A program made the position numbers and the translations under genes. Positions 1-33,798 of a stretch of 33,798 nucleotides of DNA are shown here, one piece after another. The notes beneath the pieces were generated by a model, which was not told where the DNA came from, searched no databases, and was given only the letters and a program-made list of their open reading frames with translations. The stretch comes from a virus. Location of the stretch: positions 1 to 33,798 of IMG/VR virus record IMGVR_UViG_3300031999_000114; one strand, given 5' to 3'. How positions within the stretch are numbered: the stretch's first letter is position 1; each line of letters opens with the position of its first letter.

Positions 1-2
1 CG

Positions 3-203
3 CCTGTGCCATTCAATGTCGAGCGCGATTGCACCTGTGGCCACCACGCCCTTCCATAGATCGCTGAATGGCATCGTGAGGGCGAGGAGTTCACGTTCTG
101 CAGCAGGGACTGCTACATGGTCTGGTTTCGACAGACCGAGGGCCTGCCCAACGTCGGACTGCGCATCGGCTACTCCAACAACCGACGACTTAAGACGTCT
201 TAG
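3..203 (+). pseudogene. 3' end of a zinc-ribbon protein gene, interrupted by an in-frame amber codon
   Basis: The frame entering at base 3 reads like protein up to TAG at 57-59 and again from 60 to the TAG at 201-203. Before the amber it has CTCGHH; after it has EGEEFTFCSRDCYMVWF, so together they would form a C-x-C-G ... C-S-x-x-C zinc-binding pair typical of small phage zinc fingers. No start codon is well placed after the amber. The gene is cut by the window edge, so its 5' end is unknown. It may be a nonsense-mutated remnant, a sequencing error or a read-through case. Other genes in the window end in TAG, so general amber reassignment is unlikely. The last codons (Lys-Thr-Ser-stop) lie in the 17-bp repeat also found at the integrase end. 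Confidence 0.4.
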
Positions 204-207
204 CTTC
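191..207. repeat. 17-bp direct repeat, copy A, with 12-bp palindrome
   Basis: The sequence TAAGACGTCTTAGCTTC is identical to bases 17576-17592. Its first 12 bases are a perfect palindrome. Both copies encode a terminal Lys-Thr-Ser followed by the TAG stop, one in the zinc-ribbon remnant and one in the integrase. Identity stops abruptly on both sides. The role is unknown. Confidence 0.7.
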
Positions 208-237
208 CCGCGATTTTCTTCGATACCGTTGAATTCC

Positions 238-309
238 AGAGCCGTCCGGGAGGCGGTTCCCCCTTGCCGCCCGGTATGCCTTCACACCGCGCCGGTCCCG
301 GGCGGCTCT
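238..309. repeat. Long nested inverted repeat in the lysin leader
   Basis: Arms at 238-251 and 296-309 are complementary at 13 of 14 positions (AGAGCCGTCCGGGA against TCCCGGGCGGCTCT). Inside the loop a second stem pairs GGCGG at 252-256 with CCGCC at 267-271. The structure fills most of the 136 bases between the upstream stop and the lysin start, ending 30 bases before the ATG. There is no T tract. It could terminate the upstream message, or act as an mRNA structure limiting lysin expression. Confidence 0.5.
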
Positions 310-339
310 AGGGGCCCAGGAGTTGACGAAAGGAGGGTG

Positions 340-798
340 ATGAGAAGTGGCACGGCACTGGCGATTCTTGTCGGCCTTCTGGCGTTGGTACTGGTACTTG
401 CGCCGCCAACGGCGCGTGCCGGTAGTCGAGCCGCGCAATCAGTGGGGGTTCCCGGAGACCTGGCGGTACGAGGCAGCGAAGCGCGCGGAGACCTACCGCA
501 GAGCGTCTACCGCTGGCACCTCATGGTACACAAGTACTGGCAGCGGTGGTCACTGCGCATCCTTCACCGTCGGATCACCAACGCCGAAGTGCACAAGGCT
601 CTCTGGATCATCTATCGGGAGAGTCGGGGGGATCCGCGAGCCGTGAACCGCTACTCAGGATGTGCTGGCTTGTTTCAGCTCCTGCCCGGCTATTCGCGGG
701 GCAAGTACAACCTGCTGGATCCGCGAACGAATTGTTCACTGGCCGCGCAACTCTATGTACGACGGGGCTGGGCCCCTTGGCGGGCGACGGCATGGTGA
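340..798 (+). CDS. Secreted lytic-transglycosylase-like lysin (SLT/lysozyme fold)
   Basis: Predicted peptidoglycan-cutting enzyme. The 152-residue product opens with a classic signal peptide (basic MRSG, hydrophobic core to about residue 22, cleavage after ARA at 25-27). The C-terminal half has the soluble-lytic-transglycosylase signature: YRESRGDP with likely catalytic Glu94, then GCAGLFQLLPGY. The ATG at 340 was chosen because AAAGGAGGGTG lies directly upstream and the signal peptide begins there, although the frame stays open further 5'. It lies about 2 kb before a holin-like gene, so it is probably the endolysin, exported by the host Sec system instead of through the holin alone. The stop overlaps the next start (ATGGTGA). 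A host-wall-modifying role cannot be excluded. Confidence 0.75.
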   Translation: MRSGTALAILVGLLALVLVLAPPTARAGSRAAQSVGVPGDLAVRGSEARGDLPQSVYRWHLMVHKYWQRWSLRILHRRITNAEVHKALWIIYRESRGDPRAVNRYSGCAGLFQLLPGYSRGKYNLLDPRTNCSLAAQLYVRRGWAPWRATAW

Positions 799-1025
799 AT
801 GCGCGCTCTCCATGGCTTGAGGGCAAGCCCGGCCATGCAGACCAGCGTCGGCGTGAACATCAGCGACGCAGTCGGCCAGAGTCTCAGCGTCTGTACGCCA
901 TCCGTCGTGCGCTCGGCATGACGGCGCGGCACTTCTCCTACGTTGGGCCCGTCAAGGAGGCGCGCACCGGCATCCTGCGGGCGGCGAGTCGTAAATCGAG
1001 ACGAGTCTGGAGGTCGGCGCCGTGA
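792..1025 (+). CDS. Small basic protein of unknown function
   Basis: A 77-residue, strongly Arg-rich product (for example DQRRREHQRRSRPESQR). I do not recognise a family. Support comes mainly from architecture: the ATG overlaps the lysin stop, and the TGA at 1023-1025 overlaps the next gene's GTG, which is the packing seen throughout the window. The frame is open much further upstream, but that part lies over the lysin gene. The basic, low-hydrophobicity composition would suit nucleic-acid binding; this is inference only. It has no membrane segment or Cys cluster. Confidence 0.45.
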   Translation: MVNARSPWLEGKPGHADQRRREHQRRSRPESQRLYAIRRALGMTARHFSYVGPVKEARTGILRAASRKSRRVWRSAP

Positions 1026-1261
1026 GCGATCTGCCGCCTCACGTGCACTGCTGGGCCTGTAGTCGTGAGATTCCGGTCATCAAGGACGAGATGATCGCCA
1101 TGCAGCACGTCCTGCAACCGGCACCACAATCGAATGGGCAACTGGCATTTGTCCCCCGGCCGGTGCCCATCTGCGGGATCTGCGTGGTCGCCACTGAGAA
1201 AGCCGCAGCCGAGGCGGCCAAGTCGCGGCTCATCATCCCGCAGCCGATGAGGCCGGTATGA
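1022..1261 (+). CDS. Small zinc-ribbon-like protein
   Basis: A 79-residue protein with two CxxC knuckles, CWAC near residue 10 and CGIC near residue 51, separated by about 40 residues. This is compatible with one bound zinc ion. It starts with GTG overlapping the previous stop (GTGA) and ends in TGA overlapping the next ATG. No specific family is recognised. The window is rich in tiny CxxC proteins; this is the first of them. A nucleic-acid or protein-binding accessory role is plausible but not shown. Confidence 0.6.
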   Translation: MSDLPPHVHCWACSREIPVIKDEMIAMQHVLQPAPQSNGQLAFVPRPVPICGICVVATEKAAAEAAKSRLIIPQPMRPV

Positions 1262-2193
1262 CCATCGTCGCATCCCAGCGCGTGACTCGCGTCGGCGACG
1301 GACCTGGCCGCCAGCAGAAGCGCTATCCCGCCGGCCGCATCTGCGCTGCCGAGGGTTGCACCACAAGGCTCTCCGTCTACAACGCGAGTCCGGTCTGCAA
1401 CTGCCATCACGGAGGTGAACCCGTGCCGAAGAGAGAGTACGGGGCACCCCCTGAATCGAGGGCAACTGCCCGCGAGCGACAGGAGCGTGTGCTCGCACTG
1501 CTGCGGGCTGCCGAACCCGGTGAATGGATGATGAGGCCGGGCGACATGATGCAGCACGAGTGGGCCTACTCTGTGGACGCCTTGCGCACCCGTGGCTACA
1601 AGATCGATGGTCGCAACAAGAGCAATGGTGGCGGCTATCGTTTCGCTGCGGCCACTGACCCGCCCGAGGCATCCGAAGCGCCGCAGGAGCCTTCCTGTGC
1701 AGCCACAGAGGCCATAGCACCAGAGGAGTCAGTGTTCGTGACAGGCAGCGAACACATGAAGCGAGTGGCGGAGCGGCGTGAACGAGTGCTCGCCTTGCTT
1801 CAATCAGCACTAGCAGATGGCGATGGTTGGGTCACCAAACCGAATGATATGACCCGAGGACATTGGGATTCCAGCATCAAGAGTCTGCGCGAACGGCGCT
1901 ATGTAATCGACGCACACCACGGCCTCGGTGTGCGCTTTGTTTCGGGCCCTGAAACTACGCTGGAGAACTCTATGCCTTCCCACCCGCTAGAACCCCCCGC
2001 TACGCCGCAGGAAGGCTCCAGTGCAGCCACAGAGACTGTGGCTATACCACCCGAGACCGACGCCGAGGTCTCTGCCATTGGCGACCTAGTGCACGCCCTG
2101 TTACGGCTCAACGACGATGAGTGCCGGCGAGTGCTCGAGTACACCACCCGCCGCTTTGCGGCCGACGATTTCAAGGTGGGCCTCGATGACTGA
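1258..2193 (+). CDS. Zinc protein with two tandem winged-helix-like repeats
   Basis: 311 residues. The N-terminus has a Cys/His cluster (RICAAEGCTTRLSVYN, then CNCHHGG) resembling a zinc knuckle. Two related blocks follow: ERVLALL ... YSVDALRTRGYKIDG ... GGYRF at about 80-138, and ERVLALL ... SSIKSLRERRYVIDA ... GVRF at about 175-225. Each looks like a winged helix with the wing ending in a Tyr/Val-Arg-Phe strand, so this is an internal duplication. Acid- and proline-rich linkers (APQEPSCAATEA, TPQEGSSAATET) also repeat. The C-terminal 50 residues look helical. Probably a DNA-binding regulator or sequence-recognition protein; the target is unknown. Two other genes here (15298, 17621) share the zinc-plus-winged-helix layout. 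Confidence 0.6.
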   Translation: MTIVASQRVTRVGDGPGRQQKRYPAGRICAAEGCTTRLSVYNASPVCNCHHGGEPVPKREYGAPPESRATARERQERVLALLRAAEPGEWMMRPGDMMQHEWAYSVDALRTRGYKIDGRNKSNGGGYRFAAATDPPEASEAPQEPSCAATEAIAPEESVFVTGSEHMKRVAERRERVLALLQSALADGDGWVTKPNDMTRGHWDSSIKSLRERRYVIDAHHGLGVRFVSGPETTLENSMPSHPLEPPATPQEGSSAATETVAIPPETDAEVSAIGDLVHALLRLNDDECRRVLEYTTRRFAADDFKVGLDD

Positions 2194-2389
2194 GCAACTG
2201 AGCCCCGCTCAATTCGCCGCGCGCGTCAGCGAACTCACCGGCCAACGGGTCGCCGCCGACCGCGTCACCTACGCTTGCCGCGCCGGCACGATCCGCACCA
2301 CCCGCATCGGCGGGCGCTGGTGGATCCCGGCCGCGGAGATCGAGTCCTATGTCAAGGAGAACGACAAGCAGAAGGAGAGTCAAACATGA
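2186..2389 (+). CDS. Small HTH protein (excisionase/MerR-like helix-turn-helix)
   Basis: 67 residues. The pattern VSELTGQRVAADRVTYACRAGTI followed by TTRIGGRWWIPAAEIESYV is the HTH_17-type layout: helix, turn, recognition helix, then a wing ending in a short helix. Such phage proteins act as excisionases or small transcription regulators. The start at 2186 overlaps the previous stop by 8 bases. The stop overlaps the next ATG, and its last codons contain that gene's ribosome site (GAAGGAGAG). It is far from attP, so a regulator role is as likely as an Xis role. Confidence 0.6.
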   Translation: MTEQLSPAQFAARVSELTGQRVAADRVTYACRAGTIRTTRIGGRWWIPAAEIESYVKENDKQKESQT

Positions 2390-2895
2390 GCTGTGAAATA
2401 CCACTATCACGTGGGTTCTCAGCTCTTGTCGACGATGAGGATCACGAGTGGCTGTCACGCTTCAAATGGTCTGTCCAACAACCGAATCCACAACGCCAGA
2501 TCCACTACGCCGTCAGGCGGCAGACGGTCAGTCGCGGACATGCCATTTGGGTGACAATGCACCGGCAAATCCTACGTCCAGTCGGTGGTCTGGAGGTCGA
2601 TCACATCAACCGCAACGGTCTCGACAATCGGCGCTGCAACCTACGGCTTGCAACACGGACTCAGAATCTACAGAACGCGGCCAAGCACCGCGGTGGGACA
2701 TCGCACTTCAAGGGTGTCTGCTGGTCGATGCGTCATCACAATTGGCGGGCGACGATTAAAGCCAGCGGCCACTACATCCATCTTGGCTACTTTGAAGACG
2801 AGATAGAGGCGGCCATCGCGTACGACCGCGCAGCACTGGCTCACTTCGGTGAGTTTGCTCGCCCCAATTTCATACATCTTGAGGAGGCATCGTGA
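2386..2895 (+). CDS. HNH endonuclease with C-terminal AP2 DNA-binding domain
   Basis: A 169-residue free-standing homing-type endonuclease. The HNH core is at about residues 68-100: LEVDHINRNGLDNRRCNLRL, with His73 the likely general base or metal contact. Residues about 107-162 form an AP2/ERF-like domain (HFKGVCWSMRHHNWRA ... GYFEDEIEAAIAYDRAA ... FGEFARPNF). The N-terminal 60 residues match the NUMOD-like lead-in of HNH_3 proteins. It starts at 2386 with GGAGAG seven bases upstream and overlaps its neighbours by four bases. It is probably a mobile gene lodged between a regulator and the holin. No flanking intron is visible. Confidence 0.85.
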   Translation: MSCEIPLSRGFSALVDDEDHEWLSRFKWSVQQPNPQRQIHYAVRRQTVSRGHAIWVTMHRQILRPVGGLEVDHINRNGLDNRRCNLRLATRTQNLQNAAKHRGGTSHFKGVCWSMRHHNWRATIKASGHYIHLGYFEDEIEAAIAYDRAALAHFGEFARPNFIHLEEAS

Positions 2896-3218
2896 GTACC
2901 ATTCAGATCATTACTCTCATCTGTACTATTCTCATCAGCGGCCCCTTTGCCATGGTCGTCTCGCAAGCGCTGAAGCGCTGTGGCTGGGCGGACCGCTGGC
3001 GCTTCCTGCTGGCCCTCGCAGTTGGTCTAGTGGTCGGCGTCGCGCAAACGTGGATCAGCGGTTCTCTCGGCGATCTCATACATCACTGGGGCGGACTGAC
3101 CGCCCTCGAGGTCGTCACATGGATTGGACTCGTGTGGGGATCTTCGCAAACCTGGTATCACCTGTTCTTTGCCGACCTGCCTTGGATGCTGAAGCTCGAG
3201 AAGTGGCCGGGGGAGTGA
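2892..3218 (+). CDS. Holin-like small membrane protein
   Basis: 108 residues with about three hydrophobic segments: near 4-25 (IQIITLICTILISGPFAMVV), 38-57 (FLLALAVGLVVGVAQTWI) and 70-95, then a short charged tail (KLEKWPGE). Size, segment count and charged tail fit a class I-like phage holin, which makes timed membrane lesions to release or activate the lysin. It begins with GTG overlapping the HNH stop. The lysin at 340 supports the assignment, but holins have little sequence conservation, so this rests on topology and context. Confidence 0.55.
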   Translation: MSTIQIITLICTILISGPFAMVVSQALKRCGWADRWRFLLALAVGLVVGVAQTWISGSLGDLIHHWGGLTALEVVTWIGLVWGSSQTWYHLFFADLPWMLKLEKWPGE

Positions 3219-3260
3219 AACAGCGGTAGGATGGGCGCGGCTACAAGGGGGACGATTGAT

Positions 3261-3509
3261 ATGAACGGCGGAATCGACAAGAGGCGGCGCAACAAGCCGT
3301 ACACGGTCGGGGAGGCGACACGCATCATCAATGAACGCCTCGGCACCGACCTGAGCATCGTGACGATCCGCGACTACTGCCGCAGGGGCATCCTGCCATC
3401 GATTCAGCTGATGGGTCCCGGCGGCTGGCACAGGATTCCCGCCAGCGAACTAGAACGCTTCATCGAGACTAGAACAAAAGGACTTGACATCGGCGACGCA
3501 GGCGTGTAG
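3261..3509 (+). CDS. Small HTH protein (excisionase-like or repressor-like)
   Basis: 82 residues from the ATG at 3261; an upstream in-frame ATG at 3231 would add ten residues. The 3261 start follows AAGGGGGA at longer-than-usual spacing. TVGEATRIINERLGTDLS, IVTIRDYCRRGILPSIQL and GGWHRIPASELERFIE form an HTH_17/MerR-like fold: DNA-reading helix, wing, closing helix. A near-consensus promoter starts inside its last codons, so it could control or be insulated from what follows. No CI-type repressor is seen in the window, so this and the 2186 gene are the best regulator candidates. Confidence 0.6.
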   Translation: MNGGIDKRRRNKPYTVGEATRIINERLGTDLSIVTIRDYCRRGILPSIQLMGPGGWHRIPASELERFIETRTKGLDIGDAGV

Positions 3510-3512
3510 AGT
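3484..3512 (+). promoter_or_regulatory. Near-consensus sigma-70-type promoter
   Basis: TTGACA at 3484-3489, a 17-base spacer, then TAGAGT at 3507-3512. This is the best housekeeping promoter seen in the window. It overlaps the end of the HTH gene and points at the kinase-like gene, whose ATG is 37 bases beyond the -10 box. The expected transcription start is near 3519. Confidence 0.7.
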
Positions 3513-3549
3513 TCACCTACCAGACCACAGAGGACCCAGGAAGGCGAAA

Positions 3550-4017
3550 ATGACCGAAGAGATTGGCAGCCAAGCGGAAGCTCAGGCGGCATTTGAGGCC
3601 GTCGAGATGCACCACTCCTTCGGCGAGCCGATTCCCGCTGGGTTCGCAGTGGTAGGTCGGGGACGCAGTCGGATCGCCCTCCGCTCGGTCGCCTCCGACG
3701 TTGTCTACAAAGTCCCATGCGACGCCGCCCTCGAGGCCAACGGCGCCAAGGACAACCGCGTCGAGTCCTACACCTACCGCGTCGAGTGGGCTGGCCGCGA
3801 CTACTGCCCGCGGGCGACGCTCCATTGGGCGACCGACCAATACGGGGATCACGTCGCCGTCTTGGCCATGGAGTATCTCGAGAATGACGGCAGCGAGCCC
3901 CGAAATCTAGATGAGGTTCTCGGCGCTCTTGCCAGCCTCGGGGCGCTCGACCTCAACAACGGCAACTGGATCACACGCGACGGCAAGGCAATCGTCATCG
4001 ATTGCGCGGGCATCTGA
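3550..4017 (+). CDS. Mini protein-kinase-fold protein
   Basis: 155 residues resembling a stripped-down protein kinase. A glycine-containing strand pair (VVGRGRSRIALR) is followed by VYKVP with a possible ATP-contacting Lys54. A hinge-like LAMEYLEN is near 108, a catalytic-loop-like DLNNGN is at 134-139 (Asp134, Asn139), and IDCAG ends the chain at 150-154, where kinases have DFG. The activation segment and C-lobe are absent, so it may be a pseudokinase or an unusual small phosphotransferase. The ATG at 3550 follows AGGAAGG at good spacing; the frame upstream is open but crosses the promoter. Short proteins with this motif order occur in phages. Function here is inference. Confidence 0.5.
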   Translation: MTEEIGSQAEAQAAFEAVEMHHSFGEPIPAGFAVVGRGRSRIALRSVASDVVYKVPCDAALEANGAKDNRVESYTYRVEWAGRDYCPRATLHWATDQYGDHVAVLAMEYLENDGSEPRNLDEVLGALASLGALDLNNGNWITRDGKAIVIDCAGI

Positions 4018-4083
4018 GACAAAGGCGAAAGGAGGCGCGAGGGACCCAGATCGATCGGCAGCCATGATGTAAGGGGGAAACCC

Positions 4084-4374
4084 GTGCATGCCCAAAGAGA
4101 AGGGGCCGCTCCCGCCAAAGAAGTCGGCCCCAACACCCAGCAGACAGCCGGACTTGCGTATGGTACCACAGGCACGCGAGAGTCAAGATTTCCGCGGATT
4201 GCCCTCCGTCTCGCCGATGCCGTCATGGTCATCCTGGCCGCCGGCATGTTCGGCGCCCTGATCTACGCCGCCGCGCTCGTCTCCAGCACCCTGCTCGCCC
4301 TCGGCCTTGTCCTGGGCGCGCTCGGATTCGGTGGCCTGGCGCTGGTCGCCATGCTCGGGGAGGTAAGACGATGA
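4084..4374 (+). CDS. Small membrane protein, two putative transmembrane helices
   Basis: 96 residues, GTG start with GGGGGA six bases upstream. A polar N-terminus of about 40 residues is followed by two hydrophobic stretches, VMVILAAGMFGALIYAAAL and LLALGLVLGALGFGGLALV, and the tail AMLGEVRR. The tail and the following MSAP start belong to a junction sequence repeated three more times downstream. A second overlapping frame begins at the ATG at 4088 but ends after 57 codons and is less convincing. No family recognised. Confidence 0.5.
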   Translation: MHAQREGAAPAKEVGPNTQQTAGLAYGTTGTRESRFPRIALRLADAVMVILAAGMFGALIYAAALVSSTLLALGLVLGALGFGGLALVAMLGEVRR

Positions 4375-4380
4375 GCGCCC
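4348..4380 (+). repeat. Small-gene junction cassette, copy 1 (diverged)
   Basis: Matches the 33-bp exact repeats at 4838 and 5182 except for five mismatches in the segment just before the start codon. It encodes AMLGEVRR of the membrane protein and MSAP of the next gene, with GGGGAGG as the ribosome site. Confidence 0.75.
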
Positions 4381-4562
4381 CATATCACTGGATCGCGTGG
4401 AGCCGGCAACTCACAGGTCGTCCGCACACTTATCACGGGTACGCCTTCGATGGCGACGGGACAGTTTGGTGCGGCCACGACCATCGCAGTGTCAAGGCGG
4501 CCGACCGCTGCGCTAAGAGATTGGCGCGGGCGCTGTCCCGCGCCGGGGAGGTCAAGCCATGA
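4371..4562 (+). CDS. Small Cys/His protein, unknown function
   Basis: 63 residues. WCGHDHRSVKAADRCAKRL supplies C-x-H-x-H ... C ligands that could hold a zinc ion. The N-terminal half is Trp/Tyr/His-rich (YHWIAWSRQLTGRPHTYHGY). The start overlaps the previous stop (ATGA). It begins MSAP and ends AGEVKP, like its neighbours, through the junction repeats. No family recognised. Confidence 0.6.
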   Translation: MSAPYHWIAWSRQLTGRPHTYHGYAFDGDGTVWCGHDHRSVKAADRCAKRLARALSRAGEVKP

Positions 4563-4569
4563 GTGCCCC
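4542..4569 (+). repeat. Small-gene junction cassette, copy 2 (partial)
   Basis: Shares CGGGGAGGTCAAGCCATGAG with the other junctions, but its 5' third differs (GCGCC in place of the ATGCT stretch). It encodes AGEVKP of one gene and MSAP of the next. Confidence 0.7.
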
Positions 4570-4864
4570 GCTCATGACACAGGCCAAGCTCGACAGTATC
4601 GATCGCAAGATTCTGCGGGCGAAGAAGCAACTTGAACTGGCGTTGGCTGAGGCCGATGCGACTTGGCGCGTCGACGCCACTGTCTACTCACTCGAGGATG
4701 CTCTCTACATGGCCATCGCCCGTGCGCGCACTGCGCATATCGCGGTCAATCACGAGCGCCGCAACAACGCGGACTGTGGCACGCACATCACTCTCAATGG
4801 CCAGCGCCCGCGGTGCGCGCCGAAGCCAGCACCGGTCGCCATGCTCGGGGAAGTCAAGCCATGA
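4559..4864 (+). CDS. Small helical protein, unknown function
   Basis: 101 residues. The first 65 are predicted helical and heptad-like (LDSIDRKILRAKKQLELAL), suggesting a short coiled coil. A HERRNNADCGTH segment and a Pro/Arg-rich stretch follow, ending in PVAMLGEVKP. It overlaps both neighbours by four bases. No family recognised. Confidence 0.55.
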   Translation: MSAPLMTQAKLDSIDRKILRAKKQLELALAEADATWRVDATVYSLEDALYMAIARARTAHIAVNHERRNNADCGTHITLNGQRPRCAPKPAPVAMLGEVKP

Positions 4865-4870
4865 GCGCCC
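4838..4870 (+). repeat. Small-gene junction cassette, copy 3 (exact 33-bp repeat)
   Basis: Identical over 33 bases to 5182-5214. It holds the last codons of one gene (AMLGEVKP), the ribosome site GGGGAAG, the TGA/ATG overlap, and the first codons of the next gene (MSA). With the 5182 copy it brackets exactly one gene. Confidence 0.85.
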
Positions 4871-5208
4871 AAGACACCAGGGATGCAGCACTTCGCGCTG
4901 CGCAGGATGTTCTGAACGAGGTCTTTGCGATGGAAGTCGGCAGGGAGCCCCGCTACCGCTACTTCGGACATCGTGGCTGGCTCTACTGCTGGACCACGGA
5001 GCGGATGGGCGACGGCAAGTACGCCTCGTTCGTCTACCGCCCCGTCGGGCCGGGTTCACAGAGCGGCAAGGCGAAACGCTGGAAGCTCACCAAGGAGACG
5101 CACTTCACGAAACGCTCTACGGCCAAAGCGCACGCACTCAACTGGTATCGCGCGGCGTGCAAGCAGAGCCGTGAGCGCGCCGCCATGCTCGGGGAAGTCA
5201 AGCCATGA
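4861..5208 (+). CDS. Small hypothetical protein flanked by exact junction repeats
   Basis: 115 residues. An N-terminal helix (DAALRAAQDVLNEVFAME) is followed by an aromatic, basic segment (YRYFGHRGWLYCWTTERM), then KRWKLTKETHFTKRSTAKAH. The ATG at 4861 is set by the junction repeat and the overlap with the previous stop; the upstream open frame is a shadow. Its ends lie in identical 33-bp direct repeats, so recombination between them would delete or duplicate this gene alone. No family recognised. Confidence 0.6.
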   Translation: MSAQDTRDAALRAAQDVLNEVFAMEVGREPRYRYFGHRGWLYCWTTERMGDGKYASFVYRPVGPGSQSGKAKRWKLTKETHFTKRSTAKAHALNWYRAACKQSRERAAMLGEVKP

Positions 5209-5214
5209 GCGCCC
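5182..5214 (+). repeat. Small-gene junction cassette, copy 4 (exact 33-bp repeat)
   Basis: Perfect copy of 4838-4870. It encodes AMLGEVKP and the TGA/ATG overlap leading into the next MSAP gene. Confidence 0.85.
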
Positions 5215-5498
5215 CCGACTACAACGTGGACGCCGGCCTGTCCCCCTGCTGCGCCTACTGCGACGTACGGCGCAACTGCCGGTCGACGGTCAAGAACTGT
5301 TCCACACTCGCCGAGTTCGCGCAGATGCGCGAGTTCGCCGCCGCACTCGCCGCGGTCATCGGCCGCTTCGGTAGTGTCTACGGGCGCGGGGCCCTTATCG
5401 ACTCCGTCGCCGACTGGTTTGGCGACTGCTATTCCAACTGGCTCGACGAACGCGAGTTCTCTGATGCCTGCAACCCTGGGGGGAAGGTGCCGGCATGA
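5205..5498 (+). CDS. Cys-rich small protein
   Basis: 97 residues. The N-terminus has a tight Cys cluster (SPCCAYCDVRRNCRS, then KNCS near residue 31), suitable for zinc or an iron-sulfur cluster. The rest looks helical (FAQMREFAAALAAVIGRFG) with an acidic, aromatic end. It overlaps neighbours at both ends and starts MSAP. Its own 3' junction (GGGGGGAAGG before the next ATG) resembles the cassette only around the ribosome site. No family recognised. Confidence 0.6.
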   Translation: MSAPDYNVDAGLSPCCAYCDVRRNCRSTVKNCSTLAEFAQMREFAAALAAVIGRFGSVYGRGALIDSVADWFGDCYSNWLDEREFSDACNPGGKVPA

Positions 5499-5725
5499 GC
5501 ATCCCGCAACTACCCAAGGCGCTGACCGTGGGCCAACTCATCGACGAACTGGCCAAGTACCCGAAGTGGTCGCGCCTATGGATCCCCGACGCGAACACCC
5601 GCGAGTTCGCCGTTGCTCTCGGCGCCTTCCGCATCCGGGCGGGCGACCCCTTCGGCGGCGATGTGGTACTCGAGACGCGCGCGGAAGTGCGCGCCGACCA
5701 GCGCACGCGGGTGTCACTGGCATGA
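5495..5725 (+). CDS. Small hypothetical phage protein
   Basis: 76 residues. LTVGQLIDELAKYPKWSRLW resembles the start of many small phage proteins with the pattern TVGELIEAL...P.d..v.v. A short beta-rich tail follows. It overlaps the preceding gene (ATGA) and the nuclease start. Function unknown; possibly co-expressed with the recombination genes. Confidence 0.55.
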   Translation: MSIPQLPKALTVGQLIDELAKYPKWSRLWIPDANTREFAVALGAFRIRAGDPFGGDVVLETRAEVRADQRTRVSLA

Positions 5726-6366
5726 CCGTTTCGGCCGTCACCTTCGACGCAACCGCCCACCGCTACACCATCGACGGGCGCGAAGTGGCGGCCGTCACCA
5801 AGGTGATCGGCAGCGTCATCCGCAAGCCGGCCCTCGAGCGCTGGATCGGCGACCTCGGCAATGTCGAGGCCAACCGCCGCAAGGAAGAAGCCGGCGACCG
5901 CGGCACGCTCGTGCATGCGCTCGCCACTCTGCACGCCGAGGGTACGCCCGACATCCCGCTTGGCGAGGAGGTTGCGATCCGACCGCAACTACGGCTCTTC
6001 GAAGAGTGGTATGCGGACCAGGTGAAGGAACTGCTCGCCTGTGAATTCATCGTCCACCATCCGCGCTATGACTACGTGGGGACACTGGACTTCCTCGTGC
6101 GTCTGCGCGGCGACAGGATCCCGACGGTGATCGACGTCAAGACCGGCGCCTCACTGTGGCCGGAGATGCGGGCGCAAACCGCTGCATATCGCGCCGCTGC
6201 CCTGCTGGGCATCCTGGCCGAACTCGGCTTCAAAGACTGCCGGCGGGCCATCGTACACGTGCCCGAGGGCGCTGTCATCGCTCGCTTCCACGAGCACACA
6301 GAGCACACCGCTGATTTCGAGGCATTTTTGTCTTGTTTGTACCTCTACCGCTGGCTACGCACATGA
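5722..6366 (+). CDS. PD-(D/E)XK nuclease, RecB/Cas4-like exonuclease
   Basis: 214 residues. Motifs fit the RecB-type branch: RGTLVHALA with His65, a Glu near 108 (CEFIV), YVGTLDFLVRL with Asp123, VIDVKTG with Asp138 and Lys140, and the downstream QTAAYRAA pattern (Gln152, Tyr156) typical of RecB, Cas4 and lambda-type exonucleases. Metal-dependent DNA end resection is the expected activity. Placed just before a coiled-coil protein and a putative annealing protein, it would supply the exonuclease of a phage recombination pair. The ATG at 5722 overlaps the previous stop. Confidence 0.8.
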   Translation: MTVSAVTFDATAHRYTIDGREVAAVTKVIGSVIRKPALERWIGDLGNVEANRRKEEAGDRGTLVHALATLHAEGTPDIPLGEEVAIRPQLRLFEEWYADQVKELLACEFIVHHPRYDYVGTLDFLVRLRGDRIPTVIDVKTGASLWPEMRAQTAAYRAAALLGILAELGFKDCRRAIVHVPEGAVIARFHEHTEHTADFEAFLSCLYLYRWLRT

Positions 6367-6389
6367 ACGAACAAAGGGGGATCTGACCT

Positions 6390-7046
6390 ATGGCTATGCC
6401 ATCTACATCCATCGAAGTGCTGCCGGTCGAGTCGGACGAGCGCTTCCAAACCCTGGCAAGCGGTGCGCTCGAGTTGCTCGGTCGTGCCCGCGAGATCCAG
6501 ATCAGAGACGACGAGTCCGACGCCGAGGCCAAGCAGTTCCTGGTGCAGGTGACCACGGCGCGCAAGCGCTGGGACGAACTGCGCCACTGGTTCGTTGACC
6601 CGCAGAACGCCCACATCAAGGCGATCAACAACCTGTTCAAGGCGCAGGCATCCCCCGTCGACGAGGCGGAGAGCGTTCTGCGCGGCAAGGTCGGCGTCTA
6701 CTTCCACACTAGGCAGGAGGCGGCCCGCAAGGAGCAGGAGCGCCTGCGCAAGTTGGCCGAGGCGAGGAACGCTCGCCAAGCCGTCAGGGCCGAAGAGCGC
6801 GGCGAAGAGCCGCCGGCACTGATCTTCCCACTGCCCACCGTGGCGACCCCCGAGAAGACCACACACACCGAGTCAGGCAGCGTCACCGTGCGCAAGGTGT
6901 GGCGCTTCCGGGTCGTCGATCCGACACAGGTGCCGGATGAGTACAAGGTCGTGGACGAGCGCAAGATCGGCGCCGTCGTCAAGGCCGGCATCCGCAATAT
7001 CCCCGGCGTGTACATCTTCGAGATTGAGGAAGTGGCGGTGAGATGA
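6390..7046 (+). CDS. Coiled-coil recombination-associated phage protein
   Basis: 218 residues. The central region (about 30-140) is charged and helical, including ARKEQERLRKLAEARNARQA. The C-terminus VRKVWRFRVVDPTQVP ... IPGVYIFEIEEVAVR is a conserved ending of phage proteins encoded beside annealing proteins. AAGGGGGA precedes the ATG. Expected to work with the nuclease and the annealing protein, perhaps as a host-nuclease inhibitor or loading factor, but no activity can be read from the sequence. Confidence 0.6.
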   Translation: MAMPSTSIEVLPVESDERFQTLASGALELLGRAREIQIRDDESDAEAKQFLVQVTTARKRWDELRHWFVDPQNAHIKAINNLFKAQASPVDEAESVLRGKVGVYFHTRQEAARKEQERLRKLAEARNARQAVRAEERGEEPPALIFPLPTVATPEKTTHTESGSVTVRKVWRFRVVDPTQVPDEYKVVDERKIGAVVKAGIRNIPGVYIFEIEEVAVR

Positions 7047-8281
7047 CCAACGAGATCACGACATACCAGCAGGCCGACCTGCCGGCCCTCACAGCTGAGC
7101 AGGTGCGTGCCCGCGTGAACCTCATCCAGCAGGTCATGAAGGGCGTCATGAAGCCCGGTGTCCACTACGGCACTATACCGGGCACCGACAAGCCGACCCT
7201 CTACAAACCGGGTGCCGAGACCTTGGCGGTCACTTTCCGCATCGCGATCGACCCGCTGGTGGATGACCTCTCGACTGACGACGAGGCCCACATCCGCGTC
7301 ACCTGCCGCGGCATCAGCCAGGACACCGGCGCGGTGCTCGGCTCTGGCATCGGTGAGGCTTCGAGCAATGAGGAGCGCTACCACTGGCGCAAGGCCGTCT
7401 GCGATGAGGAGTTCAATGACACGCCAGAGGATCGCCGGCGGGTGAAGTGGGCCAAGGGCAAGGGCGGCAGCGTCTACACCGTCAAACAGGTGCGGACCGT
7501 GCCCGCCGACGTGGCGAACACCGTCCTCAAGCAGGCCAAGAAACGTGCCCAGGTCGACATGACCTTGTCGATTACGGGCGCCTCGGACATCTTCGCCCAG
7601 GACATTGAGGACCTACCGGCCGAGATGCGGTCGGTGGTCGCCGAGGATCAGAAGAGCGACGGCGATCAGGCGACGATTGGCCCGGTCGCCTTGATGGTGC
7701 TTGAGCAGTTGATGGTGGCCAAGGGCGTCACAGAGAAGCAGGCCAAGGCCAACCTCTCGCGCAAGGAGCACTTCAACGGCGAGCTGGCCGAGATGCCGAC
7801 GGCGACCTGGGAACGCCTCTGCGCGGGGCTGGCGAAGATGCCGGACAAGACGCCCAACGAGGAGGATCACCCGACGCCCCCACAGGTCATCGACGCGATC
7901 CTGGCAAAGTCGAAGCCCGAGCCGCCGATCGTCACCGACGCGAATGGTGAGGTGATCGACCAAGAACCTGAGGAGGACGTGCCCGGCGCGGGGCCGGAGG
8001 AGATCGACGACTTCTGGCCGGCGGACGATGCGGACGGCATGCACAACGCGTCCAACCCCGCCAAGGGCGAGACCGTCACCACGGGCGAGGTCTGCACCGA
8101 GAAGCAGCGCAAGCTGGTCTATGCGAAATCGAAGGCGGCCGGCCTCGATGACGACTCTCTGCACCAGATCATCCGCATGGCCGGCGGTGTCGAGTCCTCC
8201 AGAGACCTGCCGTTCGACAAGGTGGATGACGTGCTGGCGGCAATTGCCGACTTTAGACCGAGACAGGGGGCGATAGCTTGA
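7043..8281 (+). CDS. Putative single-strand annealing/recombination protein
   Basis: 412 residues. The N-terminal block has IQQVMKGVMKPGVHYGTIPG and KPTLYKPGAETLAVTFRI, the hallmark of a widespread phage family next to exonuclease genes. The middle has ADVANTVLKQAKKRAQVDM, seen in annealing-type proteins (the AKKRA region of Sak/RecT-like families). An acidic linker (about 300-345) precedes a C-terminal helical module (TEKQRKLVYAKSKAAGL ... SSRDLPFDKVDDVLAAI) common in phage recombinases. It follows the nuclease gene, as in Red-type modules. Exact class (Sak, Erf or RecT) is not decided by eye. Confidence 0.6.
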   Translation: MTNEITTYQQADLPALTAEQVRARVNLIQQVMKGVMKPGVHYGTIPGTDKPTLYKPGAETLAVTFRIAIDPLVDDLSTDDEAHIRVTCRGISQDTGAVLGSGIGEASSNEERYHWRKAVCDEEFNDTPEDRRRVKWAKGKGGSVYTVKQVRTVPADVANTVLKQAKKRAQVDMTLSITGASDIFAQDIEDLPAEMRSVVAEDQKSDGDQATIGPVALMVLEQLMVAKGVTEKQAKANLSRKEHFNGELAEMPTATWERLCAGLAKMPDKTPNEEDHPTPPQVIDAILAKSKPEPPIVTDANGEVIDQEPEEDVPGAGPEEIDDFWPADDADGMHNASNPAKGETVTTGEVCTEKQRKLVYAKSKAAGLDDDSLHQIIRMAGGVESSRDLPFDKVDDVLAAIADFRPRQGAIA

Positions 8282-9078
8282 GTGCCCCCTATCAGCTCTT
8301 CCGTGACCTGTCACCGGCCATCGAGGCCGCCCTGCGTGCCAGCATTGACCACTTCGGCGTGCTTCTGCCGGTCGTCAAAGACCAGCACGGCAACCTCCTT
8401 GACGGCTACCAGCGCACTCGCATCGCCGAGTCGCTTGGCCTGACGTACCCGGTGAACATCATCGAGGTCGCCGACGAGGCAGAGGCGCTTGAGATAGCGC
8501 GCACCCTGAACGAGGACCGGCGCGCCATGCCGAAGGACGAGCGACTGCCGGTGGAGCAACACCTGCGGGAAGCGGGCCACTCGCTGCGAGCGATTGCGGG
8601 GGCGGTGGGGGTCAGTGAGGGGCAGGTTCGGAAAGACATCGCTGACGAAGAGCTGCGTACCGGTACGCAGGTGACACCTGACCGAGTGATCGGCCTCGAT
8701 GGCAAGAGTTACCCGGCGCAGAGGTTACCCGCTGCTCAGCGCGCCGCCCAGATACAGACACTAGCGACTGAAGGTCACAGCAGTGCTCAGATAGCCGAGC
8801 ACCTGGGTATCGGCGCAGAGCGCGTGCGTCTGGTCGCCCGCAAGAATGCCATCCCACTTCCTGCTGATGCCGCCATGGGAAAGGCTAGAAAGTTCGATGA
8901 CACACGCATCATTGAGCAGACCGTCAACTCGCTGGAGGGTCTTGCGACTGGGCTGAACTTACTCAGCGAGCACCCGCAAGTCGACCCGGTGCAGGCGCAG
9001 GGCTGGGCAGACTCCATGGAGCATTCTCGGCGCGCCTTCAATCGTCTCATCAGACAACTAAGGAGGGCAGCCCAGTGA
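8278..9078 (+). CDS. ParB/sulfiredoxin-fold protein with HTH segments
   Basis: 266 residues, TTG start overlapping the previous stop (TTGA). Residues about 5-75 form the ParB-N/Srx fold, with LLDGYQRTRIAESLGL at the position of the usual GHHR/GxxR box; Tyr replaces the common His. Two HTH-like segments follow: SLRAIAGAVGVSEGQVRKDI at about 101-120 and SSAQIAEHLGIGAERVRLVA further on. Likely binds specific DNA. Standalone phage proteins of this sort are seldom true plasmid-partition ParBs; CTP hydrolysis or nuclease activity is not evident. The next gene carries the same fold. Confidence 0.65.
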   Translation: MSAPYQLFRDLSPAIEAALRASIDHFGVLLPVVKDQHGNLLDGYQRTRIAESLGLTYPVNIIEVADEAEALEIARTLNEDRRAMPKDERLPVEQHLREAGHSLRAIAGAVGVSEGQVRKDIADEELRTGTQVTPDRVIGLDGKSYPAQRLPAAQRAAQIQTLATEGHSSAQIAEHLGIGAERVRLVARKNAIPLPADAAMGKARKFDDTRIIEQTVNSLEGLATGLNLLSEHPQVDPVQAQGWADSMEHSRRAFNRLIRQLRRAAQ

Positions 9079-9875
9079 CTGAGGCTGACAACAAGGTAAC
9101 CAGCAGGTCGGCACTTGAGTGGGTAATGCTCAATCGTACGAAGGTATCGTTGCACGCTCAGCGCGAACTCAATCCCGCCAGAGTCGCGCGACTTGTGGCC
9201 GATTTCGATCCGGAGCTTCTAGAAATCCCGACACTCTCACTTCGTGATGGCTGTTACTACATCATCGACGGTCACCATCGCATCGCTGCGCTCAAGGAGT
9301 GGATCGGCCCTGGGTGGGAGACGCAGCAACTCCGTTGCCGTGTCTATCGCGACTTGACGGAGGCACAGGAGGCAGAATTCTTCGACCGACTGAATGATCG
9401 TCTCATAGTGCGTGCCTACGACAAGTATCGGGTACGCGTCAACGCTGGTCGGCCAATTGAGACTGCGGTTGAAGAGGAGGTCCACCGCGCGGACTTGGTG
9501 ACCTCGAAGAGCGGAGGCCCTGGCAGTATCCAGGCCGTCAACGCGCTCGTGCGCGTGTACTGCCGCACGGATGGCCAAACACTTGGTCGGGCCCTACGCA
9601 TCATCCGCGACGCCTACGGTGATGTGGGTTTTCAAGGACCCGTCATCGACGGCATCGGATTGCTGTGCCAGCGCTACAACGGTGTCCTTGATGAGGACGC
9701 TGCGGTCCAGAGGCTTGCAGGAGCTAGAGGCGGCCTCGCTGGCCTACTCAACCGCGCTGAGCAAGAACGCAAGCAGACCGGCAGTGCCAAGTCTCATTCC
9801 ATCGCTGCGGCTGCGGTTGACCTGATCAACCAAGGCAAGGGCGGCAAGAAACTGCCGTCGTGGTGGAAGACGTGA
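9075..9875 (+). CDS. Second ParB/sulfiredoxin-like protein (DUF6551-like)
   Basis: 266 residues, GTG start overlapping the previous stop by four bases; GGAGGG precedes it. LNPARVARLVADFDPELLEI, LSLRDGCYYIIDGHHRIAAL and the aromatic/acidic middle (LTEAQEAEFFDRLNDR) fit the ParB-like nuclease-domain family that carries an intact GHHR box. The C-terminus is basic (GKGGKKLPSWWKT). Encoded directly after another ParB-fold protein, it probably acts with it. Activity is not established. Confidence 0.65.
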   Translation: MTEADNKVTSRSALEWVMLNRTKVSLHAQRELNPARVARLVADFDPELLEIPTLSLRDGCYYIIDGHHRIAALKEWIGPGWETQQLRCRVYRDLTEAQEAEFFDRLNDRLIVRAYDKYRVRVNAGRPIETAVEEEVHRADLVTSKSGGPGSIQAVNALVRVYCRTDGQTLGRALRIIRDAYGDVGFQGPVIDGIGLLCQRYNGVLDEDAAVQRLAGARGGLAGLLNRAEQERKQTGSAKSHSIAAAAVDLINQGKGGKKLPSWWKT

Positions 9876-9903
9876 CCGGGGAATGGCTGGAGGAGGCGAT
9901 CGT

Positions 9904-10230
9904 ATGAGCCCCGTCTTCAACCGCTACTCACCAATGCGTGAGTCGGCGCAGGAACTGGCAGCCTTACTACCCGACCCGGTGCCCGCCAAGCTGGCCGCCG
10001 AGATCCTCGGCGTCTCCGAGGATACCGCCTACGAGATGTGCCGCGCCTTCATCGCCGCCAAGGCGCGCGGCGACCTGGCCGGCATGCGCAACGGCATCCC
10101 CTGCATCAAGCCGGAGGGGCGACGGCGCTTCATCATCCCCCGTGCCGCCTTTGTGGTCTTCTACACCGCGGCCGGTCTCTCTGACGATCTGCTGCGTGAG
10201 CTCTACGGCAATCGGGCGGTGGCATCGTGA
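9904..10230 (+). CDS. HTH DNA-binding protein
   Basis: 108 residues from the ATG at 9904, picked over the ATG at 9883 because GGAGGAGG sits ten bases upstream of the former. VPAKLAAEILGVSEDTAYEM is a helix-turn-helix of the HTH_17 type, followed by RRRFIIPRAAFVVFY as wing and helix. It resembles small phage excisionase-like and regulator proteins. It ends overlapping the tiny membrane peptide gene. Confidence 0.6.
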   Translation: MSPVFNRYSPMRESAQELAALLPDPVPAKLAAEILGVSEDTAYEMCRAFIAAKARGDLAGMRNGIPCIKPEGRRRFIIPRAAFVVFYTAAGLSDDLLRELYGNRAVAS

Positions 10231-10310
10231 CTGCCCTCGCCGTGGCCTGCTTGGGGCTGGCCGCATACATATGCATCCTCTGCCTGTTCGTGCGAGGCGG
10301 GCGGCCATGA
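10227..10310 (+). CDS. 27-residue single-span membrane micropeptide
   Basis: GTG start overlapping the previous stop (GTGA) and TGA overlapping the next ATG (ATGA). The product is nearly all one hydrophobic helix, LAVACLGLAAYICILCLFV, followed by the basic tail RGGRP, so it would insert with the C-terminus inside. Such micropeptides serve as phage membrane effectors (lysis, superinfection or ion-channel inhibitors). Support is the precise fit between neighbours plus the topology; no homology is claimed. Confidence 0.5.
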   Translation: MTALAVACLGLAAYICILCLFVRGGRP

Positions 10311-10519
10311 GCATCAGATGGATCAAGAAGTCGCCACTTGAGGTATTCGGGGCAGCGTTCCTCACAGATAGACAGGCGCGTTGCGTCTGCTGCAAGGAGT
10401 CGCTGTCACACGATGAGGAGCACTGGTTCAGCCTGGAACCGCATTTGGCGGTCTTCATGTGCGAGTCCTGCTACGCGGAGAGGCAGGCGGAGGCGAGATG
10501 GGAGACCGAGGTGTCGTGA
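10307..10519 (+). CDS. Small zinc-ribbon protein
   Basis: 70 residues with two knuckles, ARCVCCKESL at about 24-33 and MCESCYAER at about 51-59. The spacing of roughly 24 residues is typical of a treble-clef or ribbon site. The start at 10307 overlaps the micropeptide stop. No enzyme motif. Confidence 0.6.
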   Translation: MSIRWIKKSPLEVFGAAFLTDRQARCVCCKESLSHDEEHWFSLEPHLAVFMCESCYAERQAEARWETEVS

Positions 10520-10836
10520 TAAAGCGAACGACGGTAGCGAGCCACAAAAAGCACGACCCCGTCTATGCGCAGAAGTGGGGCGACGCATCGGCTTTCACGA
10601 TGGGGCCCTGCATGGTGCTCGTCAGCAGGGACGCAGGACGGGCACACCTATCCATCTCCTGCAGCGACCGCTACCCCACGTGGGACGAGGTGGCCGACGC
10701 CCGCGAGGCGCTGACCCCGATGGACGTACCCATGGCCATGGTGCTGCCACCAGCGGGCGCCGAGTACTGTAATGAGTTCCCGTACTGCTTGCACATCTGG
10801 GAACTGCACGACCCGTTCCCGGAGTGGACGCCATGA
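10516..10836 (+). CDS. Conserved phage hypothetical protein (DUF7694-like)
   Basis: 106 residues from the GTG at 10516, which overlaps the previous stop (GTGA); an ATG at 10498 would add six residues. HLSISCSDRYPTWDEVADAR, MAMVLPPAGAEYCNEFPYCL and HIWE fit a common phage domain in which an aromatic start is followed by D-R-x-P-x-W-D-E. Its function is unknown. It lies among accessory early genes. Confidence 0.6.
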   Translation: MIKRTTVASHKKHDPVYAQKWGDASAFTMGPCMVLVSRDAGRAHLSISCSDRYPTWDEVADAREALTPMDVPMAMVLPPAGAEYCNEFPYCLHIWELHDPFPEWTP

Positions 10837-11120
10837 CCGGATCCTTCGACGAGCTCAAAGAGGCGCTGCAGACGGAGGTTGCAGACCGCTATCGCGCCGA
10901 CGATGGGATGGAGTTCATCCTCGTCAAGGATGTGCTGCGCATCGTCAGTGTCTACGCCGCTGCGCACCGGCTCATCGACATCACGATCTGCGGCGGGCAG
11001 TGTCCGGCGTGGCACCGTGAATACTGCGGGAATGACCCGTTGGATTACTGCGCGGCTCTGCCTGACGGAAACCCCTATGCCCCCACCGGCAAGCCGTGCA
11101 TCTGGAAGCCGGTGCCATGA
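10833..11120 (+). CDS. Hypothetical protein with C-terminal Cys cluster
   Basis: 95 residues. The first half looks helical (VLRIVSVYAAAHRLIDI). The second half has CGGQCPAWHREYCGNDPLDYC plus a further Cys near the end, enough ligands for a zinc site. Start and stop overlap the neighbouring genes by four bases. No family recognised. Confidence 0.55.
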   Translation: MTGSFDELKEALQTEVADRYRADDGMEFILVKDVLRIVSVYAAAHRLIDITICGGQCPAWHREYCGNDPLDYCAALPDGNPYAPTGKPCIWKPVP

Positions 11121-11575
11121 CCGCCGAGCGCACCCCGTATCAGGACACCAGCGTGCCGGTCGAGCGCTCCAAGCAACAGATTCGAGAGGCCCTGCGCACC
11201 GCTGGTGCCAAGGGCATGCAGCTCGAGGAGACCTGGACTGCCGAGCCGCGTCTGCTGGTGCGCTTCCTGTGGTCCCTGGGACCCAAGGGCCATGAGCAGA
11301 TTGTGCGCGTCCGCGTAGAGGCTAGGCCGCTACCTCCAGTCAAAGGCACGCGAACGACGTGGCGCGTTTCTCCCGAACAGCGTGAACGTCAGGCCTGGCG
11401 GGCTCTGGCTTGGTACCTCAAGACGATGCTCGAGGCAGCCACGTTCGGATTGATGCGCTTCGAGGACATCTGGCTGTCATTCATCGAGGACAGCGACGGC
11501 CGCACGATCGGCGAGCACGTCATCCCCATGCTCGAAGCTGGGCGGCTGCAGCTGCCGAAAGGAGACGAGGGATGA
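11117..11575 (+). CDS. Conserved phage/actinobacterial hypothetical protein
   Basis: 152 residues. TSVPVERSKQQIREALRTAG at the N-terminus and RERQAWRALAWYLKTMLEAATFG in the middle match a family I recall from phages and mobile elements of high-GC bacteria, with no assigned function. It ends in DGRTIGEHVIPMLEAG. Overlaps on both sides are four bases. It immediately precedes the Gp37Gp68-type gene. Confidence 0.6.
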   Translation: MTAERTPYQDTSVPVERSKQQIREALRTAGAKGMQLEETWTAEPRLLVRFLWSLGPKGHEQIVRVRVEARPLPPVKGTRTTWRVSPEQRERQAWRALAWYLKTMLEAATFGLMRFEDIWLSFIEDSDGRTIGEHVIPMLEAGRLQLPKGDEG

Positions 11576-12513
11576 GCACGAAGATCCCCTACCTCGACGA
11601 AGTGTGGAACCCGACAACTGGCTGCACGCCGTGCAGTCCCGGGTGTGATCACTGCTGGGCAGCGCGAATGGCGGGCAGGTTCAACCGGATGATGTGTGTG
11701 CGCTGTCATGGCACAGGGCACGAGTACATCGACTGCGGGAACGAGCGGTCGGGGTACGACCTCCGGCATCTGTGCCCCGACTGTGGTGGCGGGGGCGACG
11801 TCCCGGACTTCACGCCCAGGTATCATCGCAGCCGCTTCGAGCAGCCGCTCCACTGGCGCAAGCATCGCCGTGTGGGCGTGTGTTTCATGGGCGACCTCTT
11901 CCACCCCCAGATAGCGAATGACTGGTTGCAGGATGAGGTCTTCGCCGTGATGGAGCAGTGCCCGCAGCATGACTTCCTGGTGCTCACCAAGCGGGCGTAC
12001 ACCCTGCACGACTACATTGTCAGCCGCGATTCAGAGCAGGCGCGCGAACAGGGCATCTGGCCGCTCCCTAACGTCTGGCCCGGCGTCACCATCTGCAATC
12101 AGGAGGAGGCAGACGAGAAGATACCGATTCTGCTAGACACGCCGGCGGCGCTGCGATGGGTGAGCTATGAACCGGCGCTAGGTCATGTGGACTTTACCCA
12201 CTATCTGCCGCACTGGTGCCCAGACTGCTTGACCGTTCACAGCAGCATGACGTGCTGGCATGACGAGGCTCACCCCAAGAGCGTCATGCGGCCCCGTATC
12301 GACTGGATTGTCCTCGGTGGCGAGACGGGCTCTGGTGCGCGACCGATGGATGCAGAATGGGCGCTGGACGTCTGGAAGCAGTTCCGGAGGGCGAGAGTGC
12401 CGTTCTACTTCAAGCAGTGGGGCACTCACAAGGAGAGTGGCCGGATGTCACGCGGGCACCTGTACGACTTCATCAGGGTTGCGGAAACCCGCGAGTTCCC
12501 CGAGAGGGGGTGA
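11572..12513 (+). CDS. Phage Gp37Gp68/DUF5131 family protein with a zinc-finger insert
   Basis: 313 residues. WNPTTGCTPCSPGCDHCWA (Cys18, 21, 25, 28) is the diagnostic start of this family, which resembles radical-SAM enzymes in its Cys-rich N-terminus; biochemical activity is not established. GVCFMGDLFHP, FLVLTKRAYTLHDYI, WPGVTICNQEEADEKI, LRWVSYEPALG and WIVLGGETG follow in the usual order. Between about residues 42 and 75 lies an extra CVRCHGTGH ... CPDCGGGG segment like a DnaJ zinc repeat, where simpler members run straight on. Start overlaps the previous stop (ATGA). Confidence 0.8.
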   Translation: MSTKIPYLDEVWNPTTGCTPCSPGCDHCWAARMAGRFNRMMCVRCHGTGHEYIDCGNERSGYDLRHLCPDCGGGGDVPDFTPRYHRSRFEQPLHWRKHRRVGVCFMGDLFHPQIANDWLQDEVFAVMEQCPQHDFLVLTKRAYTLHDYIVSRDSEQAREQGIWPLPNVWPGVTICNQEEADEKIPILLDTPAALRWVSYEPALGHVDFTHYLPHWCPDCLTVHSSMTCWHDEAHPKSVMRPRIDWIVLGGETGSGARPMDAEWALDVWKQFRRARVPFYFKQWGTHKESGRMSRGHLYDFIRVAETREFPERG

Positions 12514-12517
12514 GGCG

Positions 12518-13618
12518 ATGGCGCGTCTTCGCAACCGCATTCGCAAGGCAGAGTACTTCACCGACGGTGAACTGTTGCGTTGGCACCGCGACAAGCGGCA
12601 GACATACACAGGGCTCTGGGCGCTAGCCGAAGACTCTGGCTGCCTGGAGGATGATCCCTTCGAGTGGAAGCTGCAGCTCTGGCCCTCGCCGCTCGACACC
12701 GACATCACTATCGAGCTACTTGCTCAGTGGCGAGACGAGTTGATCGAGGCCGACAAGTTGGTCCCCTACGAGGCCGACGGCAAGCGCTACTTCTACCTGC
12801 GCACCTTTCACAAGCATGAGCAGCCGCGGAACCCACAACGTGCTGACCTACCGCTGCCACCGTGGGTCCTCATGGAACCCATAGAGGGCACAGCGAAGGA
12901 CGGCAAGCGGTGGCTACGGGTTCAGTACAGAGTGTTGAATGACCTACTTCCTGGTCTGTACGGACACAGTACAGACTCCATACAGACCAATTCTCAGGCG
13001 AGCGCGGTATCCGTACAGACGGGTTCCGACCTCAGTACAGACCCCTTGCGGGCATCCGTACAGACCGATTCTCAGGCAGAAAAAGATCCCCCGTCCCGTC
13101 CCGTCCCGTATAAGACGATAGCTAAAGCTATCGCAGAATCTGCGCCTGAAGAATCTACCTGCGACCTCATCACCCTCCCCCCATCCATTCGCGATGACCA
13201 AGAACTGTGGCCGCTACTTGAGGCGGTGCTCGGTAGGTCCGCCGGTGCTCTGTTCAACGGCAAGGCGAAGGCACGCAGCCATGCCGGCACCATCCGTCGC
13301 CTGCTGGCCGATGTCTGCGGCTTCTGCTCTGACCTGACAAGTGGCATCACCTGCGAACGCCGCGCCGGCTGGTGTCGGGCCTGTGCGCTTGAGACCCTCA
13401 CCCGTGTCGCCGCGGCCGATGAGTCGATCCCATTTGCTCAGAGCCTTTTCACCTCGGCGCACGAGTTGGGCGACTACTGCGGCGAGGCGCTGGCCGAACA
13501 GTACCGCGTCGTCAACTCAGAGAACCCGGTGGCCGCCGGCATCGCCGCCTTGGCGGAGACGATGAAGCCGCCGGTGGGCATGTCGGGCTATCCGATTGTA
13601 GAGGGCCCCGATGGCTGA
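12518..13618 (+). CDS. Phage replication initiator (winged-helix, lambda-O-like role)
   Basis: 366 residues. The N-terminal 120 residues (AEYFTDGELLRWHRDKRQTY ... LWALAEDSGCLEDD ... YLRTFHKHEQPRNP) match the winged-helix start of many phage replication proteins. Residues about 137-208 are low-complexity (VQTGSD, VQTDSQ), because that DNA carries the iterons and inverted repeat described separately. The C-terminal third has CERRAGWCRACALETL and helical stretches likely to contact the helicase. It sits directly upstream of DnaB with an 8-base overlap, the classic initiator-helicase order. The ATG at 12518 follows GGGGGTGAGG. Confidence 0.7.
   Translation: MARLRNRIRKAEYFTDGELLRWHRDKRQTYTGLWALAEDSGCLEDDPFEWKLQLWPSPLDTDITIELLAQWRDELIEADKLVPYEADGKRYFYLRTFHKHEQPRNPQRADLPLPPWVLMEPIEGTAKDGKRWLRVQYRVLNDLLPGLYGHSTDSIQTNSQASAVSVQTGSDLSTDPLRASVQTDSQAEKDPPSRPVPYKTIAKAIAESAPEESTCDLITLPPSIRDDQELWPLLEAVLGRSAGALFNGKAKARSHAGTIRRLLADVCGFCSDLTSGITCERRAGWCRACALETLTRVAAADESIPFAQSLFTSAHELGDYCGEALAEQYRVVNSENPVAAGIAALAETMKPPVGMSGYPIVEGPDG
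12926..13140. other. Candidate replication origin nested in the initiator gene
   Basis: Five exact TACAGAC repeats start at 12970, 12981, 13014, 13036 and 13059, a degenerate TACAGAG at 12926 and an inverted GTCTGTA at 12954-12960. Direct-copy spacings are 44, 11, 33, 22 and 23 bases, close to whole helical turns. Then come four CCCGT units (13090-13109), and a perfect 8-bp inverted repeat with a 2-base loop (CGATAGCT-AA-AGCTATCG, 13116-13133) in a locally AT-richer stretch. Iterons plus inverted repeat inside the initiator gene copies the plan of lambda ori in gene O. Confidence 0.65.
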
Positions 13619-14894
13619 ACTGCCGCTGGCCCTACCCGCCGAGGAGGCGTTGCTCGGCGCCTGCCTGCTCAACGCCAACGTGCTCGACGCGGTGGCTGAT
13701 CGCGTCGCCGCCATCGACTTCTATCGCGCCTCACACGCCCGCCTGTTCACCACCATGCTGGAGATGCGCAACGCCGGTGAGCCGGTCGATGTGGTGACAG
13801 TGGGAGGGCGCTTCCCCGACTTGAGCGAGCGCCTGTACGCCTATGTCGACGCGCTGCCGACCGCTACCAACGCGCCGCACTATGCCGAGATGGTGCATGA
13901 CGCCGCTCGACTGCGGCGGCTGATCGAGGCCGGCAAGCAGATAGTCGAGCTGGGTGAGGGCGCCGCCGACGCGGACGCCGCGGTACTGGAGGCGGAAGCA
14001 GTCGCCTTCGCCGCTATGTCGGGGGCACGCAGCAGCCGCACGACCACCATGGCTGAGGCGCTGAGCGCCGTGGCGCTCGAGCTCGAGCAGCGCTGCAACG
14101 GCAAGAGCGCCGGCCACATCGAGTCGGGCATCGGTCTCATCGACTCGGTGGGGGCCCTGGAACGAAGCGGCTTGGTGATCCTCGCTGCCCGTCCTGGTGT
14201 CGGCAAGACGTCGCTGGCCTTACAGATTGCGCACCGTGTGGCCTGTGATGGTGGGCCCGTCCTGTTCGCAAGCCTTGAGATGGTCGCCACCCAGCTCGCG
14301 GAGCGGCTCATCGAATCGCGCTGCCATGTCGGCCGGCAGGCGCTGCTGTCGGGCAACCTCAACACCGACCAGCAGGCGCGACTTGCCGGCCTGACCGCCG
14401 ACATGACCACGGCGAGCTTTGTGATCGACGACTCGCCGGTCATCAGCGTGGCCGACATTCGCCACCACGCGCGCCGGCTGGCGCTGCGCGCGCCGCTCTC
14501 GCTGGTGGTGGTCGACTACGTGCAGCTCTTGCACACCGGCCGGCGCTCCCGCCAGGAAACGCGCGAGCGTGAGGTGGCCGAAATCGCCGCGGCTCTGAAA
14601 ACGCTGGCCCGCGAGCTCGACTGTCCGGTGCTGGCGCTCTCGCAACTGAACCGTGCGGTGGAGCAGCGTGGTGAGGATGCGGAGCCGAGGTTGTCGGACC
14701 TGCGCGAGTCGGGATCCTTAGAGCAGGACGCCGACATGGTGATCTTCCTCTGGCCGACGGTGGCCGACGTGAAGGCGCACAAGCCCATCGTGCGGACTCA
14801 CATCCACATCGCCAAGCACCGCAATGGGCCGACCGGCAAGGGCACGCTCGATTTCGAGCGCATTACCACAGCTTTTCATGAGGTCGCCGGATGA
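13611..14894 (+). CDS. dnaB: Replicative DNA helicase, DnaB family
   Basis: 427 residues. The N-terminal helical domain (EEALLGACLLN ... YRASHARLFTTMLEM ... PTATNAPHYAEMV) is followed by the RecA-like core. Walker A is ARPGVGKTS (Lys199, Thr200), ASLEM is motif 1a-like, Walker B is LVVVDYVQLL (Asp302), then LALSQLNRAVE and LRESGSLEQDADMVIFL, ending HRNGPTGKGTLDF with the arginine-finger region. It is slightly shorter than bacterial DnaB, normal for phages. Unwinds DNA at the fork as a hexamer after loading by the upstream initiator; no separate loader gene is recognised. Confidence 0.93.
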   Translation: MAELPLALPAEEALLGACLLNANVLDAVADRVAAIDFYRASHARLFTTMLEMRNAGEPVDVVTVGGRFPDLSERLYAYVDALPTATNAPHYAEMVHDAARLRRLIEAGKQIVELGEGAADADAAVLEAEAVAFAAMSGARSSRTTTMAEALSAVALELEQRCNGKSAGHIESGIGLIDSVGALERSGLVILAARPGVGKTSLALQIAHRVACDGGPVLFASLEMVATQLAERLIESRCHVGRQALLSGNLNTDQQARLAGLTADMTTASFVIDDSPVISVADIRHHARRLALRAPLSLVVVDYVQLLHTGRRSRQETREREVAEIAAALKTLARELDCPVLALSQLNRAVEQRGEDAEPRLSDLRESGSLEQDADMVIFLWPTVADVKAHKPIVRTHIHIAKHRNGPTGKGTLDFERITTAFHEVAG

Positions 14895-15301
14895 CTACCG
14901 GCAAACCCATGCTCGCCGGTCTGCCCGTCAGCGAGGCCAAGGTAGAGCAAGCGGTCGTTGACCTCTTCTGGCGCCACCATTGGGAGACTCGCCGCATCAG
15001 AGAGGACCTCCATAACCCTGATGGTCGCGGGATGCCCGATCTTCTCTGCACATCACCTTACGGTCTGCAGCTCTGGCTTGAGATGAAGCGGCCCGCCAGC
15101 ATCCGCAACAAGCGAGGCCGAGTGCGCAAGGCGCAGAAGGAGTTGCTCGTCCTCTGGCGCACTAAGGGCGTGCCCTGCTGTGTGATCGACGAACCACTCG
15201 ACTGCCTGATCTTCTGCGCCGCCAATGCCGACCGCGATCGCGAGACGGCCGTCGCAGTCTGCGACCTCATCATGGTGCCATATGACTGGTGGCCGGCATG
15301 A
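14891..15301 (+). CDS. VRR-NUC-like PD-(D/E)XK nuclease
   Basis: 136 residues. A Glu at 19 (SEAKVEQAVVDLF), GMPDLLC with Asp50, and LWLEMKRP with Glu64 and Lys66 give the E ... PD ... E-x-K pattern of VRR-NUC enzymes, with a basic stretch after it (RNKRGRVRKAQKE). Phage members are thought to act as structure-specific (Holliday-junction or flap) nucleases. The place right after DnaB suits a replication or recombination role. Start overlaps the DnaB stop. Confidence 0.75.
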   Translation: MTTGKPMLAGLPVSEAKVEQAVVDLFWRHHWETRRIREDLHNPDGRGMPDLLCTSPYGLQLWLEMKRPASIRNKRGRVRKAQKELLVLWRTKGVPCCVIDEPLDCLIFCAANADRDRETAVAVCDLIMVPYDWWPA

Positions 15302-15735
15302 ACACCCCCTGTTGGCAGAGAGACGAGCACACTGAGGGCCCGCCTCCCTTCGCTGGCATCACGCAGCGCCCGGTGTGCGTCTCCTGCGGCGCCATCCTGG
15401 CACACGACAACGGTGATGCCGATGGTCTGTGCTCACCCTGTCGACATGCTGGCCGGCGGGTGGTCCCCTTCGCTGGTGTTGGCGCGGATCCCCGTGAGGT
15501 GGCCGCTGCTCTGCTGCTGCTGCAGCACAACCTGCACCCCGGTGAACCCCTGGATCTGCGCGCCGCCCTGGCGCACTACGGCCTCGAGGTCAGCATCGAG
15601 GAGCTCTGCCCGATCATGCGCTGGCTGCGGCGGCGCGGCTTCGATCTGGCGGCCACAGCAGGCAGGCCGGGATACGAGCTGCTACGCTGGCAGTACCCCT
15701 TTGGCAGGCGGCGACTGCCGAGAATCTTTGCCTGA
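15298..15735 (+). CDS. Zinc-ribbon plus winged-helix-like protein
   Basis: 145 residues. RPVCVSCGAILAHDNGDADG followed by CSPCR makes a C4 ribbon at about 27-50. The C-terminal half (EVAAALLLLQHNLHPGE, IEELCPIMRWLRRRGFD, GYELLRWQ) looks like a winged helix. The same layout recurs in the gene at 17621. Start at 15298 overlaps the nuclease stop. The short PFAG motif appears on both sides of the ribbon (PPFAGIT, VPFAGVG). Probably a DNA-binding accessory protein. Confidence 0.6.
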   Translation: MNTPCWQRDEHTEGPPPFAGITQRPVCVSCGAILAHDNGDADGLCSPCRHAGRRVVPFAGVGADPREVAAALLLLQHNLHPGEPLDLRAALAHYGLEVSIEELCPIMRWLRRRGFDLAATAGRPGYELLRWQYPFGRRRLPRIFA

Positions 15736-15750
15736 GAGGAGGAAACTGAG

Positions 15751-15945
15751 ATGGAGAGTTATGTTATTGGTGGAGTCCAATGTGGTCTATGTGGTGGCTG
15801 GATACAGAACGGGATTCCTCACAGTTGTCCCGGGACGGTTCGCCCGCATATTGAGACGGCAACCAACGATCAGGCGGCCGCCATTCTCGCCAGGTTGGAT
15901 CGGATTATCCGCATTCTCAATGGGATCAGGCTGGGGCGACCATGA
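15751..15945 (+). CDS. Small zinc-binding protein
   Basis: 64 residues with GAGGAGG ten bases upstream of the ATG, one of the stronger ribosome sites here. VQCGLCGGWIQNGIPHSCPG holds CxxC plus H-x-C ligands. The rest is a helix (QAAAILARLDRIIRILNGI). It overlaps the next gene by four bases. Function unknown. Confidence 0.6.
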   Translation: MESYVIGGVQCGLCGGWIQNGIPHSCPGTVRPHIETATNDQAAAILARLDRIIRILNGIRLGRP

Positions 15946-16220
15946 CTCTTGACGACTGCGAACTGCCGGAGGTGCAGCGGGCGGTCATCTACCTCAACGG
16001 TCAGTATCGGAGTTGCACACGAGCGATGTTGTGGGACGCCCTTACCGCGCTGTATGAGAAGTGGCAGGAGGTGCAAGCCGAGCGCGACAAGGCTGAGGCG
16101 GAGTGCGACCGACTGCGGGCGACCTACCTGGCGCTACGACAGCAGCGGGAGAGCGATGCTGCTGTTGCCGCGCCTGTTGCCGCTGCTGGTCGGCCCAGGT
16201 CGGGCAAGCAGCCATCTTAG
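15942..16220 (+). CDS. Small coiled-coil protein before attP
   Basis: 92 residues. After a short N-terminal domain (LPEVQRAVIYLNGQYRSC), residues about 32-66 form a strong heptad-type helix (EKWQEVQAERDKAEAECDRL), followed by an Ala/Pro-rich tail. It is the last gene before the attP region. No family recognised. Confidence 0.55.
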   Translation: MTLDDCELPEVQRAVIYLNGQYRSCTRAMLWDALTALYEKWQEVQAERDKAEAECDRLRATYLALRQQRESDAAVAAPVAAAGRPRSGKQPS

Positions 16221-16284
16221 GCTCAAAACGCCCCCGCCGGCGGCGACACATCCGAGCCCGAGCGGCCCTGCCGGGCTATGCTGT

Positions 16285-16334
16285 GCTCCATGGTAAGGAG
16301 GGGGTCCGGGGTTCGAGTCCCCGACCGGGCTCCA
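16285..16334 (+). other. attP: attP core: 3' half of a tRNA-Thr(GGT)-type gene
   Basis: Reads as the 3' half of a tRNA. An anticodon stem-loop at 16285-16301 has loop ATGGTAA (anticodon GGT, Thr) with four of five pairs. A 5-base variable loop follows at 16302-16306, then a perfect T arm (CGGGG-TTCGAGT-CCCCG, 16307-16323), acceptor strand ACCGGGC, discriminator T and encoded CCA ending at 16334. The matching 5' half (GCCCGGT and a D arm with GG) is absent. It lies 96 bases before the integrase start, the usual place for an attP that restores a host tRNA on integration. Confidence 0.8.
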
Positions 16335-16335
16335 G

Positions 16336-16358
16336 TGTTTGCAGGCACTTTGCAAACA
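16336..16358. repeat. Inverted repeat beside attP
   Basis: TGTTTGCA (16336-16343) and TGCAAACA (16351-16358) are perfect 8-base arms around a 7-base loop, starting two bases after the tRNA-type CCA. The position suits an integrase or excisionase binding site. A terminator is less likely because there is no T tract. Confidence 0.55.
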
Positions 16359-16392
16359 TCGTTGACCGTCTCCCGACTGTCGTGTTGCCGCA

Positions 16393-16422
16393 TTGTTGCC
16401 ATGCGCCGGTGCCTGCTAAGAT
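16393..16422 (+). promoter_or_regulatory. Putative promoter for a leaderless integrase mRNA
   Basis: TAAGAT at 16417-16422 is a good -10 box. TTGTTG at 16393-16398 with an 18-base spacer is a weak -35. The predicted start lies at the GTG of the integrase (16431), and no ribosome site precedes that codon. Confidence 0.5.
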
Positions 16423-16430
16423 GACGCACT

Positions 16431-17588
16431 GTGAAGGCGTACGTCCGCAAGCGCGGTGATCGGTGGCTGCTCACCAAGGAGCTGGGCCGGGACGAGCGCG
16501 GGCGACGCGTTCGTCGCTTTGCATCCTTCGCCACGGAGCGGGCGGCGCTGCGCGCCCGGGACCTCTTCCTGGGGGCGGTGGCGCGCGGTGAGGTCGCCGA
16601 CGAGAGCCGCATGCTCATGGTTGACTACCTGCTCGACTCCTGGCTTCCCGACATCAAGCGGCGTGTCTCGGCGCGCACCTTCGAGAACTACGAGCAGATC
16701 GTACGCGGTCATATCGTGCCGGCGCTCGGCAACACGGCGCTGGCCAAGCTCACGCCGCTGCAATGCCAGCGCTACGCCTCGAGGCTCGCCCTGTCCCCCG
16801 CCTCGGTCGCCAAGCATGTGCAGATCCTCCGCCAGGCCCTCGAGCGGGCGGTGGAGTGGGAGCTGCTGCGGCGCAACCCGGCCTCGAGGCTGCGGGCTCC
16901 GCACAGCTCGCAACGTGCGCCGATCCGCGCGCTGACTGACGCGGAGAAGCAGCGGCTGCTCGAGGCCACCAAGGACTCGAGCATCCACGGCATTGTGCTG
17001 CTCGCCTTGGCGACCGGCATGCGCCGCGGCGAGCTGCTCGCCTTGCGCTGGTCGGATGTCGACCTCACCGCCGGTAGCATCGCCGTGCGCCGCTCGGTCT
17101 CTGAGACCAGGGTCAGCGTGGGGGCTGTGCCGCCCAAGAGCGGGCGCAGCCGTGTCATCCGCATACCGGCCTCGATCGTTGTCTACCTGCGGCACTGCAA
17201 GGCGGCACAGAACGAGCAGCGCCTCTTCCTGGCTGAGACCTGGCAGGACGAGGGCCTCATCTTCCCGCGCCCTACTGGCGGCCTACGGCGTCCCTCTGAG
17301 GTGAGCCGCGCCTTCGACCGCATCTGCGCCGAGCCGATCGCGCCGGCGAAAGGCTACAAGCAGCGGCCCCGGATCGGTCTCGACGCCCGCTTCCACGACC
17401 TGCGCCACACCCATGCCACCGACCTGCTGCGCGCCGGCGTGCCGGTCAAGGTCGTCAGCGAACGGCTGGGCCACTCCAGTGTCTCGACCACGCTTGATGT
17501 CTATGCCCACGTGCTGCCTGATATGCAGGAGGCCGCGGCCGCTGCCGCCGATGCCATCCTTGAGCGGGTGACGCCTAAGACGTCTTAG
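16431..17588 (+). CDS. int: Tyrosine-family site-specific integrase
   Basis: 385 residues. Residues 1-60 are a basic arm-binding-like domain (YVRKRGDRWLLTKELG). The SAM-like core-binding domain runs about 60-150. The catalytic domain has Arg198 (TGMRRGELLALRWSDVDL), HDLRH with His322 and Arg325, LGHSS with His348, and the nucleophile Tyr358 in LDVYAHVLP. All active-site residues are present, so it should be active. It would recombine the upstream tRNA-type attP with the host tRNA gene. The GTG start has no ribosome site but a -10 box nine bases before it. The gene ends PKTS inside the 17-bp repeat shared with the left end. Confidence 0.95.
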   Translation: MKAYVRKRGDRWLLTKELGRDERGRRVRRFASFATERAALRARDLFLGAVARGEVADESRMLMVDYLLDSWLPDIKRRVSARTFENYEQIVRGHIVPALGNTALAKLTPLQCQRYASRLALSPASVAKHVQILRQALERAVEWELLRRNPASRLRAPHSSQRAPIRALTDAEKQRLLEATKDSSIHGIVLLALATGMRRGELLALRWSDVDLTAGSIAVRRSVSETRVSVGAVPPKSGRSRVIRIPASIVVYLRHCKAAQNEQRLFLAETWQDEGLIFPRPTGGLRRPSEVSRAFDRICAEPIAPAKGYKQRPRIGLDARFHDLRHTHATDLLRAGVPVKVVSERLGHSSVSTTLDVYAHVLPDMQEAAAAAADAILERVTPKTS

Positions 17589-17592
17589 CTTC
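17576..17592. repeat. 17-bp direct repeat, copy B, at the integrase stop
   Basis: Identical to 191-207, including the 12-bp palindrome TAAGACGTCTTA. It covers the last three codons and stop of the integrase gene plus the next bases. Confidence 0.7.
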
Positions 17593-17620
17593 GCAGTTGT
17601 GCGCCCCGTAGGCTTGGGGT

Positions 17621-18055
17621 GTGCAAAGCAGAGCCCCAGTACGGCAGTCGTCCTACGCCTTTCCGGGCAGGCCGACCCGTCCCCTTGCCCGTCGCCGCTG
17701 CCGCATCTGTGGCGCTGTCCTGGCCCGTGACCGTCCCGCCTCGGCGACCGCCTGCTCCTGCCATCCCGGCGGGAACGAACCCTACAACCCCCGCCAGGAC
17801 AAGCACCTGGACGAGCATGTGCTCGTCGTGCTGCTCTGCATGGAGGCGGTCAGCGTGGCGCGCAAGCTGGACACCAAAGATCACAAGGCGATCTTCTACG
17901 CCGTGCGCCGGCTGCGCCAGAAGGGGTGGGTGATTGAGGGAATCCCTGGTGTCGGGCATCAGTTAATCGGCTTCCTGCACCACGATCCAGCGGCATTGCG
18001 GCGGGCGGCAGACTACCTGGAAGCCTCGGACTGCGATAGAATGGAGAGCACATGA
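17621..18055 (+). CDS. Zinc-ribbon plus winged-helix-like protein
   Basis: 144 residues, GTG start with no clear ribosome site but TAGGCT at exactly -12 to -7, suggesting another leaderless start. A basic N-terminus (RPTRPLARRR) is followed by CRICGAVLARDRPASATACSC, a C4-type ribbon. Then comes a winged-helix-like half (HVLVVLLCMEAVSVARKLDT, IFYAVRRLRQKGWVIEGIPG). It is a structural cousin of the 15298 product. Likely DNA-binding; its place after the integrase would suit a regulator or recombination accessory, which is inference. Confidence 0.55.
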   Translation: MQSRAPVRQSSYAFPGRPTRPLARRRCRICGAVLARDRPASATACSCHPGGNEPYNPRQDKHLDEHVLVVLLCMEAVSVARKLDTKDHKAIFYAVRRLRQKGWVIEGIPGVGHQLIGFLHHDPAALRRAADYLEASDCDRMEST

Positions 18056-18273
18056 GCGACGAATCGAAGACTGCATGCGCCATCCAGGTGGCACCGGATG
18101 GTGAGTTGCGTGTGTGTGGGACGTGCCACTGGTGCGGCTATTTCTTTGAAGGGCACACATGTGACCATCCGACCCACATGAGAAAGTCGTTGGATTACGG
18201 CAGCCTCAGTGACGCGCCGGTGTCCATTCACAATACCTGCGAATGTTGGAAGGTGTGGGGAAAGGGGACATGA
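18052..18273 (+). CDS. Cys-rich small protein
   Basis: 73 residues. CGTCHWCGYFFEGHTCDHP in the middle and NTCECWKVW at the end give about seven Cys and three His, enough for one or two metal sites. ATGA overlap with the previous gene and overlap with the next. No family recognised. Confidence 0.6.
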   Translation: MSDESKTACAIQVAPDGELRVCGTCHWCGYFFEGHTCDHPTHMRKSLDYGSLSDAPVSIHNTCECWKVWGKGT

Positions 18274-18464
18274 CCGACGCTGAGTTCACGCAGCTCTGCG
18301 GCACCATCCTGAGGGGCGTCAGCCTGCTGACTGCCTGCGATTCGCTCGGCCTTGATGTGCGTGAGGTGCTCACCCAGGTCGAGGAAGACCCGCGCCTGCT
18401 CTGTGACCTCTACTCAGCCATGGTGCTGCGCGCCCACATGTCGGAGCGGGTGCCCGCCGAGTAG
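18270..18464 (+). CDS. Small HTH protein, terminase-small-subunit-like
   Basis: 64 residues. ILRGVSLLTACDSLGLDVRE followed by VLTQVEEDPRLLCDLYSAMV resembles the N-terminal HTH of several phage small terminases (pattern G-x-S-L-x-x-A-C ... W-x-x-x-D-P-x-x-x-x-x-Y-x-x-A). A short DNA-binding protein of the packaging module is therefore plausible, but the better small-terminase candidate is at 19767. Its TAG stop is the first triplet of the repeated start-associated motif. Confidence 0.5.
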   Translation: MTDAEFTQLCGTILRGVSLLTACDSLGLDVREVLTQVEEDPRLLCDLYSAMVLRAHMSERVPAE

Positions 18465-18496
18465 GGAATAGGCCCCCTGCCATGCTTGAGTGCATG
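18462..18496 (+). repeat. Start-associated motif, copy 1
   Basis: TAGGGAATAGG, 8 bases, CATGCT, 7 bases, ATG. Contains a perfect 7-bp inverted repeat, GCCATGC-TTGAGT-GCATGGC (18479-18498), whose right arm includes the start codon at 18494. Confidence 0.8.
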
Positions 18497-19777
18497 GCCG
18501 AACAGAGCAAAGGTACCACTCTAAAAGAAACCGCTGCCCAGATAGAGTTCTGGGAGACCTCTCGCTGTATTCCGTATGCCCGTAATCCTCGCTGTGTGCC
18601 CGACTTGGCGATCAGCAAGGTTGCGGGATCCATCAAGGAGTTCGGCTTCCGCCAGCCAATCGTGGTCGATGCCGAGGGCGTCATCATCGCCGGCCACACG
18701 CGCCTCTTGGCTGCTGAGCGTCTTGGTCTTGAACGTGTGCCCGTACTGGTAGCCGTCGACCTGACCCCGGCGCAGGTGAAGGCGTATCGCCTGGCCGACA
18801 ATCGCACCGCGCAAGAGGCGACGTGGGACCCCGAACTGCTCAACATCGAGCTGGAAGACCTCGCCGGACTCGACATCGACCTGTCACTGACAGGGTTCGG
18901 TTCCGAGGAGATCGCTGCCCTGCTGGCCAGTCCCACCGAGGGCCTCACTGGCCCAGATTCCGTCCCTGAGCCACCCACTGAGCCCGTGTCGCGCTCCGGC
19001 GACCTGTGGCTGCTGGGATGCCACCGCCTGCTCTGTGGCGATTCTACGAGCCACGACGACGTCCGGCACCTGATGGACAGCAAGCGTGCCAGTCTGATGG
19101 CCACCGACCCGCCATACCTCGTCGACTACGACGGCGGCAACCATCCGCCCACCTGGGCCAACAAGGGAAAGAGCGGGGATCCTGACTGCGGCACTAAGCA
19201 CTGGGACGCCTACACCGACCACGACAGCTCGGTGAAGTTCTACTCAGACTTCCTGCAGACGGCCCTCGCGAGCGCGCTCACAGAGACGCCCATCATCTAC
19301 CAGTGGTTTGGCATGATGCGCGCCGAGGTGGTCTTTGAGGCTTGGCGCTCTGTTGGCCTCTTGCCGCACCAAGTGCTCGTCTGGGTCAAGAGCCGCCACA
19401 TCCTCTCCCGCTGCGATTTCATGTGGAACTACGAGCCCTGCATGTATGGCTGGATTGAGGGCAAACGCCCTGAGAGCGAGCGCCGGCCACCCGCCAACGC
19501 GACGGCGGCCTGGGAGATCGACTCGACGATTGAGGATGGCGCTGCCGGGATCCATCCGACGATGAAGCCGGTTGAGACGGTACGGCGGCCGATCGAGTGG
19601 CACACCAGGCCCGGTGGCCTGATCTACGAGCCCTTCTCTGGTTCTGGCACGGCCATCATCGCTGCCGAGATGACGGGCCGTATCTGCTACGCACTGGAAC
19701 TCGCGCCAGCCTATGTTGATGTGGCAGTGCGGCGTTGGGAGAACTTCACCGGGAAGAAGGCGACCCGTGGCTCATAA
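18494..19777 (+). CDS. ParB-domain / DNA methyltransferase fusion
   Basis: 427 residues. Residues 18-110 are a ParB-N/Srx domain (GVIIAGHTRLLAAERLG, GHTR at 67-70). From about 170 comes an N6-adenine/N4-cytosine methyltransferase: LLCGDS, catalytic TDPPY (205-208), a middle target-recognition region, then YEPFSGSGTAIIAAEMTG with the SAM-binding FSGSGT at 381-386. The ParB-MTase fusion is a known phage class that modifies DNA just before packaging; no restriction partner is seen. The start at 18494 was chosen because it falls at the motif's ATG; an ATG at 18482 would add four residues. It directly precedes the terminase genes. Confidence 0.88.
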   Translation: MAEQSKGTTLKETAAQIEFWETSRCIPYARNPRCVPDLAISKVAGSIKEFGFRQPIVVDAEGVIIAGHTRLLAAERLGLERVPVLVAVDLTPAQVKAYRLADNRTAQEATWDPELLNIELEDLAGLDIDLSLTGFGSEEIAALLASPTEGLTGPDSVPEPPTEPVSRSGDLWLLGCHRLLCGDSTSHDDVRHLMDSKRASLMATDPPYLVDYDGGNHPPTWANKGKSGDPDCGTKHWDAYTDHDSSVKFYSDFLQTALASALTETPIIYQWFGMMRAEVVFEAWRSVGLLPHQVLVWVKSRHILSRCDFMWNYEPCMYGWIEGKRPESERRPPANATAAWEIDSTIEDGAAGIHPTMKPVETVRRPIEWHTRPGGLIYEPFSGSGTAIIAAEMTGRICYALELAPAYVDVAVRRWENFTGKKATRGS

Positions 19778-20117
19778 ACTCATCATCCTCGATCTCACCG
19801 AACTTGAGAAGTTGGCGGCGATGCACTGCACGCAGCGCGAGGTTGCGGCCTGGTTCGGTGTCACGCACAAGACCATCTCCTACAAGTTGCGCCAGAAGGT
19901 CTACGCCGAAGTCTGGGAGCGTGGCTGGGCGAAGGGCAACATCAGCCTGCGCCGGCAGCAAGCTCAGCGTGCTGAGGCGGGCGATCGCACGATGCTCGTC
20001 TGGCTCGGCAAGCAGTGGTTGGGGCAGGCCGACAAGCAGGAGATCACCCACCTGACACTTGACACCATCGAAGCTGAGGTAGCTCGTCTTGAACGCGAAC
20101 TTGCCCGGAACGATTGA
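19767..20117 (+). CDS. terS: Small terminase subunit-like HTH protein
   Basis: 116 residues, GTG start overlapping the methyltransferase stop. CTQREVAAWFGVTHKTISYK is a clear helix-turn-helix, followed by SLRRQQAQRAEAGDRTMLVW and LGKQWLGQADK, a combination typical of small terminase-type proteins encoded just before the large subunit. It would recognise the packaging site and bring in the ATPase. A GAAGAAGG sequence lies upstream of the GTG. The 18270 product is an alternative or additional DNA-recognition subunit. Confidence 0.7.
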   Translation: MAHKLIILDLTELEKLAAMHCTQREVAAWFGVTHKTISYKLRQKVYAEVWERGWAKGNISLRRQQAQRAEAGDRTMLVWLGKQWLGQADKQEITHLTLDTIEAEVARLERELARND

Positions 20118-21528
20118 CGCGCGGCATCTCGCCGACATCAGTCGACGACTCAGGGCGTTACGCGAGGCGGTGCCGCCTGTAGAACCGCCCTCCGTCCGCC
20201 TGTTCGTCGAGCGCTGCACCATCGTCGAGAAGGAGAGCGGCGACCTGCTGCCCTTCACACTGTGGCCGGCGCAGGTCGAGGCGCTGGAGACGATCATCGG
20301 TGCCGACTACCTGGTAGCGGTCAAGGGTCGCCAAGTCGGTATGACCTCGCTCGAGCTGGCCGCCATGCTGTGGGCGGCGACCTTCTGGCCAAACCGTCTC
20401 TTCCTCATCGCTCGCCAGTCGCTCGACTACGCGCAGGATGCCATCCGCCGCCTGCGCATACTGCGCCTTCGCCTGCCTGACCATTTCCGCGAGCCGGTCA
20501 CGCAGGAGACAACCATGGTGATGCAGTTCGCCAACGGGTCGCGCTTCGAGGCGCTGACAGCCACGCAGGAGATCGGCCGCGGACTGGCTGCCTACTGGAC
20601 GCTGGCAGATGAGGCGGCCTTCTGGCCGTGGCCCGACATACAGATTCCAGTGCTCGAGGCTGGCTCGGCACGGATGCACATCGTCTCGACCGGCCATGGA
20701 CCTGGCGACACGCTGCACCGTATCTGGCGCAAGGCGAACCTCGGTGAGGGACTCTATACGCCGCTCTTCATCCCGTCGTCAGCAGACGCACGGCGTACGT
20801 CTGAGTGGCGCCGGCGCAACGTCGACGAGGCGGCGGAGCCGCGCCTTGCCCAGCGCGAGTATGCCGAGACGCCCGAGGATGCGTTCGCCTCGCCAGAGGG
20901 TGTCTTCTTCGAGCGCTTCGATGCGCTCCGTAACGTGGCCGAGCTCCAAGTCGTCCCCAATTGGCAGACCGTACGCGCCGTCGACTTCGGCTACCGTTTC
21001 GCTGCCTGTCTGTGGCTGCAGAGCTCGCCAGCAGGGCAACCGTTCGTGGTGGCTGAGTTGGCCCCCAAGGACTGTACGACCGACGAGTTCGCCGCTGAGA
21101 TCAAGCGCGTGGATGCTAGTCTGGGCCTGGCTATCGCTCCCTCACGCACCTACTGCGACCCCGCCGGCAATGCCGCCAATGTGCAGACGGCACAGAGTGA
21201 GGTGCAGATCCTGCGTGCCGCCGGCCTGCTACCGATTAGCAGACCATCCTCGATCCGCGACGGCTGTGTGCGCGTCATGGCGGCGCTCGCTGATCCAGTC
21301 CTGCCGCTGGTCGTCTCGCGTTCCTGCCCACATCTGGTTGAGGCCCTGTCCAACGTGCGCCCCGACAAGCACCGCCCCGACCTCTACGACGAGACGAGCG
21401 ATTACTGCCACATCCTCGACGCCCTGCGCTACTGGTCAGTGAATCGTTCGGCAGCGGGAACTGTGCACTCCTCGCCCATCGCCGGCGGTCGCCCGATCAC
21501 CGCCGGCCTGGTCGGCCGTCAGTTCTAG
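20089..21528 (+). CDS. terL: Large terminase subunit (packaging ATPase-nuclease)
   Basis: 479 residues. The ATPase domain has VAVKGRQVGMTSLELA (Walker A variant, Lys79 to Thr86), FLIARQSLDYAQDAIRRL and YWTLADEAAFWP (Asp174, Glu175, Walker B). The RNase-H-like nuclease domain has RAVDFGYRFAACLW (Asp299), YCDPAGN near 350, and SDYCHILDALRY (Asp444). It drives DNA into the prohead and cuts it at start and end. TTG at 20089 has GAGGT eight bases upstream and overlaps the small subunit; TTG at 20101 is an alternative. Ends in TAG, followed by copy 2 of the start-associated motif. Confidence 0.92.
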   Translation: MNANLPGTIDARHLADISRRLRALREAVPPVEPPSVRLFVERCTIVEKESGDLLPFTLWPAQVEALETIIGADYLVAVKGRQVGMTSLELAAMLWAATFWPNRLFLIARQSLDYAQDAIRRLRILRLRLPDHFREPVTQETTMVMQFANGSRFEALTATQEIGRGLAAYWTLADEAAFWPWPDIQIPVLEAGSARMHIVSTGHGPGDTLHRIWRKANLGEGLYTPLFIPSSADARRTSEWRRRNVDEAAEPRLAQREYAETPEDAFASPEGVFFERFDALRNVAELQVVPNWQTVRAVDFGYRFAACLWLQSSPAGQPFVVAELAPKDCTTDEFAAEIKRVDASLGLAIAPSRTYCDPAGNAANVQTAQSEVQILRAAGLLPISRPSSIRDGCVRVMAALADPVLPLVVSRSCPHLVEALSNVRPDKHRPDLYDETSDYCHILDALRYWSVNRSAAGTVHSSPIAGGRPITAGLVGRQF

Positions 21529-21544
21529 CCGCTGCCTCCGCAGA

Positions 21545-21578
21545 TAGGGAACAGGCCCTCCGCCACACTAGTGGCATG
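21545..21578 (+). repeat. Start-associated motif, copy 2
   Basis: TAGGGAACAGG, 8 bases, CACACT, 6 bases, ATG. Contains the inverted repeat GCCAC-ACTA-GTGGC just before the ATG. The frame from this ATG reads MSILTRLLGG and runs into the coiled-coil gene. Confidence 0.85.
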
Positions 21579-21794
21579 AGTATCCTCACCCGTCTGCTAG
21601 GAGGCATCATGGCAACAGTCGACATCACCCTGCTACGCAACCGTGTCAAGGCCCTGGAGATGGCGAAGACCGCCGACGAGGCGAAGATCGCCACTCTGGA
21701 AGCCCGGCCGGTGTCGGTCGATACGAGCGCGACCATCGCCGCCTTGGCGGCGCGCGTCGCCGCCATCGAAGCGGAGCTGGCAAACCCTTCCTGA
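21576..21794 (+). CDS. Short coiled-coil protein, possible N-terminal part of a tailspike
   Basis: 72 residues from the motif ATG at 21576, or 61 from the in-frame ATG at 21609, which has a strong TAGGAGG site. The longer start reads MSILTRLLGG, much like the portal's MSMFTRLRGL. ITLLRNRVKALEMAKTADEA and IAALAARVAAIEAELA are heptad repeats, so a trimeric coiled coil is likely. The gene ends two codons after AAACCCT, a slippery heptamer that could pass ribosomes into the downstream beta-helix frame. Alone it may be a small structural or trimerisation protein. Confidence 0.6.
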   Translation: MSILTRLLGGIMATVDITLLRNRVKALEMAKTADEAKIATLEARPVSVDTSATIAALAARVAAIEAELANPS

Positions 21795-21825
21795 CCCCAC
21801 CGCCAATCCCACCGACGGTGATGGG
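21782..21825 (+). promoter_or_regulatory. Candidate -1 programmed ribosomal frameshift site
   Basis: A-AAC-CCT at 21782-21788 fits X-XXY-YYZ in the zero frame of the coiled-coil gene. A 6-base spacer (which holds the TGA) is followed by a stem: CCC and CACCG (21795-21802) pair with CGGTG and GGG (21816-21820, 21823-21825) around a 13-base loop with a 2-base bulge. Slipping back one base enters the beta-helix frame, which is open from here. Confidence 0.5.
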
Positions 21826-22633
21826 GCACACGGTGCTGCGTGACGTTCACGACAAGGTATTCGAGAACGTGACGTTCGATGGCGCGGGCGGCGGGAACCC
21901 CGACTCGTCCGGCGTCCTCGAACTATGGGGTGCCTGCTACAACCTGAGGTTCACCGCCATCACCATCAATCCGAACAGAGATGCAATCGGAAGCGGTGTC
22001 ATGATCGCCGATTCCGGCAGGGGTATGCATGACATCGTTTTCGAGACCCCGCACATCATGACGCAGCCCTTCATGGGTTTCGTCTGCAATGCCCGTTGCA
22101 GTAGTAACGGCTACCAGCGCGTCGACCTCGTCAACGCCATAATCGAGCCGCAAGGCTCGGAGGCCGTCTCTTACGACGATACCTCTGGCACCGCCGGTCA
22201 TTGTCTCGTTGAGAACAACCTTGTCAAGGGCGGCGGGTTAACGACGCTCTATCCATACGGCCAGGGCTTCGAGATCAACGGCGTCCACGACATGGTGGTT
22301 AGACGTAACACCTTTGCTGCCTGTCGCGGTGCCATCCTCAACCTGCAGATGCACGATACGCGCGACTGCGGCTGGGTCTTTGAGGATAACGTCGTCGACC
22401 AGTCGCAGGCCTATGGCGGGGTCATCGTCGGCGTATCCCAGGCCGTGGGAGCCGCCAATGTCTACGGCGGCCGGTTCGCACGCAACACGATCATCGGAGC
22501 GGCCCCGAGCCGGGGTGTCGCCTTCCTGAACGGCTGCCACGACATGGATTGGCGCACGACCATCTGGCGGGATGCACGTGGCGGCAACTACGCGATCCCA
22601 TACCAGACTGGCTGCGTCGGGAATCTATTCTAA
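21821..22633 (+). CDS. Beta-helix protein, putative tailspike or appendage
   Basis: 270 residues from the ATG at 21821 (GTG at 21818 also possible). Repeated short strands of the right-handed parallel beta-helix type are visible: VFENVTFDG, HDIVFETPHIM, HCLVENNLVKGG, HDMVVRRNTFAACRGAIL, WVFEDNVVDQS, ARNTIIGAAP. This is the fold of pectate-lyase-like phage spikes that bind or cut host polysaccharide; no catalytic triad can be named. No ribosome site precedes the start. The frame is open upstream back to a slippery heptamer in the coiled-coil gene, with a proline-rich link (TPPPIPPTV), so it may be made as the C-terminal part of a fusion. It lies between terminase and portal, an unusual place for an appendage. 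Confidence 0.65.
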   Translation: MGHTVLRDVHDKVFENVTFDGAGGGNPDSSGVLELWGACYNLRFTAITINPNRDAIGSGVMIADSGRGMHDIVFETPHIMTQPFMGFVCNARCSSNGYQRVDLVNAIIEPQGSEAVSYDDTSGTAGHCLVENNLVKGGGLTTLYPYGQGFEINGVHDMVVRRNTFAACRGAILNLQMHDTRDCGWVFEDNVVDQSQAYGGVIVGVSQAVGAANVYGGRFARNTIIGAAPSRGVAFLNGCHDMDWRTTIWRDARGGNYAIPYQTGCVGNLF

Positions 22634-22645
22634 GGCAGGAGCGAC

Positions 22646-23347
22646 ATGGCAATAGCAGAGGTTGGCAACGCGACCAGCAAGGCATCCTCCACCACGCCCA
22701 CCATCACACACGGGCTGACCATTCTGGCGGGACATGTGATCATCGTCTGCCTCCACTGTGACGGCGTCTCGCCCACCTCCGACCCAGCCGATAATAACGG
22801 AGCGACCCCATTCACGCTCGCCTATCAGGCCGGGACGCCCGACACGAGCCGCTACAGCATCTGGTATCGCGTCGCCGGGTCCGGCGAACCCGCCACCTAT
22901 AAGTGGACAAAAACCAGCGCCAGCGGCTGGTCCATCGCGCTGCGTGTCTTCTCGGGCGTTGATGCCACTGTCTGGGACGTGACGCCAGGGGCGGACACTG
23001 GCGCGACCGGAACAAGCGCCTCACCGAGTGCACCATCCGTCACGATAACTACCGATGGTTCGCTGGGCATCGCGGCGTTCTTCGTCGACTCGTCTAGTCT
23101 GACGTTTTCTTCACCGACCAACGACTACGGGAGCGAGGTCGAGCCTGTGGCCGGCGGTCGTAACGAGGCGTGCTACACCAAGCCCGCACTGGCCCCAGGA
23201 GCAACCGGGGCCACTGGCGTCACCATGTCCGGCTCGGACGACTGGGCGGCACAACAGTTCGCGCTCAAGCCTGACGGTTCTACTTTCATCCCCACCCGCT
23301 CAGGCGGTGCGGGCATCGGTTCTGGAATCGCGACCGCCATCCTGTGA
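22646..23347 (+). CDS. Phage structural or appendage protein, beta-rich
   Basis: 233 residues, GGCAGGAG before the ATG. SIWYRVAGSGEPATYKWT and GWSIALRVFSGVDATVWDV match a beta-sandwich module frequent in phage tail and decoration proteins of high-GC hosts. GSLGIAAFFVDSSSLTFSSP and the Gly/Ala/Thr-rich end (GATGATGVTMSGSDDWAAQQ) also fit. No signal peptide or enzyme motif. Its position in the appendage cluster suggests a fibre-associated protein. Confidence 0.55.
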   Translation: MAIAEVGNATSKASSTTPTITHGLTILAGHVIIVCLHCDGVSPTSDPADNNGATPFTLAYQAGTPDTSRYSIWYRVAGSGEPATYKWTKTSASGWSIALRVFSGVDATVWDVTPGADTGATGTSASPSAPSVTITTDGSLGIAAFFVDSSSLTFSSPTNDYGSEVEPVAGGRNEACYTKPALAPGATGATGVTMSGSDDWAAQQFALKPDGSTFIPTRSGGAGIGSGIATAIL

Positions 23348-23355
23348 GGTGAGTG

Positions 23356-25092
23356 ATGGAGTTCAGACGCACTAAGAATGTCGATACCAGGGTGGTGTTC
23401 CCGATCCAGAAGACGGACGGCACGTTCATCACCGGAGCCACCGGGCTCGACTCGGAATACGCCCTGCTGGGAGCACACGGCGGGGCGGCCCCTACGTGGA
23501 CCGACTGCACCCACGAGGCGACGGAGATAGGCACGACCGGGATGTACTACCTGGACGTGAGCGCCGCTGAGCTCAACGACGATTACGCCGCCATCCAGAT
23601 CAAGTCGACCAGCACGGGGGCGATCACGCAGGTCCTGCTGTTCAACCTCACCAACCAGCCCTCCGATGTCATCAACTGGAAGGGCAGTGCGGCGGCGGCC
23701 CTCACCGGCGACCCCTACGCAGAAGCGGCGGCCGTCCATGCGCATGTGAACACCATCGACGGCCACATCACGGCCGACTACGGCTCCACCGAGAAGACCT
23801 GCATCGACCTGCTTGACGATGCCAACGGCCTCGTGAACATCCACGACACGGTGGACACCGTGGCTGGTTACATCGACACCGAAGTGGGCGCCATCAAGAC
23901 GCAGACCGACAAACTCGCCTTCACGGTCGCCAACCAGGTCGACGCCAACGTGCTCGACTGGAAGGGTGGGACGGCTCCCGCCATGACCGGCGACGCCTAC
24001 GCTCGCCTCGGAGCACCTGCCGGCGCCTCAGTCTCGGCGGATGTGGCGGCGGTCAAGGGCGACACGGCGGCCGTCAAGACCAAGACCGACAACCTGCCAG
24101 CGAGTCCGGCGGCCGTCGGCTCGGCCATGACACTGGCTGCCGGCGCGATCACCGCCGCCGTGGTGGCCACCGACGCCATCGACGACGACGCCATAGCCAC
24201 CGGAGCGATCGCCTCCACGGCCTTCGCCGCGGGCGCGATCACCGCCGCCGCCATCGCCGACAACGCCATCGACTTCGCCACCTTCGCCGCCGACTGCAAG
24301 ACCGGCGCCGGCTTGAAGGCCAACGTCGAGTCGGTCACCGCCGCGGCGATTACCGCCGCGGCTATAGCGGCCGACGCGATCGGAGCCAGCGAGCTGGCGG
24401 CGGATGCGGTGGCCGAGATCGCCGACCAGGTCTGGGACGAGGCGATCGCAGGCCATGCCGGCGCGGGCAGTACGGGCCTGGCTCTGGCCGGCGCCTCCGC
24501 ACCGACTGCGAATGCCGTGGCTGACCAGGTGTGGGACGAAGTGCTCGCTGGCCACGCCGGAGTCGGTAGCACCGGCGAGGCGCTGGCTAGTGCCGGCGCG
24601 GCCGGCGATCCGTGGAACACATTGCTCCCGGGCGCCTACGGAGCGGGCAAGGCTGGCAAGATCGTCGGCGACAACATCAACGCGCCACTGGCGACCATCG
24701 ACACGGTGGTCGATGCCATCAAGGCAAAGACCGACACCATCGGCGCGGGCACCGTCACCGTCACCAGCCCGGTGGCCAGTGACGGTGTGACCGTCACGAC
24801 CTACCGCGGCGACGACTACAAGCAGCACGAGGGGCGCGAGATTCGCTGGCTGATTGCCACGCCGGACCTCTCCACAGCGGTCACGACACTGCATGTCGGC
24901 AGTCTCGATATCGTCTGCACCCTGGTCGACGGTGGCCTGGCGACGCAGTCTATCTATGCGGAGCTCACCGCGGTCCAGACGGCGACACTTCTTGAGGCAC
25001 GTGGTCTCTACAGCGTCACGGCTGCCATGGCCGATGCCGACGTGCGCACCCTGGTGGTCGGCGAGTGGAAGTCTGAGATTCGGGTGGCCTAA
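23356..25092 (+). CDS. Tail-fibre-like repeat protein
   Basis: 578 residues. The N-terminal 100 residues (VVFPIQKTDGTFITGATGL ... TTGMYYLDVSAAELN) form a beta domain seen in phage fibre proteins. Two kinds of repeats follow: a W-K-G ... TGD-x-YA unit near residues 106-126 and 201-220, and a DQVWDE(A/V)(I/L)AGHAGxGSTG unit near 357 and 392. Between them is an Ala/Ile/Asp-rich stretch (AAVVATDAIDDDAIATGAIA) resembling a helical or beta-prism fibre shaft. The C-terminal 130 residues return to a globular beta domain (YRGDDYKQHEGREIRWLIA). GAGGTGAG precedes the ATG at 23356. Confidence 0.65.
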   Translation: MEFRRTKNVDTRVVFPIQKTDGTFITGATGLDSEYALLGAHGGAAPTWTDCTHEATEIGTTGMYYLDVSAAELNDDYAAIQIKSTSTGAITQVLLFNLTNQPSDVINWKGSAAAALTGDPYAEAAAVHAHVNTIDGHITADYGSTEKTCIDLLDDANGLVNIHDTVDTVAGYIDTEVGAIKTQTDKLAFTVANQVDANVLDWKGGTAPAMTGDAYARLGAPAGASVSADVAAVKGDTAAVKTKTDNLPASPAAVGSAMTLAAGAITAAVVATDAIDDDAIATGAIASTAFAAGAITAAAIADNAIDFATFAADCKTGAGLKANVESVTAAAITAAAIAADAIGASELAADAVAEIADQVWDEAIAGHAGAGSTGLALAGASAPTANAVADQVWDEVLAGHAGVGSTGEALASAGAAGDPWNTLLPGAYGAGKAGKIVGDNINAPLATIDTVVDAIKAKTDTIGAGTVTVTSPVASDGVTVTTYRGDDYKQHEGREIRWLIATPDLSTAVTTLHVGSLDIVCTLVDGGLATQSIYAELTAVQTATLLEARGLYSVTAAMADADVRTLVVGEWKSEIRVA

Positions 25093-25095
25093 AAG

Positions 25096-25130
25096 TAGGG
25101 AACAGGGGTTCCCGCAGACTTGTGGACATG
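25096..25130 (+). repeat. Start-associated motif, copy 3
   Basis: TAGGGAACAGG, 8 bases, CAGACT, 7 bases, ATG (portal start, 25128). Its 5' half is itself an inverted repeat, GGGAAC-AGGG-GTTCCC. It shares AAAGTAGGGAACAGG with copy 4. Confidence 0.85.
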
Positions 25131-27413
25131 AGCATGTTCACGCGGCTGCGGGGCCTCTTCCTCGCCGAGAAACCGAAGGGCATATCACGTCCGGCGACCG
25201 CTGAGGTCGGCGACACCGGCATGGGGTATGCCGTCGGCTCCGGCACCACTAAGGGCGCCGTCTCCAAGCGTCTGCGCACGCTCGAGCAGAACTGGGAACT
25301 CTACGAGCGCAACGGGTACATCCTCTACGACCGCATGCGCTTCTCGGATCCGAAGGTCGCCGGCCTGTTGCGTGCCATGCGCCTGCCGATCCTCGGCGCC
25401 CAAGTCTCCATCGAACCCTCAGATCCCGAGGATGAACGCGCCAAGGAGATCGCCGAGTTCGTCTCGGACAACCTCTTGGGAGGTCTCGCCGACTCCTGGC
25501 GGGCGACCCTCTATCAGTTCCTGCTCTACCTCTGTCACGGCTTCGCCCCGTTCGAGATGGTGTGGAAGATCGAGGACGGCAAGGCACTCATCGATCGCTT
25601 CGCCTACCGTCCGCCAGCCACCATCGCCACCAGAGACATCTTCGTCGCCAACGGTCGCATCGAGCACGTCCACCAGTCCACCGACACCGGCTTCCAGGCC
25701 GACATCCCCGGCGAGAAGCTGCTGTGGTTCGTCAACGACCGCGAGGGCGACGACTTCTGCGGCCGGGCGCTGTTGCGGCCCATGTTCAAGCCGTGGTTCG
25801 GCAAGGAGAAGCTCGAGATCCTGCTGCTGATCGCCGCCGACCGCGGCAACGGCACGCCGGTGGTCATCGCCCCCGAAGGCGGTTGGGGCACCGACACCAG
25901 CGGCAACGCGCTCGGTCCCCAGGTTGATGACGCCCTGGCCGCTTTCTCCACCTCCGAGAGAGGCTTTTTCCACTTCCCCTTCGGCACGACATTCACGCTG
26001 GAAACCTCGAACGCCTCGATCGCCGAGCTGACGGCGCTCAAGGCCAACTTCGAGATGGACATGAGCAACGTCGCCATCGCGCAGGTGCTCGACCTGGGCA
26101 AGACCGAGACCGGCAGCCGCGCTCTGGGCCGCACGATGAGCGACATGTTCCTCGACTCGCTGATCGCCATCGCAGTCGACGTGGAGGACACGATCAACGC
26201 GAAGGGCGGGCCGATACATCAGCTGGTGGCCTACAACTTCGCCGGCGCCGACGACCTGATGCCCTCACTGCGCTTCGGCTCACTGTCGAAGATCGATCTC
26301 AAGACGCTGGCGCTCGCCTTCCTCCAGCTGCAGCAGACCGGCATGCCGTTCGGCGAGGAGACCTGGGAGTGGATTCGTTCGGAGCTCGACCTGCCACCGC
26401 TCAAGGCTGAGGAAGCGACCGGAAGTCCGCAGCAACCGTTGCTGCCCGATGCGCGCTTGCCCGCGCCCGAAGTGCCACCTGAACCACCACCGACACCGAC
26501 CCCGCCAGGGCAATCACCGCCAGGACAAACACCGCCGCAGCCAGTCCCGCCGGCGCAGGCTTCCGAAATCGTGCTCGCCGAGAAGCACTACTGGCGAGAA
26601 CCCCGCGGACCTGAGCTCTACGCCGACCTGGCTGATATCGGCGCGCGCCTTGATGCCGCGCCGGCTGCACTGCGCACCGCCACACAGACAGCCCGCGAGG
26701 GCATGGTCGCCGAGCTCGTGCGCCGCGCGCAGGCAGCCATCGCGAGCGGCGATGTGGCCAAGGTCGCCGCGCTGGCGCAGGCCAAGCCGCCGATGGTCGA
26801 CAAACTGACCGCCGCCGTGCGTGGCGTTCTGCATGAGGCAGCCGCCGCCGGCGCCGCTCAGGTACGCGACGAGCTGGCCCGCCAGAAGGCCGGCACGCCG
26901 GTGGTCGAGCAGGCCATCGCCGAACGCCAGGGTACGAGCGTGCAGGCTGCGCAGCGTAAGCCTCCAAAGAAGACAGCGCCGCCCACCTGGGCTGAGGATC
27001 TGAATGCCTACATCGACGCACAGGCGGATGTCACGGCGCGGCAGATCGCCTCTGTCACGCAGGCAGCCCTGGCCGCTGAGGCGATGCGCGGTCTGGCGAC
27101 GAAGGTGAGTGCCGATGCACTCACCGCCATGGTCACGCGCGCCAGTGACGAGGCCGCCCTGCGCGCCGGCCTGGTCGTCAGTCACATCATGGCAACCAGC
27201 CGCGCCGCTGAGGCGCTCGCCAACCGCGAGAAGATCAGCGTCGCCTTCTACTCCGCCATCCTCGACGACCGTACCTGCGGAGTCTGCGAGGAAGCCGACG
27301 GCCAGGAGACCACCGACCTCGACGAGGCGGCCGGCTGGACTCCCAACCCGGACTGTGACGGCGGCGCCAACTGCAGATGCGAAACCTTCTTCGAGCTGAA
27401 GGAAGGCGCCTGA
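25128..27413 (+). CDS. Portal protein fused to a MuF-like head-morphogenesis domain
   Basis: 761 residues. Residues about 50-430 match Mu-type (DUF935) portals: LYERNGYILYDRMRFSDPKV, YLCHGFAPFEMVWK, LLWFVNDREGDDFCGRALLR, KEKLEILLLIAADRGNGTPV, LDLGKTETGSRALG. A Pro/Gln linker (TPTPPGQSPPGQTPPQPVPP) follows near 465. The C-terminal 250 residues are helical and end with the MuF signature: SAILDDRTCGVCEEADGQE plus CDGGANCRC. Portal and MuF are normally separate genes, so this is a fusion. The start is placed at the ATG that ends motif copy 3, although the frame is open six bases upstream; no ribosome site is seen. Confidence 0.88.
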   Translation: MSMFTRLRGLFLAEKPKGISRPATAEVGDTGMGYAVGSGTTKGAVSKRLRTLEQNWELYERNGYILYDRMRFSDPKVAGLLRAMRLPILGAQVSIEPSDPEDERAKEIAEFVSDNLLGGLADSWRATLYQFLLYLCHGFAPFEMVWKIEDGKALIDRFAYRPPATIATRDIFVANGRIEHVHQSTDTGFQADIPGEKLLWFVNDREGDDFCGRALLRPMFKPWFGKEKLEILLLIAADRGNGTPVVIAPEGGWGTDTSGNALGPQVDDALAAFSTSERGFFHFPFGTTFTLETSNASIAELTALKANFEMDMSNVAIAQVLDLGKTETGSRALGRTMSDMFLDSLIAIAVDVEDTINAKGGPIHQLVAYNFAGADDLMPSLRFGSLSKIDLKTLALAFLQLQQTGMPFGEETWEWIRSELDLPPLKAEEATGSPQQPLLPDARLPAPEVPPEPPPTPTPPGQSPPGQTPPQPVPPAQASEIVLAEKHYWREPRGPELYADLADIGARLDAAPAALRTATQTAREGMVAELVRRAQAAIASGDVAKVAALAQAKPPMVDKLTAAVRGVLHEAAAAGAAQVRDELARQKAGTPVVEQAIAERQGTSVQAAQRKPPKKTAPPTWAEDLNAYIDAQADVTARQIASVTQAALAAEAMRGLATKVSADALTAMVTRASDEAALRAGLVVSHIMATSRAAEALANREKISVAFYSAILDDRTCGVCEEADGQETTDLDEAAGWTPNPDCDGGANCRCETFFELKEGA

Positions 27414-27724
27414 TGGCCTGCCGTAAGTGCGCCCTCTGCTGCCAGTGCATTCGCTTCAGCCTGCCGCCAGACGATGACCGCGAGCACTGGATGCGCCTTT
27501 TCGGGCTCATCGTCTCGCGCATGCCGAGCGGCCAGACCTCGGTCATCGTGCCCAAACGTTGCGACAACCTGGACCCGAAGACACTGCGCTGTCGCGACTA
27601 CGAGAACCGCCCGACCATCTGTCGGGAGTTCCTCTGCGATGAGGCCCGCAAGGAGGCCCCCGAAAGTAGGGAACAGGCCCCCGCGCAGACTGATGGCATG
27701 AGCGTGAATGAGGCAGGTAAGTGA
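27413..27724 (+). CDS. YkgJ-like cysteine-cluster protein
   Basis: 103 residues. CRKCALCCQC at 3-12, CDNLDPKTLRCRDYENRP and CREFLC further on give the CxxCCxxC ... C ... YxxRPxxCRxF pattern of the YkgJ/FliB-type zinc- or iron-sulfur-binding family, whose activity is poorly known. It overlaps the portal-MuF stop (TGATG) and sits between portal and protease, where it is an outsider. The last 20 codons are motif copy 4 in translation, so the native protein probably ended near DEARKEAPE and was extended by the motif. Confidence 0.75.
   Translation: MACRKCALCCQCIRFSLPPDDDREHWMRLFGLIVSRMPSGQTSVIVPKRCDNLDPKTLRCRDYENRPTICREFLCDEARKEAPESREQAPAQTDGMSVNEAGK
27667..27700 (+). repeat. Start-associated motif, copy 4
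   Basis: TAGGGAACAGG, 8 bases, CAGACT, 6 bases, ATG. It lies inside the 3' end of the YkgJ-like gene. Its ATG is in that gene's frame and is followed by eight codons and a TGA that overlaps the protease start (TGATG). Confidence 0.85.
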
Positions 27725-29370
27725 TGCCACTCAAGAGATGCACCCTGGAAGGGCGGCCGGGCTGGCAGTTCGGCGCGGCTGGTAAGTGCTACACCTACGC
27801 AGCCGGCGACGATGTCTCCGAGGCCGCGGCCAAGAAGAAGGCCATCAAGCAGGCCATCGCCATCGGTGGCGGCAAGCCGCCTGCCGAGGGGCTGTCTGAA
27901 CTCTACCGCCTAGCTGAGTCGGCCAAGGCTGGCGAGCGTATCCCCATGATGCTCTTCCCCATCGGCATCTGGAAGAGCGCCAAGTATCCGAAATTGTCGC
28001 TCACACGTGAGCTGGCCGAGGCCGTGATCGCCAACTTCGAGGCCAATGTCCTGGGCACCGAGCCAGTGGTCGACTCGTCTGGCAAGCATGATACCGCGGC
28101 CGAGGCCGCGGGCTGGATCAAAGACCTGCGCATCGCGCCGACCAAGGATGGCGGTGAGGCGCTCTTTGCCGATTGGGAGCCGACCGATCTGGGCGCCGCT
28201 CAGCTCAATGAGAAGCGCTACCAGTACAACTCGGTCGAGATCGGCGAGGTTGTCGACAACGTGACCGGTGTCAAGACGACCAACGTGCTGCGCAGTGTGA
28301 CGCTCACCAACACGCCGATCCTGCGCATGCTGCCGCCGGTACTCGAGGCGGGCGAGGCGATCGCCGCCTCCGAACCGATCGAAGTGGCGCTCTCCGAACT
28401 CGAGCCGGTCGATCCCGTTACTGGCCTCATCGATGACATCGACGCTCTGCTGGCCAAGCTCGACGACAACCTCAAAGGCAAGGCTGGCATTCGCGCCATG
28501 CGCACCTACCTGCGCGAGACCAGGGCCAAGGCGAGTGCACACGCAACTCTTGCGGAGGCTGGCAGCACCAACGATGTACGCGCTGAACTTGAACGCGCAT
28601 TGCAGGAACACCACGCCGGTGGCAGTGAGGGGTTGTATATCGATGATTTCGGCCCCGATTGGGTCGTCTATCACGTCTGGTCGGCTGGCCCACTCGGCGA
28701 GAACGTCATCCAGCGCGCCAGCTATATGCGTGATGCAAACGGCATCACCTTCGGTCAGCCGATCGAGGTCAAACAAGAGATCACTTATATCCCCCCATCC
28801 GAACCGAGCCCAAGCGGCGGAGCGACTGGCGAGGCACTCGCCGACGGCACCTGCGCAGCGGGAGTCGGTGTACGGCTCAACCTAAGCAAGGAGAGGAGCA
28901 TGTCCGATCTTACCGAGCTGCTGAAGCTCAGCGAGAGCGACGATGACGCCCTGATTCTCGCTGAGGTCAAGAAGGTCATCACGGAGAACGCCACGTTCAA
29001 GGCCAAGTTCGCCGAAGGCGAGAAGGCCGAGCGTGTGCGCAAGCTGGACGAGGCGATCGCCGGGACGCATGTACTCCCGGCTGAGAAGGACGTCATGTTG
29101 GCGTTGGCCGAGTCCGCTCCTGGGACCTTCGATGCGACGCTCAAGGCCCGCGAAGATGCGGGCGTGAAGCTCGTTGACACCAGCGAGCGCGGGAACGGTA
29201 CGCCGCCGCCCGAGCCCAAAGAGTACGCAGACCCCAGCATCGAGCTGGCGGAGAAGGCGCAGGCCAAGGCGAAGGCCGACGACATCAACTATGGCGAGGC
29301 CATGCGCCTCGTGATGGCCGCCGATCCCACTCTTGCCGAGCGCTACGTGACCATCGGCAAGGAGGTGTGA
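27724..29370 (+). CDS. Mu-I-like prohead protease with C-terminal scaffold domain
   Basis: 548 residues from the ATG at 27724, overlapping the previous stop. Residues about 60-215 fit the Mu gpI protease: MLFPIGIWKSAKYPKLSLT, DSSGKHDTAAEAAGWI (candidate catalytic His122 in HD), YQYNSVEIGEV and RSVTLTNTPILRM. A module follows near 290-355 (LYIDDFGPDWVVYHVW ... ENVIQRASYMRD). From about 393 the chain is charged and helical like a scaffold (LILAEVKKVITENATFKAKF). The scaffold part also has its own internal start at 28900. The protein would mature the prohead and be removed by self-cleavage. Confidence 0.8.
   Translation: MPLKRCTLEGRPGWQFGAAGKCYTYAAGDDVSEAAAKKKAIKQAIAIGGGKPPAEGLSELYRLAESAKAGERIPMMLFPIGIWKSAKYPKLSLTRELAEAVIANFEANVLGTEPVVDSSGKHDTAAEAAGWIKDLRIAPTKDGGEALFADWEPTDLGAAQLNEKRYQYNSVEIGEVVDNVTGVKTTNVLRSVTLTNTPILRMLPPVLEAGEAIAASEPIEVALSELEPVDPVTGLIDDIDALLAKLDDNLKGKAGIRAMRTYLRETRAKASAHATLAEAGSTNDVRAELERALQEHHAGGSEGLYIDDFGPDWVVYHVWSAGPLGENVIQRASYMRDANGITFGQPIEVKQEITYIPPSEPSPSGGATGEALADGTCAAGVGVRLNLSKERSMSDLTELLKLSESDDDALILAEVKKVITENATFKAKFAEGEKAERVRKLDEAIAGTHVLPAEKDVMLALAESAPGTFDATLKAREDAGVKLVDTSERGNGTPPPEPKEYADPSIELAEKAQAKAKADDINYGEAMRLVMAADPTLAERYVTIGKEV
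28900..29370 (+). CDS. Nested in-frame scaffold protein (internal start)
   Basis: ATG at 28900 lies in the protease frame with AAGGAGAGGAG immediately upstream, a far better ribosome site than the one before the protease itself. The 156-residue product (MSDLTELLKLSESDDDALIL ... to the shared stop) is acidic and helical, as expected for a capsid scaffold. This copies the known lambda C/Nu3 and Mu I/Z arrangement, in which the scaffold is made from an internal start of the protease gene. The following gene is a capsid decoration protein. Confidence 0.75.
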   Translation: MSDLTELLKLSESDDDALILAEVKKVITENATFKAKFAEGEKAERVRKLDEAIAGTHVLPAEKDVMLALAESAPGTFDATLKAREDAGVKLVDTSERGNGTPPPEPKEYADPSIELAEKAQAKAKADDINYGEAMRLVMAADPTLAERYVTIGKEV

Positions 29371-29374
29371 GGCC

Positions 29375-29755
29375 ATGTCTCAAGCGACTTCCGCCAATAG
29401 CACCGTCAAGACGTTCATCGCCGGTGGTGTCATCCACCCAGGTCACTGCGTGATCGCCAGTGGTACCGAAGTCGTCGAGTCAGCCGGCGCCAACACCGCC
29501 GACGGCATCTACATCGGTGACGATGTCTGCGCCGACCACGACCACGTGTCGGTCTGTGTGGACGGCCCTTGCCGTGCCTGGTGTGACGCAACCGCGGCCA
29601 TCGGCCTGTTCGCCAACCTGGCGAGCGACGGCAGTGGCCATTGCGTCGTGGATACCACCGACAAGCACAAGCTCATCGGACAGGCGCTGGAGCCGCTGGC
29701 TGCCGGCCTCGCGTTCGTTGAGATCAACGTCAATGTCGGCTGGCTGGCCGTCTGA
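29375..29755 (+). CDS. Capsid decoration-like protein
   Basis: 126 residues, GGAGGTG before the ATG. It is beta-rich and Cys-containing: KTFIAGGVIHPGHCVIASGT, ADGIYIGDDVCADHDHVSVC, GLFANLASDGSGHCVVDTTD, LIGQALEPLAAG, ending in VEINVNVGWLAV. The order (G-x-V-I-x-x-G ... G-x-Y-I-G-D ... I-G-Q-A-L) resembles DUF2190-type or lambda-D-like head proteins encoded before the major capsid. Five Cys residues are unusual for the family and may be accidental or form crosslinks. Confidence 0.65.
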   Translation: MSQATSANSTVKTFIAGGVIHPGHCVIASGTEVVESAGANTADGIYIGDDVCADHDHVSVCVDGPCRAWCDATAAIGLFANLASDGSGHCVVDTTDKHKLIGQALEPLAAGLAFVEINVNVGWLAV

Positions 29756-29773
29756 GAAGGAGGTGTGTACGTC

Positions 29774-30718
29774 ATGACCGTCATCAACGGGCATATCAAC
29801 CAGGCGCTCACCAACTTCTCGGTGGGCATAGTCAAGAACCCTCCCGGCAAACTCATCGCGACGACCGTCGCTCCGGTCGTCAACGTGGCGAACCAGAGCG
29901 ACAGCTACTTCATCTGGGATGCCGCTGCCTTGCGGATTCCCTCCACAGTGCATGCCCCGCGTTCCCTGGTGAGCCGCATCGTTCGCACCGAGAGCGATGA
30001 CACCTATCTCTGCAAGGAGTTTGCCGTCGAGGATCAGATCCCCTGGGCACGCCTTGCCAATGCCAACGCAGTGATTCGCGAAGAGCAACGCTCCACCGCG
30101 GTGCTCGTCAACGAACTGCTTCTGCGGCGTGAGAAGGCAGTTGCCGACGTGCTGTTCGGCCCTCTCTTCACCCACACGGCCGCCCTGGCGGCTGCTGACC
30201 GCTGGGACATCGACACGTCGTTCCCATGCGCCAAGGTCAACGACGCCATGGAGACCATCCGCGCCCTGATCGGCGTGGAACCCAATGCCGTCGTCATGGG
30301 CGCACACGTCTGGGCGCACCTACGGCAGCATCCGGACATCACGCAGAAGATCGTCGGCATGGTCGGCGGACAGCCGGCCACCGAGGCACAAGCAGCCACC
30401 GCACTTGGCGTCGACCGCATCATCGTCGGTCGCGCCATGTACGTTTCGTCGGCCGAAGGCATCACACCGCTGGTCAAGGCAGACATCTGGGGCAAGTTCG
30501 CCTCCGTCTGCTACATCGATCCAGCGGCCTCGAGCGACATCGAGGGCCTCATCACTCCGATGTCCAGTTTCGTCTGGAGCGGTGTAGCGGCTCCCTTCTC
30601 GACCTTTACCTACGAGGAAGAGCAGAGCCGTTCGCATGTCGTGCAGGCGTACGACTGTGTGGACGCCAAAGCCATCTCGGTCGACTCCGCCTACCTGTAC
30701 AGCACGGTAGTGAGCTGA
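29774..30718 (+). CDS. Major capsid protein (HK97 fold)
   Basis: 314 residues. Start at 29774 with AAGGAGGTG eight bases upstream, the strongest ribosome site of the window and fitting for the most abundant protein. IVKNPPGKLIATTVAPVVNV, FIWDAAALRIPS, CKEFAVEDQIPWARLANAN, RREKAVADVLFGP, VVMGAHVWAHLRQHPDITQK and LGVDRIIVGRAMYVSSAEG follow the order of major-capsid proteins of Mu-like and related siphophages. There is no N-terminal delta domain, which fits the separate scaffold gene. A hairpin terminator follows the stop. Confidence 0.85.
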   Translation: MTVINGHINQALTNFSVGIVKNPPGKLIATTVAPVVNVANQSDSYFIWDAAALRIPSTVHAPRSLVSRIVRTESDDTYLCKEFAVEDQIPWARLANANAVIREEQRSTAVLVNELLLRREKAVADVLFGPLFTHTAALAAADRWDIDTSFPCAKVNDAMETIRALIGVEPNAVVMGAHVWAHLRQHPDITQKIVGMVGGQPATEAQAATALGVDRIIVGRAMYVSSAEGITPLVKADIWGKFASVCYIDPAASSDIEGLITPMSSFVWSGVAAPFSTFTYEEEQSRSHVVQAYDCVDAKAISVDSAYLYSTVVS

Positions 30719-30731
30719 TCCTAACCATGAG

Positions 30732-30768
30732 CCGGGGGCCGTCCAGCCTAACAGGGGGCGGCCCCCGG
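30732..30768 (+). terminator. Terminator-type hairpin after the major capsid gene
   Basis: CCGGGGGCCG (30732-30741) and CGGCCCCCGG (30759-30768) are perfect 10-bp arms around a 17-base loop. No T tract follows. It is placed 13 bases after the capsid stop and 22 bases before the next start, so it probably attenuates transcription downstream or protects the capsid mRNA 3' end. Confidence 0.75.
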
Positions 30769-30790
30769 AGCCTAAGACAGGGAGCATGAA

Positions 30791-31432
30791 ATGGGATTCT
30801 GGAAAGTCAAAGGGCTGATGGCCGTCTCCGGCCTCGGCCATCTGTTCGCGATGAACACGGCAACTGCCTTCCCGGTCTTCGAGTACGTCGACGTGTTCGT
30901 CAACCCGCTGGCCGTGCCGACCAACGTGGCCACCTGCGATTTGGTGACAAGCGTAGCGGCCGGCGTCGGCGATACCGTTCTAACCATGGTCGCAGGGGTC
31001 AAGGCCACGCTGTCGACGATCCCGCGCAACGTGGTCATCGCCGCCGATGCGGCACAGACGGAGGACTGTAACATCGTCGGCTTCGACCAATTCGGCAACG
31101 CACAGACCGAAACGATCGTTTTCAACGGCGCGGCCGTGGTCCCAGGTACAAAGGTCTGGGGTTCGCTTACGTCGATCACCCAGAAGGCACGCTCTGGCGC
31201 GGCTAACATCGGCTGCGGTTTGGGTTCGATCGTCGGCACCAGCCGGAAGATCATTGGCCTCAGCCTGGACGGCGGCGTTTACACCACGGCCAACGGTGTG
31301 GCCACCAGCGTGCAAGAGACCACGCGGCCGGTCAAGAACACCACCGCCGCGGTGCATGGCGTTACCTTCACCACGGCATTGGCGGCGACCAAGACATACA
31401 TGCTGCTCTACCACTCCGACGAGGCACGCTGA
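30791..31432 (+). CDS. Phage structural protein downstream of capsid
   Basis: 213 residues. PRNVVIAADAAQTEDCNIVG followed by FDQFGNAQTETIVFNGAAVV and GTKVWGSLTSI is a beta-sandwich module found in virion proteins next to the capsid gene. Its place fits a decoration or minor head protein. CAGGGAG lies before the ATG at 30791. No enzyme motif and no signal peptide. Confidence 0.6.
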   Translation: MGFWKVKGLMAVSGLGHLFAMNTATAFPVFEYVDVFVNPLAVPTNVATCDLVTSVAAGVGDTVLTMVAGVKATLSTIPRNVVIAADAAQTEDCNIVGFDQFGNAQTETIVFNGAAVVPGTKVWGSLTSITQKARSGAANIGCGLGSIVGTSRKIIGLSLDGGVYTTANGVATSVQETTRPVKNTTAAVHGVTFTTALAATKTYMLLYHSDEAR

Positions 31433-31447
31433 GCCTAGGGGTGTGTG

Positions 31448-31867
31448 GTGGCTGACTACTGCACATTGGCAGAGGCGCAGACGCTCTGTCCGGGTGTCAC
31501 CATCAGCGCGTCGACCGTGCCTAGCTCGACCACTGCTGCCGACTACCCGGTGCAGATCAGCGCCGAGCTCACCGTGCTGCTGCGCAGTTGTGGCAGCGCT
31601 CTGCCGGTCACCGATACCTACCTGCTCGCCGACCTCAAGGCAACCGCGAAGTATGGCGTGGCGGCCCTCATCCTGCAGGCCAAGTTCGGCAAGGATGAGG
31701 CCGCCGCGGCCACCCTTTGGGCACGCTACGACAAGGGCCAGCAGGCCATCCGTGACCGCGAGGCCGCCGCCGCAGGCGTCGTCGCCCAGCACTTGGGTGA
31801 GGGTTTCACCCTGGACGCCGACGGCGAGATGCGCGTCCCGAAAGTGACTAAGGACATGGTCTTCTGA
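31448..31867 (+). CDS. Head-tail connector (head completion) protein
   Basis: 139 residues; GTG at 31448 with AGGGG upstream, GTG at 31445 also possible. MADYCTLAEAQTLCPGVTIS and LADLKATAKYGVAALILQAK with EAAAATLWARYDKGQQAIRD resemble gp6/gp15-type connector proteins that extend the portal: an N-terminal strand followed by a helical bundle. Location between capsid and gpG-like gene supports this. Stop overlaps the next start. Confidence 0.65.
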   Translation: MADYCTLAEAQTLCPGVTISASTVPSSTTAADYPVQISAELTVLLRSCGSALPVTDTYLLADLKATAKYGVAALILQAKFGKDEAAAATLWARYDKGQQAIRDREAAAAGVVAQHLGEGFTLDADGEMRVPKVTKDMVF

Positions 31868-32370
31868 TGGCCGAGCCATTCACCAAGTTCGAACTCCACA
31901 CCGAACCGGACCTCAAGGTACTCGCCTTCCGGGTGCGCGGCCTCATCAATCGCATGGAGGACATGCGGCCCCTGCTGACCGGCTTCGGTGAGCTGTTCAA
32001 GGGCGCCATGAGCCTTCAGTTCGCCACGGAGGGCCGCTACGGCTCCGGTGGTTGGGCCGCACTCTCGCCGGCATACGCCAAGTGGAAGGCCGAGCACTTC
32101 CCCGGCCGACCCATCGGCGTCCTGCATGGCTTCCTGCGGTCGGGCATGACCGGCGGCGCCGGCTATTCGCAACACATCCTGCGCCAGTCGGCTGACTACG
32201 GACTTGGTGCTGGACCGGCTGTGGAGTACGGGAAGTACTTCGACGCCGGCGGGCGCGGGCCAGCGCGTCCCGTGATCCGCTTCGGAGCGGGCGAATCGGC
32301 CAAGTGGCGGCGTTTCACCGAGACCTGGGCCCATGAGTCGGCTCGCGCAAGTGGTTGGGGTGCGTCCTGA
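31867..32370 (+). CDS. Virion morphogenesis / neck protein (Mu gpG-like)
   Basis: 167 residues. WAALSPAYAKWKAEHFPGRP, GVLHGFLRSGMT, YGLGAGPAVEYGKYFDAGGR and ARPVIRFGAG follow the pattern of the phage virion morphogenesis family (W-x-x-L-x-x-x-Y-x-x-x-K ... G-x-L-x-x-S ... Y-x-x-x-x-x-x-G ... RP). Members complete heads or join the tail. TGATG overlap with the following gene. Confidence 0.8.
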   Translation: MAEPFTKFELHTEPDLKVLAFRVRGLINRMEDMRPLLTGFGELFKGAMSLQFATEGRYGSGGWAALSPAYAKWKAEHFPGRPIGVLHGFLRSGMTGGAGYSQHILRQSADYGLGAGPAVEYGKYFDAGGRGPARPVIRFGAGESAKWRRFTETWAHESARASGWGAS

Positions 32371-32897
32371 TGGCTGCCCTCTACGGTATCGAGCGGGTGC
32401 TTGTCGAGGCCAAGGCGGTGCTGGTGGCCGGCATGGTCGCCAAGCTGGCAGCCCTGGTGGCGGAATACGCCGACGGCATCACGCTGCCGGCGCCCGACAC
32501 CACGACCGGCTACTGGTGCGACGTGCGTCTGCCGGATCCAGCGGATGCCGCCGACTTTGGCCCACTGACGCAGCCGACCATCTGCATCGCGCCGCTGGAG
32601 GATTCACCGCTCGCCTCCGATCCGAACCCCAGCATCGCTGGCGAATACGCGGTCGCCAACGACTTCATGGTCGCGGTCGTGGTGCGCGGCGACACACAGG
32701 CGCAGTCGGGAAAGCGGCAGATGCGCTACATGCGCGCCATCAAGGAACTGCTGGCGGCATCGGCATCCCTTACCTGCGGCCAATGTCTCTGGCGAGGTAC
32801 TGACTGGAGGCAGCGGGATCTGACCCCCGACGAGGCCGACTACACCCTGCAGGGCGTCGTTGCGGCCTTCGTCGTCATCACCTACGAGCAAGCGTGA
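32370..32897 (+). CDS. Tail-terminator or neck protein
   Basis: 175 residues. GIERVLVEAKAVLVAGMVAK is an N-terminal helix, then beta strands TICIAPLEDSP, NDFMVAVVVRGDTQAQSGKR, a helix MRYMRAIKELLAASAS and a final strand LQGVVAAFVVITYEQA. The alternation of helix and sheet with a V-x-V-x-V-V-x-x-x-D strand fits Ne1/tail-terminator-type proteins encoded between gpG and the tail tube. Identification rests mainly on position. Confidence 0.55.
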   Translation: MAALYGIERVLVEAKAVLVAGMVAKLAALVAEYADGITLPAPDTTTGYWCDVRLPDPADAADFGPLTQPTICIAPLEDSPLASDPNPSIAGEYAVANDFMVAVVVRGDTQAQSGKRQMRYMRAIKELLAASASLTCGQCLWRGTDWRQRDLTPDEADYTLQGVVAAFVVITYEQA

Positions 32898-32911
32898 GAG
32901 GAGACATCGGC

Positions 32912-33109
32912 ATGAAAGGCATCACCCAGCCGCAGGCCGTCGAGATGCGCCACTTCACCGGGTTCCCGGGCGTGTACGGCCCCGGCGTGGTGCTGCGCCT
33001 CGATGTACTCGGCCTCACAGAGAAGCAGGCGAGCGAGCGTATCGCCGCCGGCAACCTCCCGCTCGAGATCGTCGAGCTGGACAAACCCGCGAAAGGCGGT
33101 GAGAAGTAA
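32912..33109 (+). CDS. Small protein before tail tube
   Basis: 65 residues. The ATG at 32912 was preferred over the GTG at 32894 because GAGAGGAG lies between them at the right distance. TGFPGVYGPGVVLRLDVLGL and TEKQASERIAAGNLPLEIVE are visible; the latter resembles small phage proteins with an L-T-x-x-Q-A-x-x-x-x-x-G-N motif. It ends in TAATG overlap with the tail-tube gene. Function unknown, likely structural or regulatory within the tail module. Confidence 0.6.
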   Translation: MKGITQPQAVEMRHFTGFPGVYGPGVVLRLDVLGLTEKQASERIAAGNLPLEIVELDKPAKGGEK

Positions 33110-33798
33110 TGGCCACCAGCTATCTGCGTCTTGCCGCTGAGCAGACGCCAAACGCCGAGGGCGGCGCCGCCAAGGTCTCGAAGGTCTCCTTCGATGTCCC
33201 GGTGATGACCCTCAAACTCGAGCCGAACCCGACCCCGATCGTGGTCTCCGATGAGATGCGCGGCTATGCCGGGCAGGCTCCGGACAAGGGTGTGGCGGAG
33301 TACGCGCCGAGCGCCACGTTCAAGACCCGCGTCTATCCGGGTATCCTCGGCGCCCTGTTGCTGGGGGCGACCGGCAGCGACACTCCCACGGCTGGCGACG
33401 GTGTCATCCATGATCCTGACGGAGTGGATATCCCGACGGGTTGTACCCGCCACGTCTTCGCTTGGGCAGCGAGCGTTACGCCCCAGACCTTCCAACTCAA
33501 CGCAGCCCCGCCGGTGGGACTCTTCTACAAGGGGAGCGGACTGGGAATCGACTCGATCGAGTTCTCCATCGATGCCGGCTGTTGGGTCGCCGACGTGGCC
33601 ACCAAGCAGCTCTACACGGCGCTCATCGCCGACCCGGCCATCACGCCGGCCTTCGAGACGCCCATGCCATTCCTAGCCGGCATGATGACGCTCTCCACCT
33701 GGCTGGCGGCTACCGCGATCACCAAAGATTTCACTTTCAAGGTCGAGAACACGCTTCTGTGTGAGCGGCAGTTCAGCGTGGCGAGTCTGTTCCCCGAC
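33109..33798 (+). CDS. Major tail tube protein (cut by window end)
   Basis: 230 codons without a stop, truncated at base 33798. SDEMRGYAGQAPDKGVAEYA, KTRVYPGILGALLLGATG, TRHVFAWAASVTPQTFQLNA, GLGIDSIEFSIDAGCWVADV and FTFKVENTLLCERQFSVASL show the repeated beta-hairpins and glycine turns of tube proteins (G-x-L-L-L-x-x-x-G, then F/Q-x-F-x-L). A tail-tube gene after gpG-like and terminator-like genes indicates a long-tailed virion; whether contractile or flexible cannot be told without the next genes. Confidence 0.75.
   Translation, partial: MATSYLRLAAEQTPNAEGGAAKVSKVSFDVPVMTLKLEPNPTPIVVSDEMRGYAGQAPDKGVAEYAPSATFKTRVYPGILGALLLGATGSDTPTAGDGVIHDPDGVDIPTGCTRHVFAWAASVTPQTFQLNAAPPVGLFYKGSGLGIDSIEFSIDAGCWVADVATKQLYTALIADPAITPAFETPMPFLAGMMTLSTWLAATAITKDFTFKVENTLLCERQFSVASLFPD

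Follow-up and report, generated by a model that had tools for sequence, protein, structure and literature searches.

The window analysed here is an IMG/VR viral contig of 33.8 kb, a linear fragment of an uncultured, soil-type, temperate tailed phage. Phage genes recognized on it encode a replication initiator, a DnaB helicase, an integrase, a ParB-methyltransferase, TerL, a Mu-type portal, a Mu-like protease and a major head protein. The composite pattern TAGGGAAYAGG-N8-CANNCT-N6/7-ATG occurs in exactly four copies in this record, with zero mismatches and always on the + strand, at sites that span the packaging/head region from the terminase module to the head protease. The copies and the genes around them are the following:

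18243..18464, + strand, gene for a small helical protein of 73 aa, HTH-like by inspection only, 5' of copy 1
18462..18496, + strand, motif copy 1: TAGGGAATAGG at 18462-18472, N8, CATGCT at 18481-18486, 7 nt, ATG at 18494-18496
18494..19777, + strand, gene for a ParB-domain/DNA methyltransferase fusion, starting at the ATG of copy 1 (alternative in-frame ATG at 18482)
21545..21578, + strand, motif copy 2: TAGGGAACAGG at 21545-21555, N8, CACACT at 21564-21569, 6 nt, ATG at 21576-21578
21576..21794, + strand, ORF of 72 aa, starting at the ATG of copy 2
25096..25130, + strand, motif copy 3: TAGGGAACAGG at 25096-25106, N8, CAGACT at 25115-25120, 7 nt, ATG at 25128-25130
25128..27413, + strand, gene for the Mu-type portal protein, starting at the ATG of copy 3; its C-terminal part matches Mu F-like/head proteins
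27413..27724, + strand, CxxCxxCC gene (zinc/iron-chelating domain); copy 4 encodes its C-terminal tail
27667..27700, + strand, motif copy 4: TAGGGAACAGG at 27667-27677, N8, CAGACT at 27686-27691, 6 nt, ATG at 27698-27700
27724..29370, + strand, gene for the Mu-like head protease, with its own SD-like site (-7.2 kcal/mol)

The gap between CANNCT and the ATG is thus 7, 6, 7 and 6 nt in copies 1 to 4. The TAG of copy 1 is the stop codon of the upstream 73-aa gene; a structure model of the encoded protein (pLDDT 60) was too poor for a fold search. Conserved bases run beyond the ATG in copies 2-4, as ATGAGY, and copies 2 and 3 have 54 bp in common, which extend into the coding start. Copy 3 contains a perfect inverted repeat, GGGAAC-AGGG-GTTCCC (25098-25113). 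Such a palindrome is found in some copies only, and CCCYCY stands at that place in others, as if the motif had two interchangeable middles.

A sequence-only reading of this DNA had described the pattern at 18462, 21545, 25096 and 27667, and all four copies were recovered there without mismatch. It had also proposed a pattern search of the rest of the genome, which yielded no further forward match, none on the reverse strand of the record and none with a reversed-pattern control. A two-block matrix scored the four copies at 29-30 bits. The next best site reached 10.6-11 bits (10.6 on the + strand), which is at the random level (null: mean maximum 10.1, largest 15.9), so that there is no tail of degenerate copies. 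Across the four copies, 17 of 39 columns are invariant (33.6 bits per copy); in 25 fourth-order Markov genomes, no four-copy family exceeded 15 columns and 26.9 bits. An ATG follows a random + strand position by 6-7 nt with a frequency of 0.027, and four of four by chance would have a probability of ~5×10-7 with a gap that was defined post hoc. The bare 11-mer in four copies is not rare by itself in this GC-rich sequence. Our case rests on the composite structure and on the relatives, not on the 11-mer alone.

Related contigs and the phage host

We sought relatives by their portal, MCP, TerL, methyltransferase and TerS proteins, and only the contigs L005 and L009 share the late region. The comparison base is three contigs, with at most eight informative motif sequences. 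L005 is 88-94% identical to the window and keeps all four copies at orthologous places. Copy 1 is 100% identical and copy 4 (at 10532 in L005) is identical as well. The orthologue of copy 2 (at 3099) has GGTT for CCCT in the middle bases, and that of copy 3 (at 7961) has T for a middle C, with blocks and spacing unchanged in both. Perfect or near-perfect palindromes lie at 3101-3116 and 7963-7978 of L005, the copy 3 version with GGGAAT.

L009 is 92-96% identical to the window in the integrase and part of TerL, and the genes around copy 1 differ. The 35 nt from the motif to the ATG are 89% identical between the two contigs, compared with 55% for the 150 nt upstream and 50% for the 150 nt downstream (random 150-mers: 49%). 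The gene 5' of copy 1 in L009 (7823-8098) encodes a 55% identical homologue of the 73-aa protein and also ends in the TAG of the motif. The gene 3' of the copy is not a ParB-methyltransferase gene; it encodes TerS, unrelated to the TerS of the window, and begins exactly at the motif ATG. The retention of copy 1 in L009 despite the replaced downstream gene speaks strongly, in our view, for selection acting on the motif itself. A repeated, conserved element 5' of late genes that is kept through gene exchange is one of the marks of phage late promoters as a functional class, and such an element was found here.

The same comparison revealed other differences in gene order and content. The ParB-domain protein of L009 is a different one, encoded at 6044-7108 on the 5' side of the motif and Dam-like at its C-terminus (by inspection), and the ParB-N6/N4 methyltransferase of the window (18494-19777) lies 3' of it: two positions and two fusion types in one phage group. 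The module from TerL to the portal is swapped between the window (22651-24430; 1.8 kb) and L005 (4221-7295; 3.1 kb), with repetitive sequence near 23660-24290 within the module of the window. The window gene at 21818-22633 gave a weak beta-helix match, as in tail spikes sited among packaging genes.

Beyond this phage group, blastn with copies 3 and 4 against 50,697 phage records gave short chance matches only, none of them meaningful, and the element had no match in Rfam. Loosened patterns yielded 45 and 14 stretches in viral contigs. Those other than L005/L008 and L009/L010 are unrelated, lie mostly in AT-richer or coding contexts and were taken as chance; in the isolate record among them (L040), the match lies inside an ORF on the strand opposite a recT-like gene.

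None of 299 genomes of the class Thermoleophilia contains the relaxed pattern, indicating that the element is not an ordinary host promoter and belongs to the phage. This class (Actinobacteriota) probably contains the host, judging by one TerL match, which is 53% identical over 366 aa and was found in one of 379 Thermoleophilia-class genomes. The matching TerL (L188/L194; genome G045, contig 218) lies on a 3.8-kb contig with no motif downstream; this contig is possibly a prophage remnant and is the only host clue. Relatives of the integrase in genomes of Bacillota, Actinomycetota and Chloroflexota are at most ~40% identical over the full length and are not diagnostic of the host.

Start codons and Shine-Dalgarno sites at the copies

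Duplex energies with the anti-SD sequence at the motif ATGs were -1.5, 0, 0 and 0 kcal/mol for copies 1-4. All four ATGs consequently lack an SD site, and not three of the four as stated in the sequence-only reading. Among 36 other starts, which were chosen by hand for this comparison, 26 had an energy of -4.5 kcal/mol or stronger and seven (about a fifth) were also without SD. The same reading had placed the ParB-methyltransferase, portal and protease genes behind the motif ATGs. The first two do start there, at copies 1 and 3, but the protease does not: its ATG is at 27724, is SD-led and lies 26 nt beyond the ATG of copy 4. That copy sits within the 3' end of the CxxCxxCC gene, where its ATG is an in-frame Met codon that opens 8 codons only. 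At copy 2, a further in-frame ATG (21609; GTG in L005) follows AGGAGG with an energy of -9.5 kcal/mol, 33 nt past the motif ATG. Given that the ATG of copy 4 is internal and that an SD-led start follows copy 2, a gene's start codon is not what the motif is tied to.

Promoter reading and rival explanations

ANNNT stands at -13 to -6 in 79% of M. smegmatis promoters, which prefer A or G at +1 and are enriched in C at -1; leaderless transcripts make up 24% of the total (PMC6448022). Promoters of M. tuberculosis have no -35 consensus (PMC3898074). With the A of the ATG as +1, the second block of the motif, CANNCT, would be the -10 element, placed at -12 to -7 in copies 2 and 4, with its A at -11 and its T at -7; in copies 1 and 3, all of these positions shift upstream by one base. 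The base just before the ATG (-1) is C in four of four copies. All four thus have ANNNT within -13 to -6, A at +1 and C at -1, and ANNNT is found at this distance in 13% of the window ATGs. The combination of a missing SD site with ANNNT at -13 to -6 is that of leaderless starts, and copies 2 and 4 are in addition followed by a leadered, SD-led start 26-33 nt further on.

We consider it fairly probable that the motif is a phage-specific late promoter which is used four times in the packaging/head region. Promoter activity, the +1 position, a recognizing factor and late timing are what we infer from these patterns. Transcripts would start on the ATG itself or a few bases away at most. Copies 1 and 3 would give leaderless mRNAs for the ParB-methyltransferase (TerS in L009) and the portal, and copies 2 and 4 would give leaders of ~33 and 26 nt with a normal SD site for the 72-aa gene and the protease; the SD-led starts past the latter two copies fit a +1 near the motif ATG. 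A +1 at or beside the ATG would cover all four copies, whereas a 'start-codon element' fails for copy 4, which is why we prefer the promoter.

Block 1, TAGGGAAYAGG, would be located at about -32 to -21, ending 8 bp before CANNCT in the would-be spacer. Since GGGAAY and CANNCT are only 11 bp apart, block 1 is not an ordinary -35 hexamer and may be bound by a specificity factor, phage-encoded or phage-induced, or by a spacer-binding activator. The first base of the -10 box is C, where TANNNT is preferred, which suggests a weak box needing help, and a factor at block 1 would compensate for it. Candidates for this factor are two HTH_17 proteins (3231-3509 and 9883-10230) and a ParB-like protein (8278-9078). 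The ParB-like protein gave several HTH matches, among them sigma-70 region 4 with marginal scores, and is a possible transcription factor. As a tentative extension, which we regard as possible, the motif could represent a new phage-encoded or phage-redirected transcription specificity in a phage of Thermoleophilia, a deep-branching class of Actinobacteriota: a two-block promoter with its upstream block in the spacer, leaderless late mRNAs and a putative phage factor.

Several observations count against a promoter. C in place of the preferred T as first -10 base is found in four of four copies, the conservation of ATGAGY past the ATG in copies 2-4 is not required by a promoter alone, and the lack of an SD site is shared by about a fifth of the other starts. 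No sigma factor, RNA polymerase or late activator was recognized in the 34-kb fragment. Known promoter types were considered and rejected. No sigma-70 promoter (-35/-10 pair) was found at the four sites. With GGAAC as an ECF-type -35, a spacing of 16-17 bp puts the start past the portal and methyltransferase ATGs, and by inspection there is no conserved CGTC- or GTT-like -10; the GG-N10-GC of sigma-54 promoters is, also by inspection, absent.

The fixed distance to the ATG and the missing SD sites would also be accounted for by a translation-control element in the mRNA, as was first proposed for SAS, in which one or two short hairpins ending at the AUG are used by the ribosome or a phage factor instead of an SD site. 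Copies 1 and 2 and their L005 and L009 versions fold as two tandem hairpins (z -1.5 to -2.8). However, the second hairpin is not common to copies 3 and 4 (z -0.9 and +0.9), the 3' arm is out of register between copies, and folding of the alignment gave 3 pairs with no compensatory change. Against it also stands copy 4, whose ATG starts no gene and whose downstream protease has its own SD site, and we judge a translation element unlikely. An operator, at which a phage regulator (a repressor, a late activator or a ParB-like/HTH protein) binds near gene starts while the promoter proper lies elsewhere, is in our view quite improbable. Among the products of this phage are several HTH/ParB-like proteins, block 1 is better conserved than block 2, and the palindrome GGGAAY-N4-GTTCC(C) is present in copy 3 and in L005 copies 2 and 3; yet it is absent from window copies 1, 2 and 4, and the motif is asymmetric, always points in gene direction and keeps a fixed distance to the -10-like box and the ATG.

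Gene exchange next to the motif raises the question of a recombination seam or duplication scar, in which the gene-start repeats serve as short homology and have no role in expression. The genes 3' of copy 1 differ between the window and L009, copies 2 and 3 share their 54 bp into the coding start, and L005 has other tail-spike and protease modules near copies 2-4. The exchange endpoints in L005 (at about 22651, 24430 and 27854) lie away from the motif, though, and a neutral scar would hold neither 89% identity between diverged flanks nor an invariant two-block spacing, making this explanation very improbable. The boundary for gene exchange offered by the sequence-only reading agrees with the swapped genes beside copy 1 in L009, but more than the junction itself has been swapped there. 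At this GC-rich composition, chance similarity could yield the 11-mer four times; the composite statistics and the orthologous conservation stand against it, and with the relatives at hand we consider it refuted for practical purposes. The promoter for leaderless mRNAs is thus the best supported of the three options raised earlier, with leaderless transcripts in part of the copies only; a pure translation element is disfavoured by copy 4, and an exchange boundary is at most a by-product.

More than ten years after the first description of SAS, the function of the start-associated motifs that recur in actinobacteriophages is still regarded as unclear. In the window, copy 4 marks an SD-led gene and copy 1 stays constant while the downstream gene is replaced, which separates the promoter from the translation reading. 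If true, the promoter reading would yield a model promoter for the phages of a little-studied soil class and help to predict late operons and leaderless starts.

Known start-associated motifs and a second repeat

Actinobacteriophages are known to carry repeated start-associated motifs, which as a class are unexplained (PMC3203893, PMC11373665, PMC7302621). SAS of cluster K lies 3-7 bp from the ATG, includes AGGAG, the core of the SD site, and occurs only among non-structural genes (PMC3203893). The element described here resembles SAS (GGGATAGGAGCCC) and ESAS (PMC3203893, PMC11373665) in being a short asymmetric repeat in one orientation beside the ATGs of unrelated genes, sometimes with an upstream stop codon, and ESAS holds a putative promoter. 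In contrast to the 11-19 copies of SAS there are four, block 1 ends 20-21 bp from the ATG without an SD site, and the copies lie among packaging/head genes. The SAS consensus had no match in the window with up to 2 mismatches. Neither the 17-bp imperfect inverted repeat of ESAS nor its SigA-like -35/-10 pair 17-18 bp apart was found, the distance from GGGAAY to CANNCT being 11 bp. The element lacks the defining features of SAS and is not filed as such; the likeness noted in the sequence-only reading holds for the layout, as an analogy only.

Two motifs of Microbacterium phages (PMC7302621) were also compared. The 18-bp motif of cluster EC, TAGaCTATaGGTgTaAgC, is likewise asymmetric and in one orientation, 21-30 bp 5' of starts; several of its copies lie between the terminase and portal genes and another is close to the protease gene, and it contains TANNNT (TAGACT), where two copies here have CAGACT. 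It differs in being contiguous and not two-block, and in its variable distance to the ATG with an SD site in between, as seen in Quhwah, whose copies we compared and found to be different in sequence. The SAS/ESAS-like motif of cluster EF, GGGAAAGGACCCC, shares the GGGAA start and the CCCC end with copies 1 and 4; it lies at the position of the ribosome site and matches the copies here only with 3 mismatches, no more than chance. Outside these groups, the middle and late promoters of Thermus phage P23-45 (extended -10 class; PMC7403470) offer an analogy for a -10 region recognized under a phage factor, with no sequence or gene relation shown and no gp39-like factor identified in this phage. 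The layout is shared with the actinobacteriophage motifs and the sequences are not; what is distinct here is the two-block form, the -10-like box at a fixed distance, the packaging/head genes and the missing SD sites.

The early region of the window contains another four-copy start-associated repeat, CGGGGARGTMARRCCATGAGYGCCC, at 4356-4381, 4544-4569, 4846-4871 and 5190-5215. It bridges two adjacent small genes, covering the 3' end of the first and the start of the second, and holds the SD-like sequence GGGGAAGT/GGGGAGGT. Because it spans the junction and has an SD-like sequence inside, this repeat is probably a duplicated gene junction with a ribosome site.

Follow-up and report, generated by a model that had tools for sequence, protein, structure and literature searches.

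Programmed -1 frameshifting probably joins two adjacent reading frames in a soil phage, one encoding a short coiled coil and the other a beta-helix, and would thereby make a trimeric coiled-coil/beta-helix spike of ~341 aa. The window, meaning the whole stretch of DNA that was analysed, is the entire virus record of 33,798 bases. It encodes a DnaB-like helicase, an integrase, a ParB/methylase gene, the large terminase, the portal, a Mu-like protease and the major capsid protein, with a tail tube protein at its right end, and this set of head, tail and integrase-type genes identifies it as part of a temperate tailed phage. A single relative was found, the separately assembled contig IMGVR_UViG_3300035688_000652 (loci L004, L005, L008, L010 and L012), with identities of about 97% for terminase and portal, 76% for the beta-helix and 71% for the coiled coil. 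The junction of the coiled coil and the beta-helix sits between the terminase and portal genes, and the features around it are as follows.

20089-21528, large terminase
21545-21579, + strand, promoter-like element TAGGGAACAGG...ACTAGTGGCATGA, upstream of the coiled-coil ORF
21576-21794, + strand, coiled-coil ORF, 72 aa from ATG 21576 or 61 aa from ATG 21609
21773-21776, + strand, GGAG, candidate upstream stimulator, 6 nt from the heptamer and identical in L004
21782-21788, + strand, slippery heptamer A_AAC_CCT, in register and two codons from the ORF end
21792-21794, + strand, zero-frame stop TGA (TAA in the relative)
21795-21826, + strand, downstream hairpin CCCCA.CGCC ... GGTG.ATGGGG, beginning 6 nt past the heptamer
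21795-21817, + strand, proline-rich linker, read in the -1 frame only
21818-22633, + strand, beta-helix ORF (first starts GTG 21818 and ATG 21821), spike body of the proposed fusion
25128-27413, portal

Proteins on the two sides of the junction

The coiled coil more likely starts at ATG 21609, which is preceded by an AGGAGG Shine-Dalgarno sequence, than at ATG 21576. Its AlphaFold2 model consists of helices 3-43 and 48-69 (mean pLDDT 85.7), each carrying an RhxxhE trimerization motif as defined in PMC5940361 (RVKALE and RVAAIE; RVKALE and RIAAIE in the relative), which is suggestive of a trimer. A PHROG match to a phosphodiesterase family covers the coiled coil alone and was not used.

For the beta-helix protein, the Pfam Beta_helix match (E 3.3e-4) falls below the curated cut-off. 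The AlphaFold2 model (pLDDT 68, pTM 0.73), built on an alignment of two sequences, has beta structure throughout from about residue 12 onwards, and its Foldseek neighbours include GH110 beta-helices, CBA120 TSP3, phi29 gp12 and annotated phage tail spikes, with a best PDB E of 2e-3. We assign it, with moderate confidence, the right-handed parallel beta-helix body of a beta-helix tailspike. The zero-frame helix of the coiled-coil model stops directly before the slip site, and the beta-helix begins about 10 residues later.

The trimerization motifs together with the right-handed beta-helix fold make a coiled-coil/beta-helix spike sensible, as an earlier note on this DNA had proposed. Its term "tailspike" is uncertain, the gene residing in the head-module stretch between terminase and portal; from this placement, the spike may be attached to the head or neck rather than to the tail tip. 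The adhesin-like genes further downstream are not the same in the two phages, as 22646-25092 in the window and L010 4759-8620 in the relative hold unrelated genes between the beta-helix and the portal. With these genes swapped while terminase and portal stay 97% identical, the stretch following the beta-helix looks like an exchangeable adhesin cassette within the head module.

Slip site, hairpin and reading frames

Read directly in the zero frame, the coiled-coil ORF ends GCA AAC CCT TCC TGA, and A_AAC_CCT is the sole in-frame X_XXY_YYZ heptamer within it, located where two open frames overlap, as in a frameshift cassette. A -1 shift at the heptamer leads into a frame open for 283 codons, via PFLTPPPIPPTV, to the end of the beta-helix protein at 22633, and the predicted fusion reads ...AELAN-P-FLTPPPIPPTV... 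across the junction (predicted junction-spanning peptide, AELANPFLTPPP / AELANPFLTPPPIPPT). The -1 frame is free of stops from 21569, where the upstream stop lies, to 22633 and contains no ATG, GTG or TTG before GTG 21818 and ATG 21821. As it is also open across the entire coiled-coil ORF in this GC-rich DNA, its openness upstream of the stop counts for little.

The contig has 0.0019 in-frame X_XXY_YYZ heptamers per codon (~7,270 codons), which gives a chance of about 0.8% of meeting one in a given last-four-codon stretch. When the window and the relative were scanned mechanically on both strands for a heptamer at most 10 codons from a stop, combined with a -1 frame open for at least 200 codons, this junction was the only hit; a few genes elsewhere also end close to a heptamer, with a -1 frame open for about 60-100 codons.

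The hairpin is C-rich, can be extended by G21793-C21827 and U21792-A21828 (to 21792-21828) and has a stability of -12.8 kcal/mol. On its own it is unremarkable in GC-rich DNA, being at the 17th percentile of the contig and no stronger than shuffled sequence (z -0.13), and its stability per nucleotide exceeds that of its 197-nt surroundings in both phages. Its position and stability satisfy the bacterial rules, i.e. a hairpin 4-10 nt past the motif, with a C-G closing pair followed by at least 3 pairs and at least 7.6 kcal/mol (PMC4066793), and the GGAG falls just at the limit of the 6-17 nt that the same study applied to upstream elements. Of the two stimulators by which a frameshift cassette is recognised, a structure at 4-10 nt or a Shine-Dalgarno-like element upstream, the junction carries candidates for both, with the hairpin no stronger than its shuffled counterparts. 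A 5-bp pseudoknot seen by eye, pairing CACCG 21810-21814 with CGGTG 21831-21835, was rejected since its connecting loop would not be long enough to bridge the stem.

Both of the first start codons of the beta-helix ORF, GTG 21818 and ATG 21821, are in the 3' arm of the hairpin and have the worst Shine-Dalgarno score among ~30 starts tested, in the window phage and the relative alike. Their duplex energies are +0.7 and -1.5 kcal/mol, compared with a background median of -3.5, -10.2 for the coiled coil and -8.2 kcal/mol for the next gene. The earlier note had already described the in-frame heptamer, a stem-loop 6 bases past it (given as 21795-21825), a -1 frame running through the proline-rich linker into the beta-helix, the missing ribosome site and the start codons within the stem, and all of these are borne out.

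In the proposed mechanism, translation would initiate at ATG 21609 (or ATG 21576) and proceed through the trimerizing coiled coil, after which a fraction of the ribosomes would slip by -1 at A_AAC_CCT, with tRNA-Asn re-pairing from AAC to AAA and tRNA-Pro from CCU to CCC. The hairpin would probably assist the slip, and the GGAG upstream may do so too. Shifted ribosomes would pass the TGA two codons on and read the proline linker and then the beta-helix, yielding the ~341 aa spike and, in larger amounts, unfused coiled coil of ~61 aa. Cognate re-pairing of the A-site tRNA, as with CCU to CCC, is what most favours tandem -1 slippage in E. coli, and with a stimulator present C_CCU belongs to a group of six tetramers that clearly exceed background; CCN codons and heptamers with mixed X/Z (purine/pyrimidine) are weaker shifters (PMC4066793). 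By these E. coli rules we therefore expect a modest efficiency, with mostly free coiled coil and some fusion. In high-GC actinophages, annotated heptamers can have any base at each position (PMC10885494). That ribosomes slip here, how efficiently they would do so, that the chains would trimerize and that the spike would have its place in the virion as an adhesin is what we infer from the sequence. Transcriptional slippage was rejected as an origin of the shift, as there is no homopolymer run.

Comparison with the relative and competing explanations

The relative has the same frame split, spacing, hairpin and -1 openness, likewise lacks a Shine-Dalgarno sequence for the beta-helix ORF, and carries an identical heptamer at L004 3336-3342. 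Signal and frames are thus conserved in relatives as in a frameshift cassette, with n=1 relative. The stop codon keeps its position and changes from TGA to TAA, a difference that alters neither reading (a stop in the zero frame, Leu to Leu in the -1 frame), and the linker differs by a 3-nt indel, which keeps the -1 frame. From this comparison we favour selection acting on both frames. All stem pairs are kept in L004, where G21793-C21827 and G21802-U21819 are each replaced by A-U; in a simple simulation, the chance that three random stem substitutions spare every pair was about 5%, and the retention is no more than suggestive. A comparison of synonymous sites shows no change over the last 11 codons of the coiled coil, but the two phages are so close that this says little, and stretches of about 28 identical codons occur between the two terminases, so the identical stretch around the slip site is not exceptional.

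Further relatives were sought among viral contigs (with the beta-helix protein and its alignment, the coiled coil, terminase, portal and DNA patterns), which returned L004 and L012 only, among genome contigs, which returned one distant Planctomycetota terminase and no further relative, and among annotated phages with spike, stalk and fusion, again with no further relative. The earlier note had looked to related phages for a conserved heptamer and stem, both of which are kept in the one relative, and had held that a continuous frame in them would speak against frameshifting; such a relative was sought in these searches and not found, the sole relative having the same split.

The main rival to frameshifting, to which we give roughly one chance in four, is termination-reinitiation, in which ribosomes would stop at the TGA ending at 21794 and restart 23-26 nt on at GTG 21818 or ATG 21821, making two proteins that may co-assemble. 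A ribosome released at the stop could reach both starts, which the relative likewise has as GTG-ATG, and as the beta-helix model begins at about residue 12, starting at V13/M14 would cost little. However, neither phage has a Shine-Dalgarno sequence here, in contrast to the neighbouring genes, the conserved hairpin encloses the start codons, and reinitiation leaves unexplained why a heptamer stands beside the stop, why the linker reads as proline-rich and why the 3-nt indel keeps the frame.

It is improbable that the two ORFs are independent, with a stand-alone coiled coil, a beta-helix ORF weakly expressed from a leaderless or unrecognised start and a coincidental heptamer. A rate of about 0.8% per gene end is not negligible over several dozen phage genes, and several other likely starts in the phage also have weak Shine-Dalgarno scores; yet the combined scan leaves the junction as the sole such case in both contigs, and no promoter-like element precedes the beta-helix ORF, whereas the coiled-coil ORF and the portal each have one.

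A sequencing error or a recent frame-breaking mutation in a normally continuous gene, attractive in that coiled coil, linker and beta-helix read like a natural single protein, is largely refuted and very unlikely, since a separately assembled contig with a spike 76% identical has exactly the same split with another stop codon.

Known recoding systems and the promoter-like element

Domains added to phage structural proteins by frameshifting are established (PMC5009743; PMC6669499), and the extended virion proteins include those of T3/T7 gene 10, Lactobacillus phage A2, Listeria phages A118/A500/PSA, the SPP1 major tail protein and lactococcal 936 TpeX. The proposed spike resembles them in that the zero frame would give a short product, to which frameshifting adds a C-terminal adhesin-type domain (PMC5009743; PMC6669499). 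In those cases, however, the unshifted protein belongs to the capsid or tail lattice and the added domain decorates it, whereas here the zero-frame product would be only a ~61 aa two-helix coiled coil, with no match to a lattice domain, and the shifted part the entire spike body. For the tail assembly chaperones G/GT, ribosomes similarly shift by -1 close to where a small gene ends and carry on in the following frame, and in high-GC phages many X_XXY_YYZ heptamers are used (PMC10885494), but the chaperone genes are placed between those of the major tail protein and the tape measure, whereas the present site is between terminase and portal, far from a tape measure, and encodes no chaperone. With IS3/IS911-type cassettes (PMC4066793) the junction shares a heptamer, a downstream hairpin at 4-10 nt and an upstream GGAG, and differs in its weaker CCN-type heptamer and in a product that would be structural rather than a transposase.

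Among trimeric spikes, CBA120 TSP3, the HK620 tailspike and phi29 gp12 likewise have a right-handed beta-helix and are among the structural neighbours, but here the body is short (~270 aa) and the stalk is in another frame. To our knowledge, all three are encoded in single continuous reading frames. No tailspike or fibre built by frameshifting came up in a literature search that covered few subscription papers. Frameshift-added virion domains are already known, and it is the joining of a trimerization stalk to a spike body in this manner that would be new; recoding in phage virion genes is known for chaperones and for lattice-protein decorations. If the spike is made only by frameshifting, adhesin dose would be set by ribosome slippage, a swappable adhesin body would be made dependent on a fixed stalk, and receptor-binding proteins of this sort would be expected to come out of gene calling as two separate "hypothetical" ORFs. 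It is a tentative, rather doubtful extension that stalk and body of a receptor-binding spike are joined by -1 frameshifting alone and that excess coiled-coil chains could mix into the trimers, setting the number of spike bodies per stalk.

Elsewhere in the window, G_GGA_AAG, a strong slippery heptamer in E. coli, occurs at 18255-18275, two codons ahead of the stop of ORF 18052-18273. This site, GGGGAAAGGGG near 18263, is one of the other gene ends that the scan picked up with a shorter open -1 frame; it was set aside as a frameshift site and most likely serves ribosome binding for the next gene, which overlaps the ORF.

The promoter-like element upstream of the coiled-coil ORF, of the form TAGGGAAYAGG...CANACTNGTGGCATGAG, has four copies in the window (18462-18496, 21545-21579, 25096-25131 and 27667-27701), with further copies at L009:7504 and at L010 2150-2184, 4720-4755 and 9583-9617 (- strand), and is kept in the relative. 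It precedes several late genes at a nearly constant ~30 nt ahead of the ATG, and a pattern search of the viral contigs found it in no phage beyond these two. With its GGGAAY box it resembles a phage promoter, and the starts behind it may be leaderless; the portal is without a clear Shine-Dalgarno sequence. The codons that follow the element are similar in the coiled-coil ORF (MSILTRLLGG, 21576-21608) and the portal (MSMFTRLRGLF, 25128-25160), as if promoter and gene start had been duplicated between the two.
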